A stretch of 64,000 nt of DNA from Bacteroidota bacterium (lineage in GTDB: Bacteria > Bacteroidota > Bacteroidia > Palsa-965): contig JACQAM010000020.1 in assembly GCA_016194975.1 (NCBI GenBank), forward strand, positions 62,001-126,000, written 5' to 3'. The position numbers and the translations under genes are program-made. Below are positions 1 to 64,000 of the stretch, piece after piece. A model generated the notes under the pieces. That model ran no database searches, was not told the origin of the DNA, and was given only the letters and a program-made list of their open reading frames with translations. Positions within the stretch are counted from its first letter, which is position 1. Each line of letters opens with the position of its first letter.

Positions 1-400
1 GAGTGTTCAGGAAAATTTTTCCAATGTCGGGTGAATTTGTTTCATATTCGAGCTTAACAGATTGTCCATCCACTTTAAAATCGAGCGAGTCAATCCAGCC
101 ATGATCTTTTTCACTCGCATAATGCATAAAAAGATCGCCGTCCTGCAGCAACTGTCGGCCGAGGGGAGTGTTGTCATCTTTGTAACCATTCGGCCAAAGA
201 TGCATGTAAATAAAAGTGAGCTGATCGGGAGAATTATTTTTATACATGATTGTTTCCTTCGCGTGCAATTCATCTTTGGTATCATCGAGAGAAACATGAA
301 TTTCGTAAGCAACGTCTTGCTGGAAATAAGCTTTCGCGGATGATTGTGCAGAAAAAATTGCCGGAAGAAAAAGAGAAGAGAGAAGTAATTTTGTTTTCAT
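1..400 (-). CDS. M1-family metallopeptidase-like secreted protein, 3' part outside window
   Basis: Only the first 133 codons are present; the gene runs off the left edge. It starts at an ATG (398-400) with a clear signal peptide (MKTKLLLSSLFLPAIFSAQ), followed by a region rich in aromatic residues reading YEIHVSLDDTKDELHAKE and IYMHLWPNGYKDDNTPLG. This matches, from memory of the family, the N-terminal beta-domain of Bacteroidota M1 (aminopeptidase N-like) enzymes, which cleave N-terminal residues of peptides in the periplasm or outside the cell. The zinc site (HExxH) would lie beyond the window, so catalytic competence cannot be judged. Assignment is by sequence style and is fairly confident at family level only. 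Confidence 0.7.
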   Translation of the reverse strand, partial: MKTKLLLSSLFLPAIFSAQSSAKAYFQQDVAYEIHVSLDDTKDELHAKETIMYKNNSPDQLTFIYMHLWPNGYKDDNTPLGRQLLQDGDLFMHYASEKDHGWIDSLDFKVDGQSVKLEYETNSPDIGKIFLNT

Positions 401-454
401 GTGTGGATGGAATTTAGCGCGGGTAAGACGCTTTGGGAATATCATTTGTTACAA

Positions 455-1657
455 TTATTTTACTGCAGAGGTTATCGGGTCAGGAAAAATTTTCGCGAGC
501 GCGTCAGTGAGCGCCTGCCCGCGAAGGTCACGGTCAATGTTGCGTCCTTCTTTATCGAGCAGGACAGTTTTCGGAATTCCCTGAAAATTATAAAGTGTGA
601 CCACGGATGATTGCCAGCGCATGAGATCGCTCACATGATACGGCCAGGTGAGTCCTTCTTTTTTTATTGCATCGGTCCAGTCTTTTTTATTGTCGTCGAG
701 TGAAACGCTGAAAACTTCAAAACCTTTGTCATGATATTTTTTATAATTCGCGACCACATTCGGAAGTTCGGCGCGGCAAGGCCCGCACCAAGACGCCCAG
801 AAATCGATGAGCACATATTTTCCGCGGAGTGAAGAAAGTTTGTAAGGATGTCCATCCGGATCATTGAGTTCAATATCGGGAGCAACTTGTCCTTTACAGA
901 GCGGGCGATAATGCTCCATCATTTTCCGCAACAATTCCACATTGGGAGTATTCTTGTATTTGGCTTCGAGAGCGGTTGTTACTTTTTCGTAATACGGAAA
1001 ATTATCATACGGATCCAGTAATCGAAGTGCGGGAATATTGGTGAAGGAAGAAACATCTTTGTCAATGAATGTTCGTATTTCGCCGGCGCCTTCTTCTTCC
1101 ACCGAATCGAGTTCTGCCTGTATGGTCATGATCTGGTCACCGTATTTTTTATCGAGATCAGGAATTTTAGTTGAATCTTTCAGCACACTCACCTGGAACT
1201 GAAAATCGGAAAGTACAGAATCATTCCTGTTCTGGAGCACTTCTCTTTTTTTCGAAAGTCTGGAAACGTAAGTGCTGAATTCATTGAACCGCTGCGATTC
1301 TTTTGAGCCGGAAGTTTTCCAGGTGTAGCCGAGATTTTTCGCATCGCCGGTGAGATGAACAGAATCGCCGGGCCCTGCAACGACGGTTGCGAATTGATGT
1401 GTATTCTTTCCAACATCAATATTGAAAAACCCTTCGTAAGGGACAGTGATATGAAATTCAAAAGCGCCCTGATCATCTGTTACAACGGAATCGATCACTT
1501 TCATTTCACTCTGGGAAACGTCAACAAAATAAAGTGTATCATTCTTGCAATTTGAAAAATTTCCATTGACAAAAAGATTTCCTTTTTTCTGTTCTTCGCT
1601 GCATGAAGCGATAAGGAACAGGAAAAAAACAAAAACGGGAGCTGAATTTTTTTTCAT
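455..1657 (-). CDS. TlpA-family thiol-disulfide oxidoreductase lipoprotein
   Basis: A 400-residue protein with a lipoprotein signal (LIASC, Cys19), a middle region like the DUF4369 domain that often precedes thioredoxin folds in Bacteroidota, and a C-terminal AhpC/TSA-TlpA thioredoxin domain. The redox motif WCGPC is visible near residue 290 within DFWASWCGPCRAELP, and the cis-proline region (GIPKTVLLD) follows. It probably reduces or exchanges disulfides in the periplasm, for example during cytochrome c maturation or stress. Its ATG overlaps the gatB stop by four bases (ATGA), so the two are likely translationally coupled although functionally unrelated. The exact substrate is unknown. Confidence 0.88.
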   Translation of the reverse strand: MKKNSAPVFVFFLFLIASCSEEQKKGNLFVNGNFSNCKNDTLYFVDVSQSEMKVIDSVVTDDQGAFEFHITVPYEGFFNIDVGKNTHQFATVVAGPGDSVHLTGDAKNLGYTWKTSGSKESQRFNEFSTYVSRLSKKREVLQNRNDSVLSDFQFQVSVLKDSTKIPDLDKKYGDQIMTIQAELDSVEEEGAGEIRTFIDKDVSSFTNIPALRLLDPYDNFPYYEKVTTALEAKYKNTPNVELLRKMMEHYRPLCKGQVAPDIELNDPDGHPYKLSSLRGKYVLIDFWASWCGPCRAELPNVVANYKKYHDKGFEVFSVSLDDNKKDWTDAIKKEGLTWPYHVSDLMRWQSSVVTLYNFQGIPKTVLLDKEGRNIDRDLRGQALTDALAKIFPDPITSAVK

Positions 1658-3117
1658 AGCTGTTCCTCCAGGATTTTTCTGAGTAATTCGTTTGTTGCTT
1701 TCGGATCTGCTTTTCCTTTGGAAAGTTTCATCACTTCACCCATGAACAACCCGAGAAGATTTGTTTTTCCGTTCCGGTATTCCGCTGCTTTCGCCGGATA
1801 TTTTGCGACGGCTTCTTTGATGATCCCGAGCAACGCATCACTGTCACTTTCCTGGACGAGATTATTTTCTTCTGCAAGCTGGAGCGGTGTTTTCGAAATT
1901 TCCTTTGTCATGAGTGGAAATATGCGCTGGCTCGCCATGGCGTGACTCACTTTCCCGGAATCGACGAGTGTAATAAGCGATGCGAGACGTTCAGTACTCA
2001 CAGGAAATTCTGAAATGTGCAGCGCATTTTCATTGAGAAAAGATTTCACCGGGCCCATTACCCAATTAGCAGCAGCTTTTGCATTCGAGGTGTGCTTCAG
2101 GATCTCTTCGAAAAAAAGTGCGATCTCTTTTGCATCCGTGAGTACGCCCGCATCATAATCCGACAGGTGAAGATCCTTTGTATATTTTTTAAAAAGTTCG
2201 CCGGGAAGCGGGGGGAGATTTTTTTTAGCTTTTGCAATTTCCTCCTGCGAAACGATCACCGGCTGAAGATCCGGTTCCGGAAAATAACGGTAGTCATTCG
2301 CATCTTCCTTGCTCCGGAGAGAAGACGTTGTTCCGGTTGTTGCGTCGAATGCGCGCGTGTCCTGCGCAACAATTCCTCCCGATTCGATGATATCGATCTG
2401 TCTTTTTATTTCATGTTCAATCGCGCGTTTCACATTGCTGATCGAATTCATATTTTTCACTTCCACTTTCCTTCCGAATTTTTCCGCACCTTTTATGCGC
2501 ACGGAAACATTCGCATCACAACGCAGACTTCCTTCTTCCATATTTCCATCGCAGATGTCGAGATAGCGAACCAGGCGCCGGACCTCTGTGAGATATTTGT
2601 AAGCTTCGTCGGCAGAACGTAATTCCGGTTCACTCACAACTTCCAGCAAAGGTGTTCCTGCACGATTAAGATCAACAAGTGTATCTGTTGGATCAGTATC
2701 GTGCATACTTTTTCCGGCATCTTCTTCCATGTGAATCCGGTGAATGCCTATCTGTTTTTCACTTCCGTCAGAATTTTTTATGTGAATGAATCCATTCGTG
2801 CAGATCGGAGTTTTATCCTGCGTGACCTGGTATCCTTTCGGAAGGTCGGCGTAGAAATAATTTTTCCGCGCGTACTCGTTGCGCTCGCGTATAGTGCAAT
2901 GCGTAGCGAGGCCAAGGCGGATAGCAAATTCGATCACGCGATGATTACTCATCGGGAGTGTTCCCGGCAAACCAAGTGTAAGCGGACTGACCAGTGTATT
3001 GGGCATGGCGCCATATTCGACAGCATCGGATGCATACGCTTTACTTTTTGTAAGCAGTTGCGTATGCACTTCAAGCCCGATCACCGGCTCATATTTGTCG
3101 TAAATGGAATCGGCCAT
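1654..3117 (-). CDS. gatB: Asp-tRNA(Asn)/Glu-tRNA(Gln) amidotransferase subunit B
   Basis: GatB recognises misacylated Glu-tRNA(Gln) or Asp-tRNA(Asn) and, with GatA and GatC, converts the amino acid to Gln or Asn. The 487-residue length is normal. The N-terminal signature PVIGLEVHTQL begins at residue 12, the kinase-like cradle contains LDLNRAGTPL-type sequence (VDLNRAGTPLLEVVSEPE), and the C-terminal YqeY-like tail ends in NELLRKILEEQL. The ATG at 3117 is the natural start (MADSIYDKYEPV). No gatA or gatC lies in the window. It is the first gene of a two-gene unit with the TlpA-type lipoprotein gene. Confidence 0.97.
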   Translation of the reverse strand: MADSIYDKYEPVIGLEVHTQLLTKSKAYASDAVEYGAMPNTLVSPLTLGLPGTLPMSNHRVIEFAIRLGLATHCTIRERNEYARKNYFYADLPKGYQVTQDKTPICTNGFIHIKNSDGSEKQIGIHRIHMEEDAGKSMHDTDPTDTLVDLNRAGTPLLEVVSEPELRSADEAYKYLTEVRRLVRYLDICDGNMEEGSLRCDANVSVRIKGAEKFGRKVEVKNMNSISNVKRAIEHEIKRQIDIIESGGIVAQDTRAFDATTGTTSSLRSKEDANDYRYFPEPDLQPVIVSQEEIAKAKKNLPPLPGELFKKYTKDLHLSDYDAGVLTDAKEIALFFEEILKHTSNAKAAANWVMGPVKSFLNENALHISEFPVSTERLASLITLVDSGKVSHAMASQRIFPLMTKEISKTPLQLAEENNLVQESDSDALLGIIKEAVAKYPAKAAEYRNGKTNLLGLFMGEVMKLSKGKADPKATNELLRKILEEQL

Positions 3118-3305
3118 GTTTCTTTCTGGAAATAACGCGAAGTTGACAGGCGAAATTACATAAAAAGGGGGGTAAAAGTTGTTTAAAAATGTTATGAGGC
3201 ATTCAGCCGGTATGTCCTGATTGGTTGCTGGAGCGGGTAAAAATAATTGTTAAATATAGATAACAAAAAAATAAAAAAATGATATTTATATATATCAAAA
3301 AGTAG

Positions 3306-3313
3306 TATATTTG
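3306..3313 (+). promoter_or_regulatory. Candidate -7 promoter element (TATATTTG)
   Basis: TATATTTG matches the Bacteroidota -7 consensus TAnnTTTG and lies 22 bases before the ATG of the AAA ATPase gene, in the very AT-rich divergent space between gatB and that gene. No convincing TTG -33 element is seen at the usual distance, so only the -7 half is supported. The rest of the 218-base gap shows no gene or RNA. Confidence 0.45.
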
Positions 3314-3335
3314 TTTTGTATAAATAACACATACA

Positions 3336-4529
3336 ATGCAGGAGCTTTTTGAAATCCAGGCGCGCCTCATAGAAGATCTGCCTGGCGTGCCGGATCGTTA
3401 CATTGCCGGAAGTATCAACTGGAAGCACCGGCTGATCCTTGTCAAAGGGTCGCGTGGTGTGGGGAAGACCACTTTACTGCTTCGGCAACTCCATCGCCAG
3501 TTCGGGGAAAGCCGCAAAGGATTATACGTTTCACTCGACAATCTCTGGTTTTCCGAAAATCGTCTCGTGGATCTTGCTGATGATCTTTATAAAAAAGGAG
3601 GCACGCATCTTTTTGTGGATGAAGTGCACAAATACCCCAATTGGTCGCAGCACCTGAAAAATATTTACGATTCTTATCCGAAACTGCATGTGGTAGCGAC
3701 TGGTTCTTCCATCCTCGAATTACTGAAAGGTAATGCAGACCTGAGCAGAAGAGCTGTGGTCTATGATATGCACGGGCTTTCATTCCGTGAATTTCTTCAA
3801 TTGAAAACCGGTGAAAAATTCGATGCCATATCATTGAAGGACCTGATCAGGAATCATGTTGCGATCTCCCGGAAGATATGCGCTAAGATCAGGCCACTGG
3901 AATTTTTCAACGATTACCTGAAGCACGGATATTATCCTTTTTTTATGGAAGGAACGGATGCCTATTACACACGATTGAACAATGTGATCAACACTTCACT
4001 TGAAACAGATATTGTGCTGTGCAGGCACGTGGATCCATCCTACATCATAAAACTAAAACGATTACTGTACATGGTAGCACTTGCGCCACCGATGCAACCG
4101 AATCTTTTAAAACTGAGTAGTACCATTGAAGTTTCGAGGCAAACCATTTTGCAATACTTCGATCACCTTGCTGATGCGAAACTTTTTTCGTTGCTGCGTG
4201 AATCAAAAAAAGGTTACGGCACCATGACCAAACCCGAAAAGATATATTTACAAAACACCAATCTCTCCTATTGCATTTCGAAGGAAGGTGCGAACGCAGG
4301 AAATCTAAGGGAAACATTTTTCATTAACCAGGTATCATCGCATCATAAAGTGGAAGCGCCACAGGATGGAGATTTTATCGTTGACGGGCATTTTACATTT
4401 GAAGTAGGAGGGAAGAACAAAGACCGGAAGCAGGTGAAAGGAATAAAAAATTCTTTTTTAGCACTCGATAACATCGAATACGGTTCGGGTGACAGAATAC
4501 CACTGTGGCTTTTCGGATTTTTTTATTGA
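3336..4529 (+). CDS. AAA-family ATPase with C-terminal DUF4143-like domain
   Basis: A 397-residue ATPase of the AAA_14/DUF4143 type. The Walker A loop GSRGVGKTT is at about residues 38-46 and the Walker B-like LFVDEVHKYP at about 92-101, followed by an arginine-containing sensor stretch (VVATGSSILELLKG). The C-terminal half has a winged-helix-like segment (VSRQTILQYFDHL) and a nuclease-fold-like end typical of DUF4143. Members are scattered across bacteria as single genes and their role is not established; proposals include DNA-related or defence functions. It is transcribed alone, divergent from gatB and convergent with acylphosphatase, as expected for a mobile accessory gene. Confidence 0.85.
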   Translation: MQELFEIQARLIEDLPGVPDRYIAGSINWKHRLILVKGSRGVGKTTLLLRQLHRQFGESRKGLYVSLDNLWFSENRLVDLADDLYKKGGTHLFVDEVHKYPNWSQHLKNIYDSYPKLHVVATGSSILELLKGNADLSRRAVVYDMHGLSFREFLQLKTGEKFDAISLKDLIRNHVAISRKICAKIRPLEFFNDYLKHGYYPFFMEGTDAYYTRLNNVINTSLETDIVLCRHVDPSYIIKLKRLLYMVALAPPMQPNLLKLSSTIEVSRQTILQYFDHLADAKLFSLLRESKKGYGTMTKPEKIYLQNTNLSYCISKEGANAGNLRETFFINQVSSHHKVEAPQDGDFIVDGHFTFEVGGKNKDRKQVKGIKNSFLALDNIEYGSGDRIPLWLFGFFY

Positions 4530-4585
4530 TGAAGGAGCGCAAGCAGCGCACGAAATGAGATTCGGATTTGAAAAAGTTCTGGAAA

Positions 4586-4855
4586 TTATTTCAGAATGAA
4601 AAAATCATCCTGTGCTGTGAATGAAATTTCATCCACCACAATTTCTTTCACTACCGCGCGCTCAGGCCCGCGCCTGCACCACACGAGAAATTCTTCCAAC
4701 TGCTTTTCATTTCCCTGTGCTTCCAGGTAAACACTTCCATCTTTCTCATTGCGCACAAACCCGGTAAGGCCGATCTGTTTCGCTTTTGTTGCTGTGGACG
4801 CGCGGAAAAAAACGCCCTGTACTTTTCCCGTTACGTGAATGGAAAGACGTTTCAT
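4586..4855 (-). CDS. acyP: Acylphosphatase
   Basis: Small cytosolic enzyme hydrolysing carboxyl-phosphate bonds such as acetyl phosphate or 1,3-bisphosphoglycerate. The protein is 89 residues, the usual family size. The catalytic Arg lies in GVFFR and the catalytic Asn in GFVRN, with the phosphate-binding loop GKVQGVFFR between strands. I chose the ATG at 4853-4855 (MKRLSIHVTG); an upstream TTG at 4870 would create a TTGA overlap with the preceding gene, but the added residues are not part of the family. It lies 11 bases after the stop of the secreted protein gene upstream and is probably co-transcribed. Confidence 0.95.
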   Translation of the reverse strand: MKRLSIHVTGKVQGVFFRASTATKAKQIGLTGFVRNEKDGSVYLEAQGNEKQLEEFLVWCRRGPERAVVKEIVVDEISFTAQDDFFILK

Positions 4856-4866
4856 TTTTTGAAATT

Positions 4867-5994
4867 TCAATTGAATTCGGAAGTGGAAATAATCTCCTTC
4901 ACCAATTGATCGAGCACATCAATGGAAGGACTGTGTTCCGGCACAATGAACTGGAAAACCATTCCTTTCGAATTTCCCCACGTACGTTGCAGGTAATACC
5001 GCCTGATATAAAGGTTGTGATCGAGATCGTGCGCCGTATAAACAGCACCGATGCGATAAATATTCTGTTCATTGCCAACAGAAATTTTTGCAATGGGTTC
5101 ATTCGAGATCGTGATGATGCTGTCTCCTTCCGCAAGATAGTCGCGCATGTCCTGGTCGGCGGCTTTCGAAAATTCCACGCTTCCTGTCGATGGCAATTCT
5201 GCAATGATCACCGAATAATCTCCCGCGCGCGCATCGGAATACCAGAAACGCACAACAGCAGAATCTTCATCGACTCGCATGCCGTTCGTCATACAGCATT
5301 TCCATTTATATATTTCATTGCTGTAACCAAGCTCTCCCATTTTACAATTCAATGAAACAGAAAGATCGCAGGGTTCGAATTCTTCCTGCGTTTTTCCTCT
5401 CTGGTAAACAATGAAGTTGTCGAAAAGAAGATGTTGCCTTCCTCCGATATAAATTCCGAAAAAAGTTCCGTAAGGAGCCATGAAGTCAATTGTTTTTACT
5501 ACAAGTTCATTGATGCAGAGATTCAGTTTCATTTTCCCGTTCACATTCACTGCATTCACACGAAGCCAGTTCACGCCTTTCACATTGATAAATGAATTAG
5601 GAGTAGGAGCAATGATCTCTTTCCAAACATTGTTCGTTTGCATTTTAAATCCGTATCGCCCGTCGCCGGTAATGTAAAATGCAAAATAATTATTCACGTC
5701 GCCGGCTCCCCAGCACAAACCGTACGGAATATTCGCCGCACCTGAAATATAACCTGTGCTGATCTCGGCGCGGAATGGTTTCATGGAATCGATCACCGCT
5801 CCTTTTGCATCGAGAAAATCTCCGTCATATTTTATTTCCGCATCCAGTTGCCCCGAATCAATATAAACTTTTGCCGAATCATCATTCCTCGTGAGCCAAC
5901 CGCTGCTGTTGTCGTCGAACCCGTCGAATGCGCTGAATTGTGCGTGAATGAATGTTGTACTGAAAAGAAGGAAAACGAGAAATATTTTTTTCAC
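4867..5994 (-). CDS. Secreted protein with concanavalin/lectin-like domain
   Basis: A 375-residue protein with a signal peptide (MKKIFLVFLLFSTTFIHAQ). Residues about 20-200 read like a LamG or family-16-type beta-sandwich: FDGFDDNSSGW, an aromatic-rich core YFAFYITGDGRYGFKM, and HLLFDNFIVYQRG ending the sandwich. The C-terminal 170 residues are unrecognised. No T9SS sorting tail or lipobox is evident. The start is GTG (5992-5994): no ATG is available upstream in frame near the signal peptide. A perfect TATCTTTG element lies only four bases upstream, which would give a leaderless transcript. Function unknown; binding of glycans is an inference from fold. Confidence 0.7.
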   Translation of the reverse strand: MKKIFLVFLLFSTTFIHAQFSAFDGFDDNSSGWLTRNDDSAKVYIDSGQLDAEIKYDGDFLDAKGAVIDSMKPFRAEISTGYISGAANIPYGLCWGAGDVNNYFAFYITGDGRYGFKMQTNNVWKEIIAPTPNSFINVKGVNWLRVNAVNVNGKMKLNLCINELVVKTIDFMAPYGTFFGIYIGGRQHLLFDNFIVYQRGKTQEEFEPCDLSVSLNCKMGELGYSNEIYKWKCCMTNGMRVDEDSAVVRFWYSDARAGDYSVIIAELPSTGSVEFSKAADQDMRDYLAEGDSIITISNEPIAKISVGNEQNIYRIGAVYTAHDLDHNLYIRRYYLQRTWGNSKGMVFQFIVPEHSPSIDVLDQLVKEIISTSEFN

Positions 5995-5998
5995 GATG

Positions 5999-6006
5999 CA
6001 AAGATA
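5999..6006 (-). promoter_or_regulatory. -7 promoter element next to a GTG start (leaderless candidate)
   Basis: On the minus strand the sequence is TATCTTTG, a perfect TAnnTTTG match, and the GTG start codon of the lectin-fold protein begins after only four more bases. Transcription starting about seven bases after this element would begin at the start codon itself. No clear TTG -33 box is seen. Confidence 0.45.
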
Positions 6007-6061
6007 CGTTTTGTGAGAGACGAAGATGTTTTGTTAGGGTTGCTGCAACGATCGGACCATT

Positions 6062-7135
6062 TCAAAATAATTTCATCTGCGCATCGCCCGCGCGAGGATC
6101 GAAAAGCGAAAGATCGTATTCGAATTTACTTTTCTCAGGGAAATACTTTGCTTTCGAAATTTTAAAAAGACGATTGATGCTTTTTGCAATTTCTCCTTCT
6201 CCGCGCATGCGCGTTCCGAAACGGCTGTCGTTGATCTGTCCTCCGTGCGTATCTTCAATTCCGTGCAGCACTTTCTGTTCGCGGTCGGGATAATTTTTTT
6301 TCAGCCAGTCTTTGAAAATAATCCTTACATCACCATTCAACCGCACGATCGTATAGCTCGCAGTGATCGCTCCTGCTTCAGAAGCAGCTTTCAGTACCTC
6401 CGGAATTTCGTGACTGTTCAATCCGTAAATGATGGGTGCAACCATCACACCAACAGGAATTCCCGCCTGGGAAAGTTGTTGCACGGTTTCAAATCGTTGT
6501 TTGTAAGAAGCAGTGCGCGGTTCCGTTTTCATTCTGAATTCTTCATCGACGCCGGTGATGCTGATCATGACGTGAACGAGTTTCAATTTTGCCATTTCTG
6601 AAAGAAGATCAAGATCCCGGCGAATGAGTGCATTTTTTGTAATCATTCCAACCGGGTGACGGAATTTCAAAAGCACTTCCAGCATCTTCCGCGTGATGCC
6701 TAACTTTCTTTCCACCGGCTGATAAATATCGGTGTTGCCTGCGAACATGATGGGTTCCGGAATTCTTTTTGGATTAGAAAGTTCTTTGGCAAGAATTTCT
6801 GCCGCATTTTCTTTCACAATTATTTTCCGTTCGAAATCAAGTCCCGCGCTGTAGCCCCAGTACGTATGCGTGTTGCGCGCATAACAGTACACGCACCCGT
6901 GCTCGCAACCCTGGTAAGGATTCATCGAGAGCCCCATGAGATCGGGACTGTTCACCTTGTTGATGATGGTTTTCGGATGCGTGAAAATAATTTCTGTTTT
7001 TTCGTCGAGCAAAAGCGGTTCATCGATCTGCTCGTAATGTTCCATCACACGTTCCTGTTTCAGAAAACGATTCTGTGGATTGATCTGTGCGCCGCGGCCG
7101 CGGAAATGATCACCGGATTTTTTTTCTTCGCTCAT
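6062..7135 (-). CDS. PA0069-family radical SAM protein
   Basis: A 357-residue radical SAM protein. The iron-sulfur cluster cysteines are C77, C81 and C84 in GCEHGCVYC, followed by YARNTHTYWGYSAG, which is characteristic of the PA0069/Rv2578c group related to spore photoproduct lyase (SplB). The N-terminus (FRGRGAQINPQNRF) is also typical. A DNA repair or modification role is suggested by the family but has not been shown as far as I know. The start ATG at 7135 is clear. A good promoter lies just upstream (7153-7184), and the gene is followed by a 67-base gap before the lectin-fold protein gene. Confidence 0.9.
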   Translation of the reverse strand: MSEEKKSGDHFRGRGAQINPQNRFLKQERVMEHYEQIDEPLLLDEKTEIIFTHPKTIINKVNSPDLMGLSMNPYQGCEHGCVYCYARNTHTYWGYSAGLDFERKIIVKENAAEILAKELSNPKRIPEPIMFAGNTDIYQPVERKLGITRKMLEVLLKFRHPVGMITKNALIRRDLDLLSEMAKLKLVHVMISITGVDEEFRMKTEPRTASYKQRFETVQQLSQAGIPVGVMVAPIIYGLNSHEIPEVLKAASEAGAITASYTIVRLNGDVRIIFKDWLKKNYPDREQKVLHGIEDTHGGQINDSRFGTRMRGEGEIAKSINRLFKISKAKYFPEKSKFEYDLSLFDPRAGDAQMKLF

Positions 7136-7152
7136 TCAAAAATAAATTCTTC

Positions 7153-7184
7153 GAAAAGTAATCCGGAAAATTGTGTGTTACAAA
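7153..7184 (-). promoter_or_regulatory. Promoter of the PA0069-type gene
   Basis: On the minus strand a TTTG (7181-7184) is followed after exactly 20 bases by TACTTTTC (7153-7160), which differs from the Bacteroidota -7 consensus TAnnTTTG only in its last base. The start codon is 17 bases downstream of the -7 element. Confidence 0.5.
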
Positions 7185-7210
7185 TAAAGCTAAATCACTT
7201 AGCAAAACCA

Positions 7211-7306
7211 ATCTGTGAATAATCTGCGAAATCTGTGGCAATTTTATTTCTATTCAGGAAAAGATTATTTCATATTGAAGAATTTTGCCACAGATTTGCA
7301 CGGATT
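7211..7306. repeat. Imperfect inverted repeat (ATCTGTGGCAA family)
   Basis: Left arm 7211-7243 contains ATCTGTGGCAATT and right arm 7282-7306 contains TTGCCACAGATTTGCACGG; the arms pair with small gaps around a roughly 40-base AT-rich loop. A second copy of the same design is at 17738-17829. Such arms built from repeated AATCTGTG/CACAGATT words are a familiar dispersed intergenic repeat in Bacteroidota. It lies between the divergent... more exactly between the radical SAM gene start and the stop of the DUF1573-like gene, where it could fold in RNA and act as a terminator or REP-like element. Confidence 0.7.
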
Positions 7307-7330
7307 AATTCTAAGATCAAAAATGTAAAA

Positions 7331-8707
7331 TCACTTCCCTTTCACTTCTCCTTTTACCCGGATCACTTTCGTAAAAAGTCCATTGGTACAATCCGCAGAA
7401 GTATAAGTGATGCTGATTGCTCTTTCAAAAATTCCGACATGCGTTGCATCGTAAATAAAAATCACCTGGAAATTTTCACCCGGCTGTATCGCATCTTTTT
7501 TCGAGCATCCTGCATGTGCGCCGTCGGATGTAGTTGCACCGGTAACTGTGATCGCCACCCCTGAATTATTTTTCATCGTGATCACGCGCTTGACCACTTT
7601 CACCGAGTCGTTTGAAATAGTTCCGTAGTCGATAGTTGCATCGACACCACTTACGAGAGAATTTTTTCCTTCCCATTTTCCATCCACTTCGCCAGCCATG
7701 TACACACTGAAACTATAAAAGAACGGCGAGAAGAGGATCGGAAATTCTTTTGTGAAATGCCCGGAATCTGCAAGCAAAGTATTGTAAGAAACTTTCACAG
7801 AAAAATTTTCTCCCGGCGCAATGCTGGTTTTATCGAACACAATGCAGGGATTGCCGGATTTCGATGCGTCGAGCGTAACGCTTCCTTTGTTGACGAATTT
7901 GAATTCGCCGGTTACAGTTGTTCCGCGTTTTTCATGACGGACAAAAAATGTATCGGGCCCCTGGAAGACAAGATTGGGGATGATCACACAGGAGAACTCC
8001 TGCGTCACAAAATCTTCCCGCCCTTTATCGGCATGAAAAAAGAAAGCAGGATTTCCACCATAATAAAAATTCATTTTTCCTTTCGAATTCCCATTTAGTT
8101 TTACTTCTACCGCTTTTCCGGGATCGACTTTCACCGGAAGTTTCATGGCGACGCTCAGCGTTGGTTCTGCAAAAGAAACAGAATCAACAGTGATCGTTTT
8201 TGTTCCGTTGTTCATGATCACGCAATTGAAATGTGCAAGATCTCCTTCTTTCACTTTGAAATTGTAGAGTTTGTTGTCATAATTTATCGTCACAGGATCT
8301 TTGTAAGTGCAATGCAGGGCAATGATCTCTGCACCCGTTCTTGAATTTGAAATTATTTTTATGCGTTCCACTGAAATTGTATTCCCTGTATAGATAATTG
8401 AAATTTCCCCGTACTGTCCGGGCTTGAGAGAATTGGGATAATGCACATTCGGTGTAGCGGGCAACCAGGCCGTATCATGTATCACCGCTTGCTGCGCCGT
8501 GGTAAAAACGAGATCTTTTTTTCCGGTGTTCAGGCAGCCGATCCTGATCTCGCGGAATTTTGAATAATCATAGGTTTTTGAAGAGCGCTCGAATTTAAAC
8601 GGAACCGTATCGAGCAAAACATCGTGGCGGTAAAGTTCCAGCGTCTGCGAATGAAGCGCGTTAAAAACGAAAAGAAAAAAAAGTGAAAAAGTGAACAGGG
8701 TTTTCAC
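7331..8707 (-). CDS. Secreted DUF1573-like immunoglobulin-fold protein
   Basis: A 458-residue protein with a signal peptide (ending ALHSQ) and repeated Ig/ASPM-like beta domains of the DUF1573 type: phrases such as FKFVNKGSVTLDASKSG, SIAPGENFSVKVSYNT and DAIQPGENFQVIFIYDAT recur, each with the 'new value minus defined by PG(E/K)' turn of the family. It ends in KVIRVKGEVKGK, with no T9SS tail. The start is GTG at 8705-8707, right at the signal peptide, since no in-frame ATG lies upstream. Role unknown; such proteins are periplasmic or surface structural domains. The neighbour upstream on the same strand is the choice-of-anchor B protein gene. Confidence 0.75.
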   Translation of the reverse strand: MKTLFTFSLFFLFVFNALHSQTLELYRHDVLLDTVPFKFERSSKTYDYSKFREIRIGCLNTGKKDLVFTTAQQAVIHDTAWLPATPNVHYPNSLKPGQYGEISIIYTGNTISVERIKIISNSRTGAEIIALHCTYKDPVTINYDNKLYNFKVKEGDLAHFNCVIMNNGTKTITVDSVSFAEPTLSVAMKLPVKVDPGKAVEVKLNGNSKGKMNFYYGGNPAFFFHADKGREDFVTQEFSCVIIPNLVFQGPDTFFVRHEKRGTTVTGEFKFVNKGSVTLDASKSGNPCIVFDKTSIAPGENFSVKVSYNTLLADSGHFTKEFPILFSPFFYSFSVYMAGEVDGKWEGKNSLVSGVDATIDYGTISNDSVKVVKRVITMKNNSGVAITVTGATTSDGAHAGCSKKDAIQPGENFQVIFIYDATHVGIFERAISITYTSADCTNGLFTKVIRVKGEVKGK

Positions 8708-8768
8708 ACAATAAAAATATGCAATAAATAGGGATTGTTGAATACGTATAGTATTGAGTATTGAGTAC

Positions 8769-8809
8769 TGGGTTATGAGTTTTTTTCTTAATAAATTGCC
8801 AATAACCCA
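8769..8809 (-). terminator. Weak hairpin after the choice-of-anchor B gene
   Basis: TGGGTTAT (8769-8776) pairs with ATAACCCA (8802-8809) around a 25-base loop in the 113-base gap downstream of the gene ending at 8821. There is no U-run after the stem on the minus strand, so termination is only a possibility. Confidence 0.3.
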
Positions 8810-8820
8810 TAACTCACAAC

Positions 8821-10251
8821 TTATTTCGCCTTCACTAATCTCGACGTTCCCGAAAAATTATCCCCGTTAACTTTCACCGTGTACGTTCCCTCATCCAATT
8901 TTTCTCCCGCCACATCGAGCAAAGAATTTCCTGCCGGCATTACCTGTGTTTCTGTCAAAACCATTCTTCCTTCATTGTCATAAACAGCATAAGTGATCGG
9001 TTGTGGTTTTTCCAGTTTTAAATTGATGAAAAAATTATCGCTGAACGGATTCGGAAACGCACTCAGCGAAAGTTGCGGCGCAGAAATATTATTTGCAGAA
9101 AGTAAAGTGGCCTGTGTAATATCGAAAATGTAAAGCCCGTTCTGCATATCGCTCGCGAGCACGTGCCCGCTCGGGAGATCCGTGTACGCGCCCCACACAC
9201 CGTGATATGCCTGCGTATAGTTTGGATAATTGATGAGCGTGTCGGTATCAAAATATCCGGTGCTCACACAATTTGCAGGATTGGAAATATCGAAGATCTG
9301 CAATCCGTCTGTGTAATTCGCCGCAACAAGAATATCATTCCCGATGATGTATGGATTGTGTGGCGTATTCCCGACATGAGAACGGAAAACCTGGTTCACG
9401 GTAAGATTTCCGAGATTGGAAACGTCGAGCGATTTTATTCCTTTACCGGCAGGAACTTCATCCATGAAAATTACAGTGCGTCCGTCCTGCGTGAGAAAAC
9501 TGCTGTGATTGTATCCCTGCTCGGGATAATTCTGCAATGCGGCGAGTTCTGTAAAATCATTTGTTGTTCCATTGTTGAATTTGTAAATGTAAAGTCCGTC
9601 GTATGCACACGACGCATACACCGTATCATTTCGCACAAACATGTCGTGCACCTGCCCGATCGCTGGATAATCCTGGTCGAGTGAGCGGATAAATGTTGGT
9701 GTAGTCGGATCGGCAGCAAGATCGTACACGGCCATCGGATAATAAAAACTACTCGACACGCCATTCACATATCCGCCATACAATTTATCTCCGTCAACAT
9801 AGATCGTGTGGCAACGTTCAAAAATTGAATTGTCGTCGCGCACCACGTGTACAGAATCGGGGAGATAAGAAAGATCGGCGATGATAAAAGAATTCGGCGC
9901 GGCATCATCACTCACGATGTAACAATAATTCTGGTATGTTTTTATTTCGTGCCAGATAAGATTTCCATGAACAGCCGGAACGTAATCGCACACAACAGGA
10001 GTCGCAGGATTTGTTACGTCAATGAATTCTGTTCCGGTAGAAGTTCCGATGATCGCATATTCTTTTCCGGTTGATGCCTGGTACCATCCCCACACGGCCT
10101 GGTATTTTATTCCATAAGTAGGTTCGGCGGGCTGAGCAGGATTCCACCAATGGCCGAGTTTGGAAACATTCACCGCGTTGTAGTTTTCAGTTTGCGCTGT
10201 GAGAACAGAGAATGGAGAGAAGAGAATGGAAAAGAGTAAAATTTTTTTCAT
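8821..10251 (-). CDS. Choice-of-anchor B family T9SS-secreted protein
   Basis: A 476-residue exported protein. After the signal peptide (SVLTAQ) comes an LVIVD-type beta-propeller with repeated phrases such as TGTEFIDVTNPATPVV, GLYIYKFNNG, GLQIFDISNPANCV and GLYIFDITQA, which define the choice-of-anchor B family. The last 80 residues are a type A T9SS sorting domain (FPNPFSDNFFINLKLE ... GTYTVKVNGDNFSGTSRLVKAK), so the protein should be exported by the Por system and anchored to or released from the outer surface. Substrate or partner is unknown. The gene stands alone, with a hairpin after it and no clear promoter motif before it. Confidence 0.88.
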   Translation of the reverse strand: MKKILLFSILFSPFSVLTAQTENYNAVNVSKLGHWWNPAQPAEPTYGIKYQAVWGWYQASTGKEYAIIGTSTGTEFIDVTNPATPVVCDYVPAVHGNLIWHEIKTYQNYCYIVSDDAAPNSFIIADLSYLPDSVHVVRDDNSIFERCHTIYVDGDKLYGGYVNGVSSSFYYPMAVYDLAADPTTPTFIRSLDQDYPAIGQVHDMFVRNDTVYASCAYDGLYIYKFNNGTTNDFTELAALQNYPEQGYNHSSFLTQDGRTVIFMDEVPAGKGIKSLDVSNLGNLTVNQVFRSHVGNTPHNPYIIGNDILVAANYTDGLQIFDISNPANCVSTGYFDTDTLINYPNYTQAYHGVWGAYTDLPSGHVLASDMQNGLYIFDITQATLLSANNISAPQLSLSAFPNPFSDNFFINLKLEKPQPITYAVYDNEGRMVLTETQVMPAGNSLLDVAGEKLDEGTYTVKVNGDNFSGTSRLVKAK

Positions 10252-10399
10252 GGCGTTGCGGGCGGATTACGAATTTTCTACGGTAACTACGATTACGGAT
10301 TCAGGCGAATTTACAGAGCTACAAGATACAAATAGTGATGCAGTGAAAAATGACGAAACTGTAAGTGGAAGTAAATGGCAATCAAATGGAATTTCTTAA

Positions 10400-10505
10400 G
10401 GGCATCTCTAATAACTTCGAACTGCTGCGTTGGACTACGTCCTCAAAATCCTCATTTACGAATAGTAAATTCCCGCCTTGCATTTCTGTGTTTTTAGAGA
10501 TGCCC
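10400..10505. mobile_element. 106-bp MITE-like element with 12-bp terminal inverted repeats
   Basis: The ends are perfect inverted repeats GGGCATCTCTAA (10400-10411) and TTAGAGATGCCC (10494-10505), extending to 15 of 16 paired positions. The element is flanked by the direct repeat TAA (10397-10399 and 10506-10508), as expected for a target-site duplication. Ends starting GGG and a three-base TNA duplication are typical of IS5-family (IS1031-like) elements, so it may be a non-autonomous derivative. Inside is a small hairpin (ATTTAC/GTAAAT at about 10454-10470). No protein is encoded. It sits in the 396-base gap 10252-10647, which otherwise shows no gene. Confidence 0.75.
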
Positions 10506-10647
10506 TAATGATAATTGGCGGAATGGAGTTGGTTGTACAATAAATTAAATTGTTGTTGCTAATCAGGCGGGAAAGTTGATGTACATTTCCATTTTGGAAT
10601 CAACACTAATTCATTGCTATTTAAATTCTATAGTTGCAATAACAACC

Positions 10648-11181
10648 ATGAACAGATTCAACTTAACGCCACGTTCAATTCTTTCTGTCATCATGATTGT
10701 ATTGCTGGCTGCTTATTACATTGGAAGATTTGTGACGGGTAATGACCACTGGTATAATTCATCTTCGTCTTCATCCACAAAAAGTTCGGCAATGGAGAAT
10801 TACTGGAAATCGAAAACTAAAGAACTTTCGGGTAATATAGATGGCCGGGATATCGGAATGCTTCTTTATGTGGATTCGAATCGCGCTTACGGAAATTATT
10901 ATTTTGTGGATACGAACGGAGTTATCAAAATAACATCAGGTGACGGAAACAGCGTGTCGGGAACTTTTTCAGATACGACTAAAACGATTTGGTACACGGT
11001 GAGTGGAATTGTTGAGGATAGCAATTTTTTTCTTTACGAACTCGATTCTGCGAGAACTATCATGGGAACTTTCCGTGGTAAGTTTATCGATGAGGATGAG
11101 ATCTCCGGTTATTATCTTAAAAATGCCGCGAAAGATTCTGTGCTGTTCAAATTATCCAATTATTCCTATGTGAAGCAGTGA
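10648..11181 (+). CDS. Hypothetical membrane-anchored protein
   Basis: A 177-residue protein of unknown function. It begins with a single hydrophobic anchor (SVIMIVLLAAYYIGRFV, residues about 10-28) followed by a Ser-rich linker and a soluble domain with regular beta-strand character (GNYYFVDTNGVIKITSGDG, TKTIWYTVSGIVEDS, FRGKFIDEDEISGYYL). It resembles small Bacteroidota proteins that compute a simple lipocalin-like or beta-sandwich fold, but no family is recognised. I chose the ATG at 10648 because the 24 residues encoded upstream from 10576 do not look like protein. The MITE-like element lies about 140 bases upstream. Confidence 0.6.
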   Translation: MNRFNLTPRSILSVIMIVLLAAYYIGRFVTGNDHWYNSSSSSSTKSSAMENYWKSKTKELSGNIDGRDIGMLLYVDSNRAYGNYYFVDTNGVIKITSGDGNSVSGTFSDTTKTIWYTVSGIVEDSNFFLYELDSARTIMGTFRGKFIDEDEISGYYLKNAAKDSVLFKLSNYSYVKQ

Positions 11182-11228
11182 AATGGCATTGCTATTTATT
11201 ATCCGGTGATAATTAATTTAATTACAAC

Positions 11229-11259
11229 TTGATTTTGCGGGAGGAATGATTTACTTTTC
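11229..11259 (+). promoter_or_regulatory. Promoter of the GloVer-repeat gene
   Basis: TTG at 11229-11231 and TACTTTTC at 11252-11259 are separated by 20 bases; the latter differs from TAnnTTTG only in its last base. The ATG follows 22 bases later. Confidence 0.45.
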
Positions 11260-11281
11260 TGAAAGCAAATAAGTCGTTCTC

Positions 11282-12691
11282 ATGAAAAAACTTCTACTCA
11301 CTCTTTCCGTTGTTGTCGCTGCGGCAACAATTTCAATTGGACAATCTCAGTCTTATTGGCTGACAACCACTTTTGGTGGCAGCCCCGGCGGTGGAACTAT
11401 CAGTAAGATGTCACCAACTGGTGTTGGCTTCGCTCACGTTTATGATTTTCTCTATGCCACTGGATGCAATCCTTACGGCAACATGATTCAGGCGAGTGAC
11501 GGATATCTTTATGGCACATCAGAAAATGGCGGGCCATCCGGTAGTTGCGTTATTTTCCGATACGATCTTGTCAATAATATTTATGCTGATGTTCATGATT
11601 TTTATTTTGCAGACGGATATATTCCGTGGTCGGGACTCACAGAGTTGAACGGTGTTCTCTATGGCGTTACGTGGGATGGAGGAGTTTATTCAAACGGAGT
11701 TCTCTATAGTTACAATTTATCGAATGGAGTTTATACCGACCTCTATGATTTTAATTCCACGTATGGTAGTTATCCGTGGAGTGCGCTCACTGTTGCAAAC
11801 GGGAAATTATATGGAATGGCGATGTCAGGTGGAGCAAATAACCAGGGTGGACTTTTTTGTTATGATCCTGCTACGTCAAATTATAGTTTGCTGTATAGTT
11901 TGAATAGCAGCGTGGGTGATGGTACAACTCCTTACGGAAGTCTGTTGCATGCTGCCGATGGAAAATTCTATGGACTTACAATGACAGGAGGAACAAATAC
12001 GGTGGGAACTATATTCAGCTTTGATGAAAGCACATCTGCGTTCAGCACGTTGTATAATTTAACAACAGCAAGTGGCTGTCAACCGAAAGCAGCACTTGTT
12101 CAGGCACCGAATGGAATGATGTATGGAACTACTTCAGAAGGCGGGCTTGATTCCAATGGAGTAGTTTTTTCTTTCGATCCCGCCAACAATACTTACACCG
12201 ATATTCATGACCTCACACTTGCTGACGGAAAGAATCCGAATGGAGATCTTACTTTATCTGCCGCTGGTTTATTGTTCGGTACAGCCACCGGTGGAGGATT
12301 CAGTGGTGCAGGAACGGCCTTCAGTTTCGATCTTTCGAATGGGGCGTTCAATGTTATTTTCAATTTCGTCGGAAACTGGGGAATGAATCCGAATGGAGGA
12401 TTCAACTTTGTGGATATGTCGCTCGGGATAAAAGATCATTCTCCACTCGATGCCTCTGTCTCTCTTTTCCCTAATCCTGCGCAGGATGCGATCACCATTT
12501 CTGCTTCGAATGCAGGATCTGTTTCTTTCACCATGATCAATTCTCTAGGACAATCCGTGATGTCGTGGAAAGAAAACTCCGTGATGAATTACAACAAACG
12601 GATTGATGTTTCTGCTCTCGACGCCGGAATTTATTTCCTCGAGATGAAGAGCGGAGATAAAGTGGTGACGAAGAAATTTGTGAAGGAGTAA
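11282..12691 (+). CDS. GloVer-repeat T9SS-secreted protein
   Basis: A 469-residue exported protein with a signal peptide (TISIGQ). The body is a choice-of-anchor tandem-repeat (GloVer-type) propeller: units such as MIQASDGYLYGTSENGG, LTELNGVLYGVTWDGG, LTVANGKLYGMAMSGG, LLHAADGKFYGLTMTGG and LVQAPNGMMYGTTSEGG recur about every 50 residues, each followed by a phrase of the form FSFDPANNTYTDIHD. It ends in a type A sorting domain (LFPNPAQDAITISASN ... GIYFLEMKSGDKVVTKKFVKE). Likely a surface or extracellular protein; function unknown. It is preceded by a promoter-like pair of boxes. Confidence 0.88.
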   Translation: MKKLLLTLSVVVAAATISIGQSQSYWLTTTFGGSPGGGTISKMSPTGVGFAHVYDFLYATGCNPYGNMIQASDGYLYGTSENGGPSGSCVIFRYDLVNNIYADVHDFYFADGYIPWSGLTELNGVLYGVTWDGGVYSNGVLYSYNLSNGVYTDLYDFNSTYGSYPWSALTVANGKLYGMAMSGGANNQGGLFCYDPATSNYSLLYSLNSSVGDGTTPYGSLLHAADGKFYGLTMTGGTNTVGTIFSFDESTSAFSTLYNLTTASGCQPKAALVQAPNGMMYGTTSEGGLDSNGVVFSFDPANNTYTDIHDLTLADGKNPNGDLTLSAAGLLFGTATGGGFSGAGTAFSFDLSNGAFNVIFNFVGNWGMNPNGGFNFVDMSLGIKDHSPLDASVSLFPNPAQDAITISASNAGSVSFTMINSLGQSVMSWKENSVMNYNKRIDVSALDAGIYFLEMKSGDKVVTKKFVKE

Positions 12692-12786
12692 CTAATGGAT
12701 AATTGATAATGGAGAATGGTTTTGGCGCGTTAGGTCAAAGCAAGTCGGACTTCTCAATCCGTAATTTGTAATCCCGTAATTTGTAA

Positions 12787-13608
12787 TTAGAGTCTGGCGA
12801 TCAGCTCTTTCATCAGCAACGTCATTTTTTTTTCTGTTGCCTGTGCCGCTTTCTGAACATCTGCGTGTGTGACTTCTACAATTTTTCCGGGAACACCAAG
12901 ATCAGTGATTACCGACATCGCGAAGACAGGAATTTCCATGTGGCGCGCAACGATCACTTCCGGAACTGTACTCATGCCCACGGCGTCTGCGCCTATGTTG
13001 CGCACATACGCGTATTCGGCCGGAGTTTCAAAAGTAGGCCCGCTCATTCCGGCATAAATTCCTTCCTGCACACGGATGTTTTTTTCTGCAGCAATATTTT
13101 TTGCAAGCGCAATTAATTTTCTGTCATAAGGTTCGCTCATGTCGGGAAAACGTGCGCCGAATTTTTTTTCATTGGGACCAATGAGCGGATTCGTCGGGAA
13201 TAAATTGATGTGATCGTTGATGATCATCAATTCTCCAATGGAAAAAGCGGGATTCACTCCGCCGCTTGCATTGGAAACAAAAAGCCGTTTTATACCCAGC
13301 AGTTTCATTACGCGCACAGGAAATGTTACTTGCTGCATGGTGTATCCTTCGTAAAAATGAAAACGTCCCTGCATGGCCACTACATTTTTTCCGGAAAGTT
13401 TTCCGAAGATGAGTTTTCCCGAATGTCCTTCTACTGTTGAAACAGGAAAATCAGGAATGCTGCTGTAGTCAAGAATGAATTCTGCTGCGATCTCATTCAC
13501 GAGTCCGCCGAGTCCGGTGCCGAGAATGATGCCCGTCTCCGGGAGAAAATTCTTTGTTTTTTCTTTAATGTAATTTGCTGTTGACAGGATTCGATCGTAC
13601 ATAATCAT
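12787..13608 (-). CDS. punA: Purine-nucleoside phosphorylase
   Basis: Trimeric (low-molecular-mass) PNP class: phosphorolysis of inosine, guanosine or deoxy forms to free base and (deoxy)ribose 1-phosphate in purine salvage. Length 273 is normal. Visible motifs: [12 protein letters not shown] for phosphate binding, [44 protein letters not shown], and the base-binding region [29 protein letters not shown] with Glu and Asn-equivalent positions for 6-oxopurines. The ATG at 13608 lies inside lpxK, overlapping it by 44 bases; a second ATG at 13602 is equally possible. Tight coupling with lpxK is evident. Confidence 0.95.
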
Positions 13609-14662
13609 TTATTTGTTGATTGAAAGATTCTTCATCGCGGTCGTGAAATGCGATCTCGATTGGAATGTAATAGAGAGGAAGATCGCCGATGTATTCTGCA
13701 AGGCCGGGCTTGCGTAAGCGCATCGCATCTTTTTCCGTAGTAAGAACAATCTTTTTTTCTGATTTGGCCGATTTGAAAATTTCCTGCAAACGTAATAAGT
13801 CTGCCGGAGAAAATTCATGGTGATCGGGGAAACGATAGGGAATGAGTTCGGTCACTTTGTCCTTGAGAAAATATTCCAGCGAATGAGAATTGGCAATGCC
13901 GGTGAGCAGGACAATGGTGAATTTATTTTCAAAAAAGTGTTCTTTCGGTTTTATTTCGAGCTCGCCCACGTTGCCGAAAGGAATGAATTCTCCATAGCGA
14001 ATCCAGGAAAAATAAACTTTCTGCCACGGCTGGGGTTTTATTTCTTTGATAATGCGTTTGCGTTCGAGCGGAGAGAACATCTGCGGAGTTTTTGTCACAA
14101 CAATGATGTCCGCACGTTTGTCGCCCGATCGCGGCTCGCGCAGATTCCCGGTGGGCAGCATACGATCTTCATAATACAAAAGAGCATAATCCGTAAGCAG
14201 GATCTGCAAGCCGGGTTTTATTCTCCGGTGCTGAAAAACATCATCCAGAATAATCACCTGGCGATCGGGAAAATTGACGAGTAACTTTTTTACACCATGA
14301 ACACGATTTCCATCTACTGCAACAGGAACTTCTTCCGGGAAACGGTGGCGGAACTGCATGGGTTCATCGCCAATCTCGTCGGTGAGCGAATCTGCTTTTG
14401 CAAGAATGAATCCTGATGTTTTTCTTCCGTAACCGCGACTCAGTGTTGCCACTTTGTATTTTCCCCGCAAAAGTTTGACGAGATATTCCACGTGCGGAGT
14501 TTTTCCCGTGCCGCCTACGGTAAGATTTCCAACGCCAATTGTTGAAACCGATTTTATTTCTGTGGAAGGAAGAATGCCCGCATCAAATAATTTATTCCGG
14601 ATCACAACGATCAGTCCGTAGAGTATAGAAAAAGGCCATGCCAGAAGACGGAGCACATTCAT
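13565..14662 (-). CDS. lpxK: Tetraacyldisaccharide 4'-kinase
   Basis: LpxK phosphorylates the 4' position of the lipid A disaccharide at the inner membrane. The protein is 365 residues with an N-terminal membrane-associating helix ([20 protein letters not shown]) and the P-loop region [13 protein letters not shown] at residues 44-56. Further family features are [12 protein letters not shown], the DEP-like [12 protein letters not shown], and [14 protein letters not shown]. It shows the organism makes lipid A with a 4'-phosphate stage. The stop lies within the start region of the PNP gene, indicating an operon. Confidence 0.96.
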
Positions 14663-14766
14663 CGTGAGCGAAATTAGTAAATGTGGCGTTACAGGTTCTC
14701 ATTTCTCATTTCTGAGTTCTCATTTCTCATTGTGTAAAGAAGTGATGAAGTGCCGCTCCATAAAAA

Positions 14767-16899
14767 TCATTCCACAACGATCTTCTTCGCCGTAAAATAA
14801 TTTTCGCCTGACATTTTCACGAGATAAATTCCACCGGCGAGTGAATTCGCAGCAAGATGAACGGATGAAGTTCCGGGAGAAATATTTTCGGAATAAACCA
14901 GTGCGCCTGTAGTGGACCAGATCTCGAATTTCATTGGAGCATTCACTGCATTAAAATGAATTTCCATTTCTGTTTCGCCATTGAGCGGATCGGGATAAAA
15001 TGAAATTTCATTGCCGTCAACGATGGTTGAGGAAGTGGTGAGCGCGCAATTCGTCATCATGCTGAATGCATCAATTTTTCCATAACCCCATGTGTAATCA
15101 GGAAGACTGCTGCCGGTGAACACATCCTGTTTCGCACAATAGATCACTGCATTTTTACAATCCTGCCAGGTTGCATTCGGATGAAGTTGTAAATACAACG
15201 CGACCGATCCGGCAACCACAGGAGATGCAGCGCTCGTTCCTCCGTCCACAACATGAAATCCACCGACACCTACATACTGTGGTGCGCCTGCAATGATGGC
15301 CGGCAATTCGCTGATCACACCACACGAAATATCATTGGCGCCGGGAGCAGAAATATCCGGCTTGTATCTTCCATCACGCGTTGGCCCCACGCTGGAATTC
15401 CACATGATGGTTCCTGCAGTTACAGTCGTATCGTGTTCCCAGGTATTGTTCACATCCATCCACACATCGCGATTCACATAATTCGCAACAGTGATCGTGC
15501 GGTTCGAACATTGGAAGCTGCTGCATAGTGTGTAAGTGGTATCGGTTTGTTTGTAATAAGCGATGTTAGGATAAGTTGTGGAATTCGGAAGAGGATTGGT
15601 GTAAATATCAAAACTCCAGAGATGAAAAAGACCGCTGCCGGTTGTGAGTAAACTGTAATCGTAAGTGGTGGATGAATCCTGCACAATGAGAAATTCCATA
15701 CTGTAAGCGCTTCCTTGTATAGTGGCCACTCGTGAAATAATTGCAAGCCGTTGCCCTGCTGAATTTTTCAGTGTGTCCACGCTGATGCCGGGAAGATTAC
15801 TCTGAATGTTTGTGAACAGTGTTCTTCCTTTGTCAATGAAACTTACATCCTGCGTGCAACCGATCGCGAATTTTGCGCTGTTGAAATTAGTGGTGTCGGC
15901 CCAGAGTTGTAAATAAATATTCTGCGAAGAGTTGAACCACGTAAGATTCGTATCGGATGAAAGGGTGTAAGAAAGATGAATGGGAAGATTTCCTGCGTTG
16001 CCCGCCGCGCACACAAACGCGCGTCCCGGCGTGTTGAGCATCGTATCAATCATCATTGCTTCCGGATCCTGTCCGTCGTGCGAACCGTAGTAATCGCCCA
16101 CGCTCGCGTTGATCACGCACGGGCGCCCGAGCGACATAGCAACGCTGTAAATATATTCTGCTGCATCGGCCACAGCGGAATTGGAATACACATAATTGAA
16201 ATCGAGTGCAACAACAACAAAATTTACATTGGGAGCAGCGCCGCTGTAATCGCGCGCAACAGTGGATGAACCATTTCCTCCCGCGATCCCGCTTGTGTGC
16301 GTACCGTGACCGAAATACTGCAGATCATTATGCGTACATGATCCGTTATTGATCTGCGCGCTGTCCCACAAAGTTCCGTAGAGCCACGGCGTTGGACCAG
16401 TTCCGCTCGTGTCGCGCTGATCCCAGATGTAGAGAATTCTTGTTTTTCCATTGGAATCTTTAAAATCAGGATGATTGAAATCGATGCCGGAATCTATCAT
16501 TCCCATAATTACATTGTCGCCTTTGTAGGGTTGCGTGAGTGGCGCCATTCCATTGTGCACATTGTTCAAACCGGTTTGTTGCTTGATCGTATCATTCATC
16601 AACTGCATTTTCCCGACGGAATTCCCAATGCGCACAATGCCATTCTCCTTCGAGAAATTCACGAGTTCATGTGCAGGAATGCATACGGAGCAGATCATTC
16701 CTTCGTTGTACACGAGATAACCATTGTGTTTTTTAGCTGCATCAGCAATCTCCAGCGGATTTCCCTGTACAAGAATGCGGATGTTTTCATTCGCAGCATA
16801 ATGGGAAGCTTTTTCGTAAAGCGCCAATGGAATTTTCATTTCCTGTGCAATGCTGAATAAGGGGAGAAGGAGAGTGGAAAGAATAAATATTTTTTTCAT
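14767..16899 (-). CDS. Subtilisin-like S8 serine protease, T9SS-secreted
   Basis: A 710-residue exported protease. The signal peptide ends near LFSIAQ. The catalytic triad is visible: Asp136 in MIDSGIDFNHPD, His198 in FGHGTHTSGIAGG, and Ser at about 555 in GGTSAASPVVAGS. A long insertion of about 200 residues between His and Ser (residues about 310-500) probably forms an extra beta domain. The C-terminus is a type A sorting domain (ISFYPDPLNGETEMEIHF ... GIYLVKMSGENYFTAKKIVVE). It should degrade proteins outside the cell. A 104-base gap with repeated TTCTCATTTCTCATT-type words follows it; no promoter motif stands out. Confidence 0.93.
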   Translation of the reverse strand: MKKIFILSTLLLPLFSIAQEMKIPLALYEKASHYAANENIRILVQGNPLEIADAAKKHNGYLVYNEGMICSVCIPAHELVNFSKENGIVRIGNSVGKMQLMNDTIKQQTGLNNVHNGMAPLTQPYKGDNVIMGMIDSGIDFNHPDFKDSNGKTRILYIWDQRDTSGTGPTPWLYGTLWDSAQINNGSCTHNDLQYFGHGTHTSGIAGGNGSSTVARDYSGAAPNVNFVVVALDFNYVYSNSAVADAAEYIYSVAMSLGRPCVINASVGDYYGSHDGQDPEAMMIDTMLNTPGRAFVCAAGNAGNLPIHLSYTLSSDTNLTWFNSSQNIYLQLWADTTNFNSAKFAIGCTQDVSFIDKGRTLFTNIQSNLPGISVDTLKNSAGQRLAIISRVATIQGSAYSMEFLIVQDSSTTYDYSLLTTGSGLFHLWSFDIYTNPLPNSTTYPNIAYYKQTDTTYTLCSSFQCSNRTITVANYVNRDVWMDVNNTWEHDTTVTAGTIMWNSSVGPTRDGRYKPDISAPGANDISCGVISELPAIIAGAPQYVGVGGFHVVDGGTSAASPVVAGSVALYLQLHPNATWQDCKNAVIYCAKQDVFTGSSLPDYTWGYGKIDAFSMMTNCALTTSSTIVDGNEISFYPDPLNGETEMEIHFNAVNAPMKFEIWSTTGALVYSENISPGTSSVHLAANSLAGGIYLVKMSGENYFTAKKIVVE

Positions 16900-16982
16900 G
16901 AGAAGGAAATTATCTTATTAAAAATACGGAAAAATCTTTGCGCCTTTGCGCCTATGCGGTAAAATAACTTGCGATATTTGAA

Positions 16983-17618
16983 ATGATGATCCGGTTTTCG
17001 TGGCTATTGTTTTTCGTCGCTGCATCAGAAATTCTTTTGGCGCAGAAAGATTCTGCTATTTACAATTCCGATTTTAAATTCAAACCCGGACTGTATCTGA
17101 ATTTTTACCAGTTCCGTAATAATGCTCCTGTTCCGAGAGCGAAAATTGTTTCTGACATCGACAGTACGCGAATTGATTTCATCCGGCAGGTGACCAGTGG
17201 AAAAATGCTGACCTATCTCGATTCGGCAGGAAATCTTACGGAATTATATCCTGCGAAACTCTGGGGATTCTGCGAGAACAATTCCATTTACATTCATTAC
17301 AACAACGATTTTTTCAGGATCGTTGTCATTGGAAGTTTATGTCATTTCACGGCTACCTACACGACTTACATGACTACAGGGCCAACCATGGGTGGACCCA
17401 CTTACAGCACGCCGGTGCAAAGCATGCAGCAATATGTTCTGGATATGCAGAACGGATATGTTTATGATTTTATTCTCGTGAATGTGGAGCCACTTTACCA
17501 GCGCGATCCTGTGTTGTACAAAGAATTCATGACTATGGGAAAAGCGAAGAGAAGGAAAATGATGTTTTATTATTTGCGGAAATATAATGATGCGCATCCC
17601 TTGTATTTTAAGAAATGA
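16983..17618 (+). CDS. Hypothetical secreted protein
   Basis: A 211-residue protein with a signal peptide (FVAASEILLAQ) and no recognised family. The mature part contains FKFKPGLYLNFYQFRNNAPVP, a beta-rich middle with NSIYIHYNNDFFRIVVIGS, a Thr-rich loop (TYTTYMTTGPTMGGPTYS), and a basic C-terminus (MGKAKRRKMMFYYLRKYNDAHP). The pattern is common in Bacteroidota secreted proteins of unknown role. Start at 16983 (ATGATG); a GATATTTG element two bases upstream resembles a -7 box, which would place transcription start near the second ATG. Confidence 0.6.
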   Translation: MMIRFSWLLFFVAASEILLAQKDSAIYNSDFKFKPGLYLNFYQFRNNAPVPRAKIVSDIDSTRIDFIRQVTSGKMLTYLDSAGNLTELYPAKLWGFCENNSIYIHYNNDFFRIVVIGSLCHFTATYTTYMTTGPTMGGPTYSTPVQSMQQYVLDMQNGYVYDFILVNVEPLYQRDPVLYKEFMTMGKAKRRKMMFYYLRKYNDAHPLYFKK

Positions 17619-17737
17619 GAATGGCGAAAGGAGATTTTGGATTTTGCCTGCCCGCCCGCAGGGATTTCTGTGGGCTGAAAATGGTCTTTATGTCGGATTT
17701 GAATTCAGGATTCGATTGATGTTTGGTGGTGGCTGGT

Positions 17738-17829
17738 GAATCTGTGAGATCTGTGGCAACTTTCCTATTGGTAGAAAAACATACTTCCGTAAGTAATTTT
17801 GCCACGGATTAAACTGATTTTCACCGATT
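17738..17829. repeat. Second copy of ATCTGTGGCAA inverted repeat
   Basis: Left arm 17738-17759 (GAATCTGTGAGATCTGTGGC and two more bases) pairs with right arm 17798-17829, which starts TTTGCCACGGATTAAACTGA. It shares its design and core words with the repeat at 7211-7306. The 311-base gap 17619-17929 otherwise holds no gene; near its end is the ettA promoter element. As it follows a gene on the plus strand it may serve as a terminator. Confidence 0.65.
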
Positions 17830-17894
17830 CTCATTGGGAAAAACCTCACCGGTCCATGCGGCCTGCCGCCGACCACCTACCGCTGACTAATTCG

Positions 17895-17902
17895 TACATT
17901 TG
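17895..17902 (+). promoter_or_regulatory. -7 promoter element of ettA
   Basis: TACATTTG is a perfect TAnnTTTG match, 27 bases before the ettA ATG. No clear -33 TTG at the usual spacing. Confidence 0.45.
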
Positions 17903-17929
17903 CTCCTCCCAAAAAAAGAACACACACCT

Positions 17930-19603
17930 ATGTCAACAGAAGGAAGACAGATCATTTTTTCGATGGTGAATGTTTCAAAAATTCATCCTCCGCAAAAACA
18001 AGTTCTGAAAGATATTTATCTCTCATTTTATTATGGCGCAAAGATCGGTGTCATCGGTTTGAATGGTTCCGGAAAATCTTCACTGCTCAGAATTATTGCG
18101 GGCGTCGACAAAGATTACATCGGAGAAGTTCATTTTTCTCCGGGATACACGATCGGTTTTCTCGAGCAGGAACCGAAACTCGATGAAACAAAAACGGTGA
18201 TGGACATTGTGAAAGAAGGTGTGAAGCCGATCATGGATGTGCTGCGCGAATTCGAAGAAGTGAATAATAAATTCGCCGAGCCCGATGCCAACATGGATAA
18301 ACTCATGGCGCGACAAGCGGTTCTCCAGGAAAAAATTGATCAGCTCGACGCGTGGAATATCGAAAGCAAACTCGAACGCGCAATGGATGCGTTGCAATGT
18401 CCCGAAGGCGATACGCCGGTCAATGTTTGCTCCGGTGGTGAAAGAAGACGCGTTGCCTTGTGCCGATTGCTATTGCAGCAACCCGATATTCTTTTGCTCG
18501 ATGAGCCGACGAACCATCTCGATGCTGAATCGGTGCAGTGGCTGGAAAATCATTTGCAATCTTATCCCGGAACAATTATTTCAGTTACACACGATAGGTA
18601 TTTTCTCGATAATGTTGCGGGATGGATTTTAGAATTGGATCGTGGCGAAGGAATTCCGTGGAAAGGAAATTATTCCGAGTGGCTCGATCAGAAATCAAAA
18701 CGATTGGCGCAGGAAGAAAAAACAGAAAGCAAGCGCAGAAAAAATCTCGAGCGCGAATTGGAGTGGGTGAGAAAAGGTCCGAAGGGAAGACAATCGAAAT
18801 CGAAAGCGCGTTTGGCGAATTATGAAAAAATGCTGGGCGAAGATGTGAAAACGAAAGAAGCCAACCTCGAACTTTTTATTCCGAACGGGCCTCGCCTCGG
18901 AAATGAAGTGATAGAAGCGGTGAATGTGGGAAAAGCTTTCGGAGAAAAAGTTTTGTATGAGAATATGAATTTCAAATTACCGCCGGCAGGAATTGTCGGC
19001 ATCATTGGCCCGAACGGCGCAGGTAAAACAACTTTGTTCCGAATGATCATGGGCGAAGAAAAACCTGATGGTGGAGAATTTAAAGTCGGCCCAACGGTGA
19101 AAGTCGCTTACGTTGACCAGGCGCATGCAGAAATAAATCCGGAGCATACCGTTTTCGAAGCCATAACCGGCGGAACAGAATATGTGGAACTCGCCGGACA
19201 TAAAATTATTTCGCGTGCGTATGTTTCAAAATTCAATTTCAACGGACAGGATCAGGGTAAAAAAGTGAAAATACTTTCAGGCGGAGAGAGAAACCGTTTG
19301 CATCTCGCGCTCACATTGCGCGGTGGATCGAATGTGTTATTGCTCGACGAGCCGACGAACGACATTGATGTGAATACGATGCGCGCACTGGAAGAAGCGC
19401 TCGATAATTTTGCGGGATGTGCAGTGATCATTTCGCACGACCGTTGGTTCCTCGATCGCGTGTGTACGCACATACTTGCGTTCGAAGGAAATTCTTCCAC
19501 GTACTTTTTCGAAGGAACTTATTCCGAATACGAGGAGAATAAGAAAAAACGCCTCGGTGAAACGGAGCCGAAAAGATTCCGTTATAAAAAACTCGCGGTG
19601 TAA
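17930..19603 (+). CDS. ettA: Energy-dependent translational throttle protein EttA (ABC-F)
   Basis: An ABC-F ATPase that binds the ribosomal E site and gates entry into elongation according to ATP/ADP. The 557-residue protein has two ATPase cassettes: Walker A GLNGSGKSS near residue 45 and GPNGAGKTT near 360, signature motifs CSGGERRRVALCRLLL and LSGGERNRLHLALTLRGG, and Walker B LLLDEPTNHLD and LLLDEPTNDID. A basic linker (KRRKNLERELEWVRKGPKGR) lies between them, and the arm domain typical of EttA is present. I chose the ATG at 17930 (MSTEGRQIIFSM); the TTG at 17900 lies in the promoter. Stands as a single transcription unit. Confidence 0.96.
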   Translation: MSTEGRQIIFSMVNVSKIHPPQKQVLKDIYLSFYYGAKIGVIGLNGSGKSSLLRIIAGVDKDYIGEVHFSPGYTIGFLEQEPKLDETKTVMDIVKEGVKPIMDVLREFEEVNNKFAEPDANMDKLMARQAVLQEKIDQLDAWNIESKLERAMDALQCPEGDTPVNVCSGGERRRVALCRLLLQQPDILLLDEPTNHLDAESVQWLENHLQSYPGTIISVTHDRYFLDNVAGWILELDRGEGIPWKGNYSEWLDQKSKRLAQEEKTESKRRKNLERELEWVRKGPKGRQSKSKARLANYEKMLGEDVKTKEANLELFIPNGPRLGNEVIEAVNVGKAFGEKVLYENMNFKLPPAGIVGIIGPNGAGKTTLFRMIMGEEKPDGGEFKVGPTVKVAYVDQAHAEINPEHTVFEAITGGTEYVELAGHKIISRAYVSKFNFNGQDQGKKVKILSGGERNRLHLALTLRGGSNVLLLDEPTNDIDVNTMRALEEALDNFAGCAVIISHDRWFLDRVCTHILAFEGNSSTYFFEGTYSEYEENKKKRLGETEPKRFRYKKLAV

Positions 19604-19672
19604 ATTATCCAACCGGTTAGCCGGTGAGATAGGAGCAGAAATCTAAAACCAAAATTCCTAAAGAACCAAACC

Positions 19673-20398
19673 ATGAAAAAGATCATTCTACCATTAGCAA
19701 TTTGCGGAGCGCTCTTTACGAGTTTCGCATTCACCGGATCGAACGCCTGCGATGGCAACGATTTTTTTACAAAAGGAACTGTTGCAACTAACGGTTATTA
19801 CAAAGCCGACGGCACACAAACAGGAACAGGAACTTCAACAGTAACTGACATTACCACGAGTGGAGATTCCACTATTGCTACCATGACTTCGTCTTATCAG
19901 GACGCGAAGAAAAAAGATCCACCGCGCGATGTAACGGTGCGCATGATCTGTCTCAAGGATAAACTGGTGATGGATCTCGGCAACATGATGGGTTCGGCAT
20001 CTCCGCAGGCATCCGGAAGTAATATTAAAGTAGTGATGCTGGGAAGTCTTGTTCCTTACAAAACTTCATACACTGCAGGAGAAAAACTCGATGACATACA
20101 CATGACGATGCAGATGTTCAGCAACGGAAGTTTATTTTCTACTTCAGATATTCTCATCAATAACCGCGTAGTGGATGCCGTGGAAGATCACACCACTTCT
20201 GCAGGAACATTTCATTGCTTCAAGATCAGCAGCATGAGTTCTGTGACCACCAAAATGGGAAACATGACTTTGCCAGGAGGAAAAGCAAATAAATCAGTAG
20301 AATGGTATTCTCCGGTTGCAGGAATGGTTCGCAGTGAATCTTACAAAGACGATAAGTTGATGAGCTATACGGAACTGATCGGATTGATTAAACCCTAA
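19673..20398 (+). CDS. TapB/DUF3108-like secreted protein
   Basis: A 241-residue protein with a signal peptide (FTSFAFTG). The mature part has a regular beta pattern, including KGTVATNGYYKADGTQTG, DITTSGDSTIATMTSSYQD, a central VVMLGSLVPYKTSYTAGEKL and a final VEWYSPVAGMVRSESYKDDK, which is the pattern of the TapB/DUF3108 group of periplasmic proteins. The family role is not established. It has its own gap on each side (69 and 63 bases), followed by a hairpin, so it is probably monocistronic. Confidence 0.65.
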   Translation: MKKIILPLAICGALFTSFAFTGSNACDGNDFFTKGTVATNGYYKADGTQTGTGTSTVTDITTSGDSTIATMTSSYQDAKKKDPPRDVTVRMICLKDKLVMDLGNMMGSASPQASGSNIKVVMLGSLVPYKTSYTAGEKLDDIHMTMQMFSNGSLFSTSDILINNRVVDAVEDHTTSAGTFHCFKISSMSSVTTKMGNMTLPGGKANKSVEWYSPVAGMVRSESYKDDKLMSYTELIGLIKP

Positions 20399-20416
20399 AT
20401 TCATTTGCATTCTCAT

Positions 20417-20441
20417 CATAGCCCACCGATTAGTGGCTATG
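20417..20441 (+). terminator. Hairpin between the TapB-like gene and hisS
   Basis: CATAGCCCAC (20417-20426) pairs with GTGGCTATG (20433-20441) with one bulged C around a 6-base loop. There is no U-run directly after it, only a purine-rich stretch, so it may be an intrinsic terminator lacking a strong tail or a processing/stability element. Confidence 0.45.
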
Positions 20442-20461
20442 AAAGGAAATGAAAAAATAAA

Positions 20462-21856
20462 ATGTCTTCGAAGCCATCCATCCCAAAAGGCACACGTGAT
20501 TTTTCTCCCGACGAAATGGTGAGGAGAAATTATATTTTCGATACAATTCGTTCCGTTTTTAAAAAGTACGGGTACCAGCAGATAGAGACGCCGGCGATGG
20601 AGAATTTGGAAACTCTATTGGGAAAATATGGTGAAGAGGGAGACAAATTAATTTTTAAAATCAGAAGTAATAAAAGTCTTCGTGACCAGATTGGAATTGA
20701 AAAGTCTGAAGTGCTTGATGAAATTTATCCACATTGGCTTCCACAAGTTTCGGATAAGGCGTTGCGATACGATCTCACCGTTCCATTCGCACGTTACGTC
20801 GTTCAACACCAGAATGAAATTTCGTTTCCGTTCAAGCGTTACCAGATTCAACCAGTGTGGAGAGCCGATCGTCCGCAGAAAGGTCGGTATCGTGAATTTT
20901 ACCAATGTGATGCCGATGTGATCGGAAGTAATTCACTGATCAATGAAGTGGAGTTGGTGCAGATGATCGATGAAGTGTTTTCTGTTTTCAAAGTTCCGGT
21001 GACAATAAAAATCAACAACAGAAAAATCCTCGCGGGAATTGCAGAAGTCATTGGAGAAAAAGAAAAGATTGTGGATATCACCGTTGCCATTGACAAGTAC
21101 GATAAAATTGGTGAGGACGGAGTAAGGAAGGAGTTGAACGAAAAGGGAATCGGAACAGATTCAATAAACAAACTAATTTCTTTTCTCAATAGTCTTTGGG
21201 CAGTGCCTGACGGAGAAGATAGAATTGATGTACTGAAGAGATACTTCCCTAATAATGATGTTGCATTAAAGGGAATTGAGGAAGTGAATTTTGTTTTTGA
21301 AAATGCTATACAATTAGGATTGTCAAACTCTAAAATTGAAATTGATATTTCTTTGGCTCGCGGACTGAATTACTACACCGGCGCCATCTTCGAAGTAAAA
21401 GCAAATGCCGGAACACTTACTTCTTCCATCTGCGGTGGCGGCCGCTACGATGATCTCACCGGAATTTTCGGTCTGCCGAATGTTTCCGGAGTTGGAATTT
21501 CATTCGGCATTGACAGGATCTTTGATGTGTTGAATGAAGTTGGTTATCCTGTGGATATGAGCGCTGTGGGAACACGTTTGATGTTCATCAACAAAGGCGG
21601 AAAGAGCGAAACGATTTCTCTGCAATTGCTCAAACAGATCCGCGAAAAAAATATTGCCGCTGAAATTTATCCCGACAATGTGAAATGGGAAAAGCAGGCG
21701 AAATATGTGGAAGCGAAAAAAATTCCATTCACTGCAACAGTTGATGAAAATACTTTTGAACATGATCAGAAGATCGCATTGAAATTCCAGGAGAATGGAA
21801 AATGGAATGCGTTGAGTTTGACAATAGATGAATTGATAAAAAGAATCTCCACGTAA
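20462..21856 (+). CDS. hisS: Histidine--tRNA ligase
   Basis: Class II aminoacyl-tRNA synthetase charging tRNA(His). The 464-residue protein starts PSIPKGTRDFSPDEMVRRNY (motif 1 region) and shows the motif 2 sequence RPQKGRYREFYQCDADVIG, the histidine-binding motifs ARGLNYYTGAIFEV and SSICGGGRYDDLTGIFG, and motif 3 VGISFGIDRI. The C-terminal anticodon-binding domain spans about residues 375-464 (LMFINKGGKSETISLQLLKQ). The ATG is at 20462. A GC-rich hairpin follows the stop. Confidence 0.97.
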   Translation: MSSKPSIPKGTRDFSPDEMVRRNYIFDTIRSVFKKYGYQQIETPAMENLETLLGKYGEEGDKLIFKIRSNKSLRDQIGIEKSEVLDEIYPHWLPQVSDKALRYDLTVPFARYVVQHQNEISFPFKRYQIQPVWRADRPQKGRYREFYQCDADVIGSNSLINEVELVQMIDEVFSVFKVPVTIKINNRKILAGIAEVIGEKEKIVDITVAIDKYDKIGEDGVRKELNEKGIGTDSINKLISFLNSLWAVPDGEDRIDVLKRYFPNNDVALKGIEEVNFVFENAIQLGLSNSKIEIDISLARGLNYYTGAIFEVKANAGTLTSSICGGGRYDDLTGIFGLPNVSGVGISFGIDRIFDVLNEVGYPVDMSAVGTRLMFINKGGKSETISLQLLKQIREKNIAAEIYPDNVKWEKQAKYVEAKKIPFTATVDENTFEHDQKIALKFQENGKWNALSLTIDELIKRIST

Positions 21857-21872
21857 ACTCGGCGCCGGAGTT

Positions 21873-21895
21873 CGCCCTGAGCTTGTCGAAGGGCG
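21873..21895 (+). terminator. Dispersed-repeat-type palindrome after hisS
   Basis: CGCCCT (21873-21878) pairs with AGGGCG (21890-21895) around GAGCTTGTCGA. The sequence CCTGAGCTTGTCGAAGGG is a word that occurs as a dispersed palindrome in many bacterial genomes, so it may be a repetitive element used as a transcription terminator. No U-run follows. Confidence 0.5.
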
Positions 21896-21922
21896 CCTTA
21901 GCGGTAAAAACATATCTCTCGT

Positions 21923-23437
21923 ATGAACTACGAACTCTGTCCTACTAAACCTCTCTCTCTCGAAATAATTTCGAAGTTGCTTCGTGAATTGCCCGAACTC
22001 AAACTTTCTGCCGAAGCGGAACGCCGCGTAAAATTTTCACACGATCGCTTGCATAAAATAATCGCCGATGCAAAACATCCGATCTACGGCATCAATACCG
22101 GTTTCGGCGATCTGAAGAATGAAAAAATTTCCAACGAACAACTTTCGCAACTCCAGGCAAATCTCGTGATGTCGCACGCGTGCGGTACCGGCGACAGGGT
22201 TCCTGTTGAAATCGTACGATTGATGCTCCTCCTCAAAATACAGGGACTCATTCACGGAAATTCCGGTGTGCAATTGGAAACCGTGCAGATGATGGTTGTG
22301 TTCTGGAACAACCGCATTTTTCCTGTCGTGTATGAGAACGGTTCACTCGGCGCTTCCGGCGATCTCGCTCCATTGGCACATCTTGCTCTTCCGTTCATTG
22401 GCAAAGGAGAAGTGAATGAACTCGGCACTATTCGCCCGGCAGCAGAAGTTCTCGCGGAAAAAAAAATAAAACCACTTACGCTCGAGGTGAAAGAAGGACT
22501 CGCGATCCTCAACGGAACTCAATTCATGAGCGCGTGGGGCGTGTGGATTTTGTTGCGCTCAAAAAATATTCTCGAAGCGGCGGATGCGATCGGCGCACTT
22601 TCGCTTGAAGGATACGACGGACTCCGTGAGCCATTCGATCCGCGCCTTCATGACATTCGTCCGCACCCGGGACAAATTCATTCTGCTTCTCGTATTCTTC
22701 AACTCATTGAGAAAAGTGAGATCGCAAATAAACCGAAGGAGAAAAAAGCAGATGTGCAGGATCCGTATTCTTTCCGTTGCATGCCGCAGGTGCATGGTGC
22801 TTCGCGCGATGCGTTCGCCTATGCGGAACGTGTTTTTATCACTGAAATAAATTCTGTCACTGATAATCCCACTTTATTTCCGCAGCATGATGAAATTCTT
22901 TCGGGAGGAAATTTTCACGGGCAACCTTTGGCGCTTGCACTCGATTTTCTCGCGATCGCCATTGCTGAAATAGGAAGTATTTCGGAGCGAAGAACATATT
23001 TACTGATCTCCGGCAAACGCGGACTTCCGCCAATGCTTGTATCGAAAGCCGGATTGAATTCCGGTTTGATGATCCCTCAGTACACGGCCGCTTCCATTGT
23101 CAGCCAGAATAAACAATTGTGCACGCCGGCTTCAGTCGATAGTATTGTTTCTTCGAACGGGCAGGAAGATCATGTGAGCATGGGCGCGAATGCAGCCACC
23201 AAGTGCGGGCGCGTTGTGCGTAACACGGAGCGCGTACTCGCGATCGAGCTCATGACGGCCGCGCAGGCGCTCGACATGCGCGTGAAGGAAGAAGGATTAA
23301 AAACTTCTCCGCAAATGAAAAAGCTGCATTCGCATTTCCGGAAATCTGTTGCTTATCTCGACACCGACCGTGAATTGTACACCGATATTTCTTCTGCAGA
23401 AAAGTTCATTCACGATTTTGATTTTTCTTCTTTGTAA
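21923..23437 (+). CDS. hutH: Histidine ammonia-lyase
   Basis: HutH removes ammonia from L-histidine to give urocanate, the first step of histidine degradation. Length 504 is normal. The self-formed MIO cofactor arises from Ala-Ser-Gly at about residues 143-145 in GSLGASGDLAPLAHLALP. Other family blocks are YGINTGFGDL, HACGTGDRVP, NGTQFMSAWG, QDPYSFRCMPQVHGA and SSNGQEDHVSMGANA. No hutU, hutI or other pathway genes are nearby in the window. Its stop codon overlaps the next start by one base (TAATG), implying co-transcription with a small secreted protein. Confidence 0.96.
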   Translation: MNYELCPTKPLSLEIISKLLRELPELKLSAEAERRVKFSHDRLHKIIADAKHPIYGINTGFGDLKNEKISNEQLSQLQANLVMSHACGTGDRVPVEIVRLMLLLKIQGLIHGNSGVQLETVQMMVVFWNNRIFPVVYENGSLGASGDLAPLAHLALPFIGKGEVNELGTIRPAAEVLAEKKIKPLTLEVKEGLAILNGTQFMSAWGVWILLRSKNILEAADAIGALSLEGYDGLREPFDPRLHDIRPHPGQIHSASRILQLIEKSEIANKPKEKKADVQDPYSFRCMPQVHGASRDAFAYAERVFITEINSVTDNPTLFPQHDEILSGGNFHGQPLALALDFLAIAIAEIGSISERRTYLLISGKRGLPPMLVSKAGLNSGLMIPQYTAASIVSQNKQLCTPASVDSIVSSNGQEDHVSMGANAATKCGRVVRNTERVLAIELMTAAQALDMRVKEEGLKTSPQMKKLHSHFRKSVAYLDTDRELYTDISSAEKFIHDFDFSSL

Positions 23438-24009
23438 TGCGGGTTCCATTTCTCATTTTTTTCTTTTTTCTTTTTTCTGTCGCCGATGCCTGCGATTGTG
23501 ATGCTGTAAAAGTTTCTGATGCATCGGTTTCGCAATACGATGTGATCTTCGTTGGGAAAGTGGTGGCTGTTTCGGGATGTGATAAAAGTTCGAAAGCGAA
23601 ATTTCTTATTGAAAAACTTTTTCACGGTAAAAGTTACGAGAGCACAGAAATTGAATTCGATTGCACAAGCGATTGCCAGATGAGTTTTACTCCCGGCGAG
23701 GAATGGATCATTTACGCCGATTACAAGTCGTATGGCAAACCCGAGGTGAAATTCTGCGGGCTGAGCCGCAGGAAATTTGAAAATGAAAAAGACGATTATG
23801 TGAGCGCTTCTCACGGAATGAATTTCATAGATGAACTTTCTTTTCTGGAAAAAAAATTCGGCGTGCAGAAATTCAACGTGATGAATGTACAGGACCAGCA
23901 GCATCATGAATTGCTTCATCCTTCGTACACGCAACAATTCTGGCTGCTCCTGATCAGCATTGCAAGTATCGGACTCTTTTATTTTATCGTGAAAAAAGTT
24001 CTGAAGTGA
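23437..24009 (+). CDS. Secreted, membrane-anchored NTR/TIMP-like protein
   Basis: A 190-residue protein with signal peptide (LFSVADA), an N-terminal CDC motif immediately after the likely cleavage site, and the pattern ASVSQYDVIFVGKVVAVSGC followed by FDCTSDCQMSFTPGEEWIIYADY and FCGLSRRK. This is how the N-terminal NTR-like OB-fold domain of tissue-inhibitor-of-metalloproteinase homologues looks, with pairs of cysteines forming disulfides. The C-terminus is a transmembrane helix (FWLLLISIASIGLFYFIVKKVLK) that would anchor it. Role unknown. The ATG sits within the stop of hutH. Confidence 0.6.
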   Translation: MRVPFLIFFFFLFSVADACDCDAVKVSDASVSQYDVIFVGKVVAVSGCDKSSKAKFLIEKLFHGKSYESTEIEFDCTSDCQMSFTPGEEWIIYADYKSYGKPEVKFCGLSRRKFENEKDDYVSASHGMNFIDELSFLEKKFGVQKFNVMNVQDQQHHELLHPSYTQQFWLLLISIASIGLFYFIVKKVLK

Positions 24010-24072
24010 TTACTCCGAACCCCACTCTGCGAACTCCCAACTTCTCCGTATCTTTAAGACAGCACCTCGTGT

Positions 24073-27000
24073 ATGTTTTTTCCTCGACTCACTGACCGCA
24101 ATTTCCGTCGCCTCCTGTTGTTGCAGGTGTTTTTGTTTTTTTCGGTTTTTGTTTTTTCACAACAATATAATTTTCTCAACTATTCTGTCCGCGATGGATT
24201 GCCACAGTCGAAAGTGCTTTGCGAATTCCAGGATCATGATGGTTACCTGTGGATAGGAACGGAAGCAGGAGTCTCGCGATTCGACGGAACCGAATTCGAT
24301 AATTATTCCGATGAGAATGGTTTTCCGGGAAATGAAGTCACTGCCATTGCTGAAAATGAATCGGGTGTGCTGCTTGCTACCGATAGCGGTGTTGTTGTTT
24401 TTTCAGAAGGGAAATTCATTCTTTATAAATCATTCAAAGCTGGTTTTCATTCTGTAAAATGTTTTTTCAGCGGGATCAATAATGAAACTTTACTCGGAAC
24501 AGATGCAGGGATATTTTCTTTTTCTCATGGCAAATACCAGAAAATAAAAACTTCAACGCCGGTCGATGCGCTTCCCGTTGAATGCGGCCTTGCGGATGCC
24601 CGCGGCAATCTATGGGTAGGAACAAGCGCCAATGGACTTTTTTGTTTTCACGAACAGAATTTCATGTACACGAATTTCTCGTTCACCGACCAGGAAAAAA
24701 TTGATTACGCGCACGTACGCGGGATCGTGGAGACGGAGAATAATGTGATCTGGATCGCAACTGCGGGCGAGGGATTATTTTCTTATGATGGAAATATTCT
24801 CACCCCGTTATTACTTCCCGAAAAAGCGAAGACAGATTATTTTACCTGCGTGCATAAAGATATGTTCGGCGATATCTGGCTGGGAACAGCGGGAAAAGGA
24901 GTCATTCACTACACGCGTTCTGCTTTCAAAATTTATGACCGGCAGAACGGGCTCGGCGATGATGAGATCACCTGCATCACTTCCGACCGGCAGGGAAATA
25001 CGTGGTTCGGAACAGAAACAGAAGGACTGATATTTTTTTACGGGAATCAATTCACGACGGTGAATGTGAAAGAAGGTTTGCCGGATAATGATGTGCACGG
25101 AATTGTGCAGGACAACGAAAGCAATATGTGGTTTGCAACTTCTGGCGGACTTGCGATGTACGACGGATTGGATGTGACGAAGTATGATGAGCAGAATGGA
25201 TTGTTCCGCAATGTGAGAGCAGTGACCAACGACGGAAATATTATTTTCTGCGGAAGTGAAGATGGGAATGTGGGCGTTGTGCAGAATAGAAAATGCGCTG
25301 TATTTCATTCACCCCCGGGAATAAATACAGGAGAGATCATCAGTATGCTTTACACCAGCGATGGATCGGTTTGGATCGGTACCGCTGAGAACGGGTTGTT
25401 CCGTTTTTCTTTTACGAAAAATAATAGTGGAATTATTTCCGATGGAAAATTCGAGAATGTAAGCACTGGAAATACTTTGCTGCACAACACGATCTGGAAC
25501 ATTTATGAATCAGATGACGGAATGATCTGGCTCGGAACTTCGAAAGGATTATTTGAATTGATGAATGGAAATGCTGTGCGCCCGGAAATGACCGGAAAAA
25601 AACAGCCACCGTTTCTCCCGGTTTATTCCGTGAATGGCGATAACAGCTTTATTTATTTCAGCACGCTGCGCAATGGGGTCTGGCGCTACAACCGCAAAAC
25701 GCATTTTTACCAGTCGCTCGATAAAAAAATTGAAGGAATAGGAAGCGATTTTATCCGCGCCATTTCACCAGTGGAATCGAACTCGATGTACGTGACGCAC
25801 TCGATGGGAATGGATCGCATCACGTTCACCCCCGATTCACAATTCATCCGCCACTTCTGGTACAAAGATGGAATTGGAACCGATAATTTTTCTGCCGGAG
25901 TGATTTTTCATTCGAAAGACGGACGCGTGTGGATGGGTTCATCAGATGGCGTTATCATTTACACACCATCGGGAGAGCGTGCGCGTGCGAATCCTCCGCA
26001 GGTGGAAATAAAAGAAGTGTTGCTCTTCAATCATGAAACAGACTGGAGCAAATTCACCGACAGCATTCTTCCGGGAGGAATTCCTTTCGATCCTGTTCTT
26101 TCGTATGAGCAAAACCAGGTCACATTTAAATTGGCGGGAATACAGTTCGGTGCGGGTGTGAATATCCGTTTCCAGTACAAACTCGAACCGATAGAGCAGA
26201 ACTGGATCACGCTCGAGCAGGGAAATATTATTTCTTTCACCAATCTTCCGCCTGGAAATTATCATTTGTTTGTGAAGGCCGGCAACAGCAATAACACGTG
26301 GAGCAACCCGTATGTTTTTTCTTTTTCTATTTCACCGCCTTTCTACGCCACCATCTGGTTCTATCTTTCTGTACTCGGATTTTTATGCACCGTTGGAATA
26401 TTACTCGTGTTTCTCTATCGGCGGTTCCGTGTCGATTTCATCCGGCGCCACCGTTCATTCAGCGATTACCAGCTGAACACGGCGAGAATGGTTTTGTTGT
26501 TTTCTGGATTGATCTATCCTGTTTCATTGATCCTCTGCGGACTTTTCCGTCCCGATATCAATTTCAGTATTTCTACAGGAAGCATTGTCTCGGTGGTGTT
26601 GATCGCATTTTTCGCTTCTACTTTTTATGTTCCTGTTGTTCGCAAACTTCCTTCACTTTTTTCGCAGGTGGCGTATGGATTGCTCATCGCTGATGTTTTG
26701 TACATCAATCATCTCAATCAGCTTGATCCCGTTACGGTGATCATTCTTGCCGTTGCACTTGGTGGAGGAGGAGTAGTGTTCGATAATGTAAGATCTGTTT
26801 CTGTTTTTTCCGGAATGCTTTTATTTTCTGTTGCACTGCTAATGGCGGGTTCACCGGGAGATGCACTTTTCAATCGCTGGTTATTATTGCTGGGTGTGGT
26901 GGTCAGCATTGTCATCATGTACATCAGTGTTCTTTCGCGGCTCAATCTTTTCAATCGCCTGATCTTTGCAGACACCGCGATCAACAATTCAAAAAGTCTC

Positions 27001-29331
27001 GTGATCGCGGCTGAGGAATCGGGAAAAATAATTTTTGTAAGCCGCAGCATTCGTTCCATTCTCGGTTACACCGAAAGTGAAGTGATGGGGGATAACTGGT
27101 GGAAAGTGCGTACCGATGATCCGGAAGAAAATGAGCGGATGAAAAAAATTATTATTTCGCAGGAAGGAAATGTTCCGGTTTATGTTGCTGCACTCAAGGC
27201 AAAGAATGGAACAGTCCGCTGGATCCAATGGTCCGACACCGTTTTGGAGAATGGAATAAAAGTCGGGATCGGCGTTGATGTTACAGACCGAAAAGAAATC
27301 GAAGAACGTTATCGCCACATCGTAGAGTCCGCTACCGATATTATTTTCACTGCCGATTATCGCGGGCGATTCACATTTGTAAATGATGTGGCGAGTAAGA
27401 TCACCGGTTATAGTTCAGAAGATCTTCTTGGAAAACATTTCACGCATGTGGTTCGCCCCGATTACATTGATGAAGTGCGGAATTTTTATGCCAATCAATT
27501 CCGGAAAAAAACACTGAGTTCTTATCTTGAGTTCCCGGGAATTACGCGCGATGGAAAAGTGGTTTGGATCGGGCAAACGGTGCGCATTCTTTTTGATGAA
27601 GCAAGGCCGGCGGTCATCAGCGGATTTCAGGCGATAGCGCGCGACATCACGGAGAAAAAAAGATACGAGCAGGAACTTGAAAAATTATCGCTCGTTGCGA
27701 GTGAAACGATCAATGGAGTTCTTATTTGTGATCCCGATGGTTTGATCGAGTGGGTGAATGAAGGATTCACACGCATTACCGGTTACCAGTTGAATGAAGT
27801 GAAAGGAAAAATGCCGGGCGATGTACTCGCGGGCCATCGCACGGATCGGCTCGCGATCACCATGGTGCGCGAGCAGGCGAAACTTGCCGAAGGATTCAAC
27901 AAAGAATTTCTCGTTTATCACAAGAATGGAAATGAAATATGGCTCGCAGTTTCCAATACGCCCATCGTGGATGAGCACGGGCGTGTACTCAACCAGATCG
28001 AAATTTTCAACGACATCACGGAGAAGAAGCGTTACGAAATTGAACTGGCGCGTTACTCACGCAAATTAGAAACGCTGAATATGGCGAAAGAGCAGTTGCT
28101 GAATTCGCATTCGCTGGAATCCATTGCAGAAAATGTGCTGGGCAGTCTTGCTGAAAGAATAAATTATCTGCGAAGAACTTCCATCGCACTGTTTGATGAA
28201 AGCGCACAACTCATCGATCTTGTTTTTGTGATCCGCGACGGTGACCGCAAGCCGGGGAAAATGATTTTGCCACTCGAGAGTTTCCGCAATATGGAAATGC
28301 TTCGTGCGAATCAACATTATCTCGTGAATGATCTTGATGTAGAAACGGATCATTCCATTTCCGATCTTGAAAATCTCGATGCGGGTGTGCGTTCTTATCT
28401 TGTTACGCCATTGTACGCGCAGGGACAATTGCTCGGCACGGTGAATATCGGTTCATCAGTTGCATACGCAATTTCTGAAGATGATATTGAAATGATCCGC
28501 GAAGTGGCCGATGCGATGGCAGGTGCACTTTTGCAATTGAGATATCTCGGCATCATCGAACAGAAGAATAAAGATATTTCGGCGAGTATTCTTTATGCAA
28601 GAAGAATTCAGGATGCGATCCTTCCTCCCGAAGAAATGCTGCGCGACCAGATCGGTGATCTTTTTGTTCTTTTCAAACCGAAAGATATCCTGAGCGGAGA
28701 TTTTTATTGGGGAGAACAAAAAGGAAAACATACTTTTCTCGCTGTTGTCGATTCCACAGGTCACGGAGTTCCGGGCGCGTTGCTTTCACTCATGGGACAG
28801 AATTTATTGAACCAGGCCGTGCACGAACGCCATTTCACTCGTCCCGCCGCTATTCTCGATTATCTTAATGCAGGAATTCAGCACACATTGAATCAATATA
28901 AAAAAGTGGGCGAGTTGCGCGATGGAATGGATATTTCTCTTTGTGTTTTTGAAAACGAAACAAAGAAAATGCAATTTGCCGGAGCAGTGAACCCGATGTA
29001 CATCATCCGCGACGGAATGCTTATCCAGTCGAGAGGAAATCGTTTTTCAATTGGAAGTTATTTCGATAATAAGATGCGGCCATTCACGAACCAGGAAACT
29101 GACTTGCAGAGCGGAGATATTATTTATCTTTTCACAGATGGATTTTCCGACCAGTTCGGCGGTGAGGAAGAAAGAAAATTCTCACTGAAACGTTTGCGCG
29201 AAACTTTACTGAGCATTCACACAGAAGAAATGTCGGTGCAGAAAAGAATGCTGGATGAACTGATGAAATCGTGGATGGGCGATAATATTCAAACAGATGA
29301 TGTGTGCGTGATAGGAATCCGAATTAAATGA
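24073..29331 (+). CDS. Reg_prop/Y_Y_Y, PAS, GAF and SpoIIE-phosphatase sensor protein
   Basis: A 1752-residue single-chain signalling protein. Order: signal peptide (FVFSQQ); two-component-regulator propeller repeats from about 30 to 640 (GYLWIGTEAGVSRFDG, GLWVGT-type units with DGSVWIGTAENGLFRF); a Y_Y_Y immunoglobulin domain about 670-745 ending LPPGNYHLFVKAGN; several membrane helices from about 757 to 957; three PAS domains starting near 966, 1082 and 1205 (ITGYSSEDLLGKH, ITGYQLNEVKG); a GAF domain near 1343-1490; and a SpoIIE/PP2C serine phosphatase from about 1500 (SGDFYWGEQKG, VDSTGHGVPGALLS, FTDGFSDQFGG, QTDDVCV). It probably senses an extracellular ligand and controls an unknown anti-sigma-antagonist-like partner. 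It stands alone. Confidence 0.92.
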   Translation: MFFPRLTDRNFRRLLLLQVFLFFSVFVFSQQYNFLNYSVRDGLPQSKVLCEFQDHDGYLWIGTEAGVSRFDGTEFDNYSDENGFPGNEVTAIAENESGVLLATDSGVVVFSEGKFILYKSFKAGFHSVKCFFSGINNETLLGTDAGIFSFSHGKYQKIKTSTPVDALPVECGLADARGNLWVGTSANGLFCFHEQNFMYTNFSFTDQEKIDYAHVRGIVETENNVIWIATAGEGLFSYDGNILTPLLLPEKAKTDYFTCVHKDMFGDIWLGTAGKGVIHYTRSAFKIYDRQNGLGDDEITCITSDRQGNTWFGTETEGLIFFYGNQFTTVNVKEGLPDNDVHGIVQDNESNMWFATSGGLAMYDGLDVTKYDEQNGLFRNVRAVTNDGNIIFCGSEDGNVGVVQNRKCAVFHSPPGINTGEIISMLYTSDGSVWIGTAENGLFRFSFTKNNSGIISDGKFENVSTGNTLLHNTIWNIYESDDGMIWLGTSKGLFELMNGNAVRPEMTGKKQPPFLPVYSVNGDNSFIYFSTLRNGVWRYNRKTHFYQSLDKKIEGIGSDFIRAISPVESNSMYVTHSMGMDRITFTPDSQFIRHFWYKDGIGTDNFSAGVIFHSKDGRVWMGSSDGVIIYTPSGERARANPPQVEIKEVLLFNHETDWSKFTDSILPGGIPFDPVLSYEQNQVTFKLAGIQFGAGVNIRFQYKLEPIEQNWITLEQGNIISFTNLPPGNYHLFVKAGNSNNTWSNPYVFSFSISPPFYATIWFYLSVLGFLCTVGILLVFLYRRFRVDFIRRHRSFSDYQLNTARMVLLFSGLIYPVSLILCGLFRPDINFSISTGSIVSVVLIAFFASTFYVPVVRKLPSLFSQVAYGLLIADVLYINHLNQLDPVTVIILAVALGGGGVVFDNVRSVSVFSGMLLFSVALLMAGSPGDALFNRWLLLLGVVVSIVIMYISVLSRLNLFNRLIFADTAINNSKSLVIAAEESGKIIFVSRSIRSILGYTESEVMGDNWWKVRTDDPEENERMKKIIISQEGNVPVYVAALKAKNGTVRWIQWSDTVLENGIKVGIGVDVTDRKEIEERYRHIVESATDIIFTADYRGRFTFVNDVASKITGYSSEDLLGKHFTHVVRPDYIDEVRNFYANQFRKKTLSSYLEFPGITRDGKVVWIGQTVRILFDEARPAVISGFQAIARDITEKKRYEQELEKLSLVASETINGVLICDPDGLIEWVNEGFTRITGYQLNEVKGKMPGDVLAGHRTDRLAITMVREQAKLAEGFNKEFLVYHKNGNEIWLAVSNTPIVDEHGRVLNQIEIFNDITEKKRYEIELARYSRKLETLNMAKEQLLNSHSLESIAENVLGSLAERINYLRRTSIALFDESAQLIDLVFVIRDGDRKPGKMILPLESFRNMEMLRANQHYLVNDLDVETDHSISDLENLDAGVRSYLVTPLYAQGQLLGTVNIGSSVAYAISEDDIEMIREVADAMAGALLQLRYLGIIEQKNKDISASILYARRIQDAILPPEEMLRDQIGDLFVLFKPKDILSGDFYWGEQKGKHTFLAVVDSTGHGVPGALLSLMGQNLLNQAVHERHFTRPAAILDYLNAGIQHTLNQYKKVGELRDGMDISLCVFENETKKMQFAGAVNPMYIIRDGMLIQSRGNRFSIGSYFDNKMRPFTNQETDLQSGDIIYLFTDGFSDQFGGEEERKFSLKRLRETLLSIHTEEMSVQKRMLDELMKSWMGDNIQTDDVCVIGIRIK

Positions 29332-29371
29332 AGTAAAAATTATAAATCCAGATTGTCCTATATAAATCATT

Positions 29372-30058
29372 ATGCAGTTCACGGATCAGATTCTTTTCGA
29401 GGACAATCATCTTCTCGCTATAAATAAAAAACCATCGGAGATCGTGCAGGCCGATAAAACGGGTGATGCGCCAATGGGCGATGCGATCAAAGAATACCTG
29501 AAGAAAAAATACGATAAGCCGGGAGAAGTTTTTCTCGGCGTCATTCATCGCCTTGACCGGCCTGTGAGCGGTGTGGTTTTATTTGCAAAGACGAGCAAAG
29601 CATTAGCAAGAATGAATGAAATGTTCCGTACGCGCGAAGTGAAGAAAGTTTACTGGGCAGTTGTTTCATCGCCTCCGCCGAAGAATGAAGATCACCTGGT
29701 ACACTGGCTGAAGAAGAATGAAAAAATGAATAAATCTTTCGCATCGCTTCACGAAGTAAAAAATTCCCTGAAATGCGAACTCGATTACAAATTGCTCGCT
29801 AAGTCAGATAAATATTTTTTACTCGAGATCGATCCGCATACGGGCCGCCATCACCAGATACGCGTGCAGCTCGCAACGATCGGCTGCATCATCAAAGGCG
29901 ATCTGAAATACGGGGCAAGAAGATCTAATCCCGATGCATCCATTCATCTTCACGCAGGAAAATTAGAATTTATTCACCCGGTGAAAAAAGAAAGTGTAAA
30001 AATAATTGCGCCGCCGCCGGATGAATCGCTGTGGAATTTTTTTAGTGGGAAGGGCTGA
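29372..30058 (+). CDS. RluA-family RNA pseudouridine synthase
   Basis: A 228-residue enzyme isomerising uridine in rRNA or tRNA. The active-site motif HRLDR is at about residues 59-63 (VIHRLDRPVSGVVLFAKTSKA), with the catalytic Asp at about 62. Other family features are the start LFEDNHLLAINKKPSEIVQAD and the end ITGRHHQIRVQLA-like region PHTGRHHQIRVQLATIGC. There is no S4 domain, so it is the short RluA type; the target site cannot be told from sequence. ATG at 29372, 40 bases after the sensor protein stop, and it may be co-transcribed with it. Confidence 0.92.
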   Translation: MQFTDQILFEDNHLLAINKKPSEIVQADKTGDAPMGDAIKEYLKKKYDKPGEVFLGVIHRLDRPVSGVVLFAKTSKALARMNEMFRTREVKKVYWAVVSSPPPKNEDHLVHWLKKNEKMNKSFASLHEVKNSLKCELDYKLLAKSDKYFLLEIDPHTGRHHQIRVQLATIGCIIKGDLKYGARRSNPDASIHLHAGKLEFIHPVKKESVKIIAPPPDESLWNFFSGKG

Positions 30059-30130
30059 TAAAAATTCTTCAGCGTTGTATTATATCCCCCCCCTCGGAAC
30101 CATTGGAAATTTTCAAAAAAAATTTAACAG

Positions 30131-30138
30131 TATATTTG
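30131..30138 (+). promoter_or_regulatory. -7 promoter element of the membrane protein gene
   Basis: TATATTTG, a perfect TAnnTTTG match, 36 bases upstream of the GTG start. No convincing -33 box at the usual spacing. Confidence 0.45.
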
Positions 30139-30174
30139 AATACAGCTTGTTAAAAAAACCATCTGAAACACCTT

Positions 30175-31965
30175 GTGAAAGTCTTAAGAGTAATAGGCCT
30201 TTTCCTTCGGAAGAAAATAATTTTCCTTTTCCTTATTCTGGTAGGAGGTTTATTTCTCAATAAATCGATTACTAATCTTAGTGATGAACGTTGGAAATGT
30301 GTTCTCGGTATGGACGGAAGAGGATATTATAGTTATTTGCCTTCATTTCTTATTTATCATGATCCTTCCTGTTCATTTTATAAAGGGCAGTCAGAAGCTC
30401 CAAATGACACGGCTAATTTTCTTAATATTATTAATGGGAACTACGTAAACAAGTATTTCGTAGGCGAAGCTCTTTGTCAATTGCCATTCTTTATTATCTC
30501 TGGAGTTTATGCAAAATTATTTCATTATAAAACCAATGGGTTTTCGGAACCTTATATGTATGGTGTTGCTTTCGCGGCGATTTTCTATTTACTGCTTGGT
30601 TTATATTTTCTGTGGAACTTCCTGAGACTTTTTAATTTCAGTGATCTTATCATCTTATTCGTCCTTTCATGTTTTGTTTTTGGAACAAATCTTTTCAATT
30701 ACGCAATCTATGAACCCGCGATGTCGCATACTTATTCCTTTGCCGTTACGAGCATTTTTCTTTATTTCTCCCGCTCGATGATTTTATCGCCGACTCTCCG
30801 CAAAGTGACATTCACTGCGGCTTCATTAGCAATAGTCACCTTAATAAGGCCTGTTGATTCTATTATTATTCTTGCAATTCCGATGACGGCCGGTAACGCA
30901 AACCAGTTAATTATTTTCCGGAAATGGCTAATTGCAAAGTGGCTTCCCCTTTTGGTTGGGATTTCGGTATTTATTATTATTTGCTCCATTCAACTTTGGA
31001 TTTATTATTGGCAAACGAGACATTTTTTTCAATGGAGTTATCAAAATGAAGGATTTAATTTTAAGAATCCGCATATATGGGGAACACTTTTCAGTTACGA
31101 CAAGGGACTATTTGTTTATGCGCCAATGATATTTATCGGAGTTCTTGGTTTATTGGTGATGTTCTTTCGCTCAAGATTTATTTTCGCTTGCATCCTTCCG
31201 CCGATGCTATTAATTGTTTTCATTATTTCATCATGGCACGACTGGCGATATGGATGGGGATTCGGCCTTCGCGCTTATATTGGGTACTATTCTTTGGTTG
31301 CTCTGCCGTTTGCATTCTTAACGCAATGGTTCTTTGAGAAAAAAATAGTTCTGCCGATTTTATTTCTTGTTTGCGGTTTTCTTATTTTCTTAAATCTAAT
31401 TCAGGTTTATCAGTACCAAAACAAAATATTACATCCGGGCTTCATGAATAAAGAGAGGTACTGGCTCATTTTTTTGAAGACCGGCAAAGAATTCGAGGAC
31501 ACTCTTTTCCACGATAATTTTGTCATGGAATCTGAAGGGGACTTTAATGATATGGAAGGATATGTTGATTGGCCGGGAATGGAGACAATTGTTCAAGGCA
31601 ACGCTCATTCAGGAACGCATTATTCAAAGATAGATTCTCATTCTCCCTACTCTGCCGGCTATTGCAAAATAATGAATGAAGATTTTTTTGATACTCCTTC
31701 GCATATCAAGATTTCTGCATGGGTAATGAAAGATAATTCTGAAGCGAAAGGCGATCTGATCATCACGGAAACTGGACAGGATAGTATTTTCTTTAATAAG
31801 GCCATTCCGCTACCTGCTTTTTCAGGTTTAAGAAATTGGTATGAGATTGCAACAGAAGTAGAACTTCCTGAACGAAAGAGCAGGAATGAACAACTCAAGG
31901 TGTTTTTTGTAAGGTATAATGGAATGTGGGGCGTTGATGACTTTTCCGTCAAACTTCTAAAGTAA
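30175..31965 (+). CDS. Multi-pass membrane protein, glycosyltransferase GT-C-like, with C-terminal beta domain
   Basis: A 596-residue protein with about ten membrane helices between residues 10 and 410. Early residues include DGRGYYSYLPSFLI, and the loop VLGMDGRGYY carries acidic residues that in GT-C glycosyltransferases bind the lipid-linked donor; such enzymes transfer sugars to lipid A or surface polymers, but the family is not certain. The last 150 residues (FVMESEGDFNDMEGYVDWPG ... MWGVDDFSVKLLK) form a soluble beta-sandwich-like domain predicted outside the membrane. The start is GTG at 30175; no suitable ATG precedes it. Transcribed alone. Confidence 0.55.
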   Translation: MKVLRVIGLFLRKKIIFLFLILVGGLFLNKSITNLSDERWKCVLGMDGRGYYSYLPSFLIYHDPSCSFYKGQSEAPNDTANFLNIINGNYVNKYFVGEALCQLPFFIISGVYAKLFHYKTNGFSEPYMYGVAFAAIFYLLLGLYFLWNFLRLFNFSDLIILFVLSCFVFGTNLFNYAIYEPAMSHTYSFAVTSIFLYFSRSMILSPTLRKVTFTAASLAIVTLIRPVDSIIILAIPMTAGNANQLIIFRKWLIAKWLPLLVGISVFIIICSIQLWIYYWQTRHFFQWSYQNEGFNFKNPHIWGTLFSYDKGLFVYAPMIFIGVLGLLVMFFRSRFIFACILPPMLLIVFIISSWHDWRYGWGFGLRAYIGYYSLVALPFAFLTQWFFEKKIVLPILFLVCGFLIFLNLIQVYQYQNKILHPGFMNKERYWLIFLKTGKEFEDTLFHDNFVMESEGDFNDMEGYVDWPGMETIVQGNAHSGTHYSKIDSHSPYSAGYCKIMNEDFFDTPSHIKISAWVMKDNSEAKGDLIITETGQDSIFFNKAIPLPAFSGLRNWYEIATEVELPERKSRNEQLKVFFVRYNGMWGVDDFSVKLLK

Positions 31966-32014
31966 CCATTGGTCAAATGAACTTAGCAAGAGGCACTTGG
32001 TCGGGGGATACATA

Positions 32015-32215
32015 CTATTGGTTAATGTACTTCAGAACTTTTATTTCTCCATTTATATTGCATCGAACAAAATAAATTCCTTTTGGTTGATCGGAAATAT
32101 CAACATCAACTTCATTGGTAGAGGTTTGGAATTGCGCAGTTAAATGAGAAATAAAACCCATAATTATCACCGATAAAATTGCTGATAACATTTTTCTTGA
32201 AGTTGTAGTTTTCAT
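32015..32215 (-). CDS. Mini-protein: signal peptide joined to the last third of a T9SS sorting domain
   Basis: A 66-residue frame with a signal peptide (AILSVIIMGFISHLTAQ) directly followed by VDVDISDQPKGIYFVRCNIN and GEIKVLKYINQ. The second half matches the final strands of a type A sorting domain as seen in the cargo genes at 37-50 kb (for example IDLSDQANGIYFVNARNEKG). The central cargo and the first strands of the sorting domain are missing, so it looks like the internal-deletion product of a larger T9SS cargo gene, or a cargo-free sorting-signal peptide. It has no in-frame stop and an intact ATG. Expression is unknown. See findings. Confidence 0.5.
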   Translation of the reverse strand: MKTTTSRKMLSAILSVIIMGFISHLTAQFQTSTNEVDVDISDQPKGIYFVRCNINGEIKVLKYINQ

Positions 32216-32279
32216 GTTAGATTATCTTTTGGCCTACTCTTTATCAATCTTTGGAGAATCAATTCTTTAAAAAATCAAT

Positions 32280-32399
32280 TCATGACGCAATGTAGTGTAT
32301 CGGGCAATCCGTGTCAAGAATTTCGTGAAAATATTTTCGTTCATTCGTCACCAACTGAGTTAAATCGGCAAAGTTTAAATCACAAGAGAATTGTATCAT
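32280..32399 (-). pseudogene. Possible remnant of a protein C-terminus, unrecognised
   Basis: Downstream of the LptF-type gene the minus strand reads MIQFSCDLNFADLTQLVTNE and on to HEILDTDCPIHYIAS, 39 residues with a stop, and without stop codons for about eight codons more upstream. The mix of charged and aromatic residues looks like protein, perhaps the end of a lost gene, but I do not recognise a family and it may be chance. The 191-base gap 32216-32406 otherwise shows nothing. Confidence 0.3.
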
Positions 32400-32406
32400 G
32401 GGAATA

Positions 32407-33498
32407 TCACTTTGGCGCTTTTCTCAATAAATAAAAGCAAACAAAAAGAAAAATAATATTCGGCAGCCACACGGCCAGCATGGAAGGCATGGAACCGTTC
32501 TGCGCATAGGAAACAAAAAGCTGGTTGAGAAAAATAAAAATAAAACTCAGCGCCAGCCCGAATCCAAGATGACGCCCTATTCCACCACGCACTTTCCTGC
32601 TCGATACAGAAACTCCAATGAGCGTAAGAATGAAAGTGGCGAACGGCGATGCAAACCTGTTCTGCAATTCGATCTCGTACGTGCCAATGGAATCGGATCC
32701 TTTTAGCCGTTCATTCTCAATGAATTTTCTAAGCTCCGGCGTGGTCATGCATTCTTTTTCATTTTCCGCCCGGCCAAAATCTTTCGGGCTGAGATCGAAT
32801 GACGTGTCGAATTTCGGCCGCACAGGCGTAAGTAGTTCTTTTTTTCCATTGATGAAACGTGTGTAGGAATCGAGAATAGACCAACGATTGTGAATACTGT
32901 CCCACTGTATTTCGCGCGCATACATTTTCGAGATAAGCGAACGGTCCCTGAATTTTTCCATCGTGAAAAGCGAACCGGAATTATCCTGCGCATCGTACGT
33001 GCTCATGTAAACGAAAACGCCATCGGAAATTTTGCGGTGAATATTTTTTCCGGCAAAAACATAATTCTTGTCAATGTATTTATCCATAAAATCGATCCGT
33101 ATTTTGTTCGACATCGGAATGATGAAATTATTCAGCACGAGTGAAATTGCAGCGATCACACTGGCGCCAATAAGATAGGGCCGCAGAAAACGATTGAAAC
33201 TTACTCCGGAAGAAAGAATGGCAACGATCTCCGTTCGTGATGCAAGACGACTGGTAAAATAAATGACGGAAATGAAAGTGAAAAGTGGGCTGAACAGGTT
33301 GACGAAGTAGGGAACGAAATTCACGTAGTAATCAAAAACAATGGCGTGCAGTGTGATCCCCGGTTGCAGGAAATCTTCGATCTTCTCCGACACATCGAAA
33401 ACAATAACGATGAACATGATGAGGATGATGGAAAGAAAAAAAGTTCCCAGGAATTTTTTCAGGATGTAGCGGTCGAGTATCTGTAGCGGTCTATCCAT
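32407..33498 (-). CDS. LptF/LptG-family lipopolysaccharide export permease
   Basis: A 363-residue inner-membrane permease of the YjgP/YjgQ family that, with LptB ATPase and LptC, extracts lipopolysaccharide from the inner membrane for export. N-terminal helices (ILDRYILKKFLGTFFLSIILIMFIVIVFD), the family segment RTEIVAILSSGVSFNRFLRPY, a large periplasmic beta-jellyroll middle and C-terminal helices (FIFIFLNQLFVSY, WLPNIIFLFVCFYLLRK) are all present. It starts seven bases after the tgt stop, forming a tgt-permease pair that is common in Bacteroidota. Whether it plays the LptF or the LptG role cannot be told; no other lpt gene is nearby. Confidence 0.9.
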   Translation of the reverse strand: MDRPLQILDRYILKKFLGTFFLSIILIMFIVIVFDVSEKIEDFLQPGITLHAIVFDYYVNFVPYFVNLFSPLFTFISVIYFTSRLASRTEIVAILSSGVSFNRFLRPYLIGASVIAAISLVLNNFIIPMSNKIRIDFMDKYIDKNYVFAGKNIHRKISDGVFVYMSTYDAQDNSGSLFTMEKFRDRSLISKMYAREIQWDSIHNRWSILDSYTRFINGKKELLTPVRPKFDTSFDLSPKDFGRAENEKECMTTPELRKFIENERLKGSDSIGTYEIELQNRFASPFATFILTLIGVSVSSRKVRGGIGRHLGFGLALSFIFIFLNQLFVSYAQNGSMPSMLAVWLPNIIFLFVCFYLLRKAPK

Positions 33499-33505
33499 TT
33501 TTTTT

Positions 33506-34636
33506 TCAGAGACGATTTTCGAGCGTGCCCGTCATTGTTTTTTTCCACGGAGAAAAATCGCCGTCGATGATATGTTTTCTTGCTTCGCGCACGAGCGAAA
33601 GATAAAAGGAAAGATTGTGAACAGAAGCGATCATAGCGCCGAGCATTTCTTCACTGTGAAAAAGATGGCGTACATAAGCTTTGGAATACTGCGCATCGGC
33701 AAAAGATGTGCCCGATTCATCGAGTGCAGAGTGATCGTTCTTCCATTTTTCATTTTTTATGTTAATGATCCCATTGCGGGTGAAGAGCAGCCCGTGACGC
33801 GCATTACGTGTGGGCATCACGCAGTCGAACATATCCACGCCCAGCGCAATGCACTCGAGTATATTCGCCGGTGTGCCCACGCCCATAAGGTAGCGCGGTT
33901 TTTTTTCAGGAAGTATAGAAGTAACGAGATCGGTGAGTGCATACATTTCTTCCACCGGTTCCCCCACCGATAATCCACCGATCGCATTTCCTTCGCGGTC
34001 CTGTTCCGCAATAAATTCAGCAGAAATTTTTCGAAGGTCACGATAAGTACTTCCCTGTACAATTGGAAAAAAGGACTGTGAATAATTATAGAGCGGATCG
34101 GTGGAATCGAATTGTGCGATGCAGCGTTTCAGCCAGCGATGCGTCATTTCCATTGACGTTTTTGCATCTTCATACGAACAGGGCCACGCCGTGCATTCAT
34201 CAAAAGCCATAATAATATCGGCGCCTATCTTCCGCTGAATGTCCATCACATTTTCAGGCGTGAACAAATGTTTCGATCCATCGATGTGCGAAGAAAATTC
34301 AACTCCTTCCTCATCAAGTTTTCTTTTATGACTCAGCGAATAAACCTGGTAACCGCCGCTGTCAGTGAGAATAGGTTTGTCCCATGAATTAAAATGATGA
34401 AGTCCGCCGGCCGCTGAAATTATTTCTGTTCCCGGCCGCAGGTAAAGGTGGTAAGTGTTACCGAGAATAATTTCTGCGCTGATGTCCTCTTTCAATTCAC
34501 GCTGGTGAACCGCTTTCACCGTTCCTGCAGTTCCCACCGGCATAAAGATGGGAGTATGGATCACGCCATGATCGGTGGTGATCTTTCCCGCACGGGCTTT
34601 CGAGTGAGGATCGCTCTGTTGTAATTCGAATTTCAA
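33506..34636 (-). CDS. tgt: Queuine tRNA-ribosyltransferase
   Basis: Tgt exchanges guanine 34 in GUN anticodon tRNAs for preQ1. The 376-residue protein shows ETDHGVIHTPIFMPVGTAGT-like TTDHGVIHTPIFMPVGTAGT at residue 21 on, GGYQVYSLSHKRKLDEEGVEF, the nucleophile Asp near 265 in MFDCVMPTRNARHG, and SVHNLSFYLSLVREAR. The usual zinc ligands (CxCxxC) are absent: the region reads DESGTSFADAQYSKAYVRHLF. This resembles other Bacteroidota Tgt proteins as I recall them. The start is TTG (34634-34636); family alignment begins exactly here (KFELQQSDPHSKARAG) and no ATG lies in frame upstream. A TATCTTTA box ends five bases before it. The LptF-type gene follows after seven bases. Confidence 0.95.
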   Translation of the reverse strand: MKFELQQSDPHSKARAGKITTDHGVIHTPIFMPVGTAGTVKAVHQRELKEDISAEIILGNTYHLYLRPGTEIISAAGGLHHFNSWDKPILTDSGGYQVYSLSHKRKLDEEGVEFSSHIDGSKHLFTPENVMDIQRKIGADIIMAFDECTAWPCSYEDAKTSMEMTHRWLKRCIAQFDSTDPLYNYSQSFFPIVQGSTYRDLRKISAEFIAEQDREGNAIGGLSVGEPVEEMYALTDLVTSILPEKKPRYLMGVGTPANILECIALGVDMFDCVMPTRNARHGLLFTRNGIINIKNEKWKNDHSALDESGTSFADAQYSKAYVRHLFHSEEMLGAMIASVHNLSFYLSLVREARKHIIDGDFSPWKKTMTGTLENRL

Positions 34637-34794
34637 TGGTGTAAAGATAGGTATTGGTTATTCGTTGGAATGTAAAATCACGGAGGTCTATTTACCAATT
34701 AATCATACTCCAAATTCATCGCTCGTAACGCATCTCTATAACGATTCTGTTAATTACTTTGTTGATAGCAAAAATTCCATTCCAGAATCTGCCA

Positions 34795-35961
34795 ATGGAG
34801 CGCACCTATTTTTGTTGCGTGGTACAGGAATTTCTTTCACAGGTAAAAACTGTTTCGCCGGGCATGATCTGTTTCTGGCTGCTGGTCGCTGGATTTTTCA
34901 TTCAGCTATTCTATCATTTTTATTTTTTTCTCCGCGTTGCAAACTGGAAAGCAAATAAAAAAAGTGAAGATTGTCCTCCGGTTTCGCTCATCATCTGTGC
35001 GCGGAATGAAGATGACAACCTGGTGAAAAATCTTCCGCTTATTTTCTCGCAGGAATATCCCGATTTTGAAGTGGTGGTGGTGAACGATTGTTCGTATGAC
35101 AATACAGGTGATGTACTGGAAGAATTTGCAAAAAAACAAACGCGGCTGAAAATTGTTACGATAAAAGAAGATGAATATTACCAGCACGGAAAAAAAGTGG
35201 CGGTGATGATGGGCATCAAAGGATCGAAGCATGAAGTTTTACTTTTTACCGATGCAGATTGTCGCCCGGGAAGTGATCAGTGGCTGCGAACGATGACCGG
35301 AAATTTTTCTGAGCAGAAAGAGATCGTTCTTGGTTATGGCCCGTATGAACGCGCGAAAGGATTTTTGAATAAACTCATTCGTTTCGATTCATTCATGATC
35401 GGACTGCAGTATCTTTCTTTTGCGCTCGCGGGTGCGCCGTACATGGGCGTTGGAAGAAATCTCGCTTACCGGAAAAAACTTTTTTATAAAGTGAAAGGAT
35501 TCGCCTCGCATTACCATATTCCTTCAGGCGACGATGATCTTTTTGTGAATGAAGCTTCCAATGGAAAAAACTGCGGCGTGGAATTGAGCGCTTCGACTTT
35601 CTGTTATTCTCCTGCGAAAAAGACGTTCCACGAATGGTGGTTTCAGAAAAGGAGGCATCTCGAAACGGGAAGCCGTTACCGGTTCAAAGACAAATTTCTG
35701 CTGGCATTGAATGTGATCGGCCAATGGATATTTTTTGGTGGCTTTATTGCCGCACTCATCCTGCAATTCCAGTGGTATGTCGTACTCGGGATCTTCATTT
35801 TTCGCTTATTGGTACAAATGCTTATCTTTAGTTTTGCGATGAAACGCCTTGGGGAACGCGATCTTGTTTTCCTCGCGCCGCTGATGGAAATAATTTTATT
35901 ATTCTTTTACCCGGTAATTACCGTTTCCCGCATTTTTCAGCGAAACAGAAAATGGAATTGA
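34795..35961 (+). CDS. Membrane glycosyltransferase family 2
   Basis: A 388-residue GT2 enzyme. After an N-terminal hydrophobic helix (ICFWLLVAGFFIQLFYHFYFFL) comes the nucleotide-sugar binding fold: PPVSLIICARNEDDNL, FEVVVVNDCSYDNTGDVLEE, and the acidic triad in LLFTDADCRPG; an acceptor-side motif with basic and Trp residues (WWFQKRRHLETGSRYRF) follows, then two C-terminal membrane helices. It probably extends a surface polysaccharide or lipid-linked glycan; the sugar cannot be told. I chose ATG 34795 (MERTYFCCVV); an ATG at 34864 directly before the first helix is an alternative. It overlaps the sigma-factor gene by ten bases. Confidence 0.85.
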   Translation: MERTYFCCVVQEFLSQVKTVSPGMICFWLLVAGFFIQLFYHFYFFLRVANWKANKKSEDCPPVSLIICARNEDDNLVKNLPLIFSQEYPDFEVVVVNDCSYDNTGDVLEEFAKKQTRLKIVTIKEDEYYQHGKKVAVMMGIKGSKHEVLLFTDADCRPGSDQWLRTMTGNFSEQKEIVLGYGPYERAKGFLNKLIRFDSFMIGLQYLSFALAGAPYMGVGRNLAYRKKLFYKVKGFASHYHIPSGDDDLFVNEASNGKNCGVELSASTFCYSPAKKTFHEWWFQKRRHLETGSRYRFKDKFLLALNVIGQWIFFGGFIAALILQFQWYVVLGIFIFRLLVQMLIFSFAMKRLGERDLVFLAPLMEIILLFFYPVITVSRIFQRNRKWN

Positions 35962-36572
35962 ACGAAGCACAGAACGAAAATCTCTCCGACAAAGCGCTCT
36001 ACGATTATGGGCTTGTACGACGCGCGCTTGAGCAGGGCGAACAGAAAGCGTATGCAGAACTCATGGGCCGTTATCGCGATTCGGTTTATTACATGCTGCT
36101 GAAAATGGTGAACAATAAAGATGATGCGGAAGATCTTACAGTAGAAGCGTTCGGAAAAGCTTTTAAACGACTCAACCAGTACACTCCGAATTTCGCTTTC
36201 AGTACGTGGCTGTTCAGAATTGCTACCAACAACTGCATCGACTTCATCCGCCGGCGCAGAAAAAATACTTTTTCCATCGATCAGACCATTCAGGATGATG
36301 AAGGCGGAGAAATGGTAATGGATCTGAAATCCGAGACACTCGACCCGGAAGAGCACATCATGAAAAAACAAAAAGTGATGATGCTGCGTGAATTAGTGGA
36401 TAAGCTCAAACCGCGTTACCGCACACTCATCGAGATGCGCTACTTCCAGGAATTATCCTATGAAGAAATTGCGGAACAACTCGAATTGCCATTGGGAACG
36501 GTGAAAGCACAACTCTTCCGCGCAAGAGAATTTCTCTACAACGTGCTCAAGAATACGCAGGGAAAATTTTAA
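35952..36572 (+). CDS. ECF-type RNA polymerase sigma factor
   Basis: A 206-residue sigma-70-family protein of the ECF group. Region 2 contains RYRDSVYYMLLKMVNNKDDAEDLTVEAFGKAF and STWLFRIATNNCIDFIRRRRK (the -10 contacting part and melting region), and region 4 contains RTLIEMRYFQELSYEEIAEQLELPLGTVK with a helix-turn-helix. No anti-sigma gene adjoins it. It overlaps the glycosyltransferase gene by ten bases, so their transcription is linked, and rsmG follows 37 bases later. Regulon unknown; factors of this length and context are widespread in Bacteroidota. Confidence 0.93.
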   Translation: MELNEAQNENLSDKALYDYGLVRRALEQGEQKAYAELMGRYRDSVYYMLLKMVNNKDDAEDLTVEAFGKAFKRLNQYTPNFAFSTWLFRIATNNCIDFIRRRRKNTFSIDQTIQDDEGGEMVMDLKSETLDPEEHIMKKQKVMMLRELVDKLKPRYRTLIEMRYFQELSYEEIAEQLELPLGTVKAQLFRAREFLYNVLKNTQGKF

Positions 36573-36589
36573 TGTGTAAATGTGCTGAT
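36571..36589 (+). repeat. Dispersed 19-bp word, copy 1
   Basis: AATGTGTAAATGTGCTGAT, starting within the sigma-factor stop codon. The exact reverse complement occurs at 52532-52550, and a shared 12-base core AAATGTGCTGAT at 37255-37266. See findings. Confidence 0.6.
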
Positions 36590-36609
36590 TTGCCAATGAA
36601 CTTCGTTCC

Positions 36610-37233
36610 GTGAATCAGATAAAAAAATATTTTCCGGACCTTTCTTCGAATCAATCGGCAAAATTTTCCATGCTCAAAGAGTTGTATGATTTCTGGAATG
36701 CGCAGATCAATGTCATTTCCAGGAAAGATATGGATGATTTTTATGTGCATCATGTTTTGCATTCGCTCTCGATTGCAAAAATTCTTTCCTTCAAACCCGG
36801 AACAGAAATTCTCGATATAGGAACAGGCGGTGGATTTCCCGGAATTCCGCTGGCGATATTATTCCCGGAAACAAAATTTCATCTCGTGGATTCCGTTGGT
36901 AAAAAAATAAAAGTGGTGAATGAAGTGGCGAATGCGTTACAACTCGAAAACATTTCTGCGCAACAGGTGCGTGCGGAAGAACTCGGTTCGAAATATGATT
37001 TTGTTGTTTCGCGTGCGGTGGCGCGTTGGACCGAATTGCAGCTATGGACAATGAAACTCATCAGGAAAAAACAAATGAATGCCATGCCCAACGGATGGTT
37101 CCTGCTCAAAGGCGGTGATCTTGCCGATGAATTCAGTCATGTGAAAAAGAGAAAGGAAGAATATACGATCAGCGATTTTTTTAAAGAAGATTATTTTAAA
37201 GCGAAAAAAGTTGTGTATGTACCGGCGGTGTGA
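36610..37233 (+). CDS. rsmG: 16S rRNA (guanine(527)-N(7))-methyltransferase
   Basis: RsmG methylates G527 of 16S rRNA using S-adenosylmethionine. The 207-residue length is normal. The SAM-binding region is ILDIGTGGGFPGIPLAILFP at about residues 60-79, followed by FHLVDSVGKKIKVVNEVAN and the catalytic-region DFVVSRAVARW. The start is GTG at 36610 (read as MNQIKKYFPDLS, the exact family N-terminus with its KYFP motif), and no ATG lies nearby in frame. It follows the sigma-factor gene by 37 bases on the same strand. Loss of the enzyme in other bacteria gives streptomycin resistance. Confidence 0.96.
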   Translation: MNQIKKYFPDLSSNQSAKFSMLKELYDFWNAQINVISRKDMDDFYVHHVLHSLSIAKILSFKPGTEILDIGTGGGFPGIPLAILFPETKFHLVDSVGKKIKVVNEVANALQLENISAQQVRAEELGSKYDFVVSRAVARWTELQLWTMKLIRKKQMNAMPNGWFLLKGGDLADEFSHVKKRKEEYTISDFFKEDYFKAKKVVYVPAV

Positions 37234-37254
37234 GAAAGTAATATTGCTAATGGG

Positions 37255-37266
37255 AAATGTGCTGAT
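37255..37266 (+). repeat. Dispersed word, partial copy (AAATGTGCTGAT)
   Basis: Twelve-base core shared with 36571-36589 and, inverted, 52532-52550, in the gap after rsmG. Confidence 0.4.
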
Positions 37267-37312
37267 GGTAATGGAAACCTTATTCTTGCGAATCTGTCAC
37301 CTGCATCCGAAG

Positions 37313-37381
37313 TCACAAATGGGCTTGCGAAAAAACGGAGAGCGAAATAAGAAGTGAGAAAAGAGTAAAATATTTTTTCAT
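37313..37381 (-). pseudogene. Truncated 5' leader of a T9SS cargo gene (signal peptide only)
   Basis: Six bases after the RCC1-type gene an ATG opens MKKYFTLFSLLISLSVFSQA and then HL and a TGA stop, 22 codons in all. The leader is the same as that of the array genes (compare MKKYFTLFAILTSLSVFSQA of the gene at 45846-47993). Its cargo is missing, so it is the 5' remnant of an array member, lying at the downstream end of the array. The preceding junction (stop, six bases, ATG) is also the array type. Confidence 0.7.
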
Positions 37382-37387
37382 GGGAAA

Positions 37388-38767
37388 TTATTTTTGAATA
37401 ATAATTTTTTGAGTGAACGATCCTTTTTCGTTTCTCGCATTCACAAAATAAATTCCATTTGCTTGATCAGATAAATCAATTTCCTGGTTTGAGTTTGAAA
37501 TTACGGTTTGATAAATTATTTCTCCGAGAATATTGGTGATGGAAATTTCTGTCGGAGAAAAAATATTTTTTGATTGAAAAACAAATTTTCCGGATGAGGG
37601 GTTTGGGAAAATAGATGTTGCAAGTGGATGTAAATTTTCGTACACGGAAACGGATGAACACAAATAAGTGATTTGAATTGGAATGTTATTATTTACATTG
37701 GAACCGTTTACAAGTTCACCCTCCACACCGTTTCCCCAACCCCAAACCGTTCCATCATTTTTCAAAGCAAGGGAATGATTAGAACTTGATCCTGTAGCGA
37801 TAGCTATTATGCCCGCCAGCCCTGTTACCTGTATAGGAAAATAACTATCAACGAAGAAGTAACCATTGCCAAGTTGTCCATAGCCATCGTATCCCCATGC
37901 CCAAACTGTGCCATCACTTTTCAAGGCAAGCGAATGTCCGAATCCAGCGGCTATCGCAATTATTCCAGTGAGAGCGGGCACCTGAATGGGAATATTTGAA
38001 TCAATGTTAGTGCTATCTCCTAATTGTCCTGTGCTGTTATAGCCCCATGCCCAAACTGTGCTGTCGCTTTTTAATGCGAGTGAATGACGCCATCCGGCAG
38101 AAATTGCTGTCACACCTGTGATCGCAACCGGTACAGGATAATAAGAATCATTATTATTTCCATTTCCTAATGCACCATCAGAATTTACTCCCCATGATAG
38201 TAATGTACTGTCACTTTTCAATGCGAGACCATGAAATCTGCCTGCTGCAATAGCGGTCACATTTGTAAGTGTGTTAGCTGTCGATGGAAAATTTAAATCA
38301 ACATTATTCCCGTTTCCAAGTTGGCCGAATGCGCCCCATCCCCAACACCACACTGTACCATTACTTTGTATGGCAAAGCAATGATTTGTACCTGCCGCAA
38401 TGCTGACAATCTGTGTGAGAGAAGCCACTTGCACGGGCGTGTTTGTGTCTGAATTATTTCCCAGTCCAAGTTGACCTTCTCCGTTATACCCCCATGTCCA
38501 TACCGTACTGTCATTTTTCAACGCAATGGAATGTCCTCCACCCACAGAGATGGCTTTCAAATGCGTCAGCCCGATTGCAGGATAAGGAATATTACTACTG
38601 CTGTTTGATCCATTCCCAAGTTCTCCTTCAGCATTGTATCCGAATGTCCACAAGACACTATCGGGGCAGATAAAAGCGGAACCGTTGCCGCCAACCGCCA
38701 ATTTCTGCGCGGGTGAGATCCGTGCGAGCGAAATAAAAATGGCGAAGAGCGTAAAATATTTTTTCAT
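37388..38767 (-). CDS. RCC1-repeat T9SS-secreted protein
   Basis: A 459-residue exported protein. Signal peptide MKKYFTLFAIFISLARISPA, then seven RCC1-type units (AEGELGNGSNSSSNIPYPAI, GEGQLGLGNNSDTNTPVQVA, FGQLGNGNNVDLNFP, DGALGNGNNNDSYYPVPVAI, TGQLGDSTNIDSNIPIQVPA, YGQLGNGYFFVDSYFPIQVT, EGELVNGSNVNNNIPIQITY), each about 50 residues with a GHSLALKSDGTVWAWGY spine, enough for one seven-bladed propeller. The C-terminus is the array-type sorting domain ending FTQKIIIQK. Function unknown; a surface scaffold is an inference. It is the last intact member of the leftward array, five bases after its upstream neighbour. Confidence 0.92.
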   Translation of the reverse strand: MKKYFTLFAIFISLARISPAQKLAVGGNGSAFICPDSVLWTFGYNAEGELGNGSNSSSNIPYPAIGLTHLKAISVGGGHSIALKNDSTVWTWGYNGEGQLGLGNNSDTNTPVQVASLTQIVSIAAGTNHCFAIQSNGTVWCWGWGAFGQLGNGNNVDLNFPSTANTLTNVTAIAAGRFHGLALKSDSTLLSWGVNSDGALGNGNNNDSYYPVPVAITGVTAISAGWRHSLALKSDSTVWAWGYNSTGQLGDSTNIDSNIPIQVPALTGIIAIAAGFGHSLALKSDGTVWAWGYDGYGQLGNGYFFVDSYFPIQVTGLAGIIAIATGSSSNHSLALKNDGTVWGWGNGVEGELVNGSNVNNNIPIQITYLCSSVSVYENLHPLATSIFPNPSSGKFVFQSKNIFSPTEISITNILGEIIYQTVISNSNQEIDLSDQANGIYFVNARNEKGSFTQKIIIQK

Positions 38768-38772
38768 AAGAA

Positions 38773-41274
38773 TTATTTTTGAATAATAATTTTTTGCGTT
38801 AATGATTCTTTCTCATTCTTCACCGTCACAAAATAAATTCCATTGGCTTGAGCAGATAAATCTATTTCCTGGGTTGGATTAAGAATTTCAGTTTGATAAA
38901 TTATTTCTCCGAGAATGTTGGTGATGGAAATTATTCCTGAGAAATTATTTTCGGGTTGAAAAGTAAATTTTCCTGGAGAAGGATTTGGAGAAATTACAAA
39001 TTCTAAATTTTCATCCTGCGTTTGAATTCCCGAGCAAAGACTGACATTGATTATTGAAGTATCTGAATTTGAACAACCATTCGCATCGGTGTAAGTATAA
39101 ACGATCGGAAAAATTCCTGCGCCGGCTGCTGATGGATTGAAAGTATTTCCAGTTACAGCAATACCCGAATAAATTCCTCCAGCGGGTGTGCCCGCACTTA
39201 ATGTTTGCGCACCCCAGTTCACGCACATGTTTGTGGTGACTTGATTATAAGAAACAGTTGGAAGAGGATTATTTGTAATTGTTACTGTTGCAGTTGTTGA
39301 ATCATTTAGAGAATCTATTACTGTAACTGAATAAGTTCCTGCGCAAAGCCCTGATGCAGTTTGGGCCGTTTGACCATCGCTCCACAAGTAAGAATATGGT
39401 GGAGTTCCATAAGATGCATTTACTGTTGCGGTTCCATTGCAAGGACCATTTCCGCAATTCATATTTGCAGGAATAATATTTGCAGTAAATAATGATTGTT
39501 TCCACACACCATTACTTTCAGTTCCTGCATAAATATCAGTTGCGCTTAATGCCAATGACCAAACATAAGTATTCGCCAAACCATTATTCATGGGAGCCCA
39601 ACTGTTTCCATTATTAGTTGACACAAACACTCCACCGCCCCAAGTACCAGCATAAAGATTTGTTCCGTCTGTCACTAAAGTCATAACATAAGTATTTGTC
39701 AAACCATTATTAACTGCTGTCCAACTAACACCATTATTCGTTGACATAACTACTCCACCATTTCCGTATGCCATTCCGGCAAAAATAGTTGTACCGATTA
39801 CAGCAAATGAAGTAACTGGATTGTTTTGTGAAACAAATACTTGTGTCCATGATCCTCCGTTGTTTGTTGAACGATACACGCCTTCACCCGTTCCATCTTT
39901 AGCGGCAAAAATATTTTGTCCAATTATTGCCAAGGCACTTATGGGAATATAAGACCCCAAACCATTATTGACAGCTGTCCAGCTATTGCCATTGTTGGTT
40001 GATAAAAATACGCCGCCAGCCCAAGTTCCGGCAAAAATATTTGATCCGCTTATAGCAAGTGCATGAACGTCAGTATACGTTAAGCCATTATTGATTGCTG
40101 TCCAATTGCCTCCATTGTTAGTGGATAAATATACGCCACCTCCAGTACCCGCAAAAAGATTTGTTCCATCCGAGGCAAATGAATAAATACCTCCATTTGT
40201 CATTCCGTTATTTGTCGCATTCCAACTTCCTCCATTGTTGCCAGATAAAAAAACACCAGCTGGACCATAATCGCCAGCAAAAATATTTGTTCCGTATACT
40301 GCCAATGCGGAAATCAACGTATTTGCCAAACCATTGTTAGAGGCCGTCCAATTGCTGCCAGTGTCACTTGATAAAAAAATGCCATCTCCAAATGTTCCCG
40401 CAAAAAGATTTGTTCCACAAGTAGCCAATGACAATATGGTCGTATCACTCAAACCATTATTGATGGAACTCCAATTGCTTCCGGTATCACTTGATAAAAA
40501 TATTCCGCCAGTCCAAGTGCCTGCAAAAATATTTGTTCCGATTGTTGTAAATGATGAGATATTTAAATCTGTCACACCATTATTGATCGCCGTCCACAAT
40601 CCTCCGTTGTTGGTAGATAAAAAGATGCCTCCACCTGCAGTTCCAGCAAAAATATTTGTTCCGCTTATCGTTAATGAATTAACAAACGTGAAGGTGAGAC
40701 CATTATTGACTGCTATCCAATTGTTTCCATTATTGGTTGACTTAAAAACACCATTCTGCGTTCCTGCAAAAATTGTTGTTCCGATTGTGTCCAATGATGT
40801 TACAGTAATATAACCAAGCCCATTGTTGACCGCAGTCCATGAGTTTCCATTGTTGGTGGATAAAAATACTCCGCCGCTATTTGTTCCTGCAAAAATATTT
40901 GTGTCGATAATCATCAATGAATTGATATCGTTATAGGTCAATCCAGTGTTGACGGGCGTCCAACTATTTCCAGTATCAGTTGATAAAAGAACTCCAGCTT
41001 GCGTTCCTGCGAAAGTATTTGTTCCGCTTACTGCCAATGCTTTTACCCTTGTGAAGTAGTTAAAAGCATTATTATTCACGCACGCCCAACTGCTTCCTGA
41101 ATCCCTTGACAAAAACACGCCACCATAATAAGTTCCCGCAAAAATATTTGTTCCGCTTGCTGCAATAGAACTGATCGTTCCGTCATATGGGCCATTGGAT
41201 TGTTGCCATTGTGCATTTAGAATGCTTGAGGAAAATAAAAATCCAGATAGGAAACTAAGTAGTTTTGCTTTCAT
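38773..41274 (-). CDS. YCF48/BNR-like tandem-repeat T9SS-secreted protein with SprB repeat
   Basis: An 833-residue exported protein. After the signal peptide (SSSILNAQ) come 14 units of about 41 residues, each with a phrase like TNIFAGTNSGGVFLSTNNGN and SWTAVNNGL, a photosynthesis-stability-factor/BNR-type beta-propeller pattern found in surface proteins. At about residues 600-670 is one SprB-type repeat (CNGTATVNASYGTPPYSYLW), the unit of the Flavobacterium gliding adhesin SprB, followed by an Ig-like domain and the array sorting domain (FVISPNPSPGKFTFQPENNF ... LTQKIIIQK). The last 230 residues are nearly those of the gene at 45846-47993, while the front parts are unrelated. Confidence 0.92.
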   Translation of the reverse strand: MKAKLLSFLSGFLFSSSILNAQWQQSNGPYDGTISSIAASGTNIFAGTYYGGVFLSRDSGSSWACVNNNAFNYFTRVKALAVSGTNTFAGTQAGVLLSTDTGNSWTPVNTGLTYNDINSLMIIDTNIFAGTNSGGVFLSTNNGNSWTAVNNGLGYITVTSLDTIGTTIFAGTQNGVFKSTNNGNNWIAVNNGLTFTFVNSLTISGTNIFAGTAGGGIFLSTNNGGLWTAINNGVTDLNISSFTTIGTNIFAGTWTGGIFLSSDTGSNWSSINNGLSDTTILSLATCGTNLFAGTFGDGIFLSSDTGSNWTASNNGLANTLISALAVYGTNIFAGDYGPAGVFLSGNNGGSWNATNNGMTNGGIYSFASDGTNLFAGTGGGVYLSTNNGGNWTAINNGLTYTDVHALAISGSNIFAGTWAGGVFLSTNNGNSWTAVNNGLGSYIPISALAIIGQNIFAAKDGTGEGVYRSTNNGGSWTQVFVSQNNPVTSFAVIGTTIFAGMAYGNGGVVMSTNNGVSWTAVNNGLTNTYVMTLVTDGTNLYAGTWGGGVFVSTNNGNSWAPMNNGLANTYVWSLALSATDIYAGTESNGVWKQSLFTANIIPANMNCGNGPCNGTATVNASYGTPPYSYLWSDGQTAQTASGLCAGTYSVTVIDSLNDSTTATVTITNNPLPTVSYNQVTTNMCVNWGAQTLSAGTPAGGIYSGIAVTGNTFNPSAAGAGIFPIVYTYTDANGCSNSDTSIINVSLCSGIQTQDENLEFVISPNPSPGKFTFQPENNFSGIISITNILGEIIYQTEILNPTQEIDLSAQANGIYFVTVKNEKESLTQKIIIQK

Positions 41275-41299
41275 TCGAATTTATTTTTGAATTACAGTT

Positions 41300-42715
41300 T
41301 CATTTTACAATGCACAATTTCTGTTTGATCGTTTCTCCATTGGGCCTTGTGAACCTAATGAAATAAATTTCCATCGCAACACCTGCTGAATAAAAATCAT
41401 TCTGGTAGTCTGATGTTTTGAAAATCAATCTTCCTCTTTCATCAAAAATTTCAAGAGCTGAATTAGGTTCAAGTCCGGAAATTTCAAATGAACCATCTCC
41501 AAATAAAACTGTAGGAATAAAAAATGCAGTTGGCGTTACAAGGATCGGCAAAACCGTTATAGTAATTGAATCTGAAAAGGAACAACCAGTTGGATTTGTT
41601 ACCGTAAGTGTGTAAGTGGTCGTTTGTGTTGGGCCGGCGATCGGATTCATGCAGGTGTCGCAACTCAATCCCGTGGAAGGATTCCATTGGAAAGTTCCGG
41701 AACCTGTCGCAGTGAGTTGAGTGGTGTCTCCTGAATAAATGAGTGTATCACCAGTTATGCTTATTGAAATTATAGGGAAAGAAAATTCCCATTGACTATT
41801 TGCAAATTGATTCGAACCGTTCAATCCTGTTGTAATGTATCCACTGCAATCGATTGAAAACCCAACCGCAGCTACACGTCCATTGCCTCCGAAATTTGCT
41901 CTTTGAGTCCAGTTATTTAAAACTGGATCATATTGCCAGAAATCACTACGGTTAATACCGGCGTAATCTCCACCACAACCCAAATAGCCCTTATTTCCGA
42001 GTGAAAATCCGGTTGCCAGAACTCTTGCGACACCGGGAAAATTTGTTTTTTGAGTCCACACATTGGTTGCTGGATCATATTGCCAAAAATCCTGCACAAA
42101 AAAACCGGGACCGTTTTGTCCTGTTCCGATATATCCTTTATCAAGGACGGAAAATCCACAAGCGGAAGAAATTCCTCCTCCACCGTAATTTGCTTTTTGA
42201 GTCCATGCATCCGTCAATGGATCATATTCCCAGAAATCACTTAAAGGAAAGATCATGCCTGAGCCCGTTCCGATGTACCCTTTATTACCAATAGAAAAAC
42301 CAACAGCCTGGCACCTGGCTATTCCTCCGAAGTATGCCTTAGGCGTCCATACATTGGTAATCGGATCATACTCCCAGAAATCCTGATAAAAAATAGCACT
42401 TGTCGGATCTTCTCCTGTTCCGATATAACCATTTCCACCAATAGAAAATCCAACAGCTTGAGTTCTTGCACCACCACCAAAATTTGCTTTTTGCATCCAT
42501 GTATCGCTATCAGAATCATATTCCCAGAAATCATTTGTTCCGGAATTCGTCATGTCCTGTCCCGTGCCGACATATCCTTTATTTCCTATGGAGAATCCGG
42601 TTGCGGAAGTTTTTCCGTTGCCTGTAAATGTTGCTTTTTGCACCCATGTTCCCTGAGCTGAGAGTATGATGGAAATAAAAAACAAAAAAAGAAGTGAGGC
42701 GGAATATTTACTCAT
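41300..42715 (-). CDS. Kelch-type propeller T9SS-secreted protein
   Basis: A 471-residue protein with a signal peptide (IILSAQ) and kelch-like units of about 55 residues: GFSIGNKGYVGTG followed by NDFWEYDSDSDTWMQKANFG, repeated six times. A PKD/Ig-like linker with a CDTCMNPIAGPTQTTTYTLT stretch follows. The C-terminus (SFEISGLEPNSALEIFDERG ... IYFIRFTRPNGETIKQKLCIVK) is a diverged sorting domain unlike the other array members. It is paralogous to the gene at 44467-45702. Adhesive or scaffold role is inferred from the propeller type. Gaps to the neighbours are 25 and 6 bases. Confidence 0.88.
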   Translation of the reverse strand: MSKYSASLLFLFFISIILSAQGTWVQKATFTGNGKTSATGFSIGNKGYVGTGQDMTNSGTNDFWEYDSDSDTWMQKANFGGGARTQAVGFSIGGNGYIGTGEDPTSAIFYQDFWEYDPITNVWTPKAYFGGIARCQAVGFSIGNKGYIGTGSGMIFPLSDFWEYDPLTDAWTQKANYGGGGISSACGFSVLDKGYIGTGQNGPGFFVQDFWQYDPATNVWTQKTNFPGVARVLATGFSLGNKGYLGCGGDYAGINRSDFWQYDPVLNNWTQRANFGGNGRVAAVGFSIDCSGYITTGLNGSNQFANSQWEFSFPIISISITGDTLIYSGDTTQLTATGSGTFQWNPSTGLSCDTCMNPIAGPTQTTTYTLTVTNPTGCSFSDSITITVLPILVTPTAFFIPTVLFGDGSFEISGLEPNSALEIFDERGRLIFKTSDYQNDFYSAGVAMEIYFIRFTRPNGETIKQKLCIVK

Positions 42716-42721
42716 TGCAAT

Positions 42722-44431
42722 TTATTTTTGAATGATTATTTTCTGTGTGAACGATTCTACTTTCGCTTTCACATTCACAAAATAAATTCCATCGGGTTGA
42801 GAACTTAAGTCAATTTCCTGGTTCGAATTATTTATTTCAGTTTGATAAATTATTTCTCCGAGGATGTTGGTGATGCAAATTATTCCGGAAAAATTATTTT
42901 CGAATTGTAAAGAAAATTTTCCTGAAGAAGGATTTGGAGAAATATGAAAAGAAAACTCCGGTATTGTTTCTATTCCGAGCGTAGTGGTATCGCTACGGAG
43001 TTTGGTAAGAAAAAAATCTGCGCTATTGGGAAAAACGCATGAATTAATGAGAGTATTATTTCCGAATGAGATGGTAGCCCCGCCAAAATAACCGGTAACG
43101 AAACATTCGTTCGCGGTGCGTGCCGCAATTGCAGCCGGGTATTCGTTATTAGAAGAAACAGCGCTCATTCCGTAAATAAAATTTCCGGAGCTGTCATACT
43201 TTACGACAAAAAGATCGCTGCTGCCGGGATTGGTATTCGGTAAAACTGTAGAACCGAATGTAATATTATACCCTTCGTATTCTCCGGTTGTGTAAACTGC
43301 GCCAGTTAAGTCAACACTTATTCCGGATCCGAATTCATCACTTCCGGCGCAAGGAGCCGAAGTACCGATACCGGTTCGAACCCACAATGGATTTCCCGCA
43401 GAATCAATTTTACAAAAGAAAAGGTCAAAAGTGCCGGAGCAGGGTGCAGAATTCAGAGCGATTAAACTTCCTAACCGGAGCGTATCGCCGGAAAATTCTC
43501 CTGTAATGAAAACATTTCCCATTGCATCTGAAGCGATGGCAATACTTGCATCATTGGAGTAATTATCGCTTGAAAAATTCTTTACCAATAATAAATTTCC
43601 ATTGGTGTTGTATTTCGCTACAAAAATATCTCCGCCGAATGTTGAAGAATAGTTAGATATAGAAATAGTATCGAAAGAAACGGATGAACTGTAAAATGCT
43701 CCGGTTATCCAGATGAAGTTGTTCGCATCTGTACAGATAGAAATAGCTTCGTCAATATTGGTTCCACCTGCGGATCTTGCCCATAAAGAATTTCCAGTTT
43801 GACTGAACCCTGCAATTAAGCAATCGAGTGACGATCCGGTAGTGTCGCGATTAATCAGCGTGTCTGCTCCAATAATGAGTTTTCTGCTGCTGAAAAATCC
43901 CGTAATAAAAATATTTCCGGTTCGTGTGCAGGTTATTCTATTGGCCTGATCGTTTCCATCCCCTCCAAAATGTTTTGCCCATATTTCATTTCCGGAATTA
44001 TCGAATTTCGCGATGAATAATTCCGCGCCGGAACCCTGCTGGCGGATCATGGTATCGGCGCCAAGTATTAATGTGTCAGAATTGAAATACCCGGATATAA
44101 AACTATTTCCTGATGCATCAATTGCAATTCCCTGTCCTGATGCGAAACCTTTTCTTGCTCCTTTTCCCCAGAGGATGGCACCTGAAGAATCATATTTCGC
44201 AATGAAAACTCCGGCATCGGGCAGAATAGTACTGTTCATGATTACCGAATCGCTGCTAAGCGTTCCAGTAACATAAGTGTTCCCGATCGAATCTGAGACA
44301 ACAGCAGATCCCATGCTACCGTTGTAATCAATTCCGTTGAATGTGTTTGCCCACTGCCATACCGGAGATTGTGATCGCATGGATAATGTGAACAGAAGAA
44401 CTGTACCCACGAGAAGAATTGTTTTTTTCAT
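42722..44431 (-). CDS. SBBP-repeat T9SS-secreted protein (third of three)
   Basis: A 569-residue protein with a signal peptide (LFTLSMRSQ) followed by SBBP-type units of about 50 residues (GNTYVTGTLSSDS, GNSFISGYFNSDTLILGADT, GNIFITGFFSSRKLIIGADT, GNVFITGEFSGDTLRLGSLI), each ending in a FIAKYDSSGAILWGKGARKG-like half. It ends in the array-type sorting domain (SFHISPNPSSGKFSLQFENN ... FTQKIIIQK). Its leader differs from the MKKYFTLF type, so only the 3' cassette is shared. A beta-propeller in the extracellular space is likely. Function unknown. Confidence 0.9.
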   Translation of the reverse strand: MKKTILLVGTVLLFTLSMRSQSPVWQWANTFNGIDYNGSMGSAVVSDSIGNTYVTGTLSSDSVIMNSTILPDAGVFIAKYDSSGAILWGKGARKGFASGQGIAIDASGNSFISGYFNSDTLILGADTMIRQQGSGAELFIAKFDNSGNEIWAKHFGGDGNDQANRITCTRTGNIFITGFFSSRKLIIGADTLINRDTTGSSLDCLIAGFSQTGNSLWARSAGGTNIDEAISICTDANNFIWITGAFYSSSVSFDTISISNYSSTFGGDIFVAKYNTNGNLLLVKNFSSDNYSNDASIAIASDAMGNVFITGEFSGDTLRLGSLIALNSAPCSGTFDLFFCKIDSAGNPLWVRTGIGTSAPCAGSDEFGSGISVDLTGAVYTTGEYEGYNITFGSTVLPNTNPGSSDLFVVKYDSSGNFIYGMSAVSSNNEYPAAIAARTANECFVTGYFGGATISFGNNTLINSCVFPNSADFFLTKLRSDTTTLGIETIPEFSFHISPNPSSGKFSLQFENNFSGIICITNILGEIIYQTEINNSNQEIDLSSQPDGIYFVNVKAKVESFTQKIIIQK

Positions 44432-44466
44432 GACTTGTTTTTTTCAGAAAATTTATTCGTGTTCGA

Positions 44467-45702
44467 TCAATGTGCAATAATTAATTTTTGTGTTGTGAAT
44501 TCACTTTCATTTTCCATTGAATTTAATCTTGCCAGATAAATTCCGTTACTCAGAAATGTAAGGTCAGCATCTTCTGAACAGGATTCAATGTTTGTTTCAA
44601 AAAGAAGGTCTCCGTTCATGTTGTAAATACGTAGTGCAGATCTTCTGATCTTCGTTTTAATAAAAATGTGTCCGTCAGAAACTGATGGGTAAATGCTTGC
44701 TTCTGAAATTGCATTTTGTTCTTCAACGCTTACATCGAGTGGTATATATTCCCAGAAGTCCCGGTATGCAGTGCTCGGATTAAAACCGGTTCCTACGTAT
44801 CCATTTCCATTGATCGTAAAAGCAACCGGGTAAACGCGCGCCACTCCTCCGAAATTTGTTCTTTGATTCCAGACATCAGTCGCAGGATCATATTCGCGCA
44901 AATCCTGCGAGGGGCCGGGGAAACCTGTTGCAACATATCCTCTATTATTAATTGAAAATCCAACAGCTGCGTAAATAGGACCACCGGCATAATTTGCTTT
45001 TGCAGTCCAGGTATCAGTGACCTGATTATATTCTTTAAAGTCACTGAACGTTGTACTCCATGTAGTACCAGTTCCAACGTAAGCTTTTGTTCCGATTGTA
45101 AAACAAATTGCACCCGCTCTTCCTGCTCCTGGAAAACTTGCCTTTTGATTCCATGGAAGCCCTCCAATGGTATCTGCTGTAGGATCATATTCCCAGAGAT
45201 CATTGTAAAATGAATTAAGGCCGGCATTTGTTCCCATTGAAACATATCCTTTGTTTCCGATTGAAAAACCAACGCCGAGTCTGCGTCCTGCTCCGATCAA
45301 ACTTGCAACAGGAGACCAGGTATTCGTAAGTTGGTTCCATGACCAAAAATCCTGCAATGCATTTCCTGCATTAGTTGTTCCGGTTCCTACATATCCTTTT
45401 GTTCCGATAGAAAATCCGACGGCATCAAATCTTCCGCCTCCTCCATAGTTCGCTTTTTGCATCCATGTATCTGATACCGGGTCGTACTCCCAGAAATCAA
45501 CATAAGCAAATCCTCCATCAGGCGATCCTGTTCCAATGTATCCTTTTGTTCCGATGGAAAAACCAACTGCGGTGTATCTTCCCGTGCCGCCGTAAGTCGC
45601 TTTTTGTATCCAGGTGTTCTGGGACTGCAATTCGTTCTTAAATCCAAAACAAGAAATGCACAAAGGAAGGAGGATGGCGAATGAATATTTTTTTGTTTTC
45701 AT
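44467..45702 (-). CDS. Kelch-type propeller T9SS-secreted protein (second)
   Basis: A 411-residue exported protein related to the gene at 41300-42715. It has a long N-terminal segment with signal-like LLPLCISCF and kelch units (GFSIGTKGYIGTG, DFWEYDPVSDTWMQKANYG). The C-terminal 75 residues (SIYPSVSDGHIFIKTKIRRS ... FTTQKLIIAH) are a diverged sorting domain with an extra Cys. One oddity: the leader begins MKTKKYSFAILLPLCISCFG, with Cys residues possibly in a lipobox. A truncated leader remnant lies directly upstream (26 bases). Confidence 0.88.
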   Translation of the reverse strand: MKTKKYSFAILLPLCISCFGFKNELQSQNTWIQKATYGGTGRYTAVGFSIGTKGYIGTGSPDGGFAYVDFWEYDPVSDTWMQKANYGGGGRFDAVGFSIGTKGYVGTGTTNAGNALQDFWSWNQLTNTWSPVASLIGAGRRLGVGFSIGNKGYVSMGTNAGLNSFYNDLWEYDPTADTIGGLPWNQKASFPGAGRAGAICFTIGTKAYVGTGTTWSTTFSDFKEYNQVTDTWTAKANYAGGPIYAAVGFSINNRGYVATGFPGPSQDLREYDPATDVWNQRTNFGGVARVYPVAFTINGNGYVGTGFNPSTAYRDFWEYIPLDVSVEEQNAISEASIYPSVSDGHIFIKTKIRRSALRIYNMNGDLLFETNIESCSEDADLTFLSNGIYLARLNSMENESEFTTQKLIIAH

Positions 45703-45728
45703 TGTATTTTTTTTAATTGATTATTTTT

Positions 45729-45839
45729 TTAATTCAAAACAATTTGTTCTCCCGCACTTCTCGCCCACGCCCAATTTGGCGATTGAGAAAAAGCGGAGAG
45801 CGAAATGAAAATTGCAAAGAGGGTAAAATATTTTTTCAT
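45729..45839 (-). pseudogene. Truncated 5' end of an SBBP-type T9SS gene
   Basis: Six bases after the neighbouring SBBP gene stop an ATG opens MKKYFTLFAIFISLSAFSQS, then PNWAWARSAG and EQIVLN with a TAA stop: 36 codons. The intact neighbours begin SVFSQAPNWAWAKSAGG, so the first 30 codons match and the rest of the propeller and the sorting domain are lost. The stop is reached six codons after the homology ends. It therefore marks a deleted or recombined array member. Confidence 0.75.
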
Positions 45840-45845
45840 GACAAT

Positions 45846-47993
45846 TTATTTTTGAATGATTATTTTTTGCGTGAATGATTCCTTTTCGTTTTTCACATTC
45901 ACAAAATAAATTCCATCTGGCTGAGAACTCAAGTCAATATCAGTTGTGAGTTGCCGGTTGTCAGTTGCACTGCTGTAAATTATTTCTCCGAGAACGTTGG
46001 TGATGGAAATTTCTTTCGGTGAAAAATTGTTCTCGGATTGTACCGTAAATTTTCCCGAAGAAGGATTTGGAGAAATTACAAATTCTGAATTTTCATCCTG
46101 CGTTTGAATACCTGAACAAAGACTTACAATGACGAAAGAAGTGTCTGAATTTGTGCAGCCGTTAGAAGAAGTATAAGTGTAGATGATCTGAAAAGTTCCA
46201 GGGCCTGCAACGGAAGGATTAAATGTATTTCCCGAAACAGCAGTTCCGGAATAAATTCCTCCTGCGGGTATGCCTGCACTCAATGTTTGCGCGCCCCAGT
46301 TCACACACATGTTTGTTGTGATTTGATTATAGGAAACAGTAGGCAAAGGATTATTTGTAATTGCTATAGAAGCCGTTGTAGAATCATTTACCGCATCGAC
46401 AATAATTACAGAATAAGTTCCTGCGCAAAGTCCGGTGGCGGTTTGTGTTGTTTGTCCGTCGCTCCATAAATAAGTGTAAGGTGGAGCTCCATAAGCAACA
46501 TTTGCATTTACAGACCCATTGCAAGGTCCGTTTCCGCAGTCCATATTGACGGAAATAATATTTGCAGTTAAATAAGAATTTATTTTTGATGTGAAAATAT
46601 CATTACCACTCCAAGCATTCAGGGTGTCATTGTAAAAAATCAGTTGACCAATAAAATTTCCAGTAGTGTATACACTCCCACTAGTTCCAACATTGATTGA
46701 GATGCCTTCTCCCGATCCTCCTGATCCTCCCTCACCTTTTGCCCAAACTAAATTTCCTGAAGAATTATATTTTGCAACGAAGATATCTGAACCCAATGGC
46801 CCTTTAGTTAAGGAGTCACTTCCAAAAAAAATTACGGGGCTACTAAAAGATCCTGTGATAAAAACATTTGCACATGCATCGGTGCTGATGCCATAACCGA
46901 TATCCTCAAAATTTCCATACGCACTTTTAGACCAAAGTACATTACCCGAAACATCATATTTTGTAATAAAAACGTCATCACATCCTGAAAAACAATTTGC
47001 ACTATTGGTTAGAGAAGTATTGCCAAAATTAATTGTCCCGCTACCAAAAAGTCCAGTTACAAAGACATTTCCACTTGCATCGGTACTGATGCTGTTACCT
47101 CCATTAACTGTGTTTCCTCCTGCATTATTCGCCCAAATCACAGTTCCTGACGGAGAATATTTGGTAACAAAAAAATCATGGTTGCCGGGATTGGTTAAAG
47201 TTATATTTCCAAACGTGATTGTGGAACTTCCAAAAAAACCTGTAACAAATATATTTCCACTTGCATCAGTGCTAATGCTTGCCCCTGCATCAGAGGAAAT
47301 GCCACCAGCACTTGTAGCCCATATTACATTTCCGAAGGCATCATATCCTGCTACAAAAAAATCATATGTATTACCGGTAATATCAGCATTCGATAACGTG
47401 ATTGCGCCAAAGGCAATAGTTGAGCTATAAAAACTGCCAGTAATAAAAATATTTCCGTTTGAATCCGTGCTAATACTGTACGACAAATCCGAACTAATTC
47501 CTCCCGCACTTTTCGCCCATATTACATTTCCGGAAGCATCATATTTTGCAATAAAAACATCTGAACTGTTAGGTCCATTTGTATTTGTTAATGTGTCATT
47601 GTCAAAAATGATAATTGGGCTCCAAAATTGACCAGTCAATAATACATTTCCATTCAAATCAATTGCTATACACAAACTTTCGTCCCAATCTGTACCGCCT
47701 ATACTTTTTACCCACAGGATATTTCCTGAAGAATCATATTTAGCAATAAAAATATCGCACGTGTTACCTGTATTATCAACATTTGTCAATGAGTCGTTAT
47801 CTAAATAGATCTTTGCAGAGAAAAAATATCCGGTAACGAATACGTTTCCATTTAAATCTGAGCAGATGCTTTTTCCATAATCATCTCTTCCGTTCCATGA
47901 CCCTCCCGCACTTTTCGCCCACGCCCAATTCGGGGCTTGAGAAAAAACGGAGAGTGAAGTAAGAATCGCGAAGAGTGTAAAATATTTTTTCAT
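45846..47993 (-). CDS. SBBP-repeat T9SS-secreted protein with SprB repeat (second of three)
   Basis: A 715-residue exported protein. Leader MKKYFTLFAILTSLSVFSQA is followed by SBBP-type propeller units to about residue 475 (GNVFVTGYFFSAKIYLDNDS, DIFIAKYDSSGNILWVKSIG, GGNSISTDASGNVFVTGLFG), then a SprB repeat (CNGSVNANVAYGAPPYTYLW), an Ig-like domain, and the array sorting domain. A stretch of the sorting domain, YSSATDNRQLTTDIDLSS, replaces the usual QTEINNSNQEIDLSS and corresponds to DNA made of GTTGTGAGTTGCCGGTTGTC-like words, as if a dispersed intergenic repeat had been inserted in frame. It ends FTQKIIIQK. Confidence 0.92.
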   Translation of the reverse strand: MKKYFTLFAILTSLSVFSQAPNWAWAKSAGGSWNGRDDYGKSICSDLNGNVFVTGYFFSAKIYLDNDSLTNVDNTGNTCDIFIAKYDSSGNILWVKSIGGTDWDESLCIAIDLNGNVLLTGQFWSPIIIFDNDTLTNTNGPNSSDVFIAKYDASGNVIWAKSAGGISSDLSYSISTDSNGNIFITGSFYSSTIAFGAITLSNADITGNTYDFFVAGYDAFGNVIWATSAGGISSDAGASISTDASGNIFVTGFFGSSTITFGNITLTNPGNHDFFVTKYSPSGTVIWANNAGGNTVNGGNSISTDASGNVFVTGLFGSGTINFGNTSLTNSANCFSGCDDVFITKYDVSGNVLWSKSAYGNFEDIGYGISTDACANVFITGSFSSPVIFFGSDSLTKGPLGSDIFVAKYNSSGNLVWAKGEGGSGGSGEGISINVGTSGSVYTTGNFIGQLIFYNDTLNAWSGNDIFTSKINSYLTANIISVNMDCGNGPCNGSVNANVAYGAPPYTYLWSDGQTTQTATGLCAGTYSVIIVDAVNDSTTASIAITNNPLPTVSYNQITTNMCVNWGAQTLSAGIPAGGIYSGTAVSGNTFNPSVAGPGTFQIIYTYTSSNGCTNSDTSFVIVSLCSGIQTQDENSEFVISPNPSSGKFTVQSENNFSPKEISITNVLGEIIYSSATDNRQLTTDIDLSSQPDGIYFVNVKNEKESFTQKIIIQK

Positions 47994-47999
47994 GATAAT

Positions 48000-49664
48000 T
48001 TATTTTTGAATGATTATTTTTTGCGTGAATGATTCCTTTTCGTTTTTCACATTCACAAAATAAATTCCATCCGGCTCGGAACTCAAGTCGATCTCTGAAT
48101 TGGAATTTTGAATTTGTGTTTGATAGATTATTTCTCCCAGGATGTTGGTGATGGAAATAGTTCCGGAGAAATTATTTTCAGCTTTGATGGTGAAGATTCC
48201 GGAGGAAGGGTTGGGAGCATAATTAAGATTTTCTTTTGAGAAGTTGATTTGATTAATCCCTACCCCGAGATTATCAATTTTGGAAATAAACATATCGTGA
48301 GATGATCCAGTATTATCAATATTAGTCAGCGTTGTTGATCCAAAAGCTAAAGTCGGACTATCGTACCACCCCGCTAAATAAATATTTTCAGATTGATCCT
48401 TTGCTGCTCCCGTAACAAAATCTGCCATACTCCCGCCGACGGATTTCGCCCAAATAACATTTCCAACGGTGTCGTATTTAGCCAGAAATATATCTGAAAC
48501 TCCTCCACTATATACAAGAGTATCGAATCCAAAAATCAAATTTGAACTCGAAAAGACACCTCCTGCGAAAGCGTTTCCCACCGAGTCAGTTGTCAGTGCG
48601 TAAGCCATTTCTGTCATAATACCTCCAGCACTTCTTGCCCAAACAAGATTTCCAGTGGCTGAATATTTTGCTATAAACATATCATTGATATTCATGGATG
48701 AATTAATCAAAGTATCGAGCCCCAGAATTAAAGTATCTGATGAAAAATACCCAGCTATAAAAACATTACCTTTTTGATCTGCCTGACCACAAGTTGAAAC
48801 ATCGTTATCATAATTCTGTCCTCCGGCACTCCGCGCCCAAATGACGTTTCCAGCCCCGTCAAACTTGACCAAAAAAATATCGTGATTTCCTGTGGTATTA
48901 AGTGTTATTGAACCGAAAGTAATTGAAGACGTAAAACTTCCAGTCAAGTATACATATCCAGAATCATCAGTAAAAATGGCGGAGGAATTATCATCTGAAC
49001 CACCTCCTGCGGTAAGAGACCACGAGGGGATACCATTAGTGCTATATTTTTCTATGAAAATATCATTTGAACCCGCATAACTGTTGAACAAAGTGTCGCT
49101 ATCAAATATTATGTACGCCCCGGAGTAATTCCCAGTCACGAAAACATTACCAGAAGCGTCAGCACAAACCGAACTTGGATAAGTGTATGGATCGCCCCCA
49201 GAATTTGTCGCCCATTGTGGATTTCCATTACTATCATACTTTACAACGAACATGTCGGCATTATTTGGAAAGGGATTAGTCAACGTTGTCGACCCAAAGG
49301 AAATAGTTGAGCTCGAGAAAAATCCTGCCACGACAATATTGCCAGAAGGATCTCCGCTGACTGATTGTGCACCGTTGGCATTACTTCCAGAAGCACTTTG
49401 TGCCCATATAACATTTCCATTAACGTCATATTTAACCAGAAACATTTGACCATTCCATGTGTTTGTCAAAGTCGTTGAGCCAAAAACTATTGAAGAGCTG
49501 ATGAAATTGCCCGCAACGTAAATATTTCCTGTTCCGTCAGCATAAATAGAATTGGCTCCATCGAAAGAATTTCCTCCCGCACTTTTCGCCCACGCCCAAT
49601 TCGGCGCTTGCGAAAAAACGGAGAGGGAAATAAAAATCGCGAAGAGTGTGAGTTTTGTTTTCAT
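48000..49664 (-). CDS. SBBP-repeat T9SS-secreted protein (first of three)
   Basis: A 554-residue exported protein. Leader MKTKLTLFAIFISLSVFSQA, then SBBP units (NIYVAGNFISSSIVFGSTTL, NIVVAGFFSSSTISFGSTTL, NVFVTGNYSGAYIIFDSDTL, YVYLTGSFTSSITFGSITLN), with the second half MFLVKYDVNGNVIWAQSASG repeating, and a final array-type sorting domain (YAPNPSSGIFTIKAENNFSG ... FTQKIIIQK). Its ATG overlaps the stop of the outer-membrane protein gene by four bases (ATGA), showing translational coupling with the start of the array. Confidence 0.92.
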   Translation of the reverse strand: MKTKLTLFAIFISLSVFSQAPNWAWAKSAGGNSFDGANSIYADGTGNIYVAGNFISSSIVFGSTTLTNTWNGQMFLVKYDVNGNVIWAQSASGSNANGAQSVSGDPSGNIVVAGFFSSSTISFGSTTLTNPFPNNADMFVVKYDSNGNPQWATNSGGDPYTYPSSVCADASGNVFVTGNYSGAYIIFDSDTLFNSYAGSNDIFIEKYSTNGIPSWSLTAGGGSDDNSSAIFTDDSGYVYLTGSFTSSITFGSITLNTTGNHDIFLVKFDGAGNVIWARSAGGQNYDNDVSTCGQADQKGNVFIAGYFSSDTLILGLDTLINSSMNINDMFIAKYSATGNLVWARSAGGIMTEMAYALTTDSVGNAFAGGVFSSSNLIFGFDTLVYSGGVSDIFLAKYDTVGNVIWAKSVGGSMADFVTGAAKDQSENIYLAGWYDSPTLAFGSTTLTNIDNTGSSHDMFISKIDNLGVGINQINFSKENLNYAPNPSSGIFTIKAENNFSGTISITNILGEIIYQTQIQNSNSEIDLSSEPDGIYFVNVKNEKESFTQKIIIQK

Positions 49665-50404
49665 TGAAAATATATTTTATAGCCGAGATTAAAAGATGTC
49701 ACCACTGTTTCATTGAAAAAAATAAAATCTGCGATGCCGATCGAACGTTCGGAAGAAGAATTCCCAATACCGATATTTCTAACATTGCCAGTCATAGTGT
49801 CCACTTCTGAAATTTTTCCGGCAAATCCGATTTCCAGAGGCACATCAAGAAATATTCTCCCGATTCCGAGTCTATGATCAAGCCCGGCGGAAAAAAGTAA
49901 CCCCAGTCCCTTTGTTTCATGTGCTGTTGAAACCGTACCGCTTCCATAAGTACTTGTTCCGGTAATATCAATAGCAAAAACATCGTGGTAACTGAAATAA
50001 CCAACTCCTAACGAAAGAAAAGCTCCGCCTTTGCTGTCGCAATTTTTACCAAGAACATAATAAGAAGAAACAACGCCGAAATTCATAATACTGCTTCCCT
50101 TATAAGAATAAAATTCTTGCCCTGCCACATTTCCTGCCGAGTCCTTTGCATCACCTACGGAGGAATAGCTACGCCCTGCAAGCAGTATTGACCTCACTCC
50201 TATACTGAATTTGTTTCCCAGAAAATAATTGGCATCAATACAACCACCCCATCCCGGACCTTGATCTGTCGTGCGGCCGTGAGAAATTCCAAGACCGACT
50301 GAGAATCGGCTTAGCTGGATATCATCTGAGTTGCTGACTTGCGCGAAAGTTGCCGCGTGAATCAGTATCATATATAGAATCAGAATAGATATTTTGCTTT
50401 TCAT
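49661..50404 (-). CDS. Outer-membrane beta-barrel protein
   Basis: A 247-residue protein with a signal peptide (LIHAATFAQ) and alternating hydrophobic strands of a small outer-membrane barrel (LSRFSVGLGISHGRTTDQG, GCIDANYFLGNKFSIGVRSI, GLLFSAGLDHRLGIGRIFLD, FNETVVTSFNLGYKIYFQ; last residue aromatic). It is the second gene of the array operon, six bases after the CFI-box gene and overlapping the first SBBP gene. A role in anchoring or exporting the following cargo proteins is an inference from position only. Confidence 0.75.
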   Translation of the reverse strand: MKSKISILILYMILIHAATFAQVSNSDDIQLSRFSVGLGISHGRTTDQGPGWGGCIDANYFLGNKFSIGVRSILLAGRSYSSVGDAKDSAGNVAGQEFYSYKGSSIMNFGVVSSYYVLGKNCDSKGGAFLSLGVGYFSYHDVFAIDITGTSTYGSGTVSTAHETKGLGLLFSAGLDHRLGIGRIFLDVPLEIGFAGKISEVDTMTGNVRNIGIGNSSSERSIGIADFIFFNETVVTSFNLGYKIYFQ

Positions 50405-50410
50405 GTGAAA

Positions 50411-51286
50411 TTATTTATTTGAAAATTTAAGAACAGAATCTTTCCTCCTTAATCTCTCCACCAATTTATCCAGCATCCACCGGCACGCATTATTCACACG
50501 CACGTTATTTCTGAACATACGCACGAAGACTGGTGAAGTGGAGTAATAGATCGCAATGAAAAGTCTTCCAAGAAAATAGGGTTTCAGTTTCTCATCGCGG
50601 AATTTCCGCAAGACCAAAACTTCCGGTGCGTCGTAACTTTTGTAAACCATCGTAGCGATGTAACAGGCGTTATTAATCGCCCGCGCGGTCAATAGATATG
50701 CAATAAAAGAGAGAGGTATTAAAATGGAGAATCCAATGAAGATTCCCTTGCAAATTCGCAAAGTTGATTCCACTTCTTCTTTCCCTTTGTAATTCTCAGA
50801 GACCGAGTGCCGCGCTTTTATTTTTTTTGCTATAATAAATGCAATTAGAGCGAGGATAATTCCGAGCGGAAAAAGAAAGAATGATAAGATGATGGCAACT
50901 ATAGCAAGAGTATTGACCTTCCTCGCGGCGTCATAATCATCCTCGCCGGGATCTCCTGAAGATGCAGTATGTGTAGTTGTAGTTGCGTGATGCGGAACTG
51001 TATCGCGAGAAATCGTTTGCGGAAGAACAAGCGTTGAAACTACATTTTGAATAGAGCGAGGCGGGAAGGATAATGGCTTGTCAATAATTGTCGAGTGAAA
51101 AACATAGGTGTTATCCGGAGTAGGCAAAATATTTTTTACTCCAATACAATTAATAGGGATAGGAAGAAGCATGTTAGGTTCAACAACTGAAGATCTTTTG
51201 TTTTCGCCTTCTGAAATATGCTGAGCTTGATTACAGGCTAATCCTAGCACTGTGATTAAAATGAATAAAACGATTTTTGATTTCAT
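50411..51286 (-). CDS. CFI-box-CTERM lipoprotein with membrane helices
   Basis: A 291-residue protein. Lipobox LGLAC suggests lipidation at Cys18. A soluble N-terminal part is followed by two membrane segments (LAIVAIILSFFLFPLGIILA and ICKGIFIGFSILIPLSFIAY) and a C-terminal CFI-box: ACYIATMVYKSYDAPEVLVL, RKFRDEKLKPYFLGRLFIAI, YYSTSPVFVRMF. This box is recognised as a C-terminal domain tied to variable surface proteins, but its biochemical role is not known to me. I chose ATG 51286 (MKSKIVLF), since the upstream residues from 51319 are not protein-like. First gene of the 14-kb array. Confidence 0.75.
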   Translation of the reverse strand: MKSKIVLFILITVLGLACNQAQHISEGENKRSSVVEPNMLLPIPINCIGVKNILPTPDNTYVFHSTIIDKPLSFPPRSIQNVVSTLVLPQTISRDTVPHHATTTTHTASSGDPGEDDYDAARKVNTLAIVAIILSFFLFPLGIILALIAFIIAKKIKARHSVSENYKGKEEVESTLRICKGIFIGFSILIPLSFIAYLLTARAINNACYIATMVYKSYDAPEVLVLRKFRDEKLKPYFLGRLFIAIYYSTSPVFVRMFRNNVRVNNACRWMLDKLVERLRRKDSVLKFSNK

Positions 51287-51305
51287 AATGGTAATTTGTT
51301 CGCAG

Positions 51306-51313
51306 CAAACATA
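51306..51313 (-). promoter_or_regulatory. -7 promoter element of the T9SS cargo array
   Basis: Minus-strand TATGTTTG is a perfect TAnnTTTG match located 20 bases before the ATG of the CFI-box gene. A TTG about 16 bases upstream of it is slightly closer than usual for a -33 box. No other promoter motif is found inside the array, whose gaps are at most 35 bases, so this may drive the whole array. Confidence 0.45.
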
Positions 51314-51532
51314 TACCAATCACCACCAGCAATAAAACTGAATCACAATAAAGCCCCTTGTAATCTTTAGTAAATAATGCAAGTCATCGGAGTGCAGTCG
51401 CAATTTCTGCATTTCTCCTCTCAAAACATCAAACACTAGCAACCGCCATCATCCAATCACCAACTAAATCTTATTGCACATCACAGATAACTCATCGCTT
51501 AATATTCGCTTTATCCAGCGCCGCCTGGTGGA

Positions 51533-52186
51533 TCACATATCGGAAAATTTGTACGTCTTGTAATGCATCACGCGCAAACCGAGGTTGAAGGAACCGTGTG
51601 AAAAATCTTCTCCGCCTTCTTTCATGAACGGAGTAAGTCCGTAACGATAATACGCTTCCCAGTAAATCGTCCACGCTTCATGATTCTTCGACGATCCTCC
51701 CCACACACTGTACATGCCAAGTCCCGTTTTCGCCGCGAGCTCATCGTGTTTAGAAAAATTATTTTCCGAAGGTGAAAGTTGCAGCGCATGAACGTAATCA
51801 AAACCGAGATCGTAATTGATCATGCCTCCGAAGCAGTAACCGTTTTTTTTGCGATTGTCAATCGAAAACAGGTCGAGCTTCATGAGTATTCCTGCACCCA
51901 CACCATTCCATTTATAATTCACGGTTCCCTCTTCGTTGCTCAGCGGAAAAGAACTGCTGTGCTGTACAAAAAATATTTCCGGATAAAAAATTTCATTCCA
52001 CTCGTGGCAAATTCCGGCCGTGAAAGCAGAACCGTTTTTTATGTCGTGCGTTGACCATTGCTGAACCGTGTTGTCGAATGGACTATACGATGCGCAAATT
52101 CCGATGTTGTGTTTCGTGCGTACATAATGTTGCGCGCTTATGCCTGTGGCAAAAAGCAGGGCAGGGAGGAGGGCTATACGTTTCAT
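51533..52186 (-). CDS. Outer-membrane beta-barrel-like secreted protein
   Basis: A 217-residue protein, unrecognised. Signal peptide MKRIALLPALLFATGISA, followed by amphipathic strands with aromatic residues (GSAFTAGICHEWNEIFYPEI, GVGAGILMKLDLFS, GYCFGGMINYDLGFDYVHAL, EAWTIYWEAYYRYGLTPF, GSFNLGLRVMHYKTYKFSDM), suggesting a small barrel or a lipocalin-like secreted fold. I chose ATG 52186 because the seven residues encoded upstream precede the signal peptide. It is a single gene between a 246-base gap and a 373-base gap. Confidence 0.6.
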   Translation of the reverse strand: MKRIALLPALLFATGISAQHYVRTKHNIGICASYSPFDNTVQQWSTHDIKNGSAFTAGICHEWNEIFYPEIFFVQHSSSFPLSNEEGTVNYKWNGVGAGILMKLDLFSIDNRKKNGYCFGGMINYDLGFDYVHALQLSPSENNFSKHDELAAKTGLGMYSVWGGSSKNHEAWTIYWEAYYRYGLTPFMKEGGEDFSHGSFNLGLRVMHYKTYKFSDM

Positions 52187-52559
52187 GGCTGGTGGTTTTG
52201 AATTCATAATGGCGTTTTGTAAAAAAGATACAGGGTAATTTGCTAATGGTAATTCAGTAAACGGAATGGTGTACAGTTTACAAACGCTGGAAATAAAAAA
52301 ATAATGTGTGGAAAATTGGAATACGATAAATGCAGTAGGAGTTATTGGTTACTTGTTCTTGAGATGTTGGGATTTGAAGCGCAACTGCAGAGCTTCAAAA
52401 TTTTTGTGTTCCTGCCCGTGCGCAGCAGAGCACGCGCGTGGTCAGGGCTACGCGTAATTCCCGCTGTGCAATAAAATTTTTCCGGTGACTTCCCCTGAAC
52501 TTTTTTCCTGGTATTTCACTTCCTCAAATTCATCAGCACATTTACACATTCACCCATTC
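52187..52559. other. Non-coding gap with hairpin and dispersed repeat
   Basis: Between the barrel-like gene and the MsbA-type gene stop there is no convincing gene. It contains a hairpin (TTTGAAGC at 52373-52380 with GCTTCAAA at 52392-52399), a GC-rich patch at about 52405-52470 that stands out from the AT-rich surroundings, and the inverted copy of the 19-base dispersed word at 52532-52550. The GC-rich patch could be a fragment of foreign or repetitive DNA. Confidence 0.5.
52532..52550 (-). repeat. Dispersed 19-bp word, inverted copy
   Basis: ATCAGCACATTTACACATT is the exact reverse complement of 36571-36589. Confidence 0.6.
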
Positions 52560-54371
52560 TCACTTCACACTCGCAAACTGCAACCTGCTCAGGCTCCGGT
52601 AAAGTCCATTCTCGATCTGCATCAGTTCATCATGCGTTCCTGCTTCTACCACGCGCCCTTTTTCTATCACGATAATTTTATCGGCATTACGAATGGTGGA
52701 AAGACGATGTGCGATCACGAATGAAGTTCTTCCTACCATTAATTTATCGAGCGCTTCCTGCACCACGCGCTCACTTTCCGAATCGAGCGAACTTGTTGCT
52801 TCATCAAGAATGAGAATAGAAGGATCTTTGAGCACCGCGCGCGCTATCGCAATGCGCTGGCGTTGCCCGCCCGAGAGTTGAATGCCGCGATCGCCGACCA
52901 CCGTTCCGAATTTTTCCGGAAATCCATCAATGAATTCAAGTGCATTGGCTTTTCTTGCCGCCTCCTCAATTTCACTTTGTGATGCATTTGGTTTTCCATA
53001 AGCAATATTCTCCCGAATGCTTCCGCCGAAAAGCAGAACATCCTGCGGAACGATCGCCATATTCTCGCGCAATTCAGCGAGATCGAAATCACGCGCATCT
53101 TTTCCGTCGAAAGAAATAATTCCGTTTTCCGGATCGTAGAATCGCAAAAGCAATTGTGCAATCGTAGATTTTCCTGATCCACTCGGGCCTACAATAGCGA
53201 TCGTCTGGCCGGGTTTTGCTTCGAAAGAAATTTTCTGCAGCACTTCCACATCTTTTCTCGACGGATAAGAAAACCGAACACTGTTGAATTCCACTTTTCC
53301 ATCGAGGCGTTTTGCCTGTCCTGTTCGCTGATTTATTTTTTCCGGCTCTTCTTCCACAATGTCAAGCACACGTTCCGTTGCGCCCACCGCTTTCTGAACT
53401 TGTGAATATTGTTCTGCAATTCCACCAATAGAAGCGCCTATGAAAACCGCGAAAATGAGAATGGTGGTCAATTGCCCCGGTGTAATTTCTCCGGCGTGCT
53501 GGAACTGCAGCGCTTTCCACACGAGAAAAACTATCGATCCGAAAATGCAGAAGATGATGAAAGAAATAAATCCGGCCCTGAAAATTCCCGCTCTTATGTT
53601 GATGTCGCGTATCGCTTCTGTACTTTTTCCGTAACGCGCTATCTCGTAAAATTCATTCACATACGATTTCACACTCGCGATCGCCATCATCGTTTCATCA
53701 AGAATCGTTGTGCTCACCGCCACCTGGTCCTGCGCACGACGCGAAAATTTCCGGACCTGTCTTCCGAAAAAAACAGCAACCACGGCTATCAGTGCGAGTG
53801 TTCCCACCATCCACATCGCGAGTTTAGGAGAGATCACGATCAGCGAAATTGTTCCGCCGATGATGATGATGAACTGCCGTAGAAATTCTGCGAGCACAAA
53901 CGTGAACGTATCACCGATCTGCGCAATGTCCCCTGTAGTTCTGCTCACTAATTCTCCAACGCGTTTCTGCGAGAAAAAAGCCATGGGCATTCGCACGAGA
54001 TGACTGTAAATTGTTTTGCGGAGATTAGCGAGCATGTGTTCTGTTACATTGGTGAACAACATGACCCGCATGAAAGAGAAAAATGCCTGACATATAAAAA
54101 GAAGAAGAAGATAATATCCGTTGCGGTTGATCGCTTCGATGGAAATGGTACTCGCCTGCACAAGATTTCCGGTCAGTCGCGGAAAAATAAGCGCTACCGA
54201 ACTCGTGAGTGCGAGGAACAACATTCCCAATGCGAATTTCCAGCGGTGTCCGGTCATATAACCGAACAATCTGAAAAACCGCCTAAGTGTTTTACCCGAG
54301 ATCTTTACTTTGGGTAACTCGTCCTTTGATCCGTTTTGTGAGCGGAATCGCCCGCCTCCGGGTCCTGCCAT
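52560..54371 (-). CDS. MsbA-type ABC exporter (fused permease and ATPase)
   Basis: A 603-residue half-transporter. An N-terminal six-helix permease (RFFRLFGYMTGHRWKFALGM on, with FSQKRVGELVSRTTGDIAQI as its coupling segment) is followed by the ATPase: Walker A VGPSGSGKST, Q-loop IVPQDVLLFGGSIRENIAYG, signature LSGGQRQRIAIARAV, Walker B ILILDEATSSLDSESE and H-loop VIAHRLSTI. It works as a dimer in the inner membrane. Homologues flip lipid A core (MsbA) or export other lipids and drugs; substrate not determinable here. A TACTTTTG element lies 17 bases upstream of the ATG, in the divergent gap with rpmH. Confidence 0.95.
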   Translation of the reverse strand: MAGPGGGRFRSQNGSKDELPKVKISGKTLRRFFRLFGYMTGHRWKFALGMLFLALTSSVALIFPRLTGNLVQASTISIEAINRNGYYLLLLFICQAFFSFMRVMLFTNVTEHMLANLRKTIYSHLVRMPMAFFSQKRVGELVSRTTGDIAQIGDTFTFVLAEFLRQFIIIIGGTISLIVISPKLAMWMVGTLALIAVVAVFFGRQVRKFSRRAQDQVAVSTTILDETMMAIASVKSYVNEFYEIARYGKSTEAIRDINIRAGIFRAGFISFIIFCIFGSIVFLVWKALQFQHAGEITPGQLTTILIFAVFIGASIGGIAEQYSQVQKAVGATERVLDIVEEEPEKINQRTGQAKRLDGKVEFNSVRFSYPSRKDVEVLQKISFEAKPGQTIAIVGPSGSGKSTIAQLLLRFYDPENGIISFDGKDARDFDLAELRENMAIVPQDVLLFGGSIRENIAYGKPNASQSEIEEAARKANALEFIDGFPEKFGTVVGDRGIQLSGGQRQRIAIARAVLKDPSILILDEATSSLDSESERVVQEALDKLMVGRTSFVIAHRLSTIRNADKIIVIEKGRVVEAGTHDELMQIENGLYRSLSRLQFASVK

Positions 54372-54388
54372 GCGTTGAAATTATTGGG

Positions 54389-54396
54389 CAAAAGTA
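54389..54396 (-). promoter_or_regulatory. -7 promoter element of the ABC exporter gene
   Basis: Minus-strand TACTTTTG, a perfect TAnnTTTG match, 17 bases before the ATG at 54371. A -33 TTG is not obvious. Confidence 0.45.
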
Positions 54397-54516
54397 GTCA
54401 ATAGAAAATTGCTCCTTCCGGGGAGTCGTTCCAATGAAGGGGATTATTTTACGCCAATGAAAATAATGCCTCTTAAAGGGTTGTATTCCAATGAAAGTAT
54501 AAAATTGTGGAAGCAT

Positions 54517-54546
54517 TTGGTGTACTACCATATTCCATTATCTTTG
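54517..54546 (+). promoter_or_regulatory. Promoter of rpmH (best example in the window)
   Basis: TTG at 54517-54519 (TTTG from 54516) and TATCTTTG at 54539-54546 with exactly 19 bases between: a full match to the Bacteroidota promoter TTTG-N19-TAnnTTTG. The ATG follows 23 bases later. This calibrates the organism's promoter code for the weaker candidates. Confidence 0.75.
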
Positions 54547-54569
54547 CAGACCAATTAAAGAAAAGAACA

Positions 54570-54725
54570 ATGAAACGTACGTTCCAACCTTCGAAACGAA
54601 AACGCAAAAACAAACACGGTTTCCGTGAGCGCATGGCTTCTGCCAATGGGCGTCGCGTGGTAGCATCACGCCGTAAACGCGGCCGTAAAAAACTGACAGT
54701 GTCTTCAGAAAAAACCCACAAATAA
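54570..54725 (+). CDS. rpmH: 50S ribosomal protein L34
   Basis: A 51-residue basic protein ([40 protein letters not shown]) with the exact L34 signature. It binds 23S rRNA in the large subunit. The ATG at 54570 is set by the family; a longer in-frame upstream reading from 54507 lies in the promoter. It is preceded by a strong promoter and followed by two terminators. The common chromosomal neighbours of rpmH (rnpA, dnaA) are not here; the gene after it is carB. Confidence 0.98.
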
Positions 54726-54753
54726 TAAATGAGCGGTTTTTCAACTCATAAAG

Positions 54754-54785
54754 AAAAGGTGTCATTAAATTGGCGCCTTTTTTTT
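54754..54785 (+). terminator. First terminator after rpmH
   Basis: AAAAGGTG (54754-54761) pairs with CGCCTTTT (54774-54781, one G-U pair) around a 12-base loop, followed by a run of T to 54785. A classic intrinsic terminator. Confidence 0.7.
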
Positions 54786-54793
54786 GTCCGCAT

Positions 54794-54819
54794 ATCCTCC
54801 GTTAAGGGGGATTTTTTTT
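54794..54819 (+). terminator. Second terminator after rpmH
   Basis: ATCCTCC (54794-54800) pairs with GGGGGAT (54806-54812) around GTTAA, directly followed by seven T. Strong stem with one G-U pair. Confidence 0.75.
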
Positions 54820-54859
54820 GGAGTGTTCGCAAAATGTTGAAAGCACAATCGTGTGAAAA

Positions 54860-54890
54860 TTGTGAAGGCGATCATGCTAAAGTACTTTCG
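54860..54890 (+). promoter_or_regulatory. Promoter of carB
   Basis: TTG (54860-54862) and TACTTTCG (54883-54890, one mismatch to TAnnTTTG) with 20 bases between; the ATG follows 35 bases later. Confidence 0.5.
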
Positions 54891-54925
54891 TCCTGCAAAT
54901 TTTTAATCCTGTTTTTCCAATCGAT

Positions 54926-57742
54926 ATGCCAAAAGACAACAGCATAAAATCAGTCCTCATCATCGGCAGCGGCCCCATCATCATCGGGCAGGCCTGCGAA
55001 TTTGATTACTCCGGCTCACAGTCCTCGCGTGCGCTGCGCGAAGAAGGAATTGAGGTAACGCTCATCAACAGTAATCCGGCTACGATCATGACGGATAAAG
55101 TGACGGCCGATAATATTTATTTGTTGCCGCTCACCACGCAATCCATTGTAAAAATTCTTGAGAAACATAAGATCGATGCGGTACTTCCAACGATGGGCGG
55201 ACAAACTGCATTGAATCTCGCGCTGAAATGTGATGAGCTCGGCATCTGGAAAAAATATAAAGTACGGATGATCGGTGTTGACATCGATGCTATCAAAGTG
55301 ACGGAAGATCGTGATATGTTCCGCGCAAGAATGGAAAGTATCGGTGTTGCCATGGCGCCTTCACACATTGCAAAATCTTTTCTCGAAGGAAAAGAGATCG
55401 CACAGCAATTCGGTTTTCCATTGGTGATCCGCCCGTCTTTCACACTCGGTGGCAGCGGCGGATCTGTAGTGTATAACAAAGAAGATTTTGACAAAGCACT
55501 CAATCGCGGATTGCAGACTTCTCCCATTCACGAAGTGCTCATCGATAAAGCGGTACTCGGATGGAAAGAATTTGAATTGGAATTATTACGCGACGCCAAT
55601 GATAATGTGTGCATCATCTGTTCCATCGAAAATTTCGATCCCATGGGCGTGCATACAGGCGACTCGATCACGGTTGCGCCTGCGATGACTCTTTCTGATA
55701 CTACTTTTCAGCGCATGCGTTCGATGGCAATAAAAATGATGCGTTCCATTGGAAATTTCGCAGGCGGATGCAACGTTCAGTTCGCGGTGAGTCCCGATGA
55801 AAAAGAAGAAATTATTGCGGTCGAAATTAATCCGCGCGTGTCACGCTCCTCTGCGCTCGCGTCGAAAGCAACCGGATATCCTATTGCTAAAATTGCTTCG
55901 AAACTTGCCATCGGTTACCATCTCGATGAACTGGTGAACCAGATCACGCAAAGTACCTCTGCTTATTTTGAACCGACACTTGATTATGTGATCGTGAAAA
56001 TTCCGCGCTGGAATTTCGACAAATTCAAAGGAGCGAATCGCGAACTTGGTTTCCAGATGAAATCAGTGGGAGAAGTGATGGCGATCGGAAGATCTTTCCA
56101 GGAAGCATTGCAGAAAGCAGCACAATCGTTGGAAATAAAAAGAAATGGTTTGGGCGCCGACGGAAAAGAAATTACCAATCAGCAGGAATTGCTCAATGCG
56201 CTCGAACGTCCGTCATGGAATCGTTTGTTCATGATCTATGATGCGCTTCGCCTGGGAATTTCGGTGAAGACCATTCACAAACTCACGAAGATCGATCCGT
56301 GGTTTTTAAACCAGATCGAAGAAATGGTGGCGATGGAACGTGAAATTGAAAAATATAATATCGGTGATATTCCGAAAGACCTGATGTGGGAAGCGAAACA
56401 GAAAGGTTATGCCGACCGACAGATCGCGCATTTGCTGAAATGTCTCGAGAGCGAAGTGTTTAAAAAACGCCGCGATGAATTCGGAATGAAAAGAGTTTAC
56501 AAATTGGTGGATACCTGTGCGGCGGAATTCGAAGCGAGAACTCCGTATTACTATTCCACTTTCGAAACGGAAAATGAATCGGTGCGTTCCGATAAGAAAA
56601 AAGTGGTAGTGCTCGGTTCAGGGCCGAATCGCATCGGGCAGGGAATTGAATTCGATTATTCCTGTGTGCACGGCGTGCTTGCAGCGAAAGAATTGGGTTA
56701 CGAAACGATCATGATCAATTGCAATCCCGAAACAGTTTCTACCGATTTCAATGTTGCTGACAAACTTTATTTCGAACCGGTTTTCTGGGAACATATTTAC
56801 GAGATCATTTTGCATGAGCAACCGGAAGGAGTGATCGTACAACTCGGCGGACAAACTGCACTGAAGCTCGCTGAGAAATTAGACCGTTACGGAATAAAAA
56901 TTATTGGCACCGATTTCAAATCGCTTGATCTTGCAGAAGACCGCGGAAGTTTTTCCACACTTTTAAAAGACAACAATATTCCTTATCCGAAATTCGGTGT
57001 GATCGAAGATGCAGACCAGGCGATCGATCTTGCGCGTCAACTCGGATTTCCATTGCTGGTTCGTCCTTCGTATGTACTCGGCGGACAAAGCATGAAGATC
57101 GTGATCAATGAACAGGAGTTGGAGCAACATGTTGTGAAATTGCTAAATGATATTCCGGGAAATAAAGTTCTGCTCGATCATTTCCTGGAAAATGCAATTG
57201 AAGCGGAAGCTGATGCGATCTGCGATGGAAAAGAGGTTTACATCATTGGTATCATGGAACACATAGAACCGGCCGGAATTCACTCCGGCGATTCTTACGC
57301 AGTTCTTCCTCCGTTCGATCTTTCTGAAAGTGTGATGAAACAGATCGAAGAGCACACCAGAAAAATTGCACTCGCGCTGAATACTGTTGGATTGCTCAAC
57401 ATTCAGTTTGCGATCAAAAATGATATTGTGTACATCATCGAAGCGAATCCACGCGCATCGCGTACGGTTCCTTTCATTGCAAAAGCGTACGACGAACCTT
57501 ACGTAAATTATGCAGCGAAGATCATGCTCGGGGCGAAGGTGAAAGATTTCAAATACAATCCGAAGAAGAAAGGATACGCAATAAAAATTCCGGTTTTCTC
57601 CTATGAAAAATTCCCGGATGTGCAGAAAGAACTTGGCCCTGAAATGAAATCAACAGGAGAGTCAATCTATTTTATCGAAGATTTGCACGATGAATATTTT
57701 CACCAGATATATTCGGAGCGGAATTTGTATTTGAGTAAATAG
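54926..57742 (+). CDS. carB: Carbamoyl-phosphate synthase large subunit, form lacking the allosteric domain
   Basis: CarB makes carbamoyl phosphate from ammonia, bicarbonate and two ATP for arginine and pyrimidine synthesis. The 938-residue protein has both ATP-grasp halves: the first starts KSVLIIGSGPIIIGQACEFD and contains FPLVIRPSFTLGGSGGSVVY; the second starts KKVVVLGSGPNRIGQGIEFD and contains FPLLVRPSYVLGGQSM. The C-terminus (GPEMKSTGESIYFIEDLHDE ... LYLSK) stops about where the Escherichia coli protein (1073 residues) begins its regulatory MGS-type domain, so ornithine/UMP control at that site cannot operate. No carA is nearby. ATG at 54926, with its own promoter. Confidence 0.96.
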   Translation: MPKDNSIKSVLIIGSGPIIIGQACEFDYSGSQSSRALREEGIEVTLINSNPATIMTDKVTADNIYLLPLTTQSIVKILEKHKIDAVLPTMGGQTALNLALKCDELGIWKKYKVRMIGVDIDAIKVTEDRDMFRARMESIGVAMAPSHIAKSFLEGKEIAQQFGFPLVIRPSFTLGGSGGSVVYNKEDFDKALNRGLQTSPIHEVLIDKAVLGWKEFELELLRDANDNVCIICSIENFDPMGVHTGDSITVAPAMTLSDTTFQRMRSMAIKMMRSIGNFAGGCNVQFAVSPDEKEEIIAVEINPRVSRSSALASKATGYPIAKIASKLAIGYHLDELVNQITQSTSAYFEPTLDYVIVKIPRWNFDKFKGANRELGFQMKSVGEVMAIGRSFQEALQKAAQSLEIKRNGLGADGKEITNQQELLNALERPSWNRLFMIYDALRLGISVKTIHKLTKIDPWFLNQIEEMVAMEREIEKYNIGDIPKDLMWEAKQKGYADRQIAHLLKCLESEVFKKRRDEFGMKRVYKLVDTCAAEFEARTPYYYSTFETENESVRSDKKKVVVLGSGPNRIGQGIEFDYSCVHGVLAAKELGYETIMINCNPETVSTDFNVADKLYFEPVFWEHIYEIILHEQPEGVIVQLGGQTALKLAEKLDRYGIKIIGTDFKSLDLAEDRGSFSTLLKDNNIPYPKFGVIEDADQAIDLARQLGFPLLVRPSYVLGGQSMKIVINEQELEQHVVKLLNDIPGNKVLLDHFLENAIEAEADAICDGKEVYIIGIMEHIEPAGIHSGDSYAVLPPFDLSESVMKQIEEHTRKIALALNTVGLLNIQFAIKNDIVYIIEANPRASRTVPFIAKAYDEPYVNYAAKIMLGAKVKDFKYNPKKKGYAIKIPVFSYEKFPDVQKELGPEMKSTGESIYFIEDLHDEYFHQIYSERNLYLSK

Positions 57743-57813
57743 ATTTTTTTTAAATCGAAAGAATTGTTTCGCACCCGTTTCGGAAATTTACGGCAAGGAA
57801 CTACTTTAGCAGG

Positions 57814-59541
57814 ATGAAAACAATTCTCAGTACTCTCCTTGTTTTTTTCTGTGGAGCAGCAAGCGCTCAACTCACAAAATATTATTCTTCTACGGCAACG
57901 TACGATCAGGTCATTGCGCGTTACAAAACGTTCGATCTGAAAAGTAATATGTGTTTGCTGAAGGAGGCGGGAACAACTGACATAGGGAAACCATTGCATC
58001 TTTTTATCATTTCAAAAGATCAGACGTTCGATCCTGTTGTTGCAAAACAAAAAAAGAAAGCGGTGCTGATGATCAACAATGGAATTCATCCCGGTGAACC
58101 CGATGGAATTGATGCTTCAATGGAACTCACTGATTATTTCATTCAACATCCCGATAGTCTGCCTTCCAATATTATTTTACTCATCATCCCTGTTTACAAC
58201 GTGGATGGTTGCCTGGATCGCGGGAGTACGTCGCGCGCGAACCAGAACGGCCCCGATGAATATGGATTTCGCGGCAATGCAAAGAATCTCGATCTCAACC
58301 GCGATTTCATTAAGTGCGATGCAGAGAATACCAGATCGCTCGAAAAAATATTTCAGCAATGGAAGCCCGATGTTTTTGTGGACACACACGTTTCCGACGG
58401 CGCCGATTATCAATACACAATGACGCTGATCGCCACGTCGGCAAAACTTCATCCTGCGATTGGTTCCTATATGGAAAATGATATGACCCCATTTCTTTAC
58501 GCGCAGATGCACGCGCTGAAAAATGACATGTGTCCGTATGTGAATGAAGTCGGAAATTTTCCGGATGAAAAAGGAATTTCTGCTTTCCTGGAAACGCCGC
58601 GTTTTTCTACAGGTTACACCGGGCTTTTCAATTGTATCGGTTACGTAACCGAAACACACATGCTCAAAAATTATAATTCGCGTGTCATTGCTACTTACGA
58701 TCTCCTTAAAATATTTGTGAAGAAAGTTTCTGTTGATGCGCAAAAGATAATTGCCGCTCATCAGAAGGCCGATCTTGAAACTTCGAAACAAAAAAGTTTC
58801 GGCCTTAATCTTGTTCTCGACACAAACACATTTTCCGACCTTGAATTTCATGGATTTGAAGCGAAGATGCGTCTGTCGGATTTTTCAAACGGACAAGTGA
58901 TGTATTATGATGAGCAGTCTCCGTTCGCGAAAAATATTAAGTATTACAAATCGTTTTCTCCTTTAGTGATGATCGACGTTCCGGTTTACTATGTAATTCC
59001 GCAGGCATGGAAAGAGGTCATTGATCGTTTGAAATGGAATGGAGTGAAAATGAAAAAGCTGAAAAAAGATACGACGATCACGGTGAATTGTTATTACATC
59101 GGCGATATGAAGACTGGAAAGAATCCGTATGAATCACATTATCTTCATTCGGGTGTGCAGATCGCGCTCGATACGCAGCAGGTAAAATATTACAAAGGAG
59201 ATTATGTGATACGAGCGGATCAGAATTCAAACGCATATCTTGTAACTGTACTTGAACCGCAATGCGACGACAGTTATTTCTGCTGGAATTTTTTCGATGG
59301 AATTCTCCAGCAGAAAGAATGGTTCAGCGATTATGTGTGGGAAGAAAAAGCAGATTCACTTTTGAAAACAGACCCGGTTCTTAAAAAGAAGTTTGATGAT
59401 AAAATGAAGGATCCGTCATTTGCCGGCGAACACTGGGCGCAACTCAATTTAATTTACCAGAATTCGCCCTACAAAGAAAAAACACACGATCGGTATCCTG
59501 TGACAAGAATCAATTCTGAAATGAAGCTACCGGTAGAATAA
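57814..59541 (+). CDS. M14-type zinc carboxypeptidase-like secreted protein
   Basis: A 575-residue protein with a signal peptide (FFCGAASAQ). Zinc ligands fit H92 and E95 in INNGIHPGEPDGID and H192 in VFVDTHVSDG; the catalytic Glu is probably in VTETHMLKNYNSR near 281. It lacks the short transthyretin-like ends of eukaryotic forms and carries a long C-terminal part (residues about 300-575, with SDYVWEEKADSLLKTDPVLK) of unknown role. Bacteroidota members are periplasmic or secreted and process peptides or peptidoglycan. ATG at 57814. A TACTTTAG box ends four bases before it. Confidence 0.88.
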   Translation: MKTILSTLLVFFCGAASAQLTKYYSSTATYDQVIARYKTFDLKSNMCLLKEAGTTDIGKPLHLFIISKDQTFDPVVAKQKKKAVLMINNGIHPGEPDGIDASMELTDYFIQHPDSLPSNIILLIIPVYNVDGCLDRGSTSRANQNGPDEYGFRGNAKNLDLNRDFIKCDAENTRSLEKIFQQWKPDVFVDTHVSDGADYQYTMTLIATSAKLHPAIGSYMENDMTPFLYAQMHALKNDMCPYVNEVGNFPDEKGISAFLETPRFSTGYTGLFNCIGYVTETHMLKNYNSRVIATYDLLKIFVKKVSVDAQKIIAAHQKADLETSKQKSFGLNLVLDTNTFSDLEFHGFEAKMRLSDFSNGQVMYYDEQSPFAKNIKYYKSFSPLVMIDVPVYYVIPQAWKEVIDRLKWNGVKMKKLKKDTTITVNCYYIGDMKTGKNPYESHYLHSGVQIALDTQQVKYYKGDYVIRADQNSNAYLVTVLEPQCDDSYFCWNFFDGILQQKEWFSDYVWEEKADSLLKTDPVLKKKFDDKMKDPSFAGEHWAQLNLIYQNSPYKEKTHDRYPVTRINSEMKLPVE

Positions 59542-59645
59542 TACGGAATGGAAGAATGCGAGTATAGAAGAAGGAAGAACCTAAAAAAGTTCATTTAATA
59601 TTCTTCCATTTTCAATTTCTTCAGTTCTTTTTTACCATTTGAAAA

Positions 59646-60086
59646 ATGAAAAGATTCAACCTCCGTGCCTACGCACTCATTATTCATAAAAAAAAAATTC
59701 TCTTGACCGATGAGATCCGTTTCGGAAAAAAGATGACCAAATTTCCCGGCGGAGGTTTGGAGTGGGGGGAAGGATTGATGGATGCGGTGCGAAGAGAATG
59801 TCGTGAAGAATTGCAGCAGGAACCACTTTCAGCCGAACATTTTTATACAACAGATTTTTTTATCGCCTCAGCATTTCATTCCGATGATCAGCTCATCAGC
59901 GTTTATTACAAAGTGAAACTGCCGCATCCTGAAAAAATAAAAGTGGCCAAAAAAGTTTTTGATTTTGAAAAGGAAGAAGAAGGTGCGCAGCTATTCCGCT
60001 GGATAGAAATGAAAAATATTTCGCCGGAGAATTTTACTTTTCCAATAGATAAATTAGTAGCAGAAAAATTGTTGGCTCCAAAATAA
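59646..60086 (+). CDS. Nudix hydrolase
   Basis: A 146-residue Nudix protein hydrolysing a nucleoside diphosphate linked to another moiety. The Nudix box is GGLEWGEGLMDAVRRECREE and then L, a full GX5EX7REUXEE pattern with the final G replaced by Q. The N-terminus (FNLRAYALIIHKKKILLTDE) and FPIDKLVAEKLLAPK end are typical. Exact substrate unknown. ATG at 59646; a hairpin lies just after the stop, before a convergent gene. Confidence 0.93.
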   Translation: MKRFNLRAYALIIHKKKILLTDEIRFGKKMTKFPGGGLEWGEGLMDAVRRECREELQQEPLSAEHFYTTDFFIASAFHSDDQLISVYYKVKLPHPEKIKVAKKVFDFEKEEEGAQLFRWIEMKNISPENFTFPIDKLVAEKLLAPK

Positions 60087-60108
60087 ATGATAACGAGCAA
60101 TGTGTTGT

Positions 60109-60133
60109 GGGTTTTGAGTTTTTCTCATAACCC
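60109..60133. terminator. Hairpin between convergent genes
   Basis: GGGTTTTGAG (60109-60118) and CTCATAACCC (60124-60133) pair at nine of ten positions around TTTTT. It lies between the Nudix stop and the stop of the DUF5777-type gene and could terminate both. No U-run follows the stem. Confidence 0.55.
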
Positions 60134-60138
60134 AAAAC

Positions 60139-61062
60139 CTACCAGCCGTTTCCTCCGCTGTGACCCAACTGGAACACACGCGAAATATTGAAGCCGAGGC
60201 GGATTCCCATTTTAAACCAGTTGCTCGAAGTGTAAGGAATATACTGGACTTCGTTCATGCCGAACTGATTGGTAAAATGCATTTGAAAAACGTGCCCGCC
60301 GGTTTCAAGGTCAATGCCGATGCCGAGCGGATCATAGTACTGATCGAATAAATCACTGTAGCGATTCAAACGTTTTGCATATTCGAAAGTGATCGCCATG
60401 TGCTTGGTGACTTTGTATCTTCCTGAAATTCCAACGGCGAACATGTCATTCAGGTCATTAAAATTATCGACAATATTATAATGGATCCAGAATCCATGAA
60501 TCTCCAGAGAAAAACGCGTGGAGAATTTTCTTCCGAGTGTGATCACGCTCGAATAAGAAATGCGGTCCACCCAGTATTTATATTTATCCACGCCGGTTGC
60601 ATCCTTGTTCGGATCTTTGAGAAAAGTATAATTGAATCCCGACATCCACGTGAGTGTAACCGGCATTTTATTATCGGTTGTTTGTTTCAGGATCTTCACT
60701 TTCACTGAAGCATCGGCAAGTTTGTCAATAGAAGTACGGCCAATTCCCACGCTGAGCCAATCGCGTATTCCGTAATCGAGCGCGAGACGAATGCACGCGC
60801 CCCCGTCGAGGCCGAACGCGTTGTATGCGCCTGAGTTGAATTCACCAAAGCGATGCTGGATCCGGAAATCAAGTGCATTTCTTCCCACCGTTTCCACTGA
60901 AGGAAAATTTATGACGCGTGTTCCTTTGAAGGTAGAATGAACATATTCTTTCGTTGGCTTATTCAGCGCATCAAGACTATCAGCCAGTCGCTGCAGGTCA
61001 TCTACCTGCGCAAAAATTCTGGTGAAAGAAATCGCAAAAATAAAAAGCAGGAATTTTTTCAT
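60139..61062 (-). CDS. DUF5777-type outer-membrane beta-barrel protein
   Basis: A 307-residue protein with a signal peptide (AISFTRIFAQ) and barrel-like strands (ALDFRIQHRFGEFNSGAYNA, CIRLALDYGIRDWLSVGIGR, ISYSSVITLGRKFSTRFSLE, MFAVGISGRYKVTKHMAITF, NWFKMGIRLGFNISRVFQLG). The motif spread fits the DUF5777 group often found beside small cytochromes. I chose ATG 61062 (MKKFLLFIF); residues encoded upstream from 61095 overlap the preceding gene. It follows the haem lipoprotein genes by seven bases. Transport or anchoring role is inferred only from context. Confidence 0.78.
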   Translation of the reverse strand: MKKFLLFIFAISFTRIFAQVDDLQRLADSLDALNKPTKEYVHSTFKGTRVINFPSVETVGRNALDFRIQHRFGEFNSGAYNAFGLDGGACIRLALDYGIRDWLSVGIGRTSIDKLADASVKVKILKQTTDNKMPVTLTWMSGFNYTFLKDPNKDATGVDKYKYWVDRISYSSVITLGRKFSTRFSLEIHGFWIHYNIVDNFNDLNDMFAVGISGRYKVTKHMAITFEYAKRLNRYSDLFDQYYDPLGIGIDLETGGHVFQMHFTNQFGMNEVQYIPYTSSNWFKMGIRLGFNISRVFQLGHSGGNGW

Positions 61063-61069
61063 AGCATGT

Positions 61070-61444
61070 TTAATTGTTAGGTGCGCCGTCAGCAATCCAG
61101 TGGTTGAACATATTCATCCTGCAGGAATCCAAAGTAAAACTGGGAGGCATGGGATTGAAAGCATGCAGACGATTCACACATCCGTTCAAATTTCCATTCT
61201 GCACCTGCACATTAAGATCGGTATAGTTATCGAGCCGGTAATTGCTGGAAGGTTGCGATCCGGAATGACAACTGAAACAATAATTCTGCATCAGAGGAGC
61301 AATGTTCCGCGAATAGGAAGGATGTGAAGTAGTATCGCACGGAGTGAAAATACTTCCTGCAGGATAGATGTCATCTTTTTTATCATAATAACATCCTGCA
61401 ATGAAAAGTGCAGCGATCAAAGAAATGGCAAAATATTTTTTCAT
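61070..61444 (-). CDS. Small cytochrome c-like lipoprotein (CXXCH)
   Basis: A 124-residue lipoprotein. Lipobox FIAGC gives Cys18. The haem motif is CFSCH (residues 56-60), with YSRNIAPLMQNY ahead and a possible Met ligand in NPMPPS; the end HWIADGAPNN matches the gene upstream. It is a periplasmic single-haem protein of the cytochrome c type, presumably carrying electrons at the outer membrane. It starts two bases after the upstream gene ends and lies seven bases before the barrel gene; the three genes form one operon. Confidence 0.87.
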   Translation of the reverse strand: MKKYFAISLIAALFIAGCYYDKKDDIYPAGSIFTPCDTTSHPSYSRNIAPLMQNYCFSCHSGSQPSSNYRLDNYTDLNVQVQNGNLNGCVNRLHAFNPMPPSFTLDSCRMNMFNHWIADGAPNN

Positions 61445-61446
61445 GC

Positions 61447-61818
61447 TTAGTTATTTTGTGCGCCTTGCGCGATCCAGACATATAGAAAACGAATTTGTGT
61501 ATCCGTCAACGCAGGATAAGAATCCTTCGGCATTTTATCATCGGAAGCTCCCGAAACCCTGTTGTACAAATCACTCTTGTGCGGTTTCCCGGCAACAATG
61601 CGCTCGCCGGTCATCATATCATTGTAAGAGTCGATCGGTTTTGCTGTTGTTGATAAAGTATCATGACATCCGTTGTGCTGGCAACTTCCGCGAATAATGG
61701 GACGAATATCATTTTCGAAACTCACTTGCTGCGAGGGAAGAATAGGATCGTGTTTACATGCCGGGATCATAGCCAGTAATCCCAAGAGGAAAGCGATCAA
61801 TAAAAAATATTTTTTCAC
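61447..61818 (-). CDS. Small cytochrome-like lipoprotein with CX4CH motif
   Basis: A 123-residue lipoprotein with lipobox IPAC (Cys21). Instead of CXXCH it has CQHNGCH (C46, C51, H52), a motif with four residues between the cysteines known in some cytochrome-like domains. A likely axial Met lies in SDDKMPKDSYPALTD. The ending FLYVWIAQGAQNN resembles that of the next gene (HWIADGAPNN), so the two are paralogues. First gene of the three-gene operon; a weak TAACTTTA box lies upstream. Haem binding is probable, not certain. Confidence 0.75.
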   Translation of the reverse strand: MKKYFLLIAFLLGLLAMIPACKHDPILPSQQVSFENDIRPIIRGSCQHNGCHDTLSTTAKPIDSYNDMMTGERIVAGKPHKSDLYNRVSGASDDKMPKDSYPALTDTQIRFLYVWIAQGAQNN

Positions 61819-61960
61819 GTCAATAATGTTTTTGTAAAGTTAAAAAATATGTTTTGACACGCATTGAAGTTCGCGTTTCTAATCCTGGTTTTAACACGTC
61901 AGGAAAACATCCCTGCCGCTCATTTCATCAATGATTTTCACCGTTCGTAATAAAGAAGGT

Positions 61961-62662
61961 TCATTTTCTGATACCGGTGAAAAAACATCCAAGCGAAACT
62001 TTCCACATGTAATAAAGCGCGCGCACCGAATTGATGGAAGAAACTCCGCCCTGTCGCTCGCGCATGTGCACAGGAACTTCTCCAATGGAAAGTTTGTTTT
62101 TGCTGTAAAGAACGAGTGCTTCCGGCTCGGGATATTCATCGGGATAATATTCATATACGACGGAAAGCGCTCTGCGGTTGAGGAGACGAAGGCCTGAAGT
62201 AGTATCAAAAATTTTTTTTCCGGTAAGAAGTTTGTTCAACCGGCTGAAATATCCAATGCCTGCTCTGCGCAACGAAGAAGATTGAAACCCTTCTCCGGTA
62301 ATGAAACGGGAACCGATAGTTACATCCCATTTATTTTTGTGCGACGCGTGTATCATTTCATTCAATGCACTTGCCGGATGTTGCCCGTCGCCGTCTATCT
62401 GTACTGCAAAATCAAAATCATTCTCAAAAGCAAAACGAAAACCGGTCTGTACTGCGCCTCCGATTCCAAGATTAACCGGAAGGTGCAACGCTACACAGGG
62501 AAGATGATCAATAATATTTCCAGTTTCATCAGTAGAACAATCATTCACTACAACTACTGTCAACTGAAAATGATCTTTCATGGCAGCAGCTAATAATTCT
62601 TCCACCACATTCCTGATCGAATGTGATTCATTGTATGCAGGAACAATCGCAGCAATTTTCAT
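61961..62662 (-). CDS. Glycosyltransferase family 2 (DPM1-like)
   Basis: A 233-residue GT2 enzyme of the dolichyl-phosphate-mannose-synthase-like type: IAAIVPAYNESHSIRNVVEE, VVVNDCSTDETGNIID, and FAVQIDGDGQHPASALNEMI with a DXD-like DGDG; further VTIGSRFITGEGF and FDTTSGLRLLNRRALSVVYE. It probably transfers a sugar from a nucleotide donor to a lipid carrier. The ATG at 62662 is preceded by a good promoter (62699-62730). It is the last complete gene on the minus strand before the collagen-like gene. Confidence 0.92.
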   Translation of the reverse strand: MKIAAIVPAYNESHSIRNVVEELLAAAMKDHFQLTVVVVNDCSTDETGNIIDHLPCVALHLPVNLGIGGAVQTGFRFAFENDFDFAVQIDGDGQHPASALNEMIHASHKNKWDVTIGSRFITGEGFQSSSLRRAGIGYFSRLNKLLTGKKIFDTTSGLRLLNRRALSVVYEYYPDEYPEPEALVLYSKNKLSIGEVPVHMRERQGGVSSINSVRALYYMWKVSLGCFFTGIRK

Positions 62663-62698
62663 AAATCAAAAAGAGGAAACACATGCTGTATTCCCTCT

Positions 62699-62730
62699 CA
62701 AAAGTAGATGAATAATATTCACACTTTCAA
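62699..62730 (-). promoter_or_regulatory. Promoter of the glycosyltransferase gene
   Basis: Minus-strand TTG (62728-62730) and TACTTTTG (62699-62706), the latter a perfect TAnnTTTG match, with 21 bases between. The ATG follows 36 bases later. Confidence 0.6.
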
Positions 62731-62776
62731 GCAGAAATATTTTCCGTTGAACTTCTGCAACCAGAAAAAAATCATT

Positions 62777-64000
62777 CTACCATTGCACAAGTACAAATCC
62801 CGGTGAACCTGATCCACCTCCGTTTCCACCGAGGTAACCACCGGCGCCACCGGCTCCGTATCCAGCGCCATTGCTTGCTCCGAAATTCGGTGAATTTCCA
62901 CCGGCGCCGAAAATAGTTCCTCCGCCACTTCCTGATCCTCCGAAATTCAATGCGTAAGATCCTTGTGCTCCTCCTGCTCCACCACTTGTACCCGGACCAC
63001 CAGCTGCATTTGCGCCACCACCTCCATTACAGGTGAGAAATATTCCAAAAGAACTTGCTCCACCATTGTTGCCCGCCATTCTCGGAGGACCAGGAGCACT
63101 TCCTGTCCCACCAGCACCAACTGTAATTGCAATAGTAGATAAAGGAACAACTGTAAATTGTTCAGCAATTACTGCGGCACCACCACCACCACCACCACCG
63201 GTATAAGTTCCATCTCCACTCGAACCACCGCCACCTCCACCACACATGCTCACCCAAACAGTAGTTACTCCGGACGGAACAGTGAACGTTCCATTCGCAG
63301 TAAATCGTAGTTCTCCGTGATCACTCTGCGGTCCTGTTGCACCAGTGGCACCTGCAGGTCCGGTTGGTCCCGTTGCGCCAACTGCACCAGTCGCACCAAC
63401 AGCACCCGTTGCACCAACAGCACCAGTCGGTCCAGTTACACCGGCAGCACCATTAGCCCCAGTTGGTCCTGTTGCACCAGCAGCACCTGTATTTCCAGTT
63501 GATCCCGTTGCACCGTTTGCACCAGTAGAACCAGTCGGTCCTGTTGCTCCATTTGCACCAGCGGCACCAGTTGGTCCAGCAACACCAGTTGCACCAACAG
63601 CACCGGTTGGTCCAGTTAATCCAGTTGTTCCAGTTGCTCCGGCAGCACCAGTTGGCCCTGTTGCTCCATTTGCACCAGCGGCACCGGTCGGTCCTGTTGC
63701 ACCATTTGCACCAGCAGGACCAGTTGGTCCCGTTGGACCCGGAGTAGAACTTCCTGATGTTTGAGCATACAACGCGTAAGGAACAGAAATGAGTTGTGTG
63801 GTACCTGCGGAAACGTAACTATTTCCACCTGAAATATCCATTCCTACTTCGAGAAAGTAAGGACCATTCGCCCAATTGATGGAAGAAAATATTCCGCTTA
63901 CAGGAGTTCCCATTCCCATTTGTACAGAATACAAACCGAATTGATTACTTGTTGGAGAAAAAGTTTCCTGGTAAACGATCGTACCGGTAGTTGAACCCTG
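62777..64000 (-). CDS. Collagen-like Gly-rich secreted protein, 5' end outside window
   Basis: The open frame continues in frame to the right edge (it reads [20 protein letters not shown] before the residues nearest the edge), so the start lies beyond 64000. The visible part has a beta-rich head domain ([34 protein letters not shown]), then 46 uninterrupted Gly-X-Y triplets (GPT, GAT, GAN, GAA and GAV types) and a glycine-rich C-terminal domain like those of phage-type tail tips ([26 protein letters not shown]). It ends [18 protein letters not shown]. Likely a trimeric surface fibre; the head domain is common to Bacteroidota collagen-like proteins. No sorting tail is seen. Confidence 0.8.

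Follow-up and report, generated by a model that had tools for sequence, protein, structure and literature searches.

How do proteins with unrelated bodies come to share almost the same export tail when their genes lie side by side? The question is raised by eleven co-oriented units on the minus strand at 37,313-51,286, between rsmG and omp224, of the window analysed here, a stretch of 64,000 nucleotides (G000:C20:62001-126000) from a genome of 4.10 Mb in 28 contigs. Our answer, to which we give a probability of roughly 0.7, is that the export tail has undergone local gene conversion, that is, concerted evolution, within a lineage-specific tandem array of cargo genes.

Layout of the array and its shared tail

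The first-pass annotation had described an array of co-oriented units with short gaps in which five of seven cargo genes end in a near-identical sorting domain, and all of this is present as claimed. Junctions between the units measure -4 to 35 bases, and the cargo genes comprise three SBBP genes, two kelch genes, one YCF48-type gene and one RCC1 gene, with Pfam/NCBIfam profile matches in the array to RCC1, sortilin/YCF48-like, kelch, SBBP and CFI-box families. The first gene (50411..51286) encodes a CFI-box-CTERM lipoprotein of 291 aa with a lipobox-like LACN (NF041770), and the second (49661..50404) an exported protein of 247 aa that has no assigned family and overlaps SBBP1 by 4 bases. SBBP1 (48000..49664; PF06739 and PF18962) combines the leader MKTKLTLFAIFISLSVFSQA, an SBBP beta-propeller and the shared tail (CTD), and in SBBP2 (45846..47993) the propeller is followed by a pre-CTD region in common with the YCF48-type gene and then by the shared CTD. 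Next comes a remnant (45729..45839) that holds the leader and start of a lost SBBP gene, MKKYFTLFAIFISLSAFSQSPNWAWARSAGEQIVLN followed by a stop, and that matches the start of SBBP2 at 86% over 92 nt (direct-repeat family D10, the leader alone). KelchB (44467..45702) has a kelch propeller and a borderline Por_Secre_tail, and SBBP3 (42722..44431) an SBBP-like propeller (NF047494 at 113 bits, below cut-off), a leader of its own and the shared CTD. KelchA (41300..42715), another kelch propeller, ends in a weak CHU_C-like tail that scores 21.1 bits against a cut-off of 27; both kelch genes are without the shared CTD. The YCF48/sortilin-type propeller cargo of 833 aa (38773..41274; PF15902 65 bits, PF18962 46.7 bits) carries both the shared pre-CTD region and the shared CTD, the RCC1-repeat cargo (37388..38767; PF25390/PF00415 and PF18962) has the shared leader and the shared CTD, and a terminal leader-only remnant (37313..37381; MKKYFTLFSLLISLSVFSQAHL then a stop) lies after RCC1 at the outer edge of the array. 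Judged from their sequence, both leader-only remnants are what is left of lost genes. The array is probably an operon whose genes may be co-transcribed; promoter- and terminator-like sites occur at chance level only. AlphaFold, run on the single sequence of SBBP1, gave a model of low quality (mean pLDDT 53), which was left out of the evidence.

The five shared tails, those of the three SBBP genes, the YCF48-type gene and the RCC1 gene, end in KIIIQK and match Por_Secre_tail (PF18962/TIGR04183) above the curated cut-off in both Pfam and NCBIfam (44.6-57.3 bits). The T9SS core, with translocon (SprA, TIGR04189, 2618 bits) and sortase (PorU, NF033707, 1338 bits), is encoded in the same genome, and the array products are predicted T9SS type A surface or secreted proteins. 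Pairwise the five CTDs are 70-79% identical in amino acids whatever the body to which they are attached (SBBP1 against the four others 75-79%, SBBP3 against the others 72-79%), and at the DNA level they are fairly evenly 72-82% identical. The genome background is quite different: at least 150 Por_Secre_tail CTD genes (PF18962) were listed, and among the 138 that were fetched and analysed random CTD pairs have a mean identity of 27%, with a 99th percentile of 43%. We know of no sequence motif in T9SS cargo CTDs, which are usually too diverse, that could explain their recognition.

The likeness does not stop at the end of the coding sequence. A junction of stop, spacer, ATG and leader is common to the five cargo genes with the shared CTD, and in the reference module (47903..48230, minus strand) the SBBP1 CTD and its stop are followed by 6 nt and the SBBP2 leader. 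Direct-repeat families D1 and D2 correspond to this unit of CTD, stop, spacer and leader across gene boundaries. When the genome's own DNA was searched with CTD, junction and leader, six copies in the array scored at least 128 bits and nothing elsewhere more than 71.6 bits; the shared DNA, with the recurring leader and the stop-six bases-ATG junction reported earlier, is specific to this array. No near-identical array was found elsewhere in single-genome searches or in a GTDB search from which the own genome was excluded. A further shared block, of 300 nt (D11), lies just before the CTD in SBBP2 and the YCF48-type gene, at 81% nucleotide identity; the pre-CTD regions of these two proteins are 76% identical over 160 aa.

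Tails, bodies and synonymous sites

Could ordinary tandem duplication, with propeller bodies that diverge fast and tails that diverge slowly, have produced this pattern? The bodies of SBBP1-3 are homologous (31-40%), and many tandem cargo pairs in related genomes are plain duplicates, as such a history would predict. However, BLASTP shows no relationship between the RCC1, YCF48 and SBBP bodies although they have the same tail, which upholds the earlier description of shared 5' and 3' ends around unrelated middles. In addition, synonymous sites are saturated in the bodies and not in the tails, for which differing rates of protein change cannot account: where SBBP bodies of the array agree in amino acid, they also agree in codon at 0.38-0.46 of positions, against an expected 0.41-0.43. 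We therefore regard plain duplication as very improbable.

A second array in the same genome, at C7:316.2-320.9 kb (SBBP, RCC1, SBBP), has a shared tail of its own, 64-82% identical within that array, and makes it possible to set protein type against neighbourhood. The RCC1 body of the window is 46.6% identical to that of the C7 RCC1 protein (C7:319035) and their tails are 50% identical, whereas the C7 RCC1 tail is 82% identical to the tail of the adjoining C7 SBBP protein. In a tree of CTDs the five tails of the window array form one clade (support 98/97), inside which they make an unresolved star, and AU tests reject joining the two RCC1 tails (p 3e-9) as well as joining all SBBP tails (p 2e-5). 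The body of one C7 SBBP protein (SBBPb) is sister to that of C24_11808 (99/96), a dispersed gene on contig C24, and the tails of the two are only 21% identical. Similarly, C24_32432 and C7_161323 are 61% identical in the body and 33% in the tail, although the tail of C24_32432 is 60% identical to that of its own neighbour. Where dispersed genes match at 40% or more in the body, their median tail identity is 25%, as against 60% among tandem neighbours without body homology (n=7, p 0.004). By these comparisons, CTD similarity is set by array membership and not by protein type. An SBBP body tree that included distant rows was uninformative, and a smaller one was used instead; in it the three SBBP bodies of the window array as one clade were not rejected (AU p 0.18), so that the body tree alone is no proof of interleaving, which is shown by the grouping of C7 SBBPb with C24_11808.

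Must the tails resemble each other simply because the array products need the same CTD, for instance to engage the same anchor or shuttle partner? Under such selection at the protein level, by convergence or purifying selection, no DNA exchange would be called for; CTDs are functional signals, and at some motif positions codon sharing is raised even in random pairs. Since motif positions such as GIYF share codons in this way, and since a simpler expected codon match overstates the synonymous sharing of CTDs, we adopted a column-specific null, in which the expectation for a CTD column is taken from the codons that the genome's other CTDs use there. Against it the shared CTDs of the window array still use the same codon at 0.69 of the same-amino-acid positions where 0.51 is expected (z 6.7). 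The C7 array CTDs and the gene pair C4:21971/24771 each reach z 7.9, and three of four cross-array CTD pairs are not significant; over the last 24 CTD codons, codon sharing is raised between the arrays too. Two further facts oppose protein-level selection: the likeness extends through the noncoding spacer into the leader that follows, and elsewhere in the genome CTDs function with a mutual identity of about 27%. As a sole explanation we consider it very unlikely indeed.

Tracts of exchange in the window and elsewhere

If neighbouring tails have been converted, are the edges of the converted tracts still to be seen? In the window array they are mostly not. Aligning the junctions had been proposed as a way of locating recombination tracts, and this succeeded in part: SBBP1 and SBBP2 agree at their ends at 22 consecutive polymorphic sites (permutation p about 0.0003), the only run that looks fresh, whereas most other pairs within the array were not significant in GENECONV-like tests. 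Because the CTD DNA is only 72-82% identical, exchange in the window array must be old or partial.

Sharp tracts are found elsewhere. In the pair C4:21971/24771 of the same genome, with bodies 49-51% identical in amino acids, DNA identity, about 55% before the CTD, jumps to about 97% where the CTD starts, and the tract continues for about 220 bases, to about the stop codon. In a pair from the congener G006 (L190) identity starts at about 55-60%, reaches 96-100%, drops to 60-68% and is again 100% as far as the stop codon, and a pair in G007, from another genus (L216), is about 94-100% identical over most of the CTD. The genes with these 94-100% tracts confined to the CTD, in the own genome and two relatives, are otherwise 50-75% identical. 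Codon sharing differs between tail and body by Fisher tests in the C4 pair (p 2e-16), in G006 (p 6.5e-7 and 5.9e-5) and in G007 (p 1.6e-4 and 1.3e-5). The process is not universal: other tandem cargo pairs without homogenisation are also present in the own genome and its relatives, some with the reversed pattern of bodies 56-59% alike and tails at background, and no homogenised tandem tails were found in G003, a member of the genus.

The old or partial nature of the exchange in the window array makes its main rival a single burst, in which one CTD, with its leader, was fused once to several bodies, after which the tails diverged independently and without repeated conversion. The star inside the CTD clade and the even DNA identity of 72-82% are what such a burst would leave, and a fusion and recent common origin have been suggested for a comparable set of loci (PMC4404884). 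We nevertheless think it unlikely, since the end of SBBP1/SBBP2 holds a patchy tract, the unmistakable tail-only tracts in the C4, G006 and G007 pairs show conversion at work in the lineage, and the tails of the SBBP genes must have been replaced in any case, given that the homologous bodies of these genes are by far the older part. The CTD tree, the conflict between bodies and tails, the synonymous excess and the tracts in C4, G006 and G007 agree with the first-pass annotation in its suggestion of homologous recombination at the ends, and conversion of tails is how we read this sequence pattern in the own genome and two relatives.

How might conversion operate here? The repeated junction module consists of CTD DNA, a few spacer bases and the leader of the next gene, and through it co-oriented neighbours could recombine by ectopic gene conversion and, we infer, by unequal crossing-over. 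With neighbours recombining through the module, the CTDs and in part the leaders would be homogenised within the array, while the propeller bodies, not being copied, would remain old and diverse. Unequal crossing-over at the junction would presumably insert or delete entire genes with the reading frame intact, and could join a body to a new tail. Ectopic homologous recombination is the probable pathway, and a more diverse set of displayed propellers may be among its benefits. A wider proposal is that the junction of CTD, spacer and leader serves throughout the Bacteroidota as an exchange cassette, by means of which propellers are inserted, lost or re-tailed by homologous recombination; this we put forward tentatively, as possible and somewhat doubtful. 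If it were true, tandem T9SS cargo arrays would be assembly loci for surface proteins, and the sequence of a tail would record genomic neighbourhood and not protein family.

Origin of the locus and its head genes

The site occupied by the array is empty in congeners, which at 62-65% amino acid identity in RsmG are the nearest genomes compared. Its left anchor is rsmG (36610..37233, plus strand; synteny in L137, L138 and L141) and its right anchor omp224 (51533..52207, minus strand), the gene of a 224-aa protein that is 46-50% identical in congeners. In G001 and G004 omp224 adjoins rsmG across a gap of only about 120-250 bases, and the order lptF-tgt-glycosyltransferase-like-sigma-rsmG-omp224-ABC transporter-carB is kept without the array (the flanking genes took their names, without curation, from similar genes of the window and from inspection by eye); in G003 and G007 the immediate neighbour of rsmG is the ABC transporter. 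Because the site is empty in congeners, the 14-kb block appears to be an addition in this lineage; less simply, it may have been lost in several others. No tRNA, integrase, att-like sequence or flank repeats of at least 10 nt were found at the insertion. The turnover expected of the array is thus borne out in part, by the two leader-only remnants and by two congeners in which the whole block is missing from this site.

Ends held in common around differing middles, the two remnants and the lineage-specific presence could also belong to a programmed variable-surface system that exchanges propellers by recombination among strains or cells. However, neither an integrase, transposase or recombinase among the array ORFs, all of which are accounted for, nor an inverted cassette was found, and no flank inverted repeats or silent-cassette arrangement are seen in the array; we hold such a system to be improbable.

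The CFI-box gene and the 'barrel' gene at the head of the array had been suggested as a possible shared anchoring or export part, an idea that found no support. The window's CFI-box gene is a sound match (NF041770 74.9 bits, cut-off 40), and two further CFI-box genes above the cut-off lie on C7 and C8, so that such genes stand upstream of both arrays, that of C7 at a distance of 4 kb. The C8 gene is followed by a small exported putative barrel without sequence similarity to that of the window, and by no cargo array; G007 has two CFI-box genes with no cargo nearby; and no CFI-box gene was found in the congeners G001, G003, G005 and G006, although G003 and G006 have many CTD cargos. The label 'barrel' for the 247-aa protein is only a guess, because it has no Pfam or NCBIfam match.

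Comparison with known systems

In tandem families that undergo concerted evolution, such as rDNA and tandem protein arrays, copies are more alike within an array than across arrays and conversion tracts are patchy. The arrays described here resemble them in that copies within an array are closer than copies across arrays, also at synonymous sites, and differ in that only the ends of the genes are homogenised, the middles being non-homologous. In the gingipain and haemagglutinin loci of Porphyromonas gingivalis, T9SS surface proteins are diversified by homologous recombination, through domain rearrangement and allelic exchange (PMC5266723). Recombination would likewise have shaped the T9SS surface proteins of our array, but in P. 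gingivalis the parts exchanged are adhesin domains and alleles between strains, whereas here they would be the export tail and the junction among tandem neighbours. In the literature searched, which covered few subscription journals, gene conversion of CTDs was nowhere described for tandem T9SS cargo.

The first-pass annotation knew of no such locus, but the closest precedent is provided by the KLIKK protease loci of Tannerella forsythia, which share its basic design: clustered T9SS cargo whose catalytic domains differ while the CTDs are all but identical (PMC4404884; for the CTD structure, PMC11285876). Both systems have clustered cargo with signal peptides, near-identical CTDs and different bodies, although the tails of our array (70-79%) are less identical, the bodies are propellers and not proteases, and the tails end in KIIIQK and not in KLIKK. 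A terminal KLIKK in all members and a shared 30-residue motif are peculiar to the proteases, and two separate arrays in one genome, each with its own tail, to the present case. T9SS CTD identities are otherwise generally very low (PMC11285876), and the authors of the KLIKK study called the shared CTDs unusual, suggested an origin by fusion and left them unexplained; we saw no mention of recombination and no synonymous analysis in their account (PMC4404884). If our reading holds, phylogenies or classifications of cargo built on the tail would mislead, recently converted tails could be used for dating the activity of arrays, and Bacteroidota may build their new surface proteins at tandem cargo loci. 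Local gene conversion would then offer a testable answer to the question of why clustered cargos such as the KLIKK proteases share their CTDs, namely that tails follow genomic neighbourhood.

Tracts confined to the tail, and one reaching beyond it

In a tandem cargo pair on another contig of the source genome (C4:21971-27479; locus L067), the type IX secretion C-terminal tails (CTDs) share a tract that is about 97% identical, whereas the bodies ahead of them are only 49-51% identical, and the edges of this tract fall at the start of the CTD and near the stop. This is a textbook conversion tract. A 160-aa extra region preceding the CTD is common to two genes of the main array, at window 38938-39237 within the YCF48-type gene and at 46020-46319 within SBBP2, with 76% amino acid identity, so some tracts extend past the CTD into the gene.

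Tails at other loci

The second array (SBBP, RCC1, SBBP; C7:316208-320907, or 10209-14908 of locus L049) has a homogenised CTD of its own, and a CFI-box gene lies about 4 kb upstream. In other genomes of the family, patchy tracts cover the CTDs of L190 (contig C6 of congener G006) and L216 (from another genus, G007), together ranging from 94 to 100% identity, and in L223, also from G007, identity over the CTD is raised to 76-90%. The reverse pattern occurs in tandem cargo genes elsewhere (C24:43028-49707 and C23:280970-284673 of the source genome, L192 and L162), where bodies are 51-59% identical and CTDs are at background similarity, as if the tails had been replaced or were diverging faster.

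The array site in congeners, and an exported protein

The interval between rsmG and the ABC transporter in congeners (L139, L140) is the site of the main array in the source genome. Since it holds about 5 kb of other, unrelated genes in G006, and probably other unrelated genes in G005 too, the site may be insertion-tolerant. Elsewhere in the window, a 1752-aa exported protein (24073-29331) terminates in DDVCVIGI, which resembles the ends of PP2C/SpoIIE-type proteins elsewhere in the source genome.

What the first reader, a model, noticed from the sequence alone, without database searches (positions are those of the whole stretch)
38773..47993. Same 230-residue SprB-repeat and sorting block joined to two unrelated propellers
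The end of the YCF48-type protein and the end of the SBBP protein at 45846 share nearly every residue in a SprB repeat, an Ig-like domain and the sorting tail (for example YSYLWSDGQTAQTASGLCAG against YTYLWSDGQTTQTATGLCAG, and MCVNWGAQTLSAG in both), while the front parts share nothing. This is strong evidence of module fusion in this locus.
Basis: seen in the sequence. Interest (0 to 1): 0.6.

Follow-up and report, generated by a model that had tools for sequence, protein, structure and literature searches.

The report
Shared secretion tail on unrelated propellers
In a row of seven neighbouring genes for secreted propeller-shaped proteins, unrelated front ends carry nearly the same back end, because neighbouring genes have exchanged their export tails by recombination; the theme is known from other bacteria of this phylum, but the traces left here are unusually legible.

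Summary
Genes A (38773-41274) and B (45846-47993) share a 238-residue 3' block of about 75% amino-acid and 77% nucleotide identity: SprB repeat, Ig-like domain, T9SS sorting tail. Their fronts (BNR/sortilin-type propeller, SBBP propeller) are unrelated. Ungapped identity jumps from 32% (chance 27%) to 77% at one interdomain point, so the predicted sharp boundary is there.

The reading needs refining. Only SprB plus Ig is special to A and B. The sorting tail belongs to five of the seven genes of a tandem array, forms its own clade among 287 tails, and is a mosaic: the last 72 nt of B's tail equal those of its neighbour D (71 of 72), while A's tail start is closest to C. Gutted gene starts (two orphan signal peptides) and a tail-end scar remain between genes. 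A second array in the same genome repeats the pattern with other tails.

So this is recombination-driven tail sharing in a T9SS cargo array: module fusion plus later homogenisation. KLIKK proteases of Tannerella forsythia are the known precedent. Direction of transfer, timing and function are not shown. 'YCF48-type' is not supported by Pfam.

The parts
38773..41274 (-). Gene A: signal peptide (by eye), BNR/sortilin-type propeller front, then SprB + Ig-like + T9SS type A tail
38776..39492 (-). A's shared 3' block: SprB 39259-39492, Ig-like 39031-39258, sorting tail 38776-39030; join to the propeller at 39486-39492
45846..47993 (-). Gene B: SBBP propeller front, then SprB + Ig-like + T9SS type A tail
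45849..46575 (-). B's shared 3' block: SprB 46341-46574, Ig-like 46113-46340, tail 45849-46112; join at 46568-46575
48000..49664 (-). Gene D: SBBP propeller directly followed by array-type tail (no SprB/Ig)
42722..44431 (-). Gene C: SBBP-type propeller directly followed by array-type tail
37388..38767 (-). Gene E: RCC1 propeller with array-type signal peptide and array-type tail
41300..42715 (-). Gene K1: Kelch propeller whose tail is not of the array type (weak CHU_C match)
44467..45702 (-). Gene K2: Kelch propeller whose tail is not of the array type (28-35% to array tails)
48003..48074 (-). Last 72 nt of D's tail, 71 of 72 identical to B's (exchange tract)
45849..45920 (-). Last 72 nt of B's tail, 71 of 72 identical to D's (exchange tract)
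47900..48074 (-). Gene-straddling repeat copy 1: D tail end, stop, 6 nt, B signal peptide and first SBBP codons
   Evidence: 158 of 175 identical to copy 2
45746..45920 (-). Gene-straddling repeat copy 2: B tail end, stop, 6 nt, orphan gene start
45729..45839 (-). Orphan gene start after B: signal peptide plus first SBBP residues, 36 codons then stop (gutted gene)
37313..37381 (-). Second orphan signal peptide after E, 22 codons then stop
41281..41292 (-). Scar ATTCAAAAATAA: last codons and stop of an array tail, standing free between K1's stop and A's start

Best explanation
This is a tandem array of T9SS cargo genes whose 3' ends have moved and been homogenised by recombination inside the array. 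A copy of the SprB-Ig-tail segment was joined, at an interdomain linker, to two different propellers (SBBP in B, BNR/sortilin-type in A). Separately, the sorting tail of five genes has been kept alike by piecewise exchange between neighbours, helped by a repeat that straddles gene borders (tail end, stop, 5-6 nt spacer, start of the next signal peptide). Gene bodies between such repeats have been deleted or replaced, leaving orphan signal peptides and a tail scar. At the protein level each product is most likely exported by Sec through its signal peptide and then through the outer membrane by the T9SS through its tail, with the propeller displayed outside and SprB/Ig acting as a spacer. Shown: the shared block, the sharp join, the locus-specific tail clade, the mosaic, the remnants. 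Inferred: export, display, the recombination route, and which gene was donor.
For: Sharp join 0.32 to 0.77 identity. SprB and Ig: A-B 71% and 80%; best elsewhere in the compared set 60%. Tails of A-E: exclusive clade of 5 among 287 tails, FastTree support 94; 65-79% among themselves, at most 56% to others. Mosaic: D-B run of 21 agreeing polymorphic sites, 0 of 10000 permutations reach it; third positions D-B 0.38, 0.39, then 0.96 in the last 72 nt. Tail 24-mer with up to 2 mismatches: 6 places in the 4.1-Mb genome, 5 of them these tails, the sixth in the second array. ATTCAAAAATAAATTNNNATG: 4 exact places in the genome, all in this array, one being the scar before A. Orphan gene starts. Straddling repeat 158 of 175. 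Pairs with unrelated fronts and tail identity at least 0.6: 8 of 143 linked, 0 of 9088 unlinked; the 8 come from two arrays. T9SS genes present: SprA, GldM.
Against: The AU test on SBBP fronts does not reject B, C and D as one clade (p 0.248; B with D 0.185), so for these three plain gene duplication with slow tails is not excluded; only A and E have truly unrelated fronts. A-B permutation runs confined to the tail are not significant (5 sites, p 0.50). In the same-genus homologue of B (L119, 50% in the front) the SprB position holds another domain and the tail is of another type, so the B-to-A direction is not established. Outside this genome the pattern is scarce: 1 of 35 and 1 of 50 linked pairs without front similarity reach 60% in the tail. 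The AlphaFold model of the block was poor (mean pLDDT 51) and does not support the domain borders except the tail.
Confidence: 0.78

Rival explanations
1. Ordinary whole-gene tandem duplication and divergence: all genes descend from one ancestor, and fronts diverged faster than tails.
For: Fronts of B, C and D are homologous SBBP propellers (32-42%), and a B-C-D clade is not rejected. K1 and K2 fronts are 46% alike.
Against: A (BNR/sortilin) and E (RCC1) belong to other Pfam families and give no hit to the SBBP fronts. Identity does not decline but jumps at one point. Unlinked gene pairs with comparably diverged fronts (30-50%) have a median tail identity of 0.24, maximum 0.52, n = 184.
Confidence: 0.08
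2. Independent capture of a module that is common in the genome: SprB, Ig and tail are widespread, and A and B each picked up one.
For: 227 matches to the block or parts of it in this genome and matches in all 12 family genomes searched.
Against: No other copy is near: 44-47% at best outside this genome for Ig plus tail, at most 60% for any single domain, against 71-80% between A and B. 0 of 9088 unlinked pairs with unrelated fronts reach 0.6 in the tail.
Confidence: 0.05
3. The tails are alike because of selection, not exchange: genes of one operon keep a co-adapted export signal, while the SprB-Ig fusion was a single old event.
For: Tails are short functional signals; genes are packed head to tail (gaps of 5-143 nt).
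Against: Protein-level selection does not explain third positions at 0.96 in one 72-nt tract next to 0.38-0.39, nor identity that runs on through the stop codon into the spacer and the next signal peptide. K1 and K2 in the same array carry other tails.
Confidence: 0.07
4. Artefact of metagenome assembly that stitched genes of different strains.
For: The genome seems to be a metagenome bin (28 contigs), and repeats invite misassembly (inference).
Against: The array lies inside a 146-kb contig; the tail copies differ from each other by 20-35% in nucleotides overall, too much for assembler collapse; a second array on another contig shows the same pattern.
Confidence: 0.02

Closest known systems
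KLIKK proteases of Tannerella forsythia (PMC4404884; passages read)
   Same: Six genes in two clusters; unrelated passenger domains (different protease families) with one nearly identical T9SS C-terminal domain. The authors call the virtually identical tails unusual, suggest a recent common origin, and suggest fusion of older protease genes to signal-peptide and C-terminal sequences.
   Different: Passengers here are beta-propellers, not proteases. Tails are 65-79% alike, not virtually identical, and end KIIIQK. The mosaic within tails, the straddling repeat, the orphan starts and the scar are not mentioned in the passages I read.
Porphyromonas gingivalis Kgp / RgpA / HagA adhesin domains (PMC5266723; passages read)
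   Same: T9SS-exported surface proteins built of shared modules behind different fronts, with combinatorial variation attributed to domain rearrangement and genetic exchange.
   Different: There the variable unit is an internal adhesin repeat, and evidence comes from strain comparison; here it is the C-terminal sorting tail within one tandem array.
T9SS type A sorting domain proteins in general (Por_Secre_tail PF18962 / TIGR04183)
   Same: A, B, C, D and E pass the Pfam cut-off.
   Different: Typical tails in this genome are about 24% identical to each other (median of 9870 pairs), not 65-79%.

Membership tests
T9SS type A cargo proteins | C-terminal type A sorting domain over the curated cut-off | tested here: met
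   PF18962 for A 46.7 and B 57.3 bits, cut-off 27; K2 sits at 27.2, K1 has only a weak CHU_C match
T9SS type A cargo proteins | N-terminal signal peptide | tested here: inconclusive
   Typical basic-hydrophobic starts seen by eye; no prediction program was run
T9SS type A cargo proteins | Host genome encodes the secretion system | tested here: met
   SprA_N 555 bits, GldM_1st 129 bits; the other components were not searched
T9SS type A cargo proteins | Shown secretion and tail cleavage | not testable with these tools
   needs culture or heterologous expression
KLIKK-type shared-tail cluster | One tail on unrelated passengers, genes clustered | tested here: met
KLIKK-type shared-tail cluster | Passengers are proteases and the tail ends -KLIKK | tested here: not met
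   propeller families; tails end KIIIQK. So it resembles the set, but is not a member
SprB repeat (PF13573) | Pfam cut-off 28 bits | tested here: inconclusive
   A 30.2 bits over the cut-off, B 23.8 bits under it
   No such model at E up to 10; best are Sortilin-Vps10 68.8 bits and, far weaker, BNR; the sole PDB relative at E up to 0.01 is a BNR-repeat glycosyl hydrolase, 3b7f
SBBP propeller (B's front) | PF06739 over the cut-off | tested here: met
   43.1 bits, cut-off 20.5

The most novel reading that the evidence does not exclude
The gene-straddling repeat (tail end, stop, short spacer, next signal peptide) works as a recombination adaptor: because both ends of many genes in such an array are alike, homologous exchange can drop, duplicate or replace the propeller between them while keeping it exportable. 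The array would then be a passenger-swapping device that diversifies the cell surface with ready-to-export fronts, and each array in a genome would carry its own adaptor.
Probability: 0.3. Interest if true: 0.65.

Novelty: new variant of a known kind. Interest (0 to 1): 0.45.

Why it matters
Bacteroidota genomes hold many T9SS cargo proteins (at least 150 type A tails here), and how so many unrelated domains came by an export tail is not well explained. Here the steps can be read from one locus: a fusion at a linker, tails kept alike within an array but not between arrays, exchange tracts between neighbours, and remnants of removed genes. It gives a concrete, testable route by which a lineage can put new domains on its surface.

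Tried and rejected
Whole-gene duplication as the sole cause was rejected for A and E (unrelated fronts) but not for B, C and D (AU test p 0.248). B as the certain donor of A's block was dropped after the same-genus homologue L119 turned out to have another domain in the SprB place and another tail. The private A-B link of the sorting tail was dropped: A's tail is 74% identical to B's and 73% to C's by BLAST, and 0.69 to B, 0.74 to C in the tail alignment. A first permutation test gave A-B a run of 29 sites, but that stretch included the linker, which only A and B share; restricted to the tail the A-B run is 5 sites, p 0.50, so I do not use the first number. The structure model of the block had mean pLDDT 51 and was not searched against structure libraries. 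Paper searches for T9SS with gene conversion (5 papers, one of use), type A sorting domain with domain shuffling (0), T9SS with domain shuffling (0), SBBP repeat in Bacteroidetes (0) and type IX secretion with concerted evolution (0) found no report of this pattern beyond the two precedents; the library misses most subscription journals.

Sampling limits: the 141 own-genome tails come from 60 stretches that I chose because or one search listed matches there; one search scored 150 of 282 candidates and I did not fetch all of them. The 20 stretches of relatives were chosen for clustered matches and are not a random sample. Linked means within 15 kb on one contig. The A-B pair itself is not among the 8 of 143, because its SprB-Ig part counts as a front hit there.

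Full report
What is there. On the minus strand, in order of reading, seven genes stand head to tail: D (48000-49664, SBBP propeller), B (45846-47993, SBBP), K2 (44467-45702, Kelch), C (42722-44431, SBBP type), K1 (41300-42715, Kelch), A (38773-41274, BNR/sortilin-type), E (37388-38767, RCC1). Pfam finds the T9SS type A tail over its cut-off in A, B, C, D and E, just at it in K2 (27.2 bits, cut-off 27), and only a weak CHU_C match in K1. SprA and GldM of the secretion system are in the genome.

The observation. A and B share their last 238-240 residues. Per domain: SprB 71% (77 aa), Ig-like 80% (76 aa), tail 74% (88 aa). The SprB name is backed by Pfam for A (30.2 bits, cut-off 28) and falls short for B (23.8). 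The fronts share nothing detectable. Ungapped nucleotide identity is 0.32 over the 240 nt before the join (null 0.265, sd 0.035) and 0.77 over the 456 nt after it, with no intermediate bin. The join follows the last propeller strand in both proteins (by inspection). Third codon positions agree in 0.40 to 0.80 of sites per 15-codon bin of the SprB-Ig part, so the joining is not recent, apart from a stretch around the linker and tail start where A and B agree at 0.93 to 0.97.

The tail tells another story. It belongs to A, B, C, D and E alike. Identities inside the array are 65-79%; elsewhere in this genome and in the relatives compared at most 56%. Among 287 tails (141 own, 146 from relatives) the five form an exclusive clade, FastTree support 94; A and B are not sisters in it. 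Their fronts are old: B's front is 42% to D but 54% and 50% to fronts in other genomes; D's is 41% to B and 46% elsewhere. A tree of 24 SBBP fronts puts B, C and D apart, but the AU test does not reject holding them together (p 0.248), which must be kept in mind.

The tail is a mosaic. In the last 72 nt D and B agree at 71 of 72 sites and at 0.96 of third positions; in the two 75-nt stretches before, third positions agree at 0.38 and 0.39. The run of 21 agreeing polymorphic sites was reached in 0 of 10000 permutations. A is closest to C in the first stretch (third positions 0.88) and to E in the middle one (0.83, against 0.78 for C). These pair A with C and E, and B with D, while SprB-Ig pairs A with B. 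A single duplication does not give that.

The likeness crosses gene borders. The end of D with the start of B, and the end of B with what follows it, agree at 158 of 175 nt through the stop codon, the 6-nt spacer and the signal peptide. What follows B is not a gene but a gutted start: signal peptide, first SBBP residues, stop after 36 codons (45729-45839). A second orphan signal peptide follows E (37313-37381). Between K1 and A stands ATTCAAAAATAAATTCGAATG: the last codons and stop of an array tail, the usual spacer, and A's start, though K1 has a tail of another kind. The pattern ATTCAAAAATAAATTNNNATG has four exact places in the whole genome, all in this array. I read these as marks of removed or replaced gene bodies.

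It is not one locus alone. On contig C7 (316208-320904) stand SBBP, RCC1, SBBP with their own tail type: 82% between the first SBBP and the RCC1 gene, 62% between the RCC1 and the second SBBP gene, without front similarity, and again with alike spacer and signal-peptide starts. The RCC1 fronts of the two arrays are 46% identical to each other, yet each carries the tail of its own array. RCC1 relatives were found in 13 of the 39 genomes searched, own genome included, and within the genus in 2 of 7, so the front is sporadic. Over the 141 own tails, pairs without front similarity reach 0.6 tail identity in 8 of 143 linked and 0 of 9088 unlinked cases; the 8 come from these two arrays. The reverse also occurs: three genes on C24 have fronts 58-60% alike but tails at 0.25-0.33. 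In relatives, 1 of 35 linked pairs without front similarity in 20 chosen stretches and 1 of 50 in 80 loci reach 60%, against 0 of 7656 pairs from different loci. So it recurs but is uncommon.

Mechanism. Best supported: a fusion of a SprB-Ig-tail segment to a second propeller, together with piecewise exchange among tails of the array. The straddling repeat offers homology at both ends of several genes, so exchange can remove or replace what lies between. Export and display follow from the established role of type A tails and were not tested. The donor is open: the same-genus homologue of B (L119) keeps the SBBP front and an Ig-like domain, but has another domain in the SprB place and another tail.

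Comparison. The nearest precedent is the KLIKK protease set of Tannerella forsythia, where unrelated proteases in two clusters carry one virtually identical T9SS tail and the authors suggest recent common origin and fusion (PMC4404884, passages). P. gingivalis gingipains and HagA show shuffling of adhesin modules behind different fronts (PMC5266723, passages). This locus works like them; it is not a KLIKK member (no proteases, other terminal motif). New here, as far as I could see, are the propeller passengers, array-specific tails in two arrays of one genome, the exchange tract, the straddling repeat and the remnants. Searches found no such description in the held library.

Noticed in passing
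own genome contig C7:316208-320904 (locus L081): Second array, SBBP-RCC1-SBBP, with its own tail type (82% and 62% between neighbours) and alike spacer and signal-peptide starts.
   Followed up: partly
own genome C24:42956-49704 (L083) and C23:280847-284670 (L089): Reverse case: neighbouring genes with fronts 57-60% alike but tails only 0.25-0.33 identical.
   Followed up: no
own genome C4:21968-26999 (L085): Two neighbouring genes with tails 94% alike while fronts are 49% alike; perhaps another exchange tract.
   Followed up: no
own genome C24:32426-36111 (L082): Neighbouring genes with unrelated fronts and 58% alike tails; a third, weaker case.
   Followed up: no
L224 (G014 contig C64) 1220-3982: Gene without a clear Pfam front family next to an SBBP gene, tails 94% identical, no front similarity.
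   Followed up: partly
window 41300-42715 and 44467-45702: The two Kelch genes have fronts 46% alike but tails unlike each other and unlike the array's; they may be later insertions.
   Followed up: partly
window 40334-40813 (+): Open frame antisense to A's propeller repeats; most likely a by-product of the repeat composition.
   Followed up: no
own genome: 150 T9SS type A tails over the Pfam cut-off listed (150 of 282 candidates scored) in a 4.1-Mb genome, many in head-to-tail groups.
   Followed up: partly
window 36610-37233 (+): A GidB-type rRNA methyltransferase gene converges on the array right behind the second orphan signal peptide.
   Followed up: no
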